Of a DNA stretch of 64,000 nucleotides, positions 1 through 64,000 are shown one piece after another. Made by a program: the position numbers and the translations under genes. Source of the DNA: Antedon mediterranea. Taxonomy: Eukaryota > Echinodermata > Crinoidea > Comatulida > Antedonidae. The notes below the pieces were generated by a model that searched no databases, had not been told where the DNA came from, and worked only from the letters and a program-made list of their open reading frames with translations. How positions within the stretch are numbered: position 1 is the stretch's first letter; every line of letters begins with the position of its first letter. The stretch is from NCBI RefSeq assembly GCF_964355755.1, contig NC_092678.1, positions 22,856,365 to 22,920,364 of the forward strand, given 5' to 3'.

Positions 1-36
1 ATAGTCGTATTAAAAAATCTGTTAACAAAGACTAGT

Positions 37-380
37 TTCCAAAATGGTTGCTGTACACTGAACGGTAACACCTCAGGGTTGATTTTCAAGCCTCAGTTTC
101 TCTACTTATTATTCTGTGCTACAACGTCGATATTTAATGGTCTTCTCCTGGTTTTGTCAAAAATTCCAAAGTCCCTTTGAATTATTTAACCTGTGTATGC
201 CCTATATTAACGCACTTGTCGAGCTAAATAATGTGTGTAAGAGAAGTCTATCGACAACAAGTACGTTGTTGGATTGGAAAAGCATGAAACGCATATAGAG
301 TATTATATATATATTATTCAGTAATTATTCTATGTCACTGAAGCGTATTTAAACGGGTCCACTTCAACGAACGTTTTGTA
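37..380. repeat. Segmental duplication partner of 31637-32010
   Basis: Shares long collinear stretches with 31637-32010 (TTCCAAAATGGTTGCTGTAC; TATTATTCAGTAATTATTCT). Since 31637-32010 lies just upstream of gene B's DED exon, another family member may begin to the left of this window. From 381 to 720 I see nothing interpretable. Confidence 0.6.
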
Positions 381-1316
381 ACCACTAACAAGCATGAATA
401 GATGTTGTTGTGAATATTAACTATACATTGTGTTTGATAACAACAATTAAATAGAACGTGTATTGATAATGATGAAGGGGATGAAGCTTGAAGAAAGGGT
501 TATGTGAAATAAGCACATTTAAAAGGAGATTTCAAACGTCAATTTAGATACCCATCTTTATCTTTCTTATTAAAAAAAATAGACATAGAATCAATCATGA
601 CATGTTATCACTTGATTAAAAAAAAGAAAATAAAGGGAATACATTAAACATTCTTTGGCGTTCCATAGATACACTTTTGTGATACTTGTAGATAAAAGAA
701 GGTAAAATGGGGTTTAAATTACAGTGGCTGATTTATACTATAGTCTTGAATTTTGATTGCACCTTAATCGAATTTCGATCACGTCGACAAAAATTGCAAC
801 TAATCAACCACTAAATTGTCAAATATTTAAAACTATATCAGACAGGATAAATCGTAACAAAGCTTAAATTTTCACCTATTACAGTACAATATTAATCTAA
901 ATTATCCACTGCAGTATGATAATGCAAACTGTCTAGCGCCCCCTATATTGTCCTAATTTATGCCACTAGATGGTACGCTCGCTAGGTTGTGCCCACATGG
1001 TTCTGGAATACATAATAATTTCAGTGTTAAAGAACAGGCGATTTCAAATGTACGTACCGCAGGACAATAATACATGTCGTTTACAGGAACAAATAAATAA
1101 TAGACACTGTGATTTATGTACTCAACTAAAATTAGCACCCTGGGAATTACTTCCGAAAGAGAAACTTGTCACAAAATGAGACAAATTGTTTAAGTCAAAT
1201 TTAAACAAACTTAATTTGTGTTTTGTATGTAACATTAGGGTTGAGGGATGGGGAAGAGGATGGGTGCAAAGAAGAACAATTTTTAAATATATTCTTTATC
1301 CATTTAGTAACGAAAT

Positions 1317-1756
1317 AACGTATTCTTTAACGGTATGGTTCGGTAGCGCTACCGAAAATGAAAAGCGTGACCTAAATAGAAAAGTCAAGACCGCATCGCG
1401 TATAATTGGATCTGCACAACTGCCTTTGGAGAACATATTTTCGGATCGTCTTCTGAAAAAGGCAGTGGCTATCAAAGATGATCAATTTCATCCGGCCTCT
1501 AGTATGTTCCAGTTGATGCGCAGCGGTCGGCGATTTCGTTCTATTAAGGCCAATAAGGCACGATTTACAAATAGTTTCTTTCCAGGATCTATTAGAGCCT
1601 TAAATATGATGTAGACACTTTTTTTTGTAATGTTTTTGTTTTTGAGTTCGTGTTGTGTCCGTTGGATATTGTGCTCCGCCAACAGAGCAAACAGAATTTC
1701 TATGTTTTTCCTAAAACAAATGATAATAAATGATACTTGAAACTTGAAACTTGAAA
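1317..1756 (+). mobile_element. 5'-truncated LINE 3' end
   Basis: Reading frame 1321-1614 encodes YSLTVWFGSATENEKRDLNR through SGRRFRSIKANKARFTNSFF, the conserved C-terminal tail found downstream of reverse transcriptase in several non-LTR retrotransposons. A 3' UTR follows, ending in a TTGAAAC repeat (about 1737-1755). It is inserted into composite repeat copy 1 at CGAAAT|ATTAATTG; the uninterrupted site is at 5186-5200. Strongly 5' truncated. Confidence 0.75.
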
Positions 1757-2073
1757 ATATTAATTGTTTTCATGTTTTACAAATAATATACCACTATACA
1801 CAGTAAAACATTGCGATTTAATACTTTGTTGAAACTATCACCGTCGATTGAAATAGTAGGCCTATAGTACATGTAACGATACATCACTACGACGTGTATA
1901 ATATGTTGTTCTGCGTTTAGGGCATGTGATGTACCGTAGGCCCATCCTCTACTGGTTTTACAACGCTACTCATGCCAGTGAGGGAAGGGTGATGATGTGG
2001 GTGGTTTAACTGCAATAATAAAGATGTGTACATAATATACGGCGAGTGAAAGCGCTAGCTCATTATCTGTTTA

Positions 2074-2459
2074 AACAAGAATATTTCTTACAAAAAACGC
2101 TGCTCGCTTATTGTTATTGCTAAGGTCAAGTCTGGGGGTCACTTCATCACGCCTAGATACTTCAAGTATCCTATTACAAACAAAAACTTCAATGGACTGT
2201 TTTGATAACAATTCAATGATTATCTGACAGCGAATTATAGTAATATCATGGGACTCATAAATACCAGAAATGCTTTGGGATTTGTCGTTAGACTCTTTTC
2301 CCAGCCGTTTTTTGATTCAACAGGTGGTACCTATAAATTATAGTGGAGTTTTCCATTTTAACAAAAATGTCAAAGTGTAGTACTATAAAGCTGCTTGATT
2401 TCATCTAATGAATGAGTCATCTCGTGTGACGTAGCGGGCTAGAGCAGCAGCGTGAAAAA
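2074..2459 (+). mobile_element. MITE-like element R3, copy 1
   Basis: About 385 bp shared with inverted copies at 21633-22018 and 11182-11810. Ends carry weak inverted repeats, AACGCTGCTCGC at one end against CACGCTGCTGCTC at the other. Inserted in composite repeat copy 1; copy 2 (around 5670-5705) lacks it. No coding capacity. Confidence 0.6.
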
Positions 2460-3305
2460 TGTATATCCAACCTCTGCAGCACAGATTGAAATGGTTGGGT
2501 TGGTTGGAAAAAAAAATGGATCGAATTTCTGTTATGAGTATACAGTACTTGCCTTTACGACGCCTGAGGGAATAGACACTTGTGGAACAGAGATTGGAAT
2601 GTTCCATTCATCGCAAATCAATACATTTGTATAAACGTATATTAAATCTATCAAACTAGTATTTTTTTTTTTTTAAATCGGCCTGTCTTCAACATTATGA
2701 TGCTGTACTCGAGCTGTTCAACCAGTTTTCAGCCATTAAAAACAATTATCGTAGGAGGAGATAGGAAAATGCGAAGCATCCTCGTATAATTGTCTGCGGG
2801 TATTTTTCAAGACGGACATCCATTAGACAGTGTATACCACGATCGAAAAATTTGGGGCAAATCGTTGAACCTAAATTCGTTTTAATCGTCAATAACTAAT
2901 TATCGAACTCAATTTAATTAGTAAACAGGGTTACATCTGGTGGTTAAAATCAGTACCGAAAGTACGAACCAACTTTATATACCATCGAGTAAACATTCTA
3001 GAAATAACGCGCGATTTACCAAATTTTGCCCTTACGTAAATTTATATATAGATAATGAATCTCATTAATTATTCATGATTTCTGCTCCCGATAGGAGAAA
3101 ATATAATGCGTAGTGCCACTATTTCCAGAACCGCATAAATCACATAGGTCTACCAGCCTATGCCTAGTTCGAAATATTATGGTGTATTATTATTATTATA
3201 TTACTACTCTAGACTCTAGCATCTATTTTTTGTATTATTAATATTACCTACTTATTATACTATCAGTCTAAAATAACATTTTCAAAGTTCAATGAAAATG
3301 CTTAC

Positions 3306-3445
3306 GGGTTATGGCGTTTGTTTTCTTCGGTAATAAGTAGACAGTCCACCATATTCGTATTTTGTCGTTTTGTGACGTATCTATATCCACAGTTTCATAG
3401 ATCGATAAATAAAAACAATGTAATGCATGATAAAAACAGTATGAA
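3306..3445 (-). promoter_or_regulatory. Orphan leader/promoter block
   Basis: Homologous to 35399-35565, with donor GTAAGC at 3305 and the intron word ATCAGTCTAAAATA as in gene A. No DED exon follows on the minus strand within the window; the downstream side is filled by composite and LINE repeats (960-3060). Short stretches 721-850 and 4106-4190 match 35070-35210 and 35258-35330, so a whole gene upstream region was duplicated here and then broken up. Confidence 0.45.
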
Positions 3446-3721
3446 CAAAGAGTCATAACATAATGTAGTTTAATATTTATGTTAACGTAGGCCTACAAAC
3501 ATTATGATAATAATTATTTTAATTTAATATGCCGATTTTGTCAGGAAATGTGCAGATTTAGTGATATTTTATTCCATTCTTATTGGTTTAAACTTGTTTC
3601 TTCCATTTTCCAATAAACCATGGCGCTAGGCATATCCATTGTATTTAGTAACACAACGAGACCCTTCACAATTATTGTATTTGCTCTGCATTGAGTAGGC
3701 CTATTGATATTGCAGATTAAA

Positions 3722-4040
3722 TAACGTTAGGTGAACTAAATAAATTGAATGGACTGTTATGGTACAGTAGGTCCATTCGTCGTTTTTATCAATTCAACTA
3801 CAACTATATATAATAGTATTGCGTGCTCACTTTAAAATAAATACCATCACCTTAATCAAGGCTTTTGTGTTGTCTGTGGTGGTACATTCCAGGTCCATTA
3901 TATCTAACTTTAGGAAACTTATAATCCTAACAAAAGTTGTCCTAGTTTTTAAACATGCCAAATGTAATTTACAGGTTGACCTATCGATTTTAAAACCAAT
4001 ACAAAAACGTAACGAACCATAAATACAATGCATATTTTAT
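3722..4040. repeat. Dispersed repeat R4, copy 1
   Basis: Starts AACGTTAGGTGAACTAAATA and runs to TAACGAACCATAAATA. Related copies lie at 6960-7170 plus 7820-7925 (split) and partly at 45920-46186. No ORF of note. The flanking 3446-3721 and 4041-4105 hold nothing I recognise. Confidence 0.55.
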
Positions 4041-4369
4041 TTAATCAAACGCAAACAATTAAAGTAATCAAATATTTTTTTTAATTATCCAGTTAATATA
4101 ATAATAGGCCTACTATATACCAGCACCTTTTTCAATACTGTGTAAAGTGTATTTATTTATTATAACTATGCGTAGTCCGAAAACAGCGTCATAGTAACGT
4201 AGTTCTGAATGTGTGTACTTTTGTGGACATTTTCAATAAACCAATTCAAACAACCTTGGCGTGTTTGAAGTTAGACTATTATTTTTCGACAAAAGGCAGT
4301 TAAATAAAGATTTTAACAATTTTTTTTGTAAATATAAACCTCTAAAAGTCTCTGAGAAATGTGGAATGC

Positions 4370-4740
4370 GGAAATAACAGTGTTATTTCTACTAGTTATA
4401 TGTTTAGCGTGTTTAAAACCCAAACGTGTTTATAGCTACATGTTGTTTTCCTCCACTCCTTTAACAGTCAACATGTCACTATTATATTCAGTCAACATGT
4501 TTAGGTACGTGTTTAGCGTTGCGTGCATATGTTTTTAAAAAACAGCTCCACACATGAGCTCCACACATGGCAAATTAAACACGTTTAAAACCTAAACTTG
4601 TCTTCATATTGCTCTACATGTTTAACAATCAATACGTCACTGATGTGTTGAGTTGGATACAGACTACATGTTTAGAATGTATTTAGAACCTAAACATGTT
4701 CATATCTAAACATGTTTTAAGATCTAAACATTCAAAATTT
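4370..4740. repeat. Cluster of ACATGTTTA / AAACATGTT words
   Basis: The words ACATGTTTA, AAACATGTT and CGTGTTTA recur many times on both strands within about 370 bp. Probably a degenerate tandem or foldback repeat; no coding or RNA feature seen. Confidence 0.35.
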
Positions 4741-4844
4741 GTTGCGTTTCACGGAGCGGAAGCGTGCGCCATTATTAAACGAATGCAAATTTTTATATTA
4801 TTATATATTGAATTAAATTAATAATGAGTTAAATTATTGGCTTC

Positions 4845-6265
4845 GCTCGCGTACCATCTAGGTCGTGCCCACAGATGGCTCTCGAATACATAATAATTTC
4901 AGCGTTAAAAAACTGGCGGTTTTAAATGTACGTACCGCAGGACAATAATACATGTCGTTTACAGGAACGAATAAATAGACACTGTGATTTCTGTACTGAA
5001 CTAAAATTAGCACCCTGGGAATTACTTCCGAAAGAGAAACTTGTCACAAAATGAGACCAATTTTTTAAGTCAAATTTAAACAAACTTAATTTGTGTTTTG
5101 TATGTAACATTAGGGTTGAGGGATGGGAAAGAGGATGGGTGCAAAGAGGAATAATTTTTTAATATATTCTTTATCCATGTAGTAACGAAATATTAATTGT
5201 TTTCATGTTTTACAAATAATATACCACTAAACACAGTAAAACATTGCGATGTAATACTTTGTTGAAACTATCACCGTCCTATTCGATTGAAATAGTATAG
5301 TACATATAACGATACATCACTACGACGTGTATATGTTTGTATAATGTAAAACAATTTGTGAAAACCACCCCTATTCGGGGCAAATCATAAATTCGATTTA
5401 ATCGTCAATAAATATTAAATTATCTAACTCAACTTAATGGTTTTCAATTGTTTCTTAGAGCCAATTCATACTTAAGTTGGTTCCTAACCCTACCCACCAA
5501 AGTTGTTCTGCGTTTTGGGCATGTGATGCACCGTAGGCCTATCCTCTACTGGCTTTACAACGACTCATGCCAGTGAGGGAAGGGTGATGATGTCACGTGG
5601 GTGGTTTAACTACAATAATAAAGATTTGTACATAATATACGGCGACTGAAAACTCTAGCTCATTATCCGTTTAAAAAAATCTATTAAATTAATAATGAGC
5701 ACAGATTGAAAAAAAAATGGATCGAATTTCTGTTATGAGTATACAGTACTTGCCTTTACGACGCCTGAGGGAATAGACACTTGTGGAACAGAGATTGGAA
5801 TGTTCCATTCATTTCAAATCAATACATTTGTATAAACGTATATTAAATCTATCAAAATAGTATTTTTTAAAGAAAATCGACCTGTCTTCAACATTATGAT
5901 GCTGTACTCGAGCTGTTCAACCGGTTTTCAGCCATTAAAAACAATTATCGTAGGAGGAGATAGGAAAATGCGAAGCATCCTCGTATTATTGTCTGCGGGT
6001 ATTTTTCAAGATGGACATACATTAGACAGTGTATACCACGATCGGAAAACACCCCTATTTGGGGCAAATCGTTGAACCTAAATTCGTTTTAATCGTCAAT
6101 AACTAATTATCGAACTCGATTTAATTATTAAACAGGGTTACATCAGGTGGTTAAAATCAGTACCGAAAGTACGAACCAACTTTACATACCATCGAGTAAA
6201 CATTCTAGAAATTACGCGCGATTTACCGAATTTTGCCCTTACGTAAATTTATATATAGATAATAA
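4845..6265 (+). repeat. Composite repeat R1-R2, copy 2 (reference empty site)
   Basis: The cleanest copy: it lacks the LINE and R3 insertions of copy 1 and most of the GGCCTA micro-insertions of other copies. Contains the typical AACACCCCTATTTGGGGCAA and CATACCATCGAGTAAACATT. Upstream word ACGGAGCGGAAGCGTGCGCC (about 4752) recurs at 6451. Confidence 0.65.
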
Positions 6266-6467
6266 TGAAAATTAAACCGTAGACCTGCTTTTGTCATTTG
6301 ATGTTTTCATATGAATTTTAGTCGCGTGCAACGTGACTCTACAGCTCACTATGTCGGTCGGTCGGTTGGTCGGTCGGTAAACACTAACTTGAGCACGTGA
6401 CTGCAGCCATGTATATGGACTTTTGCTACATTAAAAACTTGTTGAATTTCACGGAGCGGAAGCGTGC

Positions 6468-6538
6468 GCCATTATTAAACGAATGTTAATTTTTATATTA
6501 TTAAATAATATAAAAATTAACATTCGTTTAATAATGGC
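6468..6538. repeat. Perfect 71-bp palindrome
   Basis: Two 35-bp arms that are exact reverse complements around a single A; the left arm begins GCCATTATTAAACGAATG. No mismatches. Likely a recent inverted duplication or the core of a foldback element. Confidence 0.85.
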
Positions 6539-6739
6539 ACACTAATATATACGGTATTGAATTAAATTAATAATTAGTTAAATTAGTAATATAATGATGA
6601 AAATTAAACCGTATGTCTGCTTTTGTCATATGATGTTTTCATATGATTTTTTTTATATGATTTTCCATTGTTTAAGAAAACAACGGCAAGTGCAATATTT
6701 ATAACAGTTTAGTTATCGTTGCAATTGCTAATGCATCAA

Positions 6740-7170
6740 AATGAAAGTCACAAACGGCTGGTGGATTTCAGCAATATCAACATTGCAATTTAAACAGCAA
6801 ATTTCACATTTTATATAGGCCTACACGTTGTTATTGTCCTATGGCTTAAACTTTACTTGTTGATTTTCCGATTTTTAATGAACCATGACTTATTCATTCT
6901 TTGTGTTTAGTAACAAAGACGAATATTTCCTTTACAACTAAATCATGATATCGTAGAGTTAATAACGTTAGGTGAACTAAATAAATTGAAAGGACTGTTA
7001 TGGTACAGTACGTCCATTCGTCTTTTATCAATTCAACTACAACTATATCATAGTATTGCGTGCTCACTTTACAATAAACAACATCACCTTAATCAATCCT
7101 TTTGTGCTTTGTGTGGTGGTATATTCCAGGTCCATTATATCTAACTATAGGAAACTTATAATCCCAACAA
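6740..7170. repeat. Dispersed repeat shared with 45920-46186 (R4 family)
   Basis: Shares GGCTGGTGGATTTCAGCAAT, TTGTTATTGTCCTATGGCTT and ATCATGATATCGTAGAGTTA with 45920-46186, then continues into the R4 sequence of 3722-3940. The next stretch, 7171-7800, is AT-rich with a short GGTGG run near 7189 and nothing else I can name. Confidence 0.55.
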
Positions 7171-7984
7171 AAGCGAATATTATTTTCGTGGTGGTGGTGG
7201 TTTCATCATAATTATATATTAGAGTGGGCCTACAGTAATTCAAATAATATTGATGTTAACTGTGATATCTATATTTTTGCCTACAAAAATTATTTATAAG
7301 CACATTTATCATATTTTTTTCCACGGACCATTTGTAAAACATTTTATAATGTAAATGCTATCAAAGTAAAATATGTTTATAAATAAATAAATATTGTTAT
7401 AATAATTCAATTAACCATGGCCTTTAAGTGTATTAGCCGATTTTGTTAGGAAATGTGCACAAATCTAGTTGGATTAACAGTCTTATAAATTAAGATTTCA
7501 TTTACCCACAGCATGTCTGTTATTATAAACTAATCATGATTTATTACTATCTTCTATCAGGAAAGTTTGATTTATAATCATTTCAGTTGTTTAATTACAC
7601 GATATAGATATTATCTCTATGATTACACCAGTAAAGAAACTAAGTTGGAAACTGAATTTCAAATGTATTATTCAAATTATAGTTTTCAATGTTAATAGGC
7701 CTATGACGTAATTAAGACGTTATACCAAGATGAATGTCTGTTTATTATAATTATTGTTTTCGTTGACATTTTGCAAAAGTACCTCTAAAATGTAGAATTT
7801 GCAATGTCTATTAGAATAGTAGTCCTAGTTTTAAAACACGCCAAATTTAATTTCCAGGTTGACCTATCGATTTTAAAACCAATACAAAACGTAACGAAGC
7901 ATAAATATAATGCATACGGTATGTTATTTAATCAAGGCCATTGGGATGCAAAACGAATTATATACTGTAGGAATAAGGTTGTTA

Positions 7985-8130
7985 TTTAATATTAGTACAC
8001 CTTTTATATTATTATACATTTATTCAATACCTTTGTGGTTTTCTGCCGTGGTGCAGATGCATTCCAGGTCCGACATTATATATTATAACAAAGGCGAATT
8101 TATTTCTCACGCTAAAAATACCGTTTTTTA
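7985..8130. repeat. Dispersed repeat R5, copy 1
   Basis: Near-identical to 16672-16815 (TTTAATATTAGTACACCTTT; TTTGTGGTTTTCTGCCGTGG). The ORFs that overlap both copies look like a shared non-coding repeat rather than a gene. 8211-8493 is gene A 3' flank. Confidence 0.55.
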
Positions 8131-8493
8131 CCGATACAAAATATTATTTCGGATATGTAAAGTTAAAGAAAATAATTGTGTATTAACAACAAGTGATACA
8201 TTATGTGCATAGTGTGTTTAGCAGTCATCTGATAATCGTTTAAAATAAAAAAAATAATAAGTTATTGTAAAAGAAAATACATTGTACTATTATAATTCAT
8301 GCTGCTCAACTAATACTATGTATAACTTCAAATGTTTTATTAATAATTTAAAATATAAAAAAAAGTTAGCTTGGTAGAAATATAAACAATATTTTTTTTT
8401 TATGAGATAAAATAATGTTGCAAACAACAAACTATACTAGATAACATTTACACAAAAAAAACCAACAACAAACAAAGCGAAACATTCACATTT

Positions 8494-10538
8494 TTAGAAA
8501 ATAATATGTGACCTAAGGAAGTCCCATTCATATGAACGATTTTGAGATGAGATACGAATTTTCTTCAATTTAACCAAAGTACTACTACATTCCCATATCA
8601 CTGACAGAATACGTTGATTATTTAATTTTTCCGAATCACTAGACAAACGTATATAGAGAACTTCCAAATCAGGAAAGGTTTGAAATAATTTGCACATTTG
8701 TAATCCAGTCAAATGTTCGTGATCTTCAATATAGTAGAAAGAACGTATTTCCTCAACTAAATGATATGTCTTCCATTCATTTGAGAGAATTGTAAGAGCT
8801 CTATCGCCCCATTTTTTAAATAGTTTTATTAAATATCTGTCATGCACTGGTGGCATAATTTCATATTCCGCTTTGTATAGTTGTAATATGATTGACATGT
8901 GTGCTACAATCTTGCATACATTTTCAGATGAATGTTCATTTGATGTATTTATAATTGACTCTACATTATGTAATACTATATTCTGGTATTTTGTAAGTTC
9001 ATCTAAAAACAATTTTAGAAGTTGTATTAAGTGCAAACGGTCATTTCTAAGAAATGTTTTAAAGGAATTACTTAAATAATCAAAATCCTTTTCCAATTCT
9101 TTTTGAGTTATTAGTTCGTCCAATGATTTCAACACTGTTTGTTTGTATTCTTGATTCACATATTTAAAATATTTTGAAAATGAGTAATAATTTGAAGGTC
9201 TATTCGCCAGCCAGTGTTTCATTAGTTTGTCTGCATTAGGACCTAGAAAACTAATAGTGAAAGCTCTTGTCATGTGTAAATAAGTGTTCGTCCTTATTTT
9301 CTCACATTCCTCAGAATCTAAAGTCTCTATTTTGTTGGACAAGTAATACCCGGCCAATGCCTCTGACAATAGCCTATGTGGAAATCGGTAAATATCCTCA
9401 AAATGATCATTAAAAGTAGGAGGGTCTTCGTAAACAAACCCTAATTTTAGCGATAATTCTAAAGTTTCATGTTTTACTGTTCCTCTTAATTCTCTTTCCG
9501 TAAAATGAAGTACATTTTTCTGTAAACCAATGTAACTAATGTTTCCTAGTATTAAAATTGCATTTTCATAGTCAGGTGGAATTTCATCAAATGCTGATAT
9601 CGGGTTTGTAGTATATTTATCACTTCTGTTAATAGACTGATTTATTACAGAACGAAAAATTTCTTTTAAATATTGTTTAAAATCTGTGGGAATTACTGGC
9701 TTGTGTTGCCATGAAGTACACATTTTAAGTAACAAAAATGGCGATGAAAACAATTCAAATATGTTTTTGTGATCACCACCCCAAACTCGTTTATCATGAG
9801 AATCAAGTTTAAATGCTTTGATCAATGACTGACCCAGATCAGGTTTTTCAATAAATTTGAAATACCTGGTAATATAATGCTTTATATTTTCTGCAGCGAA
9901 TCCTTCTACTGTTACATGTACGTCATAATATCTATGTAATTGTACAGTAAAACCTGGTCGTGAAGTCAGAATAACTGTGCTGTGTTCCAGTTCTTCTCCT
10001 TTTAATATCATTGGAATGTCAACCCCAGATTTTAACTCATCGAATCCATCTACTAGAACAACTAATTCTCTGTCGTATTTCTGAATAAAATGGTTTATTG
10101 TTGTTCTGTTAGGGGAGCCTTTGTTGTTGAAAAAACTCTTTCTAAAATTATCAACAATTAAATCGGTTATGGATTGACCTTCCTTGATATCCCTGGCGTT
10201 TATAAGAAATAATATTTTATCAGCAAACGTAGGATCAGAATTGGTTGCCCAATTGTAAGATATGTATTGAAGCAAACATGTCTTACCACTTCCCCCATTT
10301 CCTGTCATCAATACTTTACATGGTTTTATAGAATTTATAATACTCAATAATTCTTTTAATGATATGTGGTGTTTTTTTTTCCCTCTTCTTACAGTATACG
10401 TAGTGAATAGTACTGGATCGGTAAACATCTTAGAAATATCATACCTACCAACATATTTGTTCCATGTTGGTGGTCTTATATTTGGAGGTCTAAATATTTT
10501 TTTCTGCTGTGCTTTTAAAAATGTTCGAATAATTTCAT
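8494..10538 (-). CDS. Gene A last exon: NACHT NTPase and winged-helix region
   Basis: The acceptor is TTTCAG just before 10538; the exon starts in phase 1 and runs open to a stop at 8494 (680 residues). It opens with a charged stretch (EIIRTFLKAQQKK) and a conserved RPPTWN motif. Then come Walker A GNGGSGKT, Walker B ELVVLVDGFDEL, a sensor-like TSRPG, and HRLLSEALAGYY, which resembles the end of the NACHT winged-helix segment in NLRs. This set identifies a STAND-class NTPase rather than a kinase or an AAA protein. There are no clear leucine-rich repeats: the exon stops where gene C continues into an LRR-like region, so A is C-terminally shorter. A minus-strand AATAAA lies at 8336-8341, about 150 bases past the stop. 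Confidence 0.88.
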
Positions 10539-13500
10539 CTGAAATTTAAAACAATTGTCAATTCAACGATAACAATGTATTATGCTTGTCATCTATAATT
10601 GTCTTGAATTGTATTGTCGCTGTAAATTAGATTGGTGGTTAACATGGTTGTAACATGTTAATTGTATTAGTAAAAATGCAATTAACCAATATCCTATTTT
10701 GTATAATTTACACTTTATACTGGTAGGGCTTGGGTAGGACTTGGTGGGCTTGACCCTGGACTTGGTGTTTTGGACTTGTAGTGGCTGGCTACCAAATAAT
10801 TAATTAAGTCATTATGTCGAAATTTCGATTTAGTGTGCCAAAATTTCGATTTAGTAAAATAAAAACAAACAGCCGTTCATTTAGGCCAAGTATGGAACGC
10901 ATTAAGTCCCGATGGGCCATCAAGGACTAATATAATAGTGTTTAAAAAGGACTGAAACGTCTGATTGCCAAATATAAATGTTATGTGTTTCCTTTTTTTC
11001 TAATAAATATACTTACCTTCAGATGGAGGTTTGAAGGCGATGGCGATGGCGATGGCGATGGCGAAAATGGCGATGGCGATGGCGATGGCGAAAATACCGA
11101 CAATTAAGCCAGTTTTTAGTGAGCAAGCTATACAAAATAAACGAAGACAAATTTTATGGTTTTTTTTATTATTCTCTATTTGCACGCTGCTGCTCTAGCC
11201 CGCTACGTCACAAGAGATGACTCATTTATTAACTGAAAGCAAGCAGCAGTTATAGTACTTGACACTGGCGTTTTTGCTAAAAAGGATTCTCGACTATAAT
11301 TTATAGGTACCAGCTGCTGAACTCAAAAAAACGTCTGGGAAAAGATTCTAACGGTTGAATGACAAATCCCAAAGCATTTCTGGTATTTATGAGTCCCATG
11401 ATATTATATAATACTGTAATTCACTGTCAGATAATCAAAACAGTCCATGAAAGTTTTTGCTTGACCTTAGCAATAAAATAAACTAAAGTGACAAAAATTG
11501 AGTCTGTGTTTCATATCAAAGTTTTTCACTTCTGTAACTTCTGTAACAATAATATTTATTCACATAAAAAATAGAAAAGAAACGTTTAATTATAACTCCA
11601 TATATATAACAACCATTGTCTGACAGACAATATATAAGTATTTTTTTGCTTTAAATTACATTTTTTCAGGTAAAATAACTATTATGTGACAATAAAATGA
11701 CACATTCAAAACAAATCTGAAATAAAAATATTTTCCAGAGGGACAATATATCTTTAAAACTGTTACGTCAATAAGCGAGCAGCGTTTTTTTGTAAGAAAT
11801 ATTTCTTGTTATTTATTCTTTTATAGTTCATCGGACGTACAAATATTTGAAATAACAATAATAATAATTATTATTATTACCTATTTTTGGTTCTTTGAAT
11901 TTGGCTTTCTGTTTAGTTCTTAAATAGTCTCGAATAGACCTACTTTCATCTGAAATAGAAATATTTATTAATTCAGTGGATTAAAAAATATATTGATTGG
12001 GCCTACCATCTATGAAAGGCACTTCAATTATGACACGGAAGAAGAGTTGACATACATCAAATTTACGAAGATGAAGACGACATTATGCCATAACGCCCGC
12101 CTCATAGTGTATTTACTATAGGTGTAGTTGAGATAGGGTCTAGTGTCCAGAAATAACAATGACATTATTATGGGCGTTGTTATAGGTCATCTATGCTTGA
12201 AAAAATACATTGAGAAAATATTCAAATAGAGAAGATTTTATAATCTTCATATTAGGTAAAAAATAACCAAACTTGACTCCCTTATGTATTGAAGTAAGTG
12301 AAATATCCGACATATAAATGCCGATTTGGATGGTAGGCATAGTTTACTTACTTGTATCAACGAAATTAACAGATTCTACTACATGGTTCAGTCTAACTTC
12401 TCTTAACACCTCGATGAATTTCATCATGTTTCTTTCCGAGAGAATCAAGTTACGTTCAAGGTCCACAATCAAACTCCAGCTGTCTTCATATGGTTTTAAA
12501 TATGTTTCTTCATACATTTCACTTATCTGTCTTGTATCACTTGGTGACATACTATTGCCAAGTCGCATTATCATATGTCTGTATTCACTAAATGACACAT
12601 CTCTCTCTTCTGTTTTTGGGCGTAACAATTCTAATTCTGGCATCCGATATATTCGGTCCCAAACGCCATCTTGTTTTGTTACAGTTATGGTATCGTATAT
12701 AAGATTGGGATTGTTGTGATTTAGTCCTTTATAAATACACAACAAGTTTAACAATTCCATCATTGATGAAGCATTCTCTATTCTAGCTTTGTCTGGCACC
12801 AAGTCTTTGTACAAAACTTTAATCATCCCGATTAGGCGAAATTGGTCAAACCAATCTGCCACAATTTGTTTCAACTGAATGAATTGATGCGTTGTTAAGG
12901 CTAGGAAAAGAAGATGAAATATTTAATTGAACCATTGGATTCTAGTCTCTTATGTATTACGCATTCCATAGAGGAATTGATATCTGAAATTACAGATATT
13001 ATTAAAGACCATCTTGACTATAGTAAAAAGACTATTCACAATAGACTAAATATTAACATCGAATTGATGTTACTATTATTGAGAAATTCGGTTTTTGGGG
13101 ACAATACATAACATCTTTAATATAAGGCTCTCTTTCACTAACCTGTTGTTATCTGTGTTTGTTCTGGTGCTGAAGCCGGTCTTGCTGCCAATGTTGGTTC
13201 CAGTGTTTGAATAACCGCAGGCTGATAGGGTGTTGCTATAATTCACATGCAGTTACACCAAGAAACACAAAAGAAACCAAAATATAATAAGCTTATAATT
13301 CACCAAAATGTAATTACGAATAACAGTAATTTATACTTTGTTTACTTATTTAATGTTTTAATTTTATTTCATTTGTATTCTAAAAAACATGGCATTTTAT
13401 GATAGTAACTGTTCATTTGATTTTGTTTATATGGAATTTTATGTCGATTAATGTGCAAATTACCACCAAACTACTGTGTAATGTGTATGATAATAAACCC

Positions 13501-14044
13501 TTCTTATTTAGACTAATAATGTGTGGTAGGTAGGCATACCTAGTAAAATATGTTCTGATACTTTGTTTAAAACTGTTGCAAACATTTTAATCTTTTGTTG
13601 TGAATCCAAGTGTCCAGCTTTCTCAATGTGATATACAACATCCCATATGTTGTCGAAGTTGAAGGCACTCAGTTTATAGAATGCAGTCAATTTTATCAAG
13701 TCGTTTCCTCCAACGTTTTTAAGTGCTATAAACAGTGTTTTGCGGTATTTTGTCAGGCATACTGTGTTTGTTGTGCAATTGTTTTTCTTGTATTTGTTTA
13801 TGCAATCTGTCGCTGAGGACAGCATAGTAACTTCAGATATGTCCAACAGCAGTCTCACATCAGTTTTAGAAATAAATCCATGATCATTAAGTTTGTTAAA
13901 CAGATATAAGGCTATGTCTGATTGATCTAGATCTCGAATAGGTAGAATACCATATAGAAGCATTCTTAACTCTCGGACTGTCACACCAGTATAGTGTTTG
14001 CTAAGTTTTTTCAGGAAGTTTCTGAATTTTACATTACCATCCAT
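8494..14044 (-). CDS. Gene A: DED-DED / DED-like / TM / NACHT NLR-like protein (spliced, 6 coding exons)
   Basis: Join of minus-strand exons 14044-13540, 13235-13143, 12900-12352, 11949-11881, 11127-11017 and 10538-8494. The lengths sum to 3372 nt, which is exactly 1124 codons, and every junction is GT/AG in phase 1. The predicted product has 1123 residues: tandem death-effector-like domains (1-168), a Pro/Ala/Thr linker (169-199), a second pair of death-fold domains (200-382), a short charged exon (383-405), one transmembrane helix (about 413-437) and a NACHT module (443 onward; Walker A 522-529, Walker B about 600-611). NACHT-DED proteins are NTP-driven oligomerising sensors in innate immunity and cell death; ligand and partner are unknown here. 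Splicing is my inference from splice sites and paralogue comparison, with no transcript evidence. Some exons could be alternative. Confidence 0.78.
11017..11127 (-). CDS. Gene A transmembrane exon encoded by a GCCATC microsatellite
   Basis: A 111-nt phase 1-1 exon, acceptor TTTTGTATAG and donor GAAG|GTAAGT. It encodes CSLKTG, then a 25-residue hydrophobic helix made mostly of alternating Ala-Ile, then KPPSE. The Ala-Ile part is a short hexanucleotide repeat, read GCCATC on the coding strand and interrupted once by ATTTTC, which supplies Ile-Phe. Its equivalents in genes B (21153-21236) and C (43217-43288) are ordinary, non-repetitive transmembrane exons at the same position and phase, which supports a real exon rather than a chance ORF. 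The helix separates the death-fold domains from NACHT. Confidence 0.72.
11182..11810 (-). mobile_element. MITE-like element R3, copy 2, interrupted
   Basis: Inverted copy of 2074-2459, lying just upstream of gene A's TM exon. It is split by about 290 bp (roughly 11480-11772) of sequence whose second half resembles 43925-44060 in the corresponding intron of gene C. The end words CACGCTGCTGCTCTAGCCCG and GCGAGCAGCG are retained. Confidence 0.55.
11881..11949 (-). CDS. Gene A mini-exon homologous to the start of the NACHT exon
   Basis: A 69-nt phase 1-1 exon (acceptor TTTCTATTTCAG, donor AAATAG|GTAATA) encoding ESRSIRDYLRTKQKAKF and a few more residues. It matches the first residues of the NACHT exons (EIIRNYLTAQQKHKL in gene B), so it looks like a duplicated fragment of that exon lying upstream of the transmembrane exon. 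It keeps the frame whether included or skipped, so it may be alternative or a relic. Confidence 0.5.
12352..12900 (-). CDS. Gene A exon with second pair of death-fold (DED-like) domains
   Basis: A 549-nt phase 1-1 exon; acceptor TTCTTTTCCTAG, donor ACAA|GTAAGT. The second half fits the death-effector pattern well: FSEYRHMIMRLGNSM, a charged helix, then LIVDLERNLILSERNMMKFIEVL, where the leucine-serine-x-x-asparagine motif before the fifth helix is typical of DEDs. The first half (ADWFDQFRLIGMIKVLYKDL through GVWDRIYRM) is helical and of similar length but more diverged. It occupies the same place as the tandem-DED exon 27162-27716 of gene B. It should mediate homotypic contacts with death-fold partners. 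The exact fold class is inferred by eye. Confidence 0.65.
13143..13235 (-). CDS. Gene A Pro/Ala/Thr linker exon
   Basis: A 93-nt phase 1-1 exon, acceptor GAATTATAG, donor AACAG|GTTAGT. It encodes a low-complexity linker beginning TPYQPAVIQTLEPTLAARP, rich in Pro, Ala, Thr and Gln. The first residues resemble the 52-nt linker exon of gene C (44201-44252, KPYKP). Confidence 0.55.
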
Positions 14045-14051
14045 TTTTAAT
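13540..14051 (-). CDS. Gene A first coding exon: tandem DED
   Basis: The acceptor CAG precedes ATTAAAAATGG, so the start codon (14044) lies seven bases inside this exon and an upstream noncoding leader exon is expected. It encodes 168 residues with two death-effector-like repeats: KFRNFLKKLSKHYTGVTV through LFNKLNDHGFISKTDVRLLL, and YRKTLFIALKNV through VVYHIEKAGHLDSQQKIKMF. The donor is ACTAG|GTATGC in phase 1. Exons 44606-45120 (gene C) and 30629-31146 (gene B) are clear paralogues with the same leader bases and donor. A tandem-DED N terminus recalls FLIP and caspase-8 layout, but no protease domain follows. Confidence 0.75.
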
Positions 14052-14854
14052 CTGTAAAAATATAATTGTAAAAATAGCAAAATATTTTCAAACAATGAGA
14101 CCTAAAAATGTTTAGATGTTCCATGCTTTCTATTGAGGCAGTATTTGTGTAGTTGTTTGATTTTAGTCGTAATTTCAGCTAACTTTAAAGCTCAGGTACA
14201 GGCATGAATTTTAAATATAATATTTGGTTAATTGTACATAAATCAAATATTTGTAACAGAAATCAAGAAAAAAAAACATGAATTTCCCTTAATATGGCCA
14301 AATACAAAATTTGCAAAATTCTTCCATAAAAACCAGGAAGACCTTTTTTCAGTAGTTAGGTAGTTAACCTAATGTAATAACATGTCTTGTGACTCCCTAG
14401 AAGGTGAAAAAAGATGGTGGATATACGGTGGATAATTTTTGCTATAGCATGAAAATTAAAATTTGAAGTTGAATAAAAATTCCAGAAATGTAATATTCAA
14501 GTTATATTACCTATACTTAGTCATCTGATAAAATTTGTTACCACACTGTTTATTTTTCGTAGCTTTTTAAAATGCCTCTCTATTTACAAAATTTGTGTAC
14601 AAAAAAATAGAGATTTTACTGTGTAATTTGAACTATCTGAACTGATAAGAAAATGCTTATTTTCAACAAGCTCGTGTAACACAAATAAAATCCCAAAAAT
14701 TATGAAACATAGGGGAAACTATAGATCGATAATTATTGGAATGCATGATCAATAGAAATTTTTTGCCCGCACCTGGCCTTTAAAAAGTATTTATTTATAA
14801 TTCTAAGTCTATTAGTGTAGGTTCATTCTGAAAAAAGGGATTGGAAAGTGAATT

Positions 14855-15062
14855 TAGGTAGATTAGTGGTTAACGTGCTTGCCTTCTAATACCAAGGTCC
14901 CAGGGCTCAACTCTGACCTAGTGCCAGGGTTGTAACTCACGACTCTTTCAAATAAGACTTTAGTTTATAAGTACGATAAATTATAAAATAGTTTATCCAT
15001 CCTGTAATTGGCGAGTTACTTACTGTTGGATACGTATGAAAAATAATAATAATAATATCCTG
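14855..15062 (+). mobile_element. tRNA-derived SINE (putative)
   Basis: A box-like TAGATTAGTGG and B box-like GGCTCAACTCT are spaced as in tRNA genes, followed by an unrelated body and an AAT-rich tail (15044-15056). The cloverleaf does not close, so it is not a functional tRNA. 14101-14854 contains nothing else recognisable. Confidence 0.45.
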
Positions 15063-15293
15063 GATTGATAAAGTGCCTAATGTAGTGAACAATTTTGATA
15101 AAAGTGGTACCTATGACCGTTTTAAGTCAAAATAAGCACTACTACACTATCTCTAACTCAGTTCTAAACCAGCTGCGCCACACCCCGAAAAAGCTTTAGA
15201 TGACTACGTTTTATATTGAATTTTTCATAAATAATTACTATTAATCAGTCTAAAATAAATAAATTATTGAATTGGAATATTAAAAATGCTTAC

Positions 15294-15430
15294 CCCATGC
15301 TTATCCCGTCTGTTTGCTAGAAATAAACTGATTCGTTTATGAGCTTAATGAGTTTTTTGTAATCAAGATGGCGAACTATTCAACAACAACGCCATGAATC
15401 GATATAACAATGTATTCAATGATGCATAAA
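15294..15430 (-). promoter_or_regulatory. Gene A putative promoter / noncoding leader exon
   Basis: A block conserved with 45424-45545 (upstream of gene C), 35399-35565 (upstream of the relic DED) and 3306-3445. Each ends at a donor of form GT(A/G)AG (15293 here, GTAAGC). Shared words include ATCGAT, TATAACAATGTA and GATGCATAA next to GCGTCAT. It lies 1.2 kb upstream of the DED exon, whose acceptor demands a 5' leader. The transcription start is not visible, so the outer boundary is approximate. Confidence 0.45.
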
Positions 15431-15879
15431 TTATGAGCAGCAGCGTCATAGGCTACGTTATCATTATTCTTTTGTTGACATTTAATAAATAAATTTAGGA
15501 AACCTGGTTTTTCGCTTCTTTTAAATCCAAGGGTTAAATAACTTGTAAAAAGGGTAAAGCAAGGTACAGTATGGTCATGGAAATTGTTCTTAACTCCATG
15601 TTTTACATCAAATTGTTTCTATATTAGTACAATTGAGTATTTATTAATAAATATGCAACGTATGCTTATACTATGGAAATAATATTAATAAATTGGTCAA
15701 ATGTTTACTCTGACGTAATTTTGTAGTTTAAACTAAGTACTTTAAAAACACTCTCGCGTGTGCTTAGTACGTACAAACTTACTTCCGAGGGCAAACATCT
15801 GACCAATTACTCCTAACTCCTAAAATAGATAATAATTAAGTTTCCATAATTTATACTAATTATTTATATCATAGATTTA

Positions 15880-16455
15880 TGTTCTATCATAGAGATATTA
15901 TAGTGACACTATCTATTTTGATTTTGATTTTTTATATTTTTTATTGTATGTAATTTGGTTTAGTTATCTTACTTTGTTCTTTTTCTTCTTTTTTTATATC
16001 AATTCTGTTTACAGTCATCAAATAATTCACCACAGCTGAAATAATTTAATCTATGCTTTCCTGTTTATTGATGTCCCTAATTTGGGTTCCTATTGTTCCT
16101 TATTATTTTTGCTGGTAGACACTGTGTATCAAGAATGTGTATATCTTAACATAGATTCTAAGTACTGTATATTCCTTTGTTCATATACTAATTGATATGC
16201 TAATTTAGTGTCCAAGCTTATGTATGTGGGTTGCATTTAATTGGTTTTAGTATTACAGTTTATTTTTAATTTGGTTTTATCGAACTTCCGTTTTATCTGA
16301 GCATTATCTGTTTTAATCTAGTCTATCTTTATTTTGATACTCATATATTTTTATATTGTATGTTTAATTGTTTTAAGGATGCACCATTATTATGTGTGCC
16401 GCTGTTCAAAAAGCGTTTTCCAAATAAATTATTATTATTATTATTATTATTATCT
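15880..16455 (+). repeat. Possible LINE 3' end with ATT microsatellite tail
   Basis: T-rich sequence ending in AAAAAGCGTTTTCCAAATAA and a run of ATT (16428-16452), the kind of simple-repeat tail left by non-LTR retrotransposons. No reverse transcriptase fragment is readable here. 15431-15879 and 16456-16668 show nothing I can name. Confidence 0.35.
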
Positions 16456-16671
16456 CTATGTTTCTATCTGTACTGTATGTTGTTTATACTGTATTTGTTT
16501 GTGATTTACCTGTACTGTTGATTCTTCTAATTCCCAATGAACCATGACATTCTGCTTTTTGTTAAATAACAAAAAGACGTGTTTTACAAATATTTGTTAT
16601 GTACTGAATAGATTAGTATAAGGCCTATAACAGGCTGGTGGATATAAATTATATAAAAATAAGGTTTTTTG

Positions 16672-16960
16672 TTTAATATTAGTACACCTTTTATATTATT
16701 ATACTTGTATTCAATACCTTTGTGGTTTTCTGCCGTGGTGCAGATGCCAGGTCCGACATATCGTATACTTTACTCCAACAAAGACGTATATTTTCTCACG
16801 CTAAATATACCCTTTTTTATTTCATCCAATTATGAACCTATTTTTTCTTACCACAGTTTACGTTGTATCCATCTCATGTTCCAGTGTCACACTGTTGTTT
16901 TCATCCGCCTCACTAATTTTATATTAGGAATTAATCAGTTCGATTTTGTTCCTGTATGAA
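16672..16960. repeat. Dispersed repeat R5, copy 2
   Basis: First 145 bp near-identical to 7985-8130; the rest is not matched elsewhere in the window. The open frame here is judged incidental. Confidence 0.5.
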
Positions 16961-17099
16961 TGAATTCTCCAAAGAATAAAATACCCGCGCTAGTAATAGC
17001 TGAGTGTGTAGAGTTATCATTCAATTGTAAAGTGTCTATCAGAAGGACACCAATGATCGCAACAGAAAATATAGAACAATGCTAGTAAATACTGTTCAA

Positions 17100-18230
17100 T
17101 TTAATTTACAAGTAATTCAATTTATTTTCTCAATTCAATTTATTTTCTCAATTCAATTTATTTCCACAATATAATAACATACAGAATAATAAATACAATG
17201 AAGTAATCATGTGGGGGAGGGTCATGTAAGTCATAAAGACTTTAAGTTTGAGCCACCCAAGATATAACATTAAATACAAATACGAAAAAGAAAAACATAT
17301 ATACATAAACTAATAATACATAAAAAAAACAAAGCTACAATTTCTATTTAAACCATTTTATCCGATCTTAACTGGTCTTATAAAATATATATATTTAACG
17401 TTCATCATATCTTGAAAATAAATAGTTCTTGTATACTAATTTAAATTTAGAAATTATAGGTGCATTTTTAATATCTACATGGATTGAATTCTATAATTTA
17501 GCTCCATGGTATTTAATAGAGTTCTTGGTCAAATTGTGTGTACATTTAGGTAAAAGATAATCATTTGCATTACGTGTATTATGACTTTGTAGTTGACTAT
17601 GTTTCATAAAGTAGTTATTAAATGATTTTGGAGTTTCTTATTTTTGTATTTGTACATAAAGAAAGCAGATTGCAAACTATTGATATCATAGGCCTATTTA
17701 GTGGTTTGGTATGGGCTAGATAAGTTGATTTAGAACAAATACGAAGCGCTTATTTCTGTAATTTAAAGAGATGGTCCAACTTTGTAGTTTAACCGTAGAA
17801 GTCCATGGGCATTGAACATATTTATTTGTAACAGTTCCCCATAACAAAATTACAATACGACAAATATGGAAGAACCGTGGTATTATATAATGAAAAAAAG
17901 AATATTTATTGGTAAAATATATTGAAGCTTTCTCATTACTCCATTTCTTGAAACCTGAGTAGAAATGTCAATTGTGATTCAAAGAAAATTTGTATGTTGT
18001 TTTTCTTTAATTAAAATATTATCAATTTAAATTATTATTATTCCCTCTGACGTGTCTTGCAAACTATTTAAAAAAATAGTTTTATCAATATTCAGCGATA
18101 GTTTATCAGCCTTAACCGATCTTGAGACACAAAGTAATTCCCTGTTAAGTATTTCAAAAAGATTATTAATATTTTTATCATCAGCATATAATATAACTAT
18201 AAAATGGAAAAACACATAGAACAAGTAAAT
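17100..18230 (-). mobile_element. Degraded LINE reverse transcriptase fragment
   Basis: Frame 18224-18027 encodes VILYADDKNINNLFEIL then VKADKLSLNIDKTIF, the YADD active-site motif and the KANKLSLNxxKT motif of Jockey/CR1-type reverse transcriptases. The following 0.9 kb on the minus strand gives broken frames with the usual C-terminal flavour. Near 17120-17168 a 19-bp unit (TTTATTTTCTCAATTCAAT) is repeated about 2.5 times at the 3' end. 18231-18920 has nothing clear. Confidence 0.65.
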
Positions 18231-18998
18231 GAATTGAAATAAATAATAGAATAAACATGGCTGTATTTACAATTTCGAATTGAATTTAAAAGATACAAAG
18301 AATCATTATAAAGGCTAGCACGCATTATCTTTTATAGCATAGTCTTAGCCTATAAAAGGTTAAACCGATACCTATAACAAACCCACGTCAAGTATTTTTT
18401 TAATGGATAAAAACCAAAAAAACGAATTAAAATCAATAACAAAAAAGATCTGCTATCAATTGTATAAAAATGTATAATCAAGAAGTCAAAAAAATGTATA
18501 GAAAATATAAGTTTGCACCACGCATAAACAAAGCTACAACTTTATGTACATATTTCATTTGTTCATAGGATAATTTCTTTTCATAGATATTAACTTGTTT
18601 TTGATAATTGTACCATTTTTATAACCTTCACCTAGAATTTTAATAACGGTATCTTTAATAAAAAGACGTATCAAGTTTGAAAAATATAGATAAAAATAAG
18701 AGTAAAATAAAGATAAATATATTAGTATACTTCCGGTGACAGATTAACATCGTTAACATTCTATTTAAATCTGTAATTCTTACGTGGTGATATCAAAAAA
18801 TCGTTCAATTATTTGATTGATAAAATATGATATTTCTAAGAGATGTAACTGTAATTGAAATGTATAACTATCGATTAGCGTCACTATCGATATTCGAAAC
18901 ATCACTCAGCTGTAAAAAGATGCAATTTATTTTTTCTTTAAATATGTCATCTATACATAGGCCTATATACAAAAAACAAACGAAAACATTCCAAATGT

Positions 18999-21049
18999 TT
19001 AGAAAGTTCTAATATGTGACCTAAGGAAGTCCCATTCATATGAACGATTTTGAGATGAGAGACGAAATTCCTTCAATTTAACAAAGCTACTACTACATTC
19101 CCATATCACTGACCTAATACGTTGACTATTTAGTTTTTCCGAATCACTAGACAAATGTATATAGAGAACTTCCAAGTCAGGAAAGGTTTGAAATAATTTG
19201 CACATTTGTGACCCAGTCAACTGTTCGTGATCTTCAATATAGTAAAAAGAACGTATTTCCTTAACTAAATCATATTTCTTCCATTCATTTGAGAGAATTG
19301 CAAGAGCTTCATCACCCCGCTTTTCAAGTAGTTTTATCAAATATCTGTCATGCATTAGTAACTCAATTAGTTTAATCAAATTATTGTTATGCATTGGTGG
19401 CATATTTTCATATTCTGCTTTGTATAGTTGTAATATGATTGATATGTGAGCTACAATCTTGCACACATTTTCAGATGAATATTCATTTGATTTTATAATT
19501 GACACTACATTATTTAATAGTGTAGACTGGTTTTTTGTAAGTTTATCTGAAAACAATTTTAAAAGTTGTATTAAGTGTAAATTGTCCCTTTTAAGAAATA
19601 TTTTAAAGGAATTATTTAAACATTCACTATTATTTTTCATTTTAGGAGACAGGCTTATTGGGTTGTCCAATGATTTCAATACTGTTTTTTCGTATTCTTG
19701 ATTCACATACTTGAAATATTTTGAAAATGAGTAATAATTTGAGGCCCTATTTACCAACCAATGTTCCATCAATTTGTCTGCATTGGGACCTAGAAAACTG
19801 ATAGTGACAACTCTTGTCATGTGTAAATACTCGTTTGTCCTGATTTTCTCGCATTCCTCATAATCTAAAGTCTCAATTTTGTTGGACAAGTAAAACCCGG
19901 CCAATGCCTCTGACAATAGCCTATGTGGAAATCGGTAAGTATTCACAAAACAATCTTGAATAATAATATTTTCTTTGTAAATAAATCCTATTTTCAGCGT
20001 TAAGTCAACTACACTTTTATTTAATAGTTTTTCATCAAAATTAAGTACATTTTTCTGTAAATTAATGTAACTAATGTTTCCTAGCATTAAAATTGCATTT
20101 TCATAGTCAGGTGGAATTTCATCAAATGCTATTATCGGCTTTGTAGTAGATTTATCACTTCTGTTAATAGACTGATTTATTACAGAACGAAAAATTTCTT
20201 CTAAATATTGTTTAAAATCTGTGGGAATTACTGGCTTGTGTTGCCATAAAGTACACATTTTAAGTAACAAAAATGGCGATGAAAACAATTCAAATATGTT
20301 TTTGTGATCACCACCCCAAACTCGTTTATCATGAGAATCAAGTTTAAATGCTTTGATCAATGACTGACCCAGATCAGGTTTTTCAATAAATTTGAAATAC
20401 CTGGTAATATAATGCTTTATATTTTCTGCAGCGAATCCTTCTACTTTTACATGTACGTCATAATATGTATCTAAATGTACAGTAAAACCTGGTCGTGAAG
20501 TCAGAATAACTGTGCTGTCTTCCAGTTCTTCTCCTTTTAATATCATTGGAATGTCAACCCCAGATAACTCATCGAATCCATCTACTAGAACAACTAATTC
20601 TTTGGCGTGTCTTTCGATAAAATACCTTATAGTTTTATTATTTAATGTATTCAGCTTAACATTAGCATTTACAATTATTTCTGTGATGTTTTGATCTACA
20701 TTGATGTCTCTGACGTTTACAAAAAATAATATTTTACCAGTAAACGTAGCATCGTTGTCGGTCGCCCAATTATAAGATATATATCGAAGTAATGCTGTCT
20801 TACCAATTCCCCCATTTCCGATCACCAATACTTTGCATGAGTCTCTGGACTTTATAATGGCCAGTAAATCTTTTAATGTATGCGTTTCAATTTTTTTGTC
20901 TATAGTGGTTTGTAGTATTGGATCGGTGAACAGCTGCGAAATATTATAATCCCTCTTCGTACAGTTTACGTTCCATGTTGGTGGTCTTACTTTGTGGATT
21001 TTTAATTTGTGTTTCTGCTGTGCTGTTAAATAGTTGCGAATAATCTCCT
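18999..21049 (-). CDS. Gene B last exon: NACHT NTPase and winged-helix region
   Basis: The acceptor AATATTTCAG precedes 21049; the exon is open in phase 1 to the stop at 18999. It has the EIIRNYLTAQQKHKL opening, RPPTWN, Walker A GNGGIGKT, Walker B ELVVLVDGFDEL, TSRPGF and HRLLSEALAGFYL. It is collinear with gene A's last exon and ends at the same place (after RSYEWDFLRSH), lacking gene C's LRR-like tail. A unique internal duplication near 19325-19400 repeats an LIKL-containing segment (MHNNNLIKLIELL next to MHDRYLIKLLEK) that gene A has once. An AATAAA signal lies on the minus strand at 18926-18931, about 70 bases past the stop. Confidence 0.88.
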
Positions 21050-24000
21050 CTGAAATATTAAAAAAAACAGATTATAAATTGTGCCTACCATCTATTAAAA
21101 TAAATATAATATATACATGAGAAACAATAAAAGCAACATCGGACCTACTTACCTTGTCTTAATTCATCGTTGGGAATGTAGAATAGCCCTAAAAATACTG
21201 TAAATATTGTGACCATCGTCGCCACACCTAGGCCTACTATAAAAAACAAACAAAACATTTTACCATTATTTTTTAAGCATTTTTATTCCTTAACGTATTC
21301 ATTCCTTAACATATTCTTTTCTTAACGATTTCATTTCTTTAACGTATTTCATTTATTTCTTAACATAATTATAATCTTAATAATAATCTCCCAATTCATT
21401 TTTTTTAACATATTAATTTCTTAAAATAGCATACGACATTCATTTCTTAGCATATTAAAGACACTATACCTATGTTTTTTTACCTAATTTAAGCTCACAC
21501 ACTAAATTTTATGTAAAAATAAATACTACATGCGATAGTTTTTGTCGCCGTTAAAAATGTGAAAAATAAGGCGATTCTAATAATTTTAGCGGCCCGCTAT
21601 AAATCCCAACATGTATCGCGCGCTATTTTCTCTTTTTCACGCTGCTGCTCTAGCCCGCTACGTCACAAGAGATAAATCATTCAGATATAAAGCATAGCTG
21701 CAGTTATAGTACTAGACACTGACATTTTTGCAAAAAATGATTCTCGACTATAATTTATAGGTACCACCTGTTGAATCCAAAAAACGTCTGGGAAAAGAGT
21801 CTAACGACAAATCCCAAAGCATTTCTGGTATTTATGAGTCCCATGATATTACTAAAATTCGCTGTCAGATAGTCATTGAATTATTATCGAAAAAGTCCAT
21901 TGAAGTTTTTGTTTGTAATAGGATACTTGAAGTATCTAGGCGTGATGAAGTGACCCCCAGACGTGACCTTAGCAATAACAATAAGCGAGCAGCGTTTTTT
22001 GTAAGAAATATTCTTGTTAAATCATAATTTACCATACAACTTACATTTAAGACAAGGAATGACTATGGTTTAATGTTTTTAAAGTAATATGCATTATTTT
22101 TACAAAACGTCACAAATTGTAGGGAATGGGTCTTTAACTTAATATCATTTTTAACTTATTCATTTTTCAACATGTTCATTTTTATTAGAATATATATTCT
22201 TTTCGTAACCAATTCCTTTCATTTCATCACATATTCAATATTAATTCCATGTGTGAAATTGCATTTTGAATTCGTCAATGATCTATTTGTGTATTATAAC
22301 CTTGAATTCAAAAAAAATATAAGTTGTTTAAATTAAAATAATTCCCGTATATAAATTTGCTGATACATATTTTGCTATTTAAGGCCCTGTTCAGACCCAT
22401 GGCGTTAGACCGTTTAGCGTACGACGCTAAAAGAATGTGTGTCTGAACAGTTGGGGATTAGCGTACAACGCGTCATACAACGGTTGTAGCGTTGTAGTGG
22501 AAAACGGTTGATAGTACCGTTTTAGCGTACGACGCTACTGTAAGTCAACGTTGTATCCAATCAGAACGTTTCCTGTTATGACGCGAAACAAGGTTTGACC
22601 TAGGCTGACATCTTGTATCGTCAATGTGTGAGATGGATTTCAATAACAAAAAGGCCAGAATAAATAAGGCCTAACTACACTACAAATACAACTGTTACAA
22701 AGGCTACAAACCATTATCAACTGATTACCATTATATTTTCTAACAAATGACATAAATACATGCACCTTGTATTTAAACATAGGGACTATGATCCCATCCG
22801 CTTTTAGGCCTAGCTAGGCCTAGAGCCATTCACGCATTTCATTCAAGCTAAAAACTAGCGTGGGACATCAAGTCACTCATTCATACAAGGCAGACTAGAC
22901 TGGACAAGTTTAATGCTGAAAACCCCCTAACTCCTAAAAAAATCAGTAAACAAACAAGGGGTGTCCCTTTTATTAGCAAGTTAAGGGTTATTTTCAACCG
23001 ACTGGACCAAAGAATATATATCTTTGACTGGACTGGATAGACTAATCACAATCATTTTTTTCTTCATCATATTACGAGGCCTGCTTTATTTTCGTAACAC
23101 AAGAGCCTGGGGAAAATGTTTTTTACTACAAAATAAAAACAATAGAAACAGAAATTTGGCTTTACTATATTTTTCTTAAATAAATGCTGAGGTATGTTTT
23201 ATTTACGGCAAATTTTGTCATAATTGTAGGGCTGAGATCTAGGCCTATATACAGTGGAAATAATGATGAAAACACGTGGGTAAGAGCACATGAATATGCA
23301 ACTGGAAACAACCCGAATGACGTACTTCCGTTGTAACGATAATCGTACGCTATGGGTCTGAACACCTCGTTTTTTTCTCTGCGGTTTGTAACGTGACCTT
23401 GATAGTAACGTTGTACGCTAAAACGGTCTAACGCCATGGGTCTGAACAGGGCCATAGTTTATGATTTACTGTATTTTGGATCACTTGACAGTATTTAATA
23501 ATATCTTTGAATGATGCATTGCATTTAGGCCTAAGCACATTTAAACCTAGATATGTTTTATTCAAATTGTAAAGTGCAATATTTTTCCACAGTGCCGCGC
23601 CTTTTCATTGTCAATTTTTTGATCCACGATAAACTAATAGATACGATTCACTTTTAATCCACTTAATTCATATTCGGTGGTCGTTGTGCCTCTTTTAACA
23701 CCCTCGGATCTATTCCAAATAAATTTTAAAAATATTGTGTTTAACTTTTTCACGACCTCACTGTAAAACAAAATTCAGTAATTTTACATAAAAAGTATGT
23801 GAAGCAGAGATGCCAGAAACTTCTGTAGGTACAGACGTTTCTGTAGATTTTTACGGAAGTTTCTTTAAAATTACAGTTGATCTGTAAATTTACTAACAAG
23901 TTTTACAGATATATATGTGTTTGATTAAAGACATTTATGTAAATTTACAAACTGATGTTTATAAACAATACAGACAATCTGTAAATTTACAGATATATTT

Positions 24001-27000
24001 GTGAGATTTTAAAGATCATTCCTGTAATAAATACAGAAAATCAGTAAATTTACAGATATACTTGTGATATTTTAAAGATCATGCCAGTAATGAATACAAA
24101 AAATCAGTAAATTTACAGATATATTTGTAAGATTTTAAAGATCATTTCTGTAATAAATACATAAAATCAGTAAATTTACAGATATATTTGTGAGACTTTC
24201 ATTACGATCGAGCCAGGTAAATATCGATTTACGTTTTTTAGGGTCACATAGGCCTGAACCTCATCAAGTGTGGTAAGTAAGATCATGGAATCATTGGTTT
24301 TTTTTACATTTAATTTTCAATTTATATGTTCAACTCTTACCCTTCTTTTTATTGTGTTTTCTTGTAGTTTTATTTCGTATGTTTACTTCTTTTTTCCCAC
24401 TGCATGTAGAGTCATTGTCGTCCGTGCTATCTTCAGCTTCTTCACTATCTGTATATATAAATACATGGTATGGTTACGTATTAATTTGGAAAACATGTTT
24501 ATAGTTATTGCAGTAATATATAGACCACCACCCAATTCACCATATGCAATTGATAATAATAGTTTTTATGGTGCTATTTCTGATGAATTATCTGAATTTA
24601 AAGCAAAATGTGAGGATAACATATATGTAGTAGGTGATTTTAATGGAATAACGGGAGAAAATGATGATTTCATAAGTAGGGATGAGTGCCCCAACAATTG
24701 TGATCACGAAGTGTATAATGAAGATGATGAAAATATAACTAGAAACAGTGAAGACAATATATTAAATGAATATGGTTTAAATTTGTTGGATTTTTGTAAA
24801 GAAAATAGACTAAAGATTTTAAATGGAAGGATAAATCATAATGATAAGCAAATTCTTTACTTTCATAGGACATCAGGGGAAAATTATATCCTTACATTCC
24901 CAGACAATTTTAATAATAATATAATGGACATTTATGTAGATAATCGAGTAGAATCGGATCATATGCCTATAATGTTTAAATTATCGATAGATGATGGTGT
25001 GAAAAAAATCATTTTATCGAACTAAACTAAATAACCAAAATGTCACGAATAGATGAAACGAAAACGAGATTGAACATTACAGAGAAGAGGTCAATACACA
25101 ACTTAATAATACTAATATAGATGAAGCTTTACAAAATATACATGGAGCTTTTGACTATGATTACAAACACATAACTACAAAATTTAAATCGGAAATAATG
25201 AAAATAAAATGAAACAACGTAATAATTGGTTCGACCACAATGTTTACACAAATTTACTGAATGATTTTCTAATTTAAAAAAAGAAATTATAAAGAATTAA
25301 TTAAAAAGAAAAAATACACTATAAGTTGCAATCACAAAATGAACTAATTAGACTACTAGAGGAACAGCAAAACAAACAATTCTGGACAAAAATTAAAAAC
25401 AACACACTTATTTTTCCGCAACATTGGGCAACTAGCATAATAGTACCCATATTTTTTTTTAAATGAAAATGAGATCGCCCAGCAAAATTATTAATATTAT
25501 TATATCAATGTAGTAAACTAACAGCACATGTTAAAATAGGACATAGTATCGGGAAACCTTTCAAATGCGCACGTGGTATCCAACAGGGGTCACCATTATC
25601 ATCGTTTTTTTTTATCATTGTTTAACGCTTTTCGTACATACTGCTGAAAATAGAAATAAAATCCAAATAGGTGATGTAAATGTCTACCATTTGTTATACG
25701 CAGGCGACCTGGTAGTAATTAGTGAAATGACACTGTAACGCCTTACAAGATTTGCTAAATAAGCTAGCACAATATTGTAATACATGGGGCTTGACAGTAA
25801 ACGTTGAAAAAAGTAAAATTGTAGTATTCAAGAAAGGTGGAAAACTTAAAAGATGTGAAAGATGGACATATTAGATCAAGAAATTGAAATAGTAAAATCA
25901 TTCAAATATTTAGATCTGTTTTTAATAGTGAAGACAAAATTGTAGTTCTTGGTATCATTTTGTCGTATTCATTAAGCTTCAACATGTTTGTCTGAACTGA
26001 AAATGATCATGCTTATACTACAATGTCAAGAAAATGCGTTTCACGTCGTAAAAATAAGAGCACAGTCACCAATGTAATGTTGGAATTAAAATGTGCATTG
26101 TACTGTACACGGAAATAGGAAGCTTTTTAGTACGTCGCTGATTTATTTTGATATTTTATTTATTTATTGTCAAACACAGTAATTTAAATGGATTGAAATT
26201 TGGTAATGTAAAGTAAAAAATTCACATCAAATTACAAAAATGAGGTTAGAATTTAACAAGATTAAAATTAGATAAAATACAGCGTGCAAAATACAAGCAA
26301 ATACAGTGCTCACTTGTTGGTGTGTGTATAGTATTAATGCATTATAAAAGTTTTAACATCCTTTTTCTGCATGCAAAGCGCAAGCGAAGGGTAATTGTTA
26401 GCGACGATCAATATAACTGACATTTACCAAAATAAATATTCATTTGCAACAATAAAATAGAGAGAACGAAATGAAAATGCAAAAACACTGTAGAATAGGG
26501 ATTTTTGTTGATTTTTTTCCGCCGTCGTATATCATTTGTTTATCGTGCCGTGTGCGTATTACTATATTAAAAAGGGAATCCTCGGGCTCCAATACACTTT
26601 ATTAACATAGACCGTGTTGGACCTATTGGGGCTATTTTGAAACCCAATGACCGTTAGATACCTATATGAGCTTCTTTTAACTTTCTGAAAATAGTATAGA
26701 CTGAGATGCGTGTTAAGATCAAAATGTGGGTCTGTATTACCAAAATCCACATAACACGGCTTTTGGTAGGTCTACTACTAATAATCCCAGGTCACACATG
26801 TACGTGATTTCATTGAATGAGATTTCCCACCCCTTTCATATAGTAAAATTTAAACCGACTAGAAAAGTTTGTTCAAAAAGTCCCCTTGGCAGCCCTCTGA
26901 CCCGCAGTCAATTTTGTTCACTTCACACGTTTCAATTCAAAGAGATAAAAGGTGGATACAAAATGTATCCCTCAATGTATTAATTTAGCAATGTATTAGT

Positions 27001-30000
27001 GTAATGTGTTTTAGTGAAACTTTTTTTTATCCTAATGTTTTAATCTTTTAATTAACTTTTAGGCCTATGTATTTTATATATTGTAATATCCAATCATAAT
27101 TATTTGATTGCAGTAAAAGAATTTGCATTTTAAGCTTTGAACTCACGATTAATATACATACCATCAACAAATAGTTTTCTTTCTGCCCTTGTTCCAATAC
27201 AATCTGCAAACATTTTTAATTGTTTTGGATTATCTGTTAGCCGTGATTTAATCTCAAGTTGAAGCACGAAGTCCCAAACATTTGTAAAATCATATAGTTC
27301 GTACGTACCAATAAGTTTTCTGAAAGCTGCTTGGTGAATAAGTAACATGGCTTTAAACAGTCGCTTACGAAATGATGATAACTTAGTTTCATAAGTATAC
27401 TGAATATTATTGTCGTTTATATAACCTTCTACCAAATCTTTAGCACTGCTAACGCTGGTAAGTTTCGTAATCTCTAACAAAAGGTTAACTTTAGTAGGTG
27501 AGATTAAACCTTGGCTTTCAAGATAATCGAATAGATCATCACCACTGATTTCTGGATGTGTAATGTCAAAGTGACGTCTATCTAAATGTTCAAAGAGGCA
27601 GAATCGTAACCATTGGTATCTAGGCCTTTCACCGTCAACATAGTATTTACTGATTTCAGCTTTCAAGCTTTGAAACTTCCCATTAATATCATCTGCCGTT
27701 CCATGCACTGTGTTGTCTGCAAAGCATAAATTACATTACTTTACATTAAATTTACTTCTATACCAATTGAGTTAAAATAATGATTTAGTTAAAATAAAAT
27801 GTTATAATAAACTTTTTATTTTGCGTTTGTTGTATCTCGTAAGAAACATAACCAAACAAATGAAGACGTTAAACTTTGTTTAGACAGCGTAGTTAGGCCT
27901 ACTGTCACCCATCGACCCATCGTATCGTTTATTTTGTAATATCATCTGTAAAGATAGTAGTATAAAATACATATGGCTATAGGCTTCTTACATGAAGATA
28001 CCAAGTTATGTTTAATTAACACTTGTTCTAAATTTAAATTCACAAAATAAAATTCTAAAATAAGTTAAAATATTAATATAAATTACGCTTCGCTCGCGTA
28101 CCATCTAGGTCGTGCTCACAGATGGTTCTCGAATAGGCCTACACAGTATTTCCAGCGAGAAAAAAATAGAGATTTCAAATGTACGTACCGCAGGACTATA
28201 ATACATTGTCGTTTACAGAAACGAATAAATATACACAATGATTTATGTAGTCAACCAAAATTAGCACCCTGGGAATTACTTCCGAGAGAGAAACAAAATG
28301 AGTCAAATTGTTTTATTTGGACTCATTTAAACAAACCCAATTTGTGTTTTGTATGTAACATTAAGGGTTGAGGGATGGGGGAAGAAGATAGGTACAAAGA
28401 GGAAACATTTTAAAATATATTCTTATCCACTCAGTAACGAAATATTGTTTTTAATGTTTTATAGGCCTATAAATAATATACCACTAAATACAGTAAAACA
28501 TTTACGATTTAATACGGTACTTTGTTAAAACTCTCACTGTCATAGTCGATTGAAATAGTAAAGTACATGTAACGATACACCACTACGACGTTTATATATT
28601 TTTTAATTATTAATTAATACAAACGTTGAGAAGCAACTGTCAGTAATAACGTTTATTTATTTGTATATTATATGTTTATAATCTAACAGTAGGGCCTACC
28701 CACACTCACAGTAATAAAGTTTATTTGTATATATTTTTATATTACATCTAACAGTACCAACACTCACAGTAAGAAATTTGCGATTCAAATTGCGATCAAA
28801 AGTGGTTAATACCTTAACAGTATTGTACAGCATTGCAATACTATTTATGTTTATTCTCCAAGGGGGCCCATAAATCTAAATCTATACCTCTATGGTTAAA
28901 CCAAATAATTTGGAATGTTCCATTCATCACAAATCAATACATTTGTAAAAACGTATATTAAATGTATCAAAATAGTATTTTTTAAAGAAAATCGGCCTGT
29001 CTTCAGCATTATGATGCTGTACTCGAACTGTTCAATCGGTTTTCAGCTATTAAAAACAATTATCGTAGGAGGAGATAGGAAAATGCGAAGCCTCCTCGCA
29101 TTTTTGTGGCGGGTATTTTTCAAGATGGACATCCATTAGACAGTGTATACCACGATCGGAAAACACCCCTATTTGGGGCAAATCGTTGAACCTAAATTCG
29201 TTTTAATCGTCAATAACTAATTATCTAACTTAATTTAATTAGTAAACAGGGTTACATCAGGTGGTTAAAATCAGTACCGAAAGTACGAACCAACTTTACA
29301 TACCATCGAGTAAAAATTCTAGAAGTAAGGCGCGATTCACCGAATTTTGCCCTTACGTAAATTTATATATAGATAATAAGCAACCAAATTCCAAATTTAT
29401 TCCATAGCTAATTCTTCTTCATTAAATTATGATTAATTAGATTTTGATATTTTTGTAATTACTTTCACACGGTCATTATTATTATTTACTCAGTTAGGAA
29501 ATGTATTCTTAAGTTCCTCAGCTACCCACAGGTGATGATTGTACTTTGTAATTCAATACAATAAAATACTTACCATTATGTATATATGGTTTACGTTTTC
29601 CTTTGCCTATAACAATAAAATTAAATATCAAATGTGTATTATGATTAAAACTGATCTAAATAATTCAGTTGATTTTCGATGAACATTAATCAGGTTTGAT
29701 CTATTGATGGAGTTGCGTCAATTTTATACGATGACATTATAGTCAGTTTTAGTACTGTATATAGGCCTATATCCAATATATATAAACATGTCTTCAAAAA
29801 AGTTGGAGATTTTTCATTAAATTTAGATAACAAAGCTAAAATTTAAGGTATATTTCAGGATTACTACAGAGCATGCATGGTTTAAGTTCATTTGATGATT
29901 ACTTCTTCTTCTTTTTTTATTATTATTAGTTACAGCAAAGAAAAAATAAATTAAAAGAGGCTTTTGAATACATTGCATAACATTATACCTCCATGGGTCA

Positions 30001-31139
30001 ATGTTACATTGTAAATTCATTAATACACATTTACGATATTCTTTATACTTACTGAAACGTGTAGTTCGTTTACCTTTATATTTCCTGTTACCTGTAGGAT
30101 AGAAATAAAAATAGAATATGTAACAAAATTCAAACCAAAATAACGTCATTAACCCATGACGTCATTTACCCAAAGAACGTCATTTACTCATAACCAATAA
30201 TATCATTTTAGTATCTGTTGTGACACTATAGATCATTCTCTATGACTGTTTTTTTTTCAAAGATGATGGAGCGGTTATGATTTATTTTGTAATGGTTTGC
30301 GCCACCTACAGGTCAATATCATCATTACATTATATGATAATGAATGGTGCATGAGTAGCTCACGTTGTATTGTGTCTCATACATCTATCTTACAGTATTT
30401 GTAGTTACATAATATTTGAATGTTCAATCACAGAAAATGGAGTCTCGTCAAGCCCTTTTCCCTCTCTCTTGCACCCGTGCACCCCAATGTTTAGTATTCA
30501 CTGGATTTGTTAATGATGTTACTAGATAGGCTAAGCTCCATACCTGTAGAACAATATTGTATTGTTTTCTAAAACAAATGTAATGAGTAAATAAAAAAGA
30601 AGCTCTCTATCGAGATTGGTAGACATACCTAGTAGAATATGTTGTGCCACATTGTTTAGTAGTTTTGCAAATATTTCAATTTGTTGTTGTGAATCTAAGT
30701 TTCCGGCTTTCTCAATGTGATATACAGCATCCCAAATGTTGTCGTAGTTGAAGGCACTCAGTTGATAGAAATCAATCACATTTCGTAAGTCATCTTTGTC
30801 TACGTTAGTAAGCGTTGTAAACAGTGCTCTGCGGTAGTTGGTTATTATTGTCTCTGATGTGTTATTACTGCATTGTACAGTATTCTTGTATTCTGTTATA
30901 CAATTTATCGCTGATATCTGATTAGTTACTTCAGCAATCTCCAACAACAGCCTCACATCAGTTTTTGAGATAAATCGGTTACGAGTAAGTGTATTAAATA
31001 GGCCCATGGCTAATTGATCTAGATATCCAATAGGTATAACACCATATAGAAGCATTCTTAACTTCCGAACTTCAGTGCCAGCATAGAGTTTGCTAAGTTT
31101 TTCCAGAAACATGCGGTATTTAAGAACATTTTCGTTCAT
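18999..31139 (-). CDS. Gene B: DED-DED / basic linkers / DED-DED / TM / NACHT NLR-like protein (6 coding exons)
   Basis: Join of minus-strand exons 31139-30629, 30091-30053, 29606-29574, 27716-27162, 21236-21153 and 21049-18999. The lengths sum to 3273 nt, exactly 1091 codons, with every junction GT/AG in phase 1. The predicted product is 1090 residues: tandem DED (1-170), two short Lys/Arg-rich linkers (171-194), a second tandem DED (195-379), a transmembrane helix (about 381-400) and NACHT (408 onward; Walker A 485-492, Walker B about 558-569). The 5.9-kb intron between 27162 and 21236 holds a LINE, a 1.07-kb TIR element, a 63-bp tandem repeat and a MITE. It is likely a death-fold-coupled immune NTPase; splicing is unverified. 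Confidence 0.75.
21153..21236 (-). CDS. Gene B transmembrane exon
   Basis: An 84-nt phase 1-1 exon, acceptor TTTTTTATAG, donor CAAG|GTAAGT. It encodes a hydrophobic helix, GLGVATMVTIFTVFLGLFYI, followed by PNDELRQ. It is equivalent in place and phase to 11017-11127 and 43217-43288. The first two full codons (Gly-Leu) come from a TAGGCCTA palindrome that starts at the first exon base. Confidence 0.7.
21285..21460. repeat. Degenerate repeat of CTTAACGTATTCATTTCT-like words
   Basis: Loose tandem words resembling CTTAACGTATTCATT; similar words resume at 22140-22250 on the other side of MITE R3, so the MITE probably landed in this low-complexity tract. Confidence 0.35.
21633..22018 (-). mobile_element. 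MITE-like element R3, copy 3
   Basis: Complete inverted copy of 2074-2459, with both ends (TTTTTCACGCTGCTGCTC and GCGAGCAGCGTTTTTTG). It lies in the same intron and orientation as the copy in gene A, upstream of the TM exon. Confidence 0.6.
22383..23453. mobile_element. 1071-bp TIR element with subterminal repeats
   Basis: Terminal inverted repeats begin GGCCCTGTTCAGACCCATGG and are identical for the first 33 bp or so. The word GCGTAC(G/A)ACG(C/T)T recurs several times inside both ends, as transposase-binding repeats do. No transposase is readable, so it is non-autonomous. The flanks (TTTAA and ATAGT) give no convincing target duplication. Located in the big intron of gene B. Confidence 0.75.
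23981..24199. repeat. 63-bp tandem repeat, about 3.5 copies
   Basis: GTAAATTTACAGATATA recurs at 23981, 24044, 24107 and 24170, exactly 63 bp apart; related words extend back to about 23820. Intronic. Confidence 0.8.
24450..25960 (+). mobile_element. LINE with endonuclease domain and decayed reverse transcriptase
   Basis: Frame to 25025 encodes IAVIYRPPPNS, YVVGDFNGITG and VESDHMPIMF, three motifs of the C-terminal half of the APE-like endonuclease of non-LTR retrotransposons. After frameshifts, 25560-25620 reads ARGIQQGSPLSSFFF and about 25690-25725 reads YAGDLVVISE (YADD with the first Asp changed to Gly), followed near 25770-25840 by YCNTWGLTVNVEKSKIVVFK. It is inactive by these breaks. 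26000-27160 is AT-rich intron with nothing else I can identify. Confidence 0.75.
27162..27716 (-). CDS. Gene B internal exon: second tandem DED
   Basis: A 555-nt phase 1-1 exon; acceptor TTTGCAG, donor GATG|GTATGT. It has two death-effector-like repeats: WLRFCLFEHLDRRHF through DYLESQGLISPTKVNLLLEI, and FRKRLFKAMLLIHQAAF through VLQLEIKSRLTDNPKQLKMF. No start codon is needed because the frame is open through the acceptor. It is the likely counterpart of gene A exon 12352-12900 but much closer in sequence to first-exon tandem DEDs, so it may be a duplicated first exon that lost its start. Confidence 0.72.
28086..29378 (+). repeat. Composite repeat R1-R2, copy 3
   Basis: Starts CGCTTCGCTCGCGTACCATC and ends TATATATAGATAAT. 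Lies in the gene B intron between micro-exon 29574-29606 and the DED exon at 27716. It carries a TAGGCCTA at 28134 that is absent from copies 1 and 2. Confidence 0.65.
29574..29606 (-). CDS. Gene B basic micro-exon 2
   Basis: A 33-nt phase 1-1 exon (acceptor TTGTTATAG, donor AATG|GTAAGT) encoding KGKRKPYIHN plus split codons. The basic residues recall a nuclear localisation or acidic-surface binding tail. It is supported only by splice sites, phase and similarity to the other basic micro-exon. Confidence 0.5.
30053..30091 (-). CDS. Gene B basic micro-exon 1
   Basis: A 39-nt phase 1-1 exon (acceptor TCCTACAG, donor TTCA|GTAAGT) encoding NRKYKGKRTTRF plus split codons. It is homologous to the GNRKFTTSQIFF part of gene C exon 43413-43484, which supports it being real coding sequence. 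Confidence 0.55.
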
Positions 31140-31146
31140 TTTTAAT
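30629..31146 (-). CDS. Gene B first coding exon: tandem DED
   Basis: The acceptor TTTTCAG precedes ATTAAAAATG; the start codon is at 31139. It encodes 170 residues with two DED-like repeats (KYRMFLEKLSKLYAGTEV through LFNTLTRNRFISKTDVRLLL; YRRALFTTLTNV through AVYHIEKAGNLDSQQQIEIF). The donor is ACTAG|GTATGT, phase 1. It is paralogous to the first exons of genes A and C. No copy of the conserved leader block is visible upstream; 31637-32010 is instead duplicated at 37-380. Confidence 0.75.
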
Positions 31147-32129
31147 CTGAAAACAAAAATCTATTACTAGTAAAAAACTCACAATATTAACACAATTTGG
31201 AACAATTTTTATAAATTTTAGCCAGCTAAGGACTGGAAAAATCGTTCAAACGTAAGCAATTAATGTGTAGGCCTAACTTTCTAACTATGCATAGTCCCAA
31301 ATGTTCAACACACCCTGACCTGAAGAATCTTTAGTTTAAACTACATTAGGCCTACTAAATCAATATCAACATTACAGTTACTACCAACAATATCACTGAC
31401 CTATTTCAATGTATTGGAAATAACAGCCTTATAAATTAAAATTAGATTTTCTTCAACAGTATTTCTTTCTTTTTTTGATCATCTCCATTTTTTCTGATTG
31501 AAGTTTGATCAGATGCCTCGTAAACTGATCGAAACGTTTAGTGCAAGAACTATATAATACTATATGTACTGATTTATACTTTACCAGTTGTTGTTTCTTT
31601 CTGATGAACAGTAACGGTAGGCGTATTCAAAATCGACAAGACAAGTTCCAAAATGGTTGCTGTACACTGAACCGTAACATCTCAGGGTTGACTTTATCGT
31701 TTTTTCATTTTAATATCTACTTGTTTTTTTGTCTGAAACGAAACGTTTTTATGAGTCTTCTCCTAGTGTAGGCCTATGCCTACTGTTAAATCCAATTCAG
31801 AAGAGTTTGCAACAAAACTGATTTATTGAACCTGAACCTGTGTAGATCCTATTTTAATGCTCTTGTCGTGCTAAATAAATTGCCTAGGAATATAATGGCG
31901 ACAACAAGTATTTTGAAGTATTGTATGTAGAGTATTGTATATTATTCAGTAATTATTCTATTTCACTGAAGCGTGTTTGAACGGGTCAACGTCACAATAA
32001 CGAACTTTTGTGAAGAACGTGTTAACATTATACAGAAAAAAGCGCCATATAAATATGATATTAGGGACTTTTAGATTTGAGTGAACGTGCACGACGTTCA
32101 TGTCTACATGGGTCGTAGTCTACTGTTAA

Positions 32130-34345
32130 AGGCTGGTTTCCTGTCGACGTAAGAACATCACTGTTGTTGCGACTACGTCGATTTGTCGTAAGAAATGCGG
32201 ATTTTACAGGAAACCGATTACGATCGAAAATTTATAAAATCGACGCAACGTAAGAAAAATGGTAACGACAAACGATTTTACAGGAAATCGATGACCTAAC
32301 CATTGTTGCGTTACGACGTTTTCTTCCGATTTTACAGGAAACCGGGATTTTTTATCTTACGCTTGAATGAACGCCCTTGCGTCATGTTTCTTACGTCTCT
32401 TACGAAAGTTGACTTGAAGTCAACTTTCGCAAGAGACGTAAGCGCAATCGTAACAAGCAACCAATGAGCGACAAGAGTTATGACGTAATGTGTATGTCCT
32501 TATAGTGAAATAAAGCCGGACAATAACATTTGTATGTATTTACTACTATAATTTTAGCCTAATCATGTTCTAATCAGGGAGTTTTAGGGTTGAGGGATGG
32601 GAAAGCGGATAGATGCAAAGAGGAACAATTTTTAAATATATTCTTTATGCACTCAGTAACGAAATATTTTTTTCATGTTTTATAGGCCTATAATATACCT
32701 CTAAATACAGTAAAATATTTGCGATTTAATACTTTGTTAAAACTGTCACTGTCATAATCGATTGAAATATAGTCACGATACACCACTACGACGTTTATAT
32801 TTTTGGTAATTATTAATTAATACAAACGTTGAGAAGGAACTGTCAGTATAGGTTATTTGTATATAATAATGTGTTTATATATCTAACAGTAGAGCCTATC
32901 CACAATCTCAGTAATAAGTTTATTTGTATATATTTTTATATTACATCTAACAGTACGAACATTCACAGTAAGAAATGTTCGATTCAAATGAGGACCAAAA
33001 ATAGGTAATTATAATAGGTATTTACAGTATTGTTCAAGTTTATTCTCAAAGGGCCCATATATTTACCTACCGTATGTGTTAAACCAAGGGCTCATAAATT
33101 TACCTACTTGTGTTAAACCAAACTCTGGCAGACTGAGAGATTGGGATGTTCCATTCATCGCAAATCAATACATTTGTATAATCGTATATTAAATCAAAAT
33201 AGTATTTTTTAAAGAAAATCGGCCTGTCTTCAACATTATGATGCTGTACTCTAGCTGTTCAACCGGTTTTCAGCTATTAAAAACAATTATCGTAGGAGGA
33301 GATAGGAAAATGCGAAGCCTCCTCGCATTTTTGTGGCGGGTATTTTTCAAGATGGACATCCATTATTAGACAGTGTATACCACGATCGGAAAACACCCCT
33401 ATTTGGGGCAAATCGTTGAACCTAAATTCGTTTTAATCGTCAATAACTAATTATCTAACTTAATTTAATTAGTAAACAGGGTTACATCAGGTGGTTAAAA
33501 TCAGTACCGAAAGTAGGCCTACGAACCAACTTTATATACCATCGAGTAAAAATTCTAGAAGTAAAGCGCGATTTACCGAATTTTGCCCTTACGTAAATTT
33601 ATATATAGATTATAGGCCTGTAAATAATGGGTATCTTACTGCGGTAGTACTATCTCATGCTCGATTAGATATGCTTATAGGCCAATAGGCCAATGCCTAT
33701 AGTCTAGGGCCTAGGTAGGTCTAATAATAATAGGAATCTCGAAATGATTTGCCTTTTTTTAATTTTGAAAACTATTTAAGGCTAGGCCTAGAGGGCCAGG
33801 ATAATTAATTCATATTTTGATTCATACAAATAATACATAGGCCTACTAGCCTAGGCTAGTTTGATTATTTGGTCAAATCAATTCCTATTAGTAGCCTACG
33901 GTACCGTACAGTATTAATTAAGTATTTTACTAATACTAGGGCCTAGCTTATCTACTGAAAATAACATGTTGGTGTGCTGCACTGACAGGTAGGCTACAAT
34001 AACAACATTCAACATTTTGCGCGAAAAATGATAAAACCCGCTCTAAAAAGAAACACCAATCAGAGATGTTGTTTCAAATACGTCATAATCCGACCGACGT
34101 AAGAAAAAAATTTCAACTTTCGTAACAACACTAAAATCGACGTAAGCATACGACGTGTGTTTCACAGCCAAAATTTCAACTTTCGGGAGCAGCATAACTA
34201 CAGATGTTTCTCTGCGGCCCGACACGATCTTGACTAACGTCAACGACGTCAATTTTTTCTCAACTTTCGTAAGAGACGTAAGAAACGTATGAAACGCAAG
34301 AATCGTTGCAAAATTCGACTTCTTACGTCGACAGGAAACCAGCCT
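32130..34345. mobile_element. 2.2-kb TIR element with TAA target duplication and nested R1-R2
   Basis: Inverted ends AGGCTGGTTTCCTGTCGACG are identical for about 26 bp and flanked by TAA on both sides (32127-32129 and 34346-34348), as expected of PIF/Harbinger-like elements. Subterminal CTTACGTC/GACGTAAG words recur in both arms, and a 53-bp near-perfect palindrome lies at 32390-32442. The middle is a copy of composite repeat R1-R2 (32583-33612). No transposase is readable. Confidence 0.7.
32583..33612 (+). repeat. Composite repeat R1-R2, copy 4 (inside TIR element)
   Basis: Begins within the R1 part (TTAGGGTTGAGGGATGGG) and ends TATATATAGATTAT. Contains AAAGTAGGCCTACGAACC where the other three copies have AAAGTACGAACC. 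Confidence 0.65.
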
Positions 34346-34667
34346 TAAGTGGACATTACGTTGACGTGCCAGTGAACGTATAACGTAAAGATCTTGGAAT
34401 CTTACTGCGTAACCTCTAGATTAGCTATTCCATCGCTGGTGGCTTATAGGTCAGGCTGTTTGTTGCTTAGCTTAGCCTAGATCCTTCATTTTCTGAACAA
34501 AGGTTGGCGTCCTAGTGATAAAACTCGAAACCTGTATTTTTTTTTAGTTTCTTGTGAGCTTTATTCAATCAATAATTTTTTTTTTAGTCATAATAATGTG
34601 TAGTATTATATTTGCCTTGTTTTTTTATAAATATATTTGTAGCCTAGTCTATATAACAATAACACGT

Positions 34668-34711
34668 GAAGTAAAATATTGAGTCGTTTTAACGACTCGA
34701 TATTTTACTTC
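34668..34711. repeat. 44-bp inverted repeat
   Basis: Arms GAAGTAAAATATTGAGTCGT(T) and its complement, 21 bp each with one mismatch around TT. Function unknown; could be a MITE relic. The surrounding 34346-34880 has no gene. Confidence 0.6.
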
Positions 34712-34879
34712 AATAAGCAATAAGGGTATATATGAGGGTTTAAATGTTAAAAAACTGAACATTATAAAAAAATTTTAAAATATAAGACCAGAATAGTTTA
34801 TTTATTTAGATAAAATCGAGAATGATAAATATTTTGTTCATCATACGTTGAGATTATAGGTATTAAAATATTTGTTAAG

Positions 34880-34952
34880 GAGATAACCAGCATAGTGTTC
34901 GCTAAGGTTTTCCAAAAAGATTTGGAATTTTAGATTTTCATCCATTTTTAAT
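34880..34952 (-). pseudogene. Relic of a tandem-DED first exon
   Basis: The acceptor TATAG plus ATTAAAAATGG and a start at 34945 encode MDENLKFQIFLENLSEHYAG, matching gene C's first exon with one change, then homology stops. A conserved leader block lies 447 bp upstream (35399-35565). This is a dead gene copy truncated after about 20 codons. Confidence 0.7.
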
Positions 34953-35398
34953 CTATAAACGAAGAAGATAGACCTACAAATTAGATACACAATTTTCAAA
35001 CGGAATTTACTAAAGAAAAAACAATTGTTTTTCTTATCAAATTCAGTGTAGGGTCTATATTAGGCATACAGTGGCTTATTTTGACTAGTTAGGAATTTTG
35101 ATCGCACCATAATCGAATTTAGATCACGTCAGCGAAAAGTGCGACTAACCAAACCAAAATATTATTAACATTATTTTTTAACAATTAATAAACGCCAAAA
35201 ATTATTATATGATCGTATAGCCTAACAAAGCAGGAATACTGTATTGCCAAAAATGTAGGCCTACTGTATACCAGCACATTTTTCAATACTGTAGGCCTAT
35301 AAAGTGTATTTAGTCCCAAAACAGCATTATTCATTCAGTATTCATTATTTTGAATTATTACTCTTACTATATTATTATTATTACTATAATGCTCTCAC

Positions 35399-35565
35399 GG
35401 TTTGTTTGTGTTATGCTGTCTGCTTGCCTACTTCGTTAATAAACAGTCCGCCATATTCGTCTTTCGTCGTTTTGTGACGTATGTATATCCACAGTTTCAT
35501 AGATCGATAAATATAACAATGTAATACTTGATGCATAAAATATGAGCAACAGCGTCATGACCTAA
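35399..35565 (-). promoter_or_regulatory. Relic leader/promoter block upstream of the truncated DED
   Basis: Very similar to 3306-3445 (shared CCATATTCGT, TCGTTTTGTGACGTAT, ATATCCACAGTTTCATAG) and more distantly to the leaders of genes A and C. Ends at donor GTGAGA (35398). Probably no longer drives an intact gene. Confidence 0.45.
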
Positions 35566-35879
35566 AAAGTAGTTGTTAGAATGGGCCTACAAGAATATCT
35601 CATATTACATAAAATCGTATTATTTAACTTGTAAATGTCGTTACAGTTCATAAGTAACATTTTTACATATATGAATTCTGTATTACTCCTTTTTTCATTA
35701 ATTTTCTTATATTTTGTTATACACTTGACAGGATCATCATTATCATCTATCCCGTTTTAAAATAGTTCACACATTTTCATTTGTTTGTTTTTATTTTACA
35801 ACCCGGATTATACAATATATTTATATACATGATAACAAAAAACAATAATAGCTCAGTACCACCAGTAACCCGTATCACT

Positions 35880-38800
35880 GTAATTCTTTTTCTGTTAATC
35901 GTATCAAATTAGAAATTATATTATCATAATCGTATTTCTTAAAGCTACCCATTTTTCTATACTTGTTTCTTTATTGTTATATGTTTCACATTCAATGTTA
36001 TATAACATATTGCTTTTAAATGAATTCCATAAAGATTTACCAACTGGCTTATTTAGTGCAGATAACATTTTTATTCTATAAATAGTAAATGCTGCAAAAG
36101 TGTAAATATAATCTATTAGCTTATCTCCCGTTCCTAGTAATAATTGTTTAAATGATATATTATTGTGATTTAAACTTACAAAGATACTAAGCATTTTCCT
36201 CCAATATTTCTGAATAAATCTACAACTAAAAAACAAATGATTTTCATTTTCAATTTCTCCACATTTGTCACACGTTTGTGTTTCCTTAACTTTGATACAG
36301 CCGTTTGTTGGTAGGCAGTATTCTATGTAACATCTTATAATTGAATTGTGCTAGTTTCTTATCTTTCATTTTACATACTTTCCGTAACCAAGAAGTTTTC
36401 CAATCAATGTTGTTATCATTGAAGTACTCTTCCCATTTTAGTTGTGACATTGGAATAATGAAATATTCTTTCACAAACCATGAGTATATTAGTTTGGTAG
36501 TATTAATCTCATACTTGGTCCCAACTAATTCATCATTATCATCTCAATTGAAAATATCTACCTCCTTAATAATACGTTTCCATTGAATTGGTATTGCCTT
36601 AATAATGCACAAATACTCATTTAACCAGTTTGTTTTACATTGTAGTTTCACCAATATTTCGTTTGATGTTAAAAAAGTGTTCTTATTAACAATGTCTTTA
36701 ATACTGATAATGCCACTGTCAATCCAATGCTTGTAGAAAAGCTAGTTTAACGTAGTGGTTTCCCCACAGTTGCTCATTCATTATATCGTTATAAGTTTCA
36801 GGTTTTTTTTTAGTGATTCTGTTATAATTTATGTTGGCTTTTATCATATTTTTGTAAAACAGTGGAATTTTATCAGAATTCACATCAATAATGTTATAAC
36901 ATGACATATTAAGTAAAACATTAACATCACATATTTTTTTAATATAATACATTGGAATATTTTTCCATTTAGCACCATCATCATTCATAATTCTTTTTAA
37001 CCAGCCACACATGAGTGCGTTAACATGAAGAGTAAAATCAGGCATTTTAATGCCTCCCATCTCAACATCACCAATTAGAGTTTTTCTTTTTATCTTTTCC
37101 CTTTTATTGTTCCAAATAAAATTATATATTAGATTTGTAACTTGTGTATATACATATTTTGGAACATCAGTGATATTTGCAGCATATGTTAATTTAGATA
37201 GTGCAAGACTGTTCAGGATTATTATTCTACCAACAATTGAGAGATTTCTAGCATTCCATTGTTTTAAAGTCTTTTCTAGCTCTATTAATTTAACATCCCA
37301 GTTTTTTCTGGTACATTCTTCTGTATTATACCCTACATATATGCCTAAAATTTTGATCGGGTGTTTTACCCAATTTAATTCTAAAGGTCTATCTATTCTG
37401 TTCTTCCATTTACCAATCCAAAAAGCATTGTTTTTTTTTTTTATTTAGTGTCATTCCAGATACTTCACAAAAACGTTCAATTACACTGACTGCTGACTTA
37501 ATACTTTTTTCATTACCAACATACAAAACAGTATCATCTGCTAATTGGCTTATTCTAGCTTCTATGTTATTTTCATTATTTGGAAGTTTAATACCCTTAT
37601 AGTCATCTTTGTTTCTTATTCTAGATGCCATTACTTCAACCACTAAAATGAATAACAGAGCAGATAGAGGACAACCTTGTCTAATACCTCTTTCCATTTT
37701 AAAATTGTTTGAAACCCAACCATTGCTAACTGTGACACATTCAACGTTATTGTATAATACTTTTACCCAGTTACAAAAGAACATTCCAAAGTTAAACTTT
37801 TCTAGAACATTGAACATAAAATCTCTACTAATAGAGTCAAAAGCCTTCTTAAAATCTACGGTAATTATTGCCCCTTTGATATCATTACACTCTGTATAAT
37901 AAAGCAGGTCTTCTATTAACCGAATGTTTTCACCAGCGAAACGGCCTTTTATATAACCTTTTTGGTCTGAACTTACTATTGATTTAATAACCATTTTAAG
38001 TCTGTTACTTAATACATGTGCAAGAATTTTGTAATCGGTGTTTAAGAGGGTAATGGGACGCCAATTATTCAAATTTTCTCTTCCTCCATCCTTGAACAAA
38101 AGGGTGATTACACCTCGTTTTTGCGAAAAGGATAATTCTTGAGAATTATAACTTTCATTTAACGCATCGCAAATTAAATGTTTAATATTATTCCAAAAGA
38201 ACACATAAAATTCAACACTTAGACCATCCGATCCAGGTGTTTTATTTTTTTCCATCATTGAAATGGCCTTTTTACATTCATCAATAGTGACGTAACCTTC
38301 ACAATTTTCTTTTTCTATTTTTGAAAGCTTGTTTATAATAGAATTACAAAGGTATTTATTAATTTTTCCAGGGTTTATAACATTTTTTGCGTATAAACCT
38401 TCGAAATGTTGTATTTGTTCCTTTAAAATATCAATTGGGCTCGTTGCTAAGCTCCCATCTTTAGTAATTAAACTTTTTATGTGTTTCTTTTTACTTTTGG
38501 ATCTTTCTAACCAAGAAAGTATTTTGTATTCCGCGCGCCTTTTGCTTCTACATTATAAATGTTTTCAAGCTCTATTTTTTTGTTTTCAATTTTATTTTCA
38601 ATGGTTATATCACAATTTTGAGTATTCATAATTGTTTCATTTAAGTTTTTTATTTGTTTTTGTAATTTTTCTTTCTTTTTATTCTGGTTTTTAGTCGCGT
38701 GGAAGCGACTCTATAGTTCACTATGTCGGTCGGTCGGTCTGTCTGTCTGTCTGTCTGTCGGTCTGTCGGTCTGTCTGTCGGTCTGTCTGTCGGTCCGGTA

Positions 38801-39600
38801 TCACTATGCGTTTTATCGCTTTATGACCTTATCTTGATATCAGTTTAATCTAGCTAAGTCAATTTTTCACAGAATATTCCTTATGGCCAGGAATCGATGT
38901 GGTTATGTTTTCACGGTGCGCAATAAAAAATTACGCGGTCTACGCACGATTTAACGAAATCACGTTTGTAATCATATCTTAACAACCATGAATCACAATT
39001 AAATAAAATTTGGTACTCATAAATTTCAGGGCATAAATCATCATATGGCAATACAATTACGTGCGTAGCGCATGTAACGCATGCGTACGCGCGCTTAAAA
39101 TTTTCAAAATTTATTTTCGATGAAATAAGAGTACGTTTCAGGCAATTTTAAGCGTTTACAAAATTGCCATGAGTGCGCAGATTTTTGCGCGCGCACTGCG
39201 CGTTAAATGTTATTGCGCACTCTTTTTACCCGATTTCTGTTTTCTTGACTTACTTTTCAACTCGAAATTACGTTATACGAGCACGTCAAAAGTGACAGGC
39301 TACGCACGTGTAAATTAAAAAAATATAAATGTTTTTAAACATTTCAACATTTTTAAACATGTTCAGTAATTTCGGTCAGTATAGTTCACTATGTCGGTCG
39401 GTCCGTCTGTCTGTCTGTCGGTCTGTTTGTCTGTCGGTCCGGTATCACTATGCATTGTAGCACGCGACTTAATGGCTGTTGGCCTTGTTATTTTTTTGTT
39501 TTCCGTATGCAATTGAAAATTCTTTTATTTTTGTTTTTACAAGCTCCCATAACAAACTTGCACTTACAGGTTCTCTATTATTTTTTAGTATTGAAACATC
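35880..39600 (-). mobile_element. L1/Tx1-like LINE, 5' truncated and frameshifted
   Basis: Minus-strand frames read in order. 39590-39472: WELVKTKIKEFSIAYGKQK. 38690-38260: LINE N-terminal RT region. 38258-37410: reverse transcriptase with KNKTPGSDGLSVEFY, NNWRPITLLNTDYKI, VDFKKAFDS, IRQGCPLSALLF and QLADDTVLYV. 37060-36719: GGIKMPDF and C-terminal region. 36474-35916: CDKCGEIENENHLFFSC-type zinc knuckle shared across a frameshift. This order and these motifs fit the L1/Tx1 group. It is split by a 775-bp TIR element (38694-39468) and no longer has a single open frame. Confidence 0.8.
38694..39468. mobile_element. 775-bp TIR element with TTA target duplication
   Basis: Short inverted ends GTCGCGTG / CACGCGAC, flanked by TTA at 38691-38693 and 39469-39471, inserted into the L1/Tx1-like LINE. 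Inside, near each end and in direct orientation, lies CTATGTCGGTCGGTC followed by a GTCT/GTCG array and GGTCCGGTATCACTATGC (about 38718-38812 and 39390-39453). The TTA duplication suggests PIF/Harbinger-type mobilisation. No coding capacity. Confidence 0.75.
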
Positions 39601-40177
39601 AATTATTACATATAATGTATAGATATAAAGACCATTGACAAATAAACAAAATTGTACAATAAATCGAGTCAAATGTAATTTAATCAAGTTCTATTATACC
39701 CCCAAAAAAAAAAGAAAATACACACTCATAAAAGTAATTTATAATTTAAAACGATTAATAAAAACCAATAAAATGTATCCTCGGTTTATATAATCGATAT
39801 TATAAATTAAAATATAAAATATTGAGGCCCGATAATGATCGACGATAAATAGATAAATATAGATTTTTCTTACATAAAACAAAATAGATTCAAAAGTTAT
39901 CCTATACTTCTAGGATAAATAATAGGCCAAAAATGTTTATACATAGCCTGTATTTAAAATAGATACAACACCACAAACATTAGTAATTAGTAATTAGAGC
40001 AACAGTAAGATTGTCCTGATACTTTACTTTTAAAAAATACTACAAATAATAGATAAGATCATTGAATTATCATCGATATTCAGAAGGTAGTATTTAAACT
40101 GGGTAGGCGACATTTTGATTCAATATGCGAAACGCAAATACCGTAATATGTTATTTAAATAAATTTAGCTTAATTAA
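39600..40177. other. Gene C 3' flank, no feature recognised
   Basis: AT-rich; no gene, RNA or clear repeat seen. It lies between gene C's last stop and the 5' truncation point of the LINE. Confidence 0.4.
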
Positions 40178-41112
40178 TTATGACTGAAGGTAAATAACAA
40201 TAACAAGACCTACCCATAAGAAAATATAAATAGTTAAAATTAATAATAGAAAAAGTGAAATGTATCCTCGTAAGAATAGAAGAAAATTAGAAGATGTAGC
40301 TATAATTATTAAACATATTAAAACTTTATATAAAATATTTAAAAGACGAAATAAATGCGCTTTAAATATAGGTATACTAGTTTCTATATACCAACTGTTC
40401 AAATCTTCAGTTGCTAAAGTTTTGTCATTCCTTGGTATTACTAAAATTGGGCGATTCTCTTTAATTTCTAAAGTTGTGTAATTCCCTTCAATTGCTAAAA
40501 CAAATGTTCGGATTAATGATGTTCTGTAAATCTTCGTAAGGTCATTTCCATTGATAGATATCAGGTCACTTTTGATTATTATATTATTTTTATACCATTC
40601 ACTCAGCATGTCATTAACAATAATACCTGTTAATTTACAATTATTCATAGAAAGACGTCTTAATTTTGGAAATATAATCAATATATTAGCTAGTGTACTT
40701 CCTTTGATTGATGATAGGTCAATGCCATAAAAAAAAGACTATTCCATCTAAATCTATAACGACTAGGTGATATTAAAAAATCGTGTAATTGTTCAGCTGA
40801 CATACTATAACTACCCCAAGTGTGGCTTTGAGGGCCCAGCTGTGTTTCTAATAAATCAATAATGTTTCCAAGTAATTCGGTATCAATATCTGAGAGATCA
40901 TTTCCATGTAACTTGATAACATTTTCTTTTGACTTTAGATAGTTTATATCTACTTCATTCAACATGTCAACTATTTGTTTGCTTGATAATCGAGAATACG
41001 CCACATCGAAATCTTCTAAATCTTTAGAAGTGTTTAATATACGACCTAATAAAGATCCATTTATAGACGCTGGTGAGTAGATCCTGAGCTTAAAAGTCTT
41101 CAATTTAACCAA
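40178..41112 (-). pseudogene. Gene C C-terminal LRR-like and transmembrane region
   Basis: Two overlapping frames joined by a frameshift near 40735. They contain repeats of the form LxxIxxxxxxLExFDVAYSRLSSKQ and FPKLRRLSMNNCKLTG, which fit the spacing of leucine-rich repeats, each followed by an LxGNDL motif (KLHGNDLSD, SINGNDLTK). The tail is strongly hydrophobic (VLICLIIIATSSNFLLFL, then LFLLLILTIYIFLWVGLVIV), suggesting one hairpin or two membrane passes. Genes A and B have no equivalent. Confidence 0.55.
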
Positions 41113-43216
41113 AGCTTTACTATGTTCACATTCTTCTAATATTGTGTTAATATGTGAACCACCTATATTATGACGTTCTTCATTAACAGATTTTGTAGAT
41201 TAGAGAAGTTTTGAAGTAGTTTGCAAATCTGTGAGTCAATAGTAGTGTTATATTTGAATTCATCAATGGACCACTGAAAGGAAGCTACTTCCTCATCAAA
41301 ACGGTATTTTTTCCATTCGTCTGAGAGGATTTTAAGAACTTTATCACCCCATTTATGAAGTAATGATATCATATACCTACTGTTTCGTACTTGACGCTTT
41401 GACAGATATCGTAATAAGATTTCAACGTGTGCTACTAACCTACATACATTACCAGATGACTCAATGTTTGATTCTTCTATGATTGATATTATAGTTTTAG
41501 ATATTACTATTTCCCCCTTGTTTGTAAAATCATCTGCAAACATTTTCATTTGTTGGAATAAATGCAAATCTTTTTAATATAGCATCTTTAAAGAATTTTC
41601 TAAATTGTCAACATGTATTTTCATTTCAGATGACATGTGTTTATCCAATGATTTCACTACATTGTGTTCGTGCTCTTGATTTACATATTTAAAATATTCT
41701 AAAAAAGAGTAATAATTTGAGAGCCTATTCACCAACCAGTGTTTCATTAATTTGTCTGCATTAGGACCTAGAAAACTAATAGTGAAAACTCTTGTCATAT
41801 GTAAATACTCGCTCGTCCTTAAGTTCTCGTATTCCTGAGATGTTAAAGTGTCAATTTTTTCCGACAAGTAAAACCCGGCTAGCGCTTCTGACAATAACTT
41901 ATGTGGACATCTGTAAGTCTCGACAAAATCATCCTGAACAGTAGGGTCATCTTTGTAAACAAATCCTAATTTCAACGATAAGTCAACTAAAGTTTCATTT
42001 TTTACTTGGTCATTTAACTTCTTTTTAGTAAAATGAAGTAAATTATTCTGTAAACCAATGTAACTAATTTTCCCTAATTTTACAATTGCATTTTTATAGT
42101 CAGTTGAAATGTTGTCAATGTTTGATATCCGTTTTTGCTCATTACTTCTGTTAATGTACTGATTTAAAATGGAACGGAAGATTTCTTTAAAAAAATGTTG
42201 AAAATCTTTAGGAATTATTTGTTCGTGTTGCCATATAACACACATTTTAAGTAATAGAAACGGAGATATAAAGAGTTCAAATACTTTTTTGTGATCACCA
42301 CCCCAATTATTTTTCACTGAATCAAGTTTAAATTCGTTAATCAATAACTGGCCCAGATTATGGTTGTTTACGAAATTGAAATATCTATTTATATATGGTT
42401 TTATGTTTTCTGTACAGAATCCGTCTACTTTCACATATACATCAAAATGTTTATATAAGCTTTCAGTAAAACCCGGCCGTGAAGTCAGAATAACTGTGAT
42501 GTCTTCCAATTCTTCTTTTTTAAATATCAGTGGAATGTCTACCCCAGATGCTAACTCATCTAATCCATCTATTAGAAGAACTAAATCTTTGTCGTATGTC
42601 TCTATAAAAGTTCTTATAATAGTTGCATTTACATAGATACCTGTTTTTTCTGAAAGTTCTTTAACTTAACTGAATCAACGATAATATCTATGATTGTTCG
42701 ACCTTTCTTGATGTCTCTTACGTTTACAATAAATAATATTTTACCAATAAACGTATCATCAGAATCGGTCGCCCAGTTATAAGATATATATTGAAGTAAA
42801 GTTGTCTTACCAATTCCCCCATTTCCTGTCATTAATACCTTACACGATTCTCTGGACTTTATAATACCTAATAAGTGTTGTAAATACGTGGGCTTTGTTA
42901 GTCCCGCTCGTGTAATAATATATAGTTTTGGATCGGTAAACATCTTTGAAATATCATACCATGTATTTTCTCTCCATGTAGGTGGTCTTATATATGGGCT
43001 TTTGAATGTTTTACTCTGTTCTGCTGTTATAAAGTTTCGAATACGCTCATCTGAAATGAAGGCATTTAGTAATTCAATTCAACTTATGAAAAGTTTAAAT
43101 AAAATAGACAAACAGAAGACGATTTTTCCGAAATTTGAAACTGGCAAACAGTAAATCTTCAATAAACCTAGTAAATACAATTTCAAAAAAATGTCTGTAT
43201 TAATAAATTGTATTAC

Positions 43217-43288
43217 CTTTTGTTAATGTGGGGTGTGAAAGTTTGTATGCGACTACAGCTACGACAATGAAGGCAATGACCATCAGTA
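43217..43288 (-). CDS. Gene C transmembrane exon
   Basis: A 72-nt phase 1-1 exon, acceptor TTTGTTACAG, donor AAAAG|GTAATA. It encodes LMVIAFIVVAVVAYKLSHP, a short single-pass helix. Position and phase match the TM exons of genes A and B. Confidence 0.68.
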
Positions 43289-43412
43289 CTGTAACAAAAA
43301 AATGTTGACGGTCTTATATTTATTTACTTTATTTATAGGCCTAAAGTTACAAGTACAGAGGTACACATGAATTGTAAACTAAAAATACACCTTCGAATAT
43401 TTCTTATCTTAC

Positions 43413-43484
43413 CTGTTGACATTTTCCATTCATTATGAAAAAAAATTTGGGAGGTTGTAAATTTTCTGTTACCCAGATTTGGCA
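43413..43484 (-). CDS. Gene C linker exon with alternative acceptors
   Basis: Donor CAACAG|GTAAGA. The outer acceptor ACCATACAG gives a 72-nt phase 1-1 exon (VPNLGNRKFTTSQIFFHNEW); the inner acceptor GTAACAG gives 53 nt, which exactly corrects the 52-nt linker upstream. Both routes reach the transmembrane exon in frame. The GNRK core matches gene B micro-exon 30053-30091. Confidence 0.45.
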
Positions 43485-44200
43485 CTGTATGGTGAAATAA
43501 AATTAGTGTAAGTGTAATCAATTTTAAAAAGCACTAATAACGGAACTTTAAGTTACCCAAAACCAATCATTATTGTACTATTTAAATTACTGTATTTGTT
43601 ATAATATAATAAATAGGGAACTTTTGCATTATATTACATCCATCGGGACGGTAATTAACAAAGCGTGACGGTTATTTCGAGAAAAACCGACGGCAACCAT
43701 CCCCCTCCCCTTTCTCCTCATCGCGGGCTTGGTGGGTGTGTTTGAAAAGATTCTTGAAATTTTAGTTAAAATAATACTGTGTACTTTGGCTAAAGATGTA
43801 TTGTCCTCCAAAATCATGAAAAATATAGATTTACAAAATCAGACTTTGAATAGGTAATTTTGCAGTTTTAATTAAGGCAAAATAAACAGTCAATTTTAAC
43901 CAAAAAAACCCATTGTTTGACATACTATCTTTTGCTGTAATTTACATTTTCCAGGGAAATAATTTTTAGTCAAAGTGAATAACTATTATGTAACATTAAA
44001 ATGGCATATTCAATTTAAAAAAATATTTTTTCAGGGGTCAATATATATTTAATAATACCTACATAATATATAAATCCTCAATTTGTTTATGTTTTAATGA
44101 TTTATACTACAAAAAACGCATTTTAAGGGTATAGTATTGCAACCATGCCCATTGCAACCTAACCCTCTCTGCATTTGTCACTGGCTAGTCTGATACATAC

Positions 44201-44252
44201 CTGTGGGAACTTCCATTGTTGTAGCTGATAAATGTAGGCTTATAGGGTTTTG
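44201..44252 (-). CDS. Gene C linker exon (52 nt, not a multiple of 3)
   Basis: Acceptor ACTTACAG, donor CACAG|GTATGT. Read from the DED exon it gives KPYKPTFISYNNGSSH and leaves phase 2, unlike every other internal exon. The frame is recovered only if the next exon uses its inner acceptor (43465). Alternatively this exon is skipped. Similar at its start to gene A exon 13143-13235. Confidence 0.45.
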
Positions 44253-44605
44253 CTGTAAGTTAGATTCATATGCACAAATGAAATGAAGATATAAGTTTAA
44301 ATTTCACCAAAATGTTACTAAAACTGAAATATACAGTATTTCCAGAAACTACAAAGTCCCCATGAAAATCCTAAATAATTTAGTTTGAATTAATATCTTT
44401 GTAATTTTTAATTTATTATTTTTAAATAAATGGCATGGCCTTTGATATAGTTTAGTTGTTTAGAGGAAGTACTCTCAAGCCATCATTTTTCATGATGTAA
44501 TACACGGTAAATCCGTGATTAATAATCAATGTTGTATTATTTTCTCAAACAATTTTAATGAGCAAATACAAAAAAAAGCTCTCTATCGAGATGTGGTAGA
44601 CATAC

Positions 44606-45120
44606 CTAGTAAAATATGTTGTGCCACATTGTTCAGAAGTTTTGCAAACACTTCAATCTTCTGTTGTGAATCCAGTCCTCCGGCTTTCTCAATGTGATAT
44701 ACAACATCCCATATGTTGTCATAGTTGAAGGCACGCAGTTTGTAAAAACCAGTCACTATTTTCAAGTCACCTTTTCCAACGTTTTTAAGCGCTCTAAACA
44801 GTGCTCTACGATATTCTGTTAGTAGGCTTACTGTCTCTGTGCATTGAATACTGTTCTTGTATTCTGTTATATAATCTCTTGCTGAGGCCAGATCAGTTAC
44901 TTCAGCTATGTCGGACAACAGTTCCACATTATTTTTAGAAATAATTCCATGACTAGTAAGTTTGTTAAACAGGTCTAAGGCTAAGTGTGATTGATCTAGA
45001 TCTCCAATAGATAGAATACCATATAGAAGCATTCTTAACTCTCGGACTGTCTTACCAGCATAGTGTTGGCTAAGGTTTTCCAAAAAGATTTGGAATTTTA
45101 AATTTTCATCCATTTTTAAT
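44606..45120 (-). CDS. Gene C first coding exon: tandem DED (intact)
   Basis: The acceptor TACAG precedes ATTAAAAATGG; the start is at 45113. It encodes 169 residues with two DED-like repeats (KFQIFLENLSQHYAGKTV through LFNKLTSHGIISKNNVELL; YRRALFRALKNV through VVYHIEKAGGLDSQQKIEVF). The donor ACTAG|GTATGT is in phase 1. The exon itself is undamaged although later exons are broken. Confidence 0.7.
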
Positions 45121-45423
45121 CTGTAAATAACAAAATTGAGAACTAATTTTTATCAAGGACATAACTAAATGCCAACTTTATATTAGTTAATCTAATATTG
45201 AATTAAATTAATAATATGATAACGAACATTCTAAGCCTGCATTTTCATAAAAGTACAAAAGAGGCCTACATTTCTAACTATAGGCCTACATATGATTATT
45301 AAACTACATTTCATATTGAATTTTGCACAAATTATTATTATATGTTAGGCCTAATCAGTCTAATATAAAGTTAATTAATTACATATAATTACATTATAAA
45401 AGCTTATACAAATTAATGCTCAC

Positions 45424-45545
45424 GATATGTTTTTTCTCGTCTGTTTCCTAAAAGGAGATTCGTTAAAGGCAATCCGCCTCGTAATTATGATGGCGTACTA
45501 TCTACTCAGCAGCATTGTCGAGAGTCGAAAATATAACAAAACTAG
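45424..45545 (-). promoter_or_regulatory. Gene C putative promoter / noncoding leader exon
   Basis: Homologous to 15294-15430, with donor GTGAGC at 45423 and only a 304-bp intron before the DED exon. Intron words TTATATTGAATTTT and AATCAGTCTAA are also shared with gene A. The outer boundary is uncertain. Confidence 0.42.
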
Positions 45546-45647
45546 AGGGTACTCCGAGAGTCAAACCTCCGCCTACTGTAAAATTCCCCTACATAAAATG
45601 CCCCCTGAATATTTTTGTAAATATGTTAACTGCACACTACAAAGTTG

Positions 45648-45905
45648 TGGATGACAGTGTGGTGTAATGGTTATGTATCCAGCCTCTCACAGTTGAGATC
45701 GCTGGTTCGAGTCCCACTGAGGTGTTTTTTTTTATTTATTTTTTTTTTTAGTTTTTTGTGGACCTTGATCTTTGACCCTGACCCTTCAAAATTTAACCAC
45801 AATTATATGATTATGATGATCATTGTGGCTAAGTTTGGTGAGAATCGGATAAAAACTGTGGTCTCTAGGCAGTAAAATAGTTTTTTGTTAGTTGTGACCT
45901 TGACC
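45648..45905 (+). mobile_element. tRNA-derived SINE (putative)
   Basis: A box TGGTGTAATGG and a perfect B box GGTTCGAGTCC at tRNA-like spacing, then a T-rich run, then a body with TGACCTTGACC-type words and GCTAAGTTTGGTGAGAATCG. The acceptor and T stems do not pair properly, so it is a SINE head rather than a tRNA gene. Confidence 0.5.
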
Positions 45906-46186
45906 TATCACACATCAAAATGAAAGTCACATTGTAAAACGGCTGGTGGATTTCAGCAATATCAATAGCAAATTTCACATTTTATATAGGCTTAACACGT
46001 TGTTATTGTCCTATGGCTTGAACTGTACTTGTTGATTTCCCGGTTTTTAATGAACCATGACTTATTCATTGTGCTTTGTGTTTAGTAACAAACAGACGCG
46101 TTTCACGAATATTTCCTTTACAACTGAGTCATGATATCGTAGAGTTAATAACGTTAGGTGAACTAAGTAAATTGAATGGATTGTTA

Positions 46187-46661
46187 TCAAAAATATGCGC
46201 ACTCATGGCAATTTTGTAAACGCTTAAAATTGCCTGAAATGTACTCTTATTTCATCGAAAATAAATTTTGAAAATTTTAAGCGCGCGTACGCATGCGTTA
46301 CATGCGCTACGCACGTAATTGTATTGCCATATGATGATTTATGCCCTGAAATTTATGAGTACCAAATTTTATTTAATTGTGATTCATGGTTGTGAAGATA
46401 TGATTACAAACGTGATTTCGTTAAATCGTGCGTAGACCGCGTAATTTTTTATTGCGCACCGTGAAAACATAACCACATTGATTCCTGGCCATAAGGAATA
46501 TACTGTGAAAAATTGACCTAGCTAGATTAAACTGATATCAAGATAAGGTCAGAAAGCGATAAAACGCATAGTGATACCGGACCGACAGACAGACAGACAG
46601 ACCGACAGACAGACCGACCAACCGACCGACATAGTGAACTATAGAGTCGCTTCCACGCGAC
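46187..46661. mobile_element. Truncated inverted copy of the 38694-39468 element
   Basis: Reverse complement of about 38694-39190, ending CCACGCGAC followed by TAA and then directly by satellite sequence. The other end is missing: it fades after GCGCACTCATGGCAATTTTG. It forms the left border of the satellite array. A partial relative also occurs at about 6320-6385 (CTCACTATGTCGGTCGGTCG). Confidence 0.7.
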
Positions 46662-49600
46662 TAAAAATCGTAATTGAGTTACACTCAAATTTAAAAGATG
46701 AGGGCTGAGTAAACGGGACCAGTGGTCCCACTCTAACTTATACTGGACAACTAAGGAGGTACCCTAGTATAATCCCACCAAGTGACTCCCAGGAACAATC
46801 CGCCATTTTCTCACAAATACAGTATCAAATTTCACTATACTTTTCAAATCGTAAATGAGTTACACTCAAATTTTAAAGATGAGGGCTGAGTAAACGGTAC
46901 CAGTGGTCCCACTCTAATTTATTCTGCACGACTAAGGAGGTGCCTTAGTATAATCCCACCAAGTGACTCCCAGGAACAATCCGCCATTTTCTCACAAATA
47001 CAGTTTCAAATTTAACTATATTTTAAAAATTGTAATTGAGTTACACTCAAATTTTAAAGATGAGGGCTGAGTAAACGGGACCAGTGGTCCCACTCTAACT
47101 TATACTGGATGACTAAAGAGGTACCCTAGTATAATCCCACTAAATGACTCCCAGGAACAATCCGCCATTTTCTCACAAATACAGTATCAAATTTCACTAT
47201 ATTTTAAAATATTGTTCGTAATTGAGTTACACTCAAATTTTAAAGATAAGGGCTGAGTAAACGGGACCAGTGGTCCTACTCTAACTTAAACTGGACAACT
47301 AAGGAGGTACCCTAGTATAATCCTACCAAGTGAATCCCAGGAACAATCCGCCATTTTCTCACAAATACAGTATCAAATTTCACTATATTTTAAAAATCGT
47401 AAATGAGTTACACTCAAATTTAAAAGATGAGGGCTGAGTAAACGGGACCAGTGGTCCCACTCTAACTTATACTGGACGACTAAGGGGGTACCCTAGTATA
47501 ATCCCACCAAGTGACTCTCAGGAACAATCCGCCGTTTTCTCACAAATACAGTATCAAATTTCACTATATTTTAAAAATCGTAAATGAGTTAAACTCAAAT
47601 TTTAAAGATGAGGGCTGAGTAAACGGGACTAGTGGTCCCACTCTAACTTATACTGGACAACTAAGGAGGTACCCTAGTATAATCCCAACAAGTGACTCCC
47701 AGGAACAATCCGCCATTTTCTCACAAATACAGTATCAAATTTCACTATACTTTTTAAATCGTAAATGAGTTACACTCAAGTTTTAAAGATGAGGGCTGAG
47801 TAAACAGTACCAGTGGTCCCACTCTAATTTATTCTGGACGACTAAGGAGGTGCCTTAGTATAATCCCACCAAGTGACTCACAGGAACAATCCGCCATTTT
47901 CTCACAAATACAGTTTCAAATTTAACTATATTTTAAAAATTGTAATTGAGTTACACTCAAATTTTAAAGATGAGGGCTGAATAAACGGGACCAGTGGTCC
48001 CACTCTAACTTATACAGGATGACTAAAGAGGTACCCTAGTATAATCCCACCAAGTGACTCTCAGGAACAATCCGCCGTTTTTTCACAAATACAGTATCAA
48101 ATTTCACTATATTTTAAAAATCGTAAATGAGTTACACTCAAATTTAAAAGATGAGGGCTGAGTAAACGGGACCAGTGGTCGCACTCTAACTTATACTGGA
48201 CGACTAAGGAGGTACCCTAGTACAATCCCACCAAGTGACTCTCAGGAACAATCCGCCGTTTTCTCACAAATACAGTTTCAAATTTTACTATATTTTAAAA
48301 ATCGTAAATGAGTTACACTCAAATTTTAAAAATGAGGGCTGAGTAAACGGGACCAGTGGTCCCACTCTAACTTATATTGGACGACTAAGTGGGTACCCAA
48401 GTATAATCCCACCAAGTGACTCCCAGGAACAATCCGCCATTTTCTCACAAATACAGTATCAAATTTCACTATATTTTTAAAATCGTAAATGAGTTACACT
48501 CAAATTTTAAAGAGGATGGCTGAGTAAACCGGACCAGTGGTCCCACTCTAACTTATACTGGACGACTAAGGGGGTACCCTAGTATAATCCCACCAAGTGA
48601 CTCACAGGAACAATCCGCCATTTTCTCACAAATACAGTATCAAATTTCACTATATTTTAAAAATCGTAAATGAGTTACACTCAAATTTTAAAGATGAGGG
48701 CTGAGTAAACCGGACGAGTGGTCCCACTCTAACTTATACTGGACGACTAAGGGGGTACCCTAGTATAATCCCACCAAGTGACTCCCAGGAATAATCCGCC
48801 ATTTTCTCACAAATACAGTATCAAATTTCACTATATTTTAAAATATTAATCGTAATTGAGTTACACTCAAACGTTAAAGATGAGGGCTGAGTAAACGGGA
48901 CCAGTGGTCACACTCTAACTTATACTGGACAACTAAGGAGGTACCCTAGTATAATTCCACCAAGTGAATCCCAGGAACAATCCGCCATTTTCTCACAAAT
49001 ACAGTATCAATTTTCACTATATTTTAAAAATTGTATCGTGTTTGAGTTACACTCAAATTTAAAAGATGAGGGCTGAGTAAACGGGACCAGTGGTCGCACT
49101 CTAAATTATACTGGACGACTAAGGAGGTACCCTAGTATAATCCCACCAAGTGACTCCCAGGAACAATCCGCCATTTTCTCACAAATACAGTATCAAATTT
49201 CACTATATTTTTTAAATCGTAAATGAGTTACACTCAAATTTTAAAGATGAGGGCTGAGTAAACGGTACCAGTGGTCCCACTCTAATTTATTTTGGACGAC
49301 TAAGGAGGTACCTTAGTATAATCCCACCAAGTGACTCCCAGGAACAATCCGCCATTTTCTCACAAATACAGTTTCAAATTTAACTATATTTTAAAAATCG
49401 TAATTGAGTTACACTCAAATTTTAAAGATGAGGGCTGAGTAAACGAGACCAGTGGTCCCACTCTAACTTATACAGGATGACTAAAGAGGTACCCTAGTAT
49501 AATCCCACCAAGTGACTCTCAGGAACAATCCGCCGTTTTCTCACAAATACAGTATCAAATTTCACTATATTTTAAAAATCGTAAATGAGTTAAACTCAAG

Positions 49601-52600
49601 TTTTAAAGATGAGGGCTGAGTAAACAGTACCAGTGGTCCCACTCTAATTTATTCTGGACGACTAAGGAGGTGCCTTAGTATAATCCCACCAAGTGACTCA
49701 CAGGAACAATCCGCCATTTTCTCACAAATACAGTATCAAATTTCACTATATTTTTTAAATCGTAAATGAGTTACACTCAAATTTTAAAGATGAGGGCTGA
49801 GTAAACGGTACCAGTGGTCCCACTCTAATTTATTTTGGACGACTAAGGAGGTACCTTAGTATAATCCCACCAAGTGACTCCCAGGAACAATCCGCCATTT
49901 TCTCACAAATACAGTTTCAAATTTAACTATATTTTAAAAATCGTAATTGAGTTACACTCAAATTTTAAAGATGAGGGCTGAGTCAACGAGACCAGTGGTC
50001 CCACTCTAACTTATACAGGATGACTAAAGAGGTACCCTAGTATAATCCCACCAAGTGACTCTAAGGAACAATCCGCCGTTTTCTCACAAATACAGTATCA
50101 AATTTCACTATATTTTAAAAATCGTAAATGAGTTAAACTCAAATTTTAAAGATGAGGGCTGAGTAAACGGGACCAGTGGTCCCACTCTAACTTATACTGG
50201 ACAACTAAGGAGGTACCCTAGTATAATCCCAACAAGTGACTCCCAGGAACAATCCGCCATTTTCTCACAAATACAGTATCAAATTTCACTATACTTTTTA
50301 AATCGTAAATGAGTTACACTCAAGTTTTAAAGATGAGGGCTGAGTAAACAGTACCAGTGGTCCCACTCTAATTTATTCTGGACGACTAAGGAGGTGCCTT
50401 AGTATAATCCCACCAAGTGACTCACAGGAACAATCCACCATTTTCTCACAAATACAGTTTCAAATTTAACTATATTTTAAAAATTGTAATTGAGTTACAC
50501 TCAAATTTTAAAGATGAGGGCTGAATAAACGGGACCAGTGGTCCCACTCTAACTTATACAGGATGACTAAAGAGGTACCCTAGTATAATCCCACCAAGTG
50601 ACTCTCAGGAACAATCCGCCGTTTTTTCACAAATACAGTATCAAATTTCACTATATTTTAAAAATCGTAAATGAGTTACACTCAAATTTAAAAGATGAGG
50701 GCTGAGTAAACGGGACCAGTGGTCGCACTCTAACTTATACTGGACGACTAAGGAGGTACCCTAGTACAATCCCACCAAGTGACTCTCAGGAACAATCCGC
50801 CGTTTTCTCACAAATACAGTTTCAAATTTCACTATATTTTAAAAATCGTAAATGAGTTACACTCAAATTTTAAAAATGAGGGCTGAGTAAACGGGACCAG
50901 TGGTCCCACTCTAACTTATATTGGACGACTAAGTGGGTACCCAAATATAATCCCACCAAGTGACTCCCAGGAACAATCCGCCATTTTCTCACAAATACAG
51001 TATCAAATTTCACTATATTTTTAAAATCGTAAATGAGTTACACTCAAATTTTAAAGATGATGGCTGAGTAAACCGGACCAGTGGTCCCACTCTAACTTAT
51101 ACTGGACGACTAAGGGGGTACCCTAGTATAATCCCACCAAGTGACTCACAGGAACAATCCGCCATTTTCTCACAAATACAGTATCAAATTTCACTATATT
51201 TTAAAAATCGTAAATGAGTTACACTCAAATTTTAAAGATGAGGGCTGAGTAAACCGGACGAGTGGTCCCACTCTAACTTATACTGGACGACTAAGGGGGT
51301 ACCCTAGTATAATCCCACCAAGTGACTCCCAGGAATAATCCGCCATTTTCTCACAAATACAGTATCAAATTTCACTATATTTTAAAATATTAATCGTAAT
51401 TGAGTTACACTCAAACGTTAAAGATGAGGGCTGAGTAAACGGGACCAGTGGTCACACTCTAACTTATACTGGACAACTAAGGAGGTACCCTAGTATAATT
51501 CCACCAAGTGAATCCCAGGAACAATCCGCCATTTACTCACAAATACAGTATCAATTTTCACTATATTTTAAAAATGTTATCGTGTTTGAGTTACACTCAA
51601 ATTTAAAAGATGAGGGCTGAGTAAACGGGACCAGTGTTCGCACTCTAAATTATACTGGACGACTAAGGAGGTACCCTAGTATAATCCCACCAAGTGACTC
51701 CCAGGAACAATCCGCCATTTTCTCACAAATACAGTATCAAATTTCACTATATTTTTTAAATCGTAAATGAGTTACACTCAAATTTTAAAGATGAGGGCTG
51801 AGTAAACGGTACCAGTGGTCCCACTCTAATTTATTTTGGACGACTAAGGAGGTACCTTAGTATAATCCCACCAAGTGACTCCCAGGAACAATCCGCCATT
51901 TTCTCACAAATACAGTTTCAAATTTAACTATATTTTAAAAATCGTAATTGAGTTACACTCAAATTTTAAAGATGAGGGCTGAGTAAACGAGACCAGTGGT
52001 CCCACTCTAACTTATACAGGATGACTAAAGAGGTACCCTAGTATAATCCCACCAAGTGACTCTCAGGAACAATCCGCCGTTTTCTCACAAATACAGTATC
52101 AAATTTCACTATATTTTAAAAATCGTAAATGAGTTACACTCAAATTTTAAAGATGAGGGCTGAGTAAACGGGACCAGTGGTGTCACTCTAACTTATACTG
52201 GACGACTAAGGGTGTACCCTAGTATAATCCCACCAAGTGACTCTCAGAAACAATCCGCCGTTTTCTCACAAATACAGTTTCAAATTTCACTATATTTTAA
52301 AAATCGTAAATGAGTTACACTCAAATTTTAAAGATGAGGGCTGAGTAAACGGGACCATTGGTCCCACTCTAACTTATACTGGACGACTAAGGGGGTACCC
52401 TAGTATAATCCCACCAAGTGACTCCCAGGAACAATCCGCCATTTTCTCACAAATACAGTATCAAATTTCACTATATTTTAAAATATTATTCGTAATTGAG
52501 TTACACTCAAATTTTAAAGATAAGGGCTGAGTAAACGGGACTAGTGGTCCCACTCTAACTTAAACTGGACAACTAAAGAGGTACCCTAGTATAATCCCAC

Positions 52601-55600
52601 CAAGTGAATCCCAGGAACAATCCGCCATTTTCTCACAAAAATACAGTATCAAATTTCACTATATTTTAAAAATCGTAAATGAGTTACACTCAAATTTTAA
52701 AGATGATGAGGGCTGAGTAAACGGGACCAGTGGTCCCACTCTAACTTATACTGGACAACTAAGGAGGTACCCTAGTATAATCCCACCAAGTGACTCCCAG
52801 GAACAATCCGCCATTTTCTCACAAATACAGTCTCAAACTTCACTATATTTTTTTAATCGTAAATGAGTTACACTCAAATTTAAAAGATGAGGGCTGAGTA
52901 AACGGTACCAGTGGTCCCACTCTAATTTATATTGGACGACTACGGAGGTACCTTAGTATAATTCCACCAAGTGACTCCCAGGAACAATCCGCCATTTTCT
53001 CACAAATACAGTTTCAAATTTAACTATATTTTAAAAATTGTAATTGAGGTACACTCAAATTTTAAAGATGAGGGCTGAGTAAACGGGACGAGTGGTCCCA
53101 CTCTAACTTATACTGGACGACTAAGGGGGTACCCTAGTATAATCCCACCAAGTGGCTCCTAGGAACAATCAGCCATTTTCTTACAAATACAGTATCAAAA
53201 TTTCACTATATTTTAAAAATCGTAAATGAGAGCCCCTTTCTCACAGAGTTGTGTGCCAGGAATATTGCGGGAATATACCATTACCATGCCGGTATCGTTT
53301 TCTGTGAGAACGGGTCGTCTTGGCATCATGCCGGCACCATGCCGGCATCGACATGACCTGCTTTAGACCTATAGTAATATTCTAGGGATATTCCCCGCAA
53401 TGCCAGACGGGCATTCTGTGAGAACGTATCGCCGTTATATTCCGGGGTTCCCCGTCGAGGCTTTGACACCTTGCGCGGTCAAGTGTATCACTTTGGCGCC
53501 TATTCAATTCAATTAACAATAATAATGTCGAACTGGAGGGATAATGAGATAAGAGAGCTGCTTAAAATAAGGGGACAAGAAGAAATTTGTAGCATAATCT
53601 ATAGGCCGCTAGGCTAGGCCATTAGCTCTTTGTTTGTTGGTGCCTGACCTTTCGTCACCTTGTAAATTGTAGGCCTACAGCCTTCTAAGGTGTTTTACAG
53701 ATTGCCGATGACGGCAAATTAATTGCTATACCTGTATAATATATGCACAATATACTGTACATAGCATGTATTGCATAAATATGCTATAAAGGAAGATAAT
53801 AATCTGTAACTTAACATTCGCCGCCATATCATCGCTAGACAAAAATAATAACAATAAAGGACGCCCTCAATAATTATTTTGTCAGAGACTTTTTATTGGC
53901 CGAATATGCCCGACTCCTTTCTCACAGAAAGCCGGTATATACCGGTTATATTTCCGGCACGATAGTCCGATGAGAATGGGTATATGCCGGTAACGATACC
54001 GGCACGACGCCAGCACTGTACCGGTATATTGCAGGTACATCTGTGAGAAAGGGGCTCAAGTGAATCCCAGGAACAATCCGCCATTTTCTCACAAAAATAC
54101 AGTATCAAATTTCACTATATTTTAAAAATCGTAAATGAGTTACATTCAAATTTAAAAGATGAGGGCTGAGTAAACGGGACCAGTGGTCGTACTCTAACTT
54201 ATACTGGACGACTAAGGGGGTACCCTAGTATAATCCCACCAAGTGACTCTAAGGAACAATCCGCCGTTTTCTCACAAATACAGTATCAAATTTCACTATA
54301 TTTTAAAAATCGTAAATGAGTTACACTCAAATTTTAAAGATGATGAGGGCTGAGTAAACGGGACCAGTGGTCCCACTCTAACTTATACTGGACAACTAAG
54401 GAGGTACCCTAGTATAATCCCACCAAGTGACTCCCAGGAACAATCCGCCATTTTCTCACAAATACAGTCTCAAACTTCACTATATTTTTTTAATCGTAAA
54501 TGAGTTACACTCAAATTTAAAAGATGAGGGCTGAGTAAACGGTACCAGTGGTCCCACTCTAATTTATATTGGACGACTACGGAGGTACCTTAGTATAATT
54601 CCACCAAGTGATCGACTCCCAGGAACAATCCGCCATTTTCTCACAAATACAGTTTCAAATTTAACTATATTTTAAAAATTGTAATTGAGGTACACTCAAA
54701 TTTTAAAGATGAGGGCTGAGTAAACGGGACCAGTGGTCCCACTTTAACTTATACAGGATGACTAAAGAGGTACCCTAGTAAAATCCCACCAAGTGACTCT
54801 CAGGAAAAATCCGCCGTTTTTTCACAAATACAGTATCAAATTTCACTATATTTTAAAAATCGTAAATGAGTTACACTCAAATTTTAAAGATGAGGGCTGA
54901 GTAAACGGGACGAGTGGTCCCACTCTAACTTATACTGGACGACTAAGGGGGTACCCTAGTATAATCCCACCAAGTGGCTCCTAGGAACAATCAGCCATTT
55001 TCTCACAAATACAGTACCAAATTTCACTATATTTTAAAATATTAATCGTAATTGAGTTACACTCAAATTTTAAAGATAAGGGCTGAGTAAACGGGACCAG
55101 TGGTCCCACTCTAACTTAAACTGGACAACTAAGGAGGTACCCTAGTATAATCCCACCAAGTGACTCTCGGGAACAATCCGCCATTTTCTCACAAATACAG
55201 TATCAAATTTCACTATATTTTAAAATATTAATCGTAATTGAGTTACACTCAAATTTTAAAGATAAGAGCTGAGTAAACGGGACCAGTGGTCCCACTCTAA
55301 CTTAAACTGGACAACTAAGGGGGTACCCTAGTATAATCCCACCAAGTGACTCTCGGGGAACAATCCGCCATTTTCTCACAAATACAGTATCAAATTTCAC
55401 TATATTTTAAAATATTAATCGTAATTGAGTTACACTCAAACGTTAAAGATGAGGGCTGAGTAAACGGGACCAGTGGTCCCACTCTAACTTAAACTGGACA
55501 ACTAAGGAGGTACCCTAGTATAATCCCACCAAGTGACTCTCGGGAACAGTCTGCCATTTTCTCACAAATACAGTATCAAATTTCACTATATTTTAAAATA

Positions 55601-58600
55601 TTAATCGTAATTGAGTTACACTCAAATTTTAAAGATAAGGGCTGAGTAAACGGGACCAGTGGTCCCACTCTAGCTTAAACTGGACAACTTATAAGGAGGT
55701 ACCCTAGTATAATCCCACCAAGTGACTCTCGGGAACAATCCGCCATTTTCTCACAAATACAGTATCAAATTTCACTATATTTTAAAATATTAATCGTAAT
55801 TGAGTTACACTCAAACGTTAAAGATGAGGGCTGAGTAAACGGGACCAGTGGTCCCACTCTAACTTCTACTGGACAACTAAGGAGGTACCCTAGTATAATC
55901 CCACCAAGTGACTCCCAGGAACAATCCGCCATTTTCTCACAAATACAGTATCAATTTTCACTATATTTTAACATTTTTTACCGTAATTGAGTTACACTCA
56001 AATTTAAAAGATGACGGCTGAGTAAACGGAACCAGTGGTCGCACTCTAACTTATACTGGACGACTAAGGATGTACCTTAGTATAATCTCACCATGTGACT
56101 CCCAGGAACAATCCGCCGTTTTCTCACAAATACAGTATCTAATTTCACTATATTTTTAAAATCGTAAATGAGTTACACTCAAATTTAAAAGATGAGGGCT
56201 GAGTAAACGGGACCAGTGGTCCCACTCTAACTTATACTGGACAACTAAGGAGGTACCCTAGTATAATCCCACCAAGTGACTCTCAGGAACAATCCGCCGT
56301 TTTCTCACAAATACAGTATCAAATTTCACTATATTTTAAAAATCGTAAATGAGTTACACTCAAATTTAAAAGATGAGGGCTGAGTAAACGGTACCAGTGG
56401 TCCCACTCTAATTTATATTGGACGACTACGGAGGTACCTTAGTATAATTCCACCAAGTGACTCCCAGGAACAATCCGCCATTATTTTTCTCACAAATACA
56501 GTATCAAATTTAACTATATTTTAAAAATTGTAATTGAGGTACACTCAAATTTTAAAGATGAGGGCTGAGTAAACGGGACCAGTGGTCCCACTTTAACTTA
56601 TACAGGATGACTAAAGAGGTACCCTAGTAAAATCCCACCAAGTGACTCTCAGGAAAAATCCGCCGTTTTTTCACAAATACAGTATCAAATTTCACTATAT
56701 TTTAAAAATCGTAAATGAGTTACACTCAAGTTTTAAAGATGAGGGCTGAGTAAACGGGACGAGTGGTCCCACTCTAACTTATACTGGACGACTAAGGGGG
56801 TACCCTAGTATAATCCCACCAAGTGGCTCCTAGGAACAATCAGCCATTTTCTCACAAATACAGTACCAAATTTCACTATATTTTAAAATATTAATCGTAA
56901 TTGAGTTACACTCAAATTTTAAAGATAAGGGCTGAGTAAACGGGACCAGTGGTCCCACTCTAACTTAAACTGGACAACTAAGGAGGTACCCTAGTATAAT
57001 CCCACCAAGTGACTCTCGGGAACAATCCGCCATTTTCTCACAAATACAGTATCAAATTTCACTATACTTTAAAATATTAATCGTAATTGAGTTACACTCA
57101 AATTTTAAAGATAAGAGCTGAGTAAACGGGACCAGTGGTCCCACTCTAACTTAAACTGGACAACTAAGGGGGTACCCTAGTATAATCCCACCAAGTGACT
57201 CTCGGGAACAATCCGCCATTTTCTCACAAATACAGTATCAAATTTCACTATATTTTAAAATATTAATCGTAATTGAGTTACACTCAAACGTTAAAGATGA
57301 GGGCTGAGTAAACGGGACCAGTGGTCCCACTCTAACTTAAACTGGACAACTAAGGAGGTACCCTAGTATAATCCCACCAAGTGACTCTCGGGAACAGTCT
57401 GCCATTTTCTCACAAATACAGTATCAAATTTCACTATATTTTAAAATATTAATCGTAATTGAGTTACACTCAAATTTTAAAGATAAGGGCTGAGTAAACG
57501 GGACCAGTGGTCCCACTCTAGCTTAAACTGGACAACTTATAAGGAGGTACCCTAGTATAATCCCACCAAGTGACTCTCGGGAACAATCCGCCATTTTCTC
57601 ACAAATACAGTATCAAATTTCACTATATTTTAAAATATTAATCGTAATTGAGTTACACTCAAACGTTAAAGATGAGGGCTGAGTAAACGGGACCAGTGGT
57701 CCCACTCTAACTTCTACTGGACAACTAAGGAGGTACCCTAGTATAATCCCACCAAGTGACTCCCAGGAACAATCCGCCATTTTCTCACAAATACAGTATC
57801 AATTTTCACTATATTTTAACATTTTTTACCGTAATTGAGTTACACTCAAATTTAAAAGATGACGGCTGAGTAAACGGAACCAGTGGTCGCACTCTAACTT
57901 ATACTGGACGACTAAGGATGTACCTTAGTATAATCTCACCATGTGACTCCCAGGAACAATCCGCCGTTTTCTCACAAATACAGTATCTAATTTCACTATA
58001 TTTTTAAAATCGTAAATGAGTTACACTCAAATTTAAAAGATGAGGGCTGAGTAAACGGGACCAGTGGTCCCACTCTAACTTATACTGGACAACTAAGGAG
58101 GTACCCTAGTATAATCCCACCAAGTGACTCTCAGGAACAATTCGCCGTTTTCTCACAAATACAGTATCAAATTTCACTATATTTTAAAAATCGTAAATGA
58201 GTTACACTCAAATTTAAAAGATGAGGGCTGAGTAAACGGTACCAGTGGTCCCACTCTAATTTATATTGGACGACTACGGAGGTACCTTAGTATAATTCCA
58301 CCAAGTGACTCCCAGGAACAATCCGCCATTTTCTCACAAATACAGTATCAAATTTAACTATATTTTAAAAATTGTAATTGAGGTACACTCAAATTTTAAA
58401 GATGAGGGCTGAGTAAACGGGACCAGTGGTCCCACTTTAACTTATACAGGATGACTAAAGAGGTACCCTAGTAAAATCCCACCAAGTGACTCTCAGGAAA
58501 AATCCGCCGTTTTTTCACAAATACAGTATCAAATTTCACTATATTTTAAAAATCGTAAATGAGTTACACTCAAATTTTAAAGATGAGGGCTGAGTAAACG

Positions 58601-60379
58601 GGACGAGTGGTCCCACTCTAACTTATACTGGACGACTAAGGGGGTACCCTAGTATAATCCCACCAAGTGGCTCCTAGGAACAATCAGCCATTTTCTCACA
58701 AATACAGTACCAAATTTCACTATATTTTAAAATATTAATCGTAATTGAGTTACACTCAAATTTTAAAGATAAGGGCTGAGTAAACGGGACCAGTGGTCCC
58801 ACTCTAACTTAAACTGGACAACTAAGGAGGTACCCTAGTATAATCCCACCAAGTGACTCTCGGGAACAATCCGCCATTTTCTCACAAATACAGTATCAAA
58901 TTTCACTATATTTTAAAATATTAATCGTAATTGAGTTACACTCAAATTTTAAAGATAAGAGCTGAGTAAACGGGACCAGTGGTCCCACTCTAACTTAAAC
59001 TGGACAACTAAGGGGGTACCCTAGTATAATCCCACCAAGTGACTCTCGGGAACAATCCGCCATTTTCTCACAAATACAGTATCAAATTTCACTATATTTT
59101 AAAATATTAATCGTAATTGAGTTACACTCAAACGTTAAAGATGAGGGCTGAGTAAACGGGACCAGTGGTCCCACTCTAACTTAAACTGGACAACTAAGGA
59201 GGTACCCTAGTATAATCCCACCAAGTGACTCTCGGGAACAGTCTGCCATTTTCTCACAAATACAGTATCAAATTTCACTATATTTTAAAATATTAATCGT
59301 AATTGAGTTACACTCAAATTTTAAAGATAAGGGCTGAGTAAACGGGACCAGTGGTCCCACTCTAGCTTAAACTGGACAACTTATAAGGAGGTACCCTAGT
59401 ATAATCCCACCAAGTGACTCTCGGGAAAAATCCGCCATTTTCTCACAAATACAGTATCAAATTTCACTATATTTTAAAATATTAATCGTAATTGAGTTAC
59501 ACTCAAACGTTAAAGATGAGGGCTGAGTAAACGGGACCAGTGGTCCCACTCTAACTTCTACTGGACAACTAAGGAGGTACCCTAGTATAATCCCACCAAG
59601 TGACTCCCAGGAACAATCCGCCATTTTCTCACAAATACAGTATCAATTTTCACTATATTTTAACATTTTTTACCGTAATTGAGTTACACTCAAATTTAAA
59701 AGATGACGGCTGAGTAAACGGAACCAGTGGTCGCACTCTAACTTATACTGGACGACTAAGGATGTACCTTAGTATAATCTCACCATGTGACTCCCAGGAA
59801 CAATCCGCCGTTTTCTCACAAATACAGTATCTAATTTCACTATATTTTAAAAATCGTAAATGAGTTACACTCAAATTTAAAAGATGAGGGCTGAGTAAAC
59901 GGTACCAGTGGTCCCACTCTAACTTATACTGTACGACTATCTAAGGAGGTACCCTAGTATAATCCCACCAAGTGACTCCCAGGAACAATCCGCCATTTTC
60001 TCACCAATACAGTTTCAAATTTAACTATATTTTAAAAATTGTAATTGAGTTACACTCAAATTTTAAAGATGAGGGCTAAAGTAAACGGGACCAGTGGTCG
60101 CACTCTAACTTATACTGGACGACTAAGGAGGTACCCTAGTATAATCCCACCAAGTGACTCCCAGGAACAATCCGCCATTTTCTCACAAATACAGTTTCAA
60201 ATTTAACTAGGCCTATATTTTAAAAATCGTAATTGAGTTACACTCAAATTTTAAAGATGAGGGCTGAGTAAACGGGACCAGTGGTCCCACTCTAACTTAT
60301 ACTGGACGACTAATGGGGTACCCTAGTATAATCCCACCAAGTGAATCCAAGGAACAATCCGCCGTTTTTCTCACAAATA
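46662..60379. repeat. 181-bp satellite array, about 70-75 monomers
   Basis: Monomers of about 181 bp (185-190 where an AATATTAAT variant is present) in one orientation, each with GAGTTACACTCAA, GGGACCAGTGGTCCC, GGTACCCTAGTATAATCCCA and AACAATCCGCCATTTTCTCA. Higher-order structure: a 2544-bp (14-monomer) repeat in the left half, for example 47579 to 50123, and a repeat of about 1846 bp (10 monomers) in the right half, for example 54971, 56820, 58664. It is broken by a TIR element at 53231-54056. No coding potential in any monomer. Confidence 0.95.
53231..54056. mobile_element. 826-bp TIR element inside the satellite
   Basis: Inverted ends AGCCCCTTTCTCACAGA are exact over 17 bp. Subterminal words GCCGGTAT, CTGTGAGAA and GTGCCGG recur inside both ends. 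No transposase is readable. The satellite phase jumps across it (monomer position about 10 on the left, about 111 on the right) and there is no target duplication, so part of the array was lost or rearranged. Confidence 0.8.
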
Positions 60380-60739
60380 TTTAATTCCTAATACCATAAA
60401 AGCCATAAGTAAAAATGAAAATGTAAAGAATGCACAAACGGCGTTTCATAGTTATTGTTGGCTGGAAAAAATAAAAGTGGGCTGGCTTATTGTTGGCTGG
60501 CTTATTGTTGGCTAGCTTGACACTAAGCGAGAGCTGAGCTAGCCATAACTGTATAAAAAGAGGGGTGAATTTGTGTGTATTTTGTATTGGTTCATGCTTT
60601 GATGTATCCTAACTTGCATGTTATTTTTCATTATTATAAAAACTATATAAATCCAAAGGCAAATTACTGAAAAATGACAATTCTGTGGGTATCAGTGGCT
60701 GGATCTCAATGGAGATACAAAAATTAAAAAAAGCGAAAA

Positions 60740-60845
60740 GCTAAATTAAAACGATAAAGTAAAACAGCCAAAAAAGTTAGCAGAGCTTTCGGGCAACACT
60801 AGCCCTTCATCAGTGCAAGTGAAAATATATATATATATATTTGTT
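60740..60845. repeat. Short dispersed-repeat fragment with AT microsatellite
   Basis: Contains AGAGCTTTCGGGCAACACTA followed by GCCCTTCATCAGTGCAAG and then an AT run (60826-60841). The word order looks like a widespread animal repeat, but I cannot name the family. 60380-60739 has an imperfect GGCTGGCTTATTGTT duplication (60481-60516) and nothing else. Confidence 0.3.
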
Positions 60846-61005
60846 ACCAAATCAATACCATTAATAAATTAATTACTAAAATAAAAACGAATCTTAGCGT
60901 TATTTTATAGACAACAAAATCTAAAAATAATGCATGAACTACAGGAAAACGCTATCAAAAATAAACGCGCGCGCCCTCAGCGTGCGAATTCTTTGACACA
61001 AAAAT

Positions 61006-61705
61006 GGCTTCTAATCTTCAAAGTCGTAACTCTTTATATGGCCGGCTCTGGTTGGCGCCAGAGCCATATAAAGAGTTATGACTTTGAATGGATTAGAAGC
61101 CCTGTTTGTGTCCAACTATTCCTATGTAGAGTATGGAGTCTTTTGTTTTGAAAATGTATAACGTTCAAAAGGCTTTAACTATCGAATTTAACATCAAAAC
61201 AATCAATTTGTTTAAAGGTTTTTGTTAAAATAATAAAAAAATTATAAAGTTACTGCGAACATGATTTTAAACAAAAAAAATAGCAATTACGGAACGGCTA
61301 TGGCTGTGCGCTCCATGCACGCTCTACGCGTGCGCGTTTAGTTTGTACAGCGATTCTCTATTAGTAATGCATTGTTTTTACATTTTGTTGTATAAAATCA
61401 TGTTCGCAGTAACTTTATAGTTCCGTTATTATCTTTATCAAAAACCTTTAAACAAATTGATTGTTTTGATCTTAAATTCGATATTTAAAGCCTTGTGAAA
61501 GTTATACATTTTAAAAGCAAAGGACTCGACTCCATACTCTACATATGCATAGTTGGACACAAACATGGCCGGCGTGCACATCACGTGACTTTCTAAAATC
61601 CGTGATCGCAAATGCCGTAACTCTTTATATACATGGCTCTGCTGGTTGGCGCCAGAGCCATATATATAAAGAGTTACGACATTGGATTATAGTCACGTGA
61701 TATGC
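61006..61705. repeat. Large foldback structure (nested inverted repeats)
   Basis: Hairpin 1 (61006-61102) and hairpin 2 (about 61580-61702) share the core AACTCTTTATAT...GGTTGGCGCCAGAGCC...AAGAGTTA. Between them, 61103-61270 is the imperfect reverse complement of about 61385-61562 (AGAGTATGGAGTC, AAACAAATTGATTGTTTTGA). The whole could fold as one long stem with a hairpin at each base. Resembles a foldback transposon; no ORF is credible. Confidence 0.7.
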
Positions 61706-61859
61706 AGATCAATTTGTGTCAAACTTGTCTCCGTTAATGCATGTAAAGTATAGGAGCAAGAAAATACTTTAAACTTTTTCTTATATTTAAAAAAAATGTA
61801 ATTGCACATTTTACGGTGAAATATCGATGTGTACAGCGCAAAGATACTATAGTGCCACG

Positions 61860-62058
61860 AAGTGGCGCAAGATAGGGAAGTCCTATCTCTTATACACTGC
61901 GCATGAGTGAAATTCCATGGGCAGCCATTCCGGCAAGCAAGTTACGCGATCACATACCCCGGAAGTGTATAATAAACCATTGAACCACATCCACGTGTGA
62001 CGTGTTATTGTTTGTTCGGGAAGTTTTCTCGTGTTGTATTGGGTAAATTGTAGTGGTA
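61860..62058 (+). promoter_or_regulatory. Candidate promoter and 5' exon
   Basis: Less AT-rich than its surroundings, with the ETS-type word CCCCGGAAGTG at 61958, CACGTGTGACG at 61992 and a donor-like GTGGTAAGTTTTT at 62053-62065. A matching acceptor could be TTTCAG at 62707-62712, but the exon after it is closed after a few codons (ATGTCTGTC...). A 64-codon frame at 62193-62387 lies between and is not recognisable. Any transcript here may be noncoding. Confidence 0.3.
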
Positions 62059-62389
62059 AGTTTTTAGAATATATATTTTTTTGTTAGTAAACATTAACAA
62101 AATTATTAAATTGTTGTTTAAATTTAGTTCAGGCAGGCGTTTCTGCGCAATCCGATCTAGGGCCTAGATAGTAGTAGGCCTAGGCATATTTAATGCCGAA
62201 TACTAGGCCTAGTTTAGTTAGTATGATTAATAAAAAAAAGTCTGGGAGGATGAATGATATTGATTGGCGTCTTGATAGATGGATCAAACAAAGCTTGGAT
62301 GGATGGAAGATTAAGAAAAAAACTGAAGCTGTTCGGGAATTAGGAGTTTTTAATAAAAATGTACAAGACAATATAGCGTTTTATTAATA

Positions 62390-64000
62390 ATAACATTAAC
62401 AGAAATAATTAAATGTAATGAAATAAAAAATCGTGAGGATGTTATTGTTTGTTTTTTTTTTTTTAATAAATTTAAATTATAAATTTGATCCTCATATTTA
62501 TTTTGTTCTTCATCTTTATTTGAAAAATATTTAGTTAATTAATGTAAACATTTTTGAATACTTACAATATTAATAAATAGTAGGCTATTGACTTTTGTTT
62601 TGAATTTAAAAATGTATAGTATTTTAAAATACTATAATAAGTAATCAAATGATTATGTAACAGTTCGAAAAGTGACCAAATAATTTAATGATATATTTTT
62701 CCCTATTTCAGAAAGATGTCTGTCGTCATACTGTAAAATTGAGAAGATAGATGATTGAGTGCAAAGTGGTATTTTACACAAGAATTAAATACAAAGGCCA
62801 ATAGTAATAATAGTTTATATTTTTGATTCTTGAAAAGGAGCAGTATCCTATGGGATTACAAATAAAATCACTATTTTCACACACCTCATACTTTAAAGTG
62901 AAAGGAAATAACCAGAATTCAGTTATTATCAGTACTGTTGTTTAGGCCTATTGGCTTCTTTTGTAATACAAGAAATCAAAATAATAGAATTTTCCTTGTA
63001 TTTAAGAAGGCTAAAACCATACATTCGTAATTTATTTATTGAGTGTATTTAATAATATTCCATCTTTATTTATTAATATTGTATAAAGTGAGATTTTTCA
63101 GTATTTTTATTGCATTTTAATCCTGTCTGTAATATTGAAAGTTGAGCTAATAAAAGTGGGTTGAAAAGAACAAATTATGATTATGAATTTTAAAAATTAA
63201 TATTTAATACTTTTACTTTTTTGAAATTAAAAAAATGTAACAATTGTTTTTGTATCTAGTAATGTATGTACAGTATACTAGAGTTGTGGCAGATCGTAGT
63301 AAAATTCCCCTTGCAATGAAATAACTTCGTAGGCCTGAAGCACACAAAATAGAAAGAGAGGGTCCGAACAGGGGAAAGAACATCCCCCTGCCCATCAATT
63401 TAAAAAAAAAATAATTATAAAGACAGTTTTGGACAATATATTTGGCAATTATTACAATTCATCTCCAAAAAATGCTTCTCTCGCACATAAACTAAGCCAT
63501 CATCCCAGCCTAGGCCAACGCGGCCGACCTTGGGCGTGAAGTGCGTATCATCGCGCTGCGCCCCGCGACACTATTTATAACTATGCCTCAACCGACTGCA
63601 TACAAAATTCGTCCTCCATACAGTCAGTGTTTATTCTGTAGCCGTTTGAGGTTGGACAGTGATATACGCATATGTACTGTAAGTGTAATATCAAATGGAG
63701 TAAATTTATATAATCGAATTTTATATAGATGTTCTTTCATTTTGACGCGAAAGATAAAATAAAGTCGTACTGTTTATCGCGTAGATGTAAATCCTATTAG
63801 TCCAGTCAAAAATCACCCTCACCATGGTATAAGAACGTACCCTAATAAAATTTCATCCGTAGGTTCTACGTATATAGGTAATAACATTTCTTGATGTTGC
63901 GTCTTGCAAAACTTGGGATTTTACGAGAAAATATTAGACTTTTATACCCAATTTATAACCGCCTCATGTCGTATTATTGTGTACAGCGAATGCGACGAAG
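62390..64000. other. No gene recognised
   Basis: AT-rich sequence to about 63450, then a more GC-rich patch (63480-63660) with CGCGGCCGACC and CTATTTATAACTATG that could be a second promoter region. The short frames here show no known motif. Confidence 0.3.

Follow-up and report, generated by a model that had tools for sequence, protein, structure and literature searches.

Within the window, by which we mean the whole 64-kb stretch of DNA analysed here, a repeat occurs in four copies (A, ~982-3056; B, 4858-6263; C, 28105-29377; D, 32583-33613), and copy D carries TAGGCCTA at 33514 where its counterparts at 2963, 6170 and 29284 lack exactly 6 bp, with 0-1 mismatches in 30 bp. This raises the question of which process writes the same short palindrome at TA dinucleotides and whether it adds or removes the six bases.

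Recurrent insertion of GGCCTA at TA

The recurrent insertion of GGCCTA at TA is real and strong. The five copy comparisons on which the initial annotation had based a change from TA to TA plus GGCC plus TA are all present in the sequence, at coordinates differing by a base or so, and at 1857, 28134, 33514 and 60208 the difference is indeed an exact 6 bp at TA, but at 35292 the empty copy reads TG (Table 1). Empty counterparts of 1857 lie at 28559 (1 mismatch in 30) and 5296 (2 mismatches), a third paralog near 32750 being partly deleted. A MAFFT alignment places no gap at 1857 because the nearest paralog has a 6-bp indel of its own ~13 bp upstream; the insertion was settled by BLAST and by the copy at 28559. 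In the satellite, the 71 readable monomers comprise 70 exact matches to CTATAYTTT and the single CTAGGCCTATAYTTT.

Altogether, 36 copies of TAGGCCTA were counted in the window, and AGGCCT, which had been said to occur several dozen times, was found 44 times, 36 of them within TAGGCCTA. The comparison of the motif with controls, proposed in the same annotation and run here in the window, gave 34 occurrences outside the satellite array (46662-60379) against 0.3-0.7 expected (0.42 from base composition, 0.32 under an order-1 and 0.70 under an order-2 Markov model), making TAGGCCTA the top 8-mer by z amongst 8-mers with at least six occurrences outside the satellite. Order-2 simulations (n = 100) yielded 0.73 occurrences on average and 3 at most, and order-4 simulations (n = 60) 9.8 on average and 17 at most, the order-4 model having been fitted to this very sequence and thus already containing some of the TAGGCCTA signal. 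Amongst 4-nt inserts between TAs GGCC alone stands out (68 vs 1.4 expected), other inserts with outer G..C numbering 58 vs 55.9 expected.

We also took a census of every XY-N(1-8)-XY in the non-satellite window having an exact empty form elsewhere, defined as XY with 14-base flanks and ≤4 mismatches, a limit that the flanks of 28134 exceed, so that this site was missed. By number TA is not singled out, with 23 cases for TA, 24 for AT, 31 for GT and 29 for TC (4.26, 4.21, 10.5 and 11.2 per 1000 respectively), those for GT and TC being mostly microsatellites (tetranucleotide repeats). By content, GGCC (three cases) and CGG (two cases) stand out beside low-complexity or slippage-like inserts.

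Table 1. Positions in the window of TAGGCCTA and of other inserts between TA dinucleotides, with the copy comparison or count behind each.
Feature	Position	Comparison or remark
TAGGCCTA insertion	1857..1864	private to copy A; copy D partly deleted there
TAGGCCTA	3488..3495	motif count
TAGGCCTA	3696..3703	motif count
TAGGCCTA	4105..4112	shared with 35256
TAGGCCTA	5534..5541	paralog at 1937 is TAGGCCCA
TAGGCCTA	6816..6823	paralog at 45987 is TAGGCTTA
TAGGCCTA	7696..7703	motif count
TACGGTA, exact 5-bp insertion (CGG + TA) at TA	7915..7921	vs 4033, 2 mismatches in 30 bp
TAGGCCTA	17689..17696	motif count
TAGGCCTA	18958..18965	34 bp outside NACHT ORF 18999-21071
TAGGCCTA	21229..21236	158 bp outside NACHT ORF 18999-21071
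TAGGCCTA, first of close pair	22805..22812	motif count
TAGGCCTA, second of close pair	22815..22822	motif count
TAGGCCTA	23240..23247	motif count
TAGGCCTA	23526..23533	motif count
TAGGCCTA	27060..27067	motif count
TAGGCCTA	27894..27901	motif count
TAGGCCTA insertion in copy C	28134..28141	empty in A and B; D has no match at this point
TAGGCCTA common to copies C and D	28462..28469	absent in A and B; gap 8 bp, inexact
TACGGTA, exact 5-bp insertion	28513..28519	private to copy C; A, B and D read TA
TAGGGCCTA variant	28690..28698	7-bp gap vs nearby 73% identical copy; copy D has TAGAGCCTA
TAGGCCTA	29762..29769	motif count
TAGGCCTA	31268..31275	motif count
TAGGCCTA	31347..31354	motif count
TAGGCCTA	31769..31776	motif count
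TAGGCCTA, copy D counterpart of 28462	32683..32690	gap 4 bp, not 6
TAGGCCTA insertion, focus of this study	33514..33521	private to copy D
TAGGGCCTA variant	33705..33713	motif count
TAGGCCTA	33783..33790	motif count
TAGGCCTA followed by CTAGCCTAGGCTAG	33838..33845	motif count and flank reading
TAGGGCCTA variant	33937..33945	motif count
TAGGCCTA	35256..35263	shared with 4105
TAGGCCTA, 6-bp insertion vs 4141	35292..35299	empty copy reads TG, not TA
TAGGCCTA	43336..43343	motif count
TAGGCCTA	45281..45288	motif count
TAGGCCTA	45346..45353	10-bp gap vs 71% identical copy at 15203, inexact
TAGGCCTA	53670..53677	within satellite array, in stretch without satellite matches
TAGGCCTA in one satellite monomer	60208..60215	1 monomer matches CTAGGCCTATAYTTT, 70 match CTATAYTTT
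TAGGGCCTA variant	62158..62166	motif count
TAGGCCTA followed by GGCATA	62175..62182	possible nested, decayed second insertion
TAGGCCTA	62204..62211	motif count
TAGGCCTA	62943..62950	motif count

The direction of change can be read from the tree of the four copies, (A,B),(C,D), for which two-state columns in a 470-bp block give 9 in support of AB|CD, 1 of AD|BC and 0 of AC|BD. The insertion at 33514 is private to D, that at 1857 to A and the TACGGTA at 28513 to C, and since the root can sit on one branch only, most events are gains; the TAGGCCTA at 33514 is most simply a gain on the copy D branch, and the data support insertion precisely at TA rather than deletion. An ancestral TAGGCCTA lost to TA by deletion between the flanking TA repeats is very improbable. 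Direct repeats of TA 6 bp apart could favour such deletion, and the comparison at 35292 gives no polarity, but the motif occupies one of 71 satellite monomers, insertions confined to single copies on separate branches of the tree would call for parallel losses, and a roughly 50- to 100-fold excess would be left unexplained. Deletion, which the initial annotation had named as the outcome that would count against insertion, was accordingly rejected on the satellite and tree evidence.

Target preference, decay and related inserts

The sequence R-TA-Y surrounds 18 of 34 TAGGCCTA sites (32683 and 35256, shared with a paralog, being left out of the count) compared to 25.9% of all TAs (p = 0.0012) and 178 of 648 other TA-N4-TA words, and the preference is symmetric around TA. 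The base adjoining TA is biased towards G (21 vs 11.6) and away from T (11 vs 23.2; p = 0.0024). Of eight flank positions tested (-1 to -8), -1 alone is clearly significant, with -5 on the borderline (p = 0.05). An excess of T at position -13 (33 vs 22.6, p = 0.009 uncorrected) was noticed first and tested afterwards. The flanks of the 36 sites, compared by eye and by position from -1 to -8, have in common only the motif and R-TA-Y, which led us to reject the idea that TAGGCCTA lies within a longer repeat or MITE. Decayed neighbours of the motif and motifs that paralogs share (5534/1937, 6816/45987, 4105/35256 and 28462/32683) both speak against an assembly artefact.

Words one mismatch away from TAGGCCTA are in excess (37 vs 9.8 expected), and therefore the insertions also decay; words two mismatches away are not in excess (103 vs 129 expected, the least certain of these expectations). 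The near-equal excesses at zero and one change would be expected from a steady insertion rate with free decay, and the lack of any such excess at two mismatches is at odds with a long steady history. As a rough estimate, we infer some 34 x 8 insertions in 50 kb for each substitution per site, a rate close to 0.5% of that of substitution. Comparing C with D gives 1 event per 91 substitutions and comparing A with B 0 events in 91 substitutions, the latter figure missing the 1857 event, hidden by the neighbouring indel, which is why the estimate is rough.

The long ORFs examined contain 1244 of 5408 TAs and none of 34 TAGGCCTA (p = 2.7e-4); the intervals were chosen from 20 ORFs, include one reverse-transcriptase ORF and ORF fragments, and the four ORFs left out are also free of the motif. 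In being the top 8-mer by z, palindromic and dispersed, TAGGCCTA recalls HIP1 of cyanobacteria, which is likewise a short palindrome of very high genome-wide frequency, tied both to DNA methyltransferases and to a proposed mismatch repair (PMC4390886). A binding or methylation palindrome that is selected or maintained in this manner is nevertheless hard to credit here, since TAGGCCTA, wherever a comparison of copies is possible, originates by a 6-bp insertion and not by point mutation, its one-mismatch neighbours are in excess, and it is absent from the long ORFs examined; in arising by insertion and decaying it differs from HIP1, and on these two grounds maintenance was rejected.

A second class of insert, TACGGTA, was found as an exact insertion at two unrelated loci and appears footprint-like. 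More generally, TA-N3-TA words with outer G..C or C..G (both strands summed, paralogous copies kept in) number 138 vs 63.0 expected, an enrichment of 2.19x that stands at 1.86x without CAG/CTG. With A/T-only flanks in place of the TAs the corresponding ratios are 0.74 (AT..AT), 0.71 (AA..TT) and 0.73 (TT..AA). Some flanks containing G or C are also raised, all with smaller counts: CG..CG (16 vs 3.4), CC..GG (10 vs 3.6), AC..GT (32 vs 17.2), AG..CT (22 vs 14.4), CT..AG (22 vs 15.5) and, among flanks in the same direction, a few such as GA..GA (19 vs 12.2). GC..GC stands at 0 vs 5.9; these other raised flanks count against a strict TA effect.

Inserts of 5 nt with outer G..C between TAs stand at 1.37, and TAGGGCCTA, a 5-nt GGGCC variant, occurs four times vs 0.1 expected. 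TAGGCTA/TAGCCTA (GGC/GCC) occurs 14 times vs 3.6-4.5, two occurrences lying in a shared coding stretch and two overlapping. The GGGCC and GGC/GCC variants are compatible with imprecise joining and could partly be later decay. Outside the satellite TACAGTA/TACTGTA is found 36 times vs 10-14 expected (e.g. at 880, 2541, 10390 and 16163) and resembles a Sleeping Beauty-type scar; paralog comparison in the window showed none of these as an insertion.

Candidate origins of the insertions

We favour, with a probability of about 0.6, the reading that TAGGCCTA is the excision scar of an unseen TA-targeting cut-and-paste transposon of Tc1/mariner/pogo type, on the basis of the symmetric target preference, the TACGGTA class and the excess of self-complementary 3-nt inserts. 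Such an element would enter at TA, favouring R-TA-Y, with duplication of the TA, and at its exit the cut would fall a few bases inside each end so that part of the terminus would be left behind. With a terminus starting GGCC and a 4-nt 3' overhang, the two overhangs would be complementary, anneal perfectly and be ligated without loss, giving TA-GGCC-TA every time, whilst in a CGG or CAG overhang the outer bases would pair around a single central mismatch, giving the 3-nt class. The self-complementarity of the GGCC overhang would thus explain a uniform palindromic scar in place of the usual mixture. The transposase as maker, the GGCC terminus and the 4-nt stagger are all three what we infer. 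The initial annotation had likewise proposed an excision footprint, with two bases left from each end; the footprint is strengthened by the three lines of evidence above, and the two-base version is one of two possible readings, a GGCC overhang being equally compatible and explaining the uniformity better.

In Minos the footprint consists of the duplicated TA plus four terminal bases, i.e. a 6-bp insertion, and the overhang is not fully self-complementary; TAGGCCTA matches it in length and layout, likewise 4 nt plus TA, and differs in its bases. In Tc1/mariner excision the cuts fall a few bases within the element and the joining of 3' overhangs makes the footprint (PMC8151067, PMC2874221), which is 2-4 bp long (PMC7913693); GGCC (4) and CGG (3) lie within this range and the GGGCC variant measures 5. 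Passer, of the pogo superfamily, is described as inserting at TA in AAGTACTT with footprints of 0-4 bp (PMC9976928), and for Sleeping Beauty the sources conflict, giving the scar as CAG (PMC8151067) or TAG(T/A)CTA (PMC2874221). In Sleeping Beauty, ZB, Passer and Stowaway/Osmar5, as here, the TA is duplicated around a few bases and the target is palindromic and TA-centred, those few bases coming in these systems from the element terminus (PMC7913693, PMC9976928, PMC1925063, PMC8151067). The window differs from these systems in that known footprints are usually mixed whilst here one self-complementary 4-nt GGCC scar dominates, and in the density of perfect TAGGCCTA, ~0.7 per kb of non-satellite DNA, no parent element having been seen. 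Amongst the titles and abstract openings listed from the open-licence literature we recognised no description of TAGGCCTA micro-insertions.

The search for TA-flanked GG...CC elements suggested by the initial annotation gave nothing convincing in the 64-kb window, with GG...CC or with GGCC...GGCC termini, and this was weighed against the footprint proposal. TA-flanked inverted termini were sought up to 4 kb apart (14 bases with ≤2 mismatches or 12 with ≤3), and those starting with GGC were, among the matches listed, mainly TAGGCCTA sites facing each other. Two of 97 motif pairs within 4 kb match at 5/6 bases beyond the motif; shuffled flanks give 1.3 such pairs on average and 40% of shuffles reach 2, so the pairs 28136-31273 and 43338-45286 were discarded as elements. 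An element of ~1.07 kb at 22383-23453 has 36-bp inverted termini starting GGCCCTGTTCAGACC; this long-TIR element (GGCCC start, termini GGCCCTGTTCAGAC) was rejected as parent, bordering TAA and ATA and not directly TA.

Direct micro-insertion, in which an enzyme or repair pathway would open TA and add GGCC with the TA duplicated, or in another form place the palindromic hexamer AGGCCT between T and A, never involving a larger element, would yield an identical 6-bp difference, and this was counted against the footprint reading. The lack of a convincing parent element in the window, the single dominant uniform product and the otherwise unrelated flanks would all suit it, but it predicts neither the TACGGTA class nor the excess of self-complementary 3-nt inserts; to our knowledge no enzyme carries out such a reaction, and we hold this origin to be unlikely, if worth keeping in mind. 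Less probable still is a scar with 2 bp per side from GG...CC ends that belong to some other class of TA-targeting element. The product would be the same, but no such element was seen in the window and the self-complementary 3-nt inserts and R-TA-Y fit Tc1/pogo better.

Going back to excision by a Tc1/mariner/pogo-type element, if the scars are such footprints, transposon excisions, which sequence otherwise hardly ever reveals, are preserved in the genome as a record that can be counted and dated, and elements leaving uniform scars could be predicted from the idea of self-complementary overhangs; with no element ever present, the mutational process is one not previously known. Either way, each scar can be scored as present or absent when populations and species are compared, and the scars are a source of 6-bp indels unexpected by indel models. 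More tentatively, a sustained crinoid micro-insertion process, be it a hit-and-run transposon or a direct inserter, may write TAGGCCTA at R-TA-Y at ~0.5% of the substitution rate and, as part of the same tentative proposal, would make it the most over-represented octamer with almost no visible elements.

Sequence context of the window

The NACHT protein encoded at 18999-21071 has its best match in Antedon mediterranea (72% identity over 99%), and its seven matching proteins (8000 candidates scored) all belong to A. mediterranea or Anneissia japonica, both crinoids, which places the host among the crinoids as a relative of Antedon. Eight ORFs were scanned, giving two NACHT, one reverse transcriptase, two that match the death-effector domain below the Pfam cut-off and three without a match. 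A third NACHT-like stretch, at 41278-43057, was recognised solely by DNA similarity to 8738-10545 (74%). The NACHT (NLR-like) copies at 8494-10545, 18999-21071 and 41278-43057 form a cluster related to Antedon proteins, with weak death-effector-like ORFs nearby. No match above gathering scores was obtained in an Rfam search, nor any by megablast of 25000-37000 against phages, and neither the reverse-transcriptase protein nor the one NACHT protein searched against viral contigs found a relative there; in a viral-contig scan for two close TAGGCCTA, motif counts were ≤9 among the loci listed.

The satellite (46662-60379) is built of a 181-bp monomer in ~75 copies, and its matches end at 53230 and restart at 54057. 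An inverted repeat of ~470 bp at 61099-61569 is 79% self-complementary with smaller ones nested, and TGTC/GACA tetranucleotide arrays occupy 38724-38795, 39392-39439 and 46580-46631, the third lying about 30 bp from the edge of the satellite.
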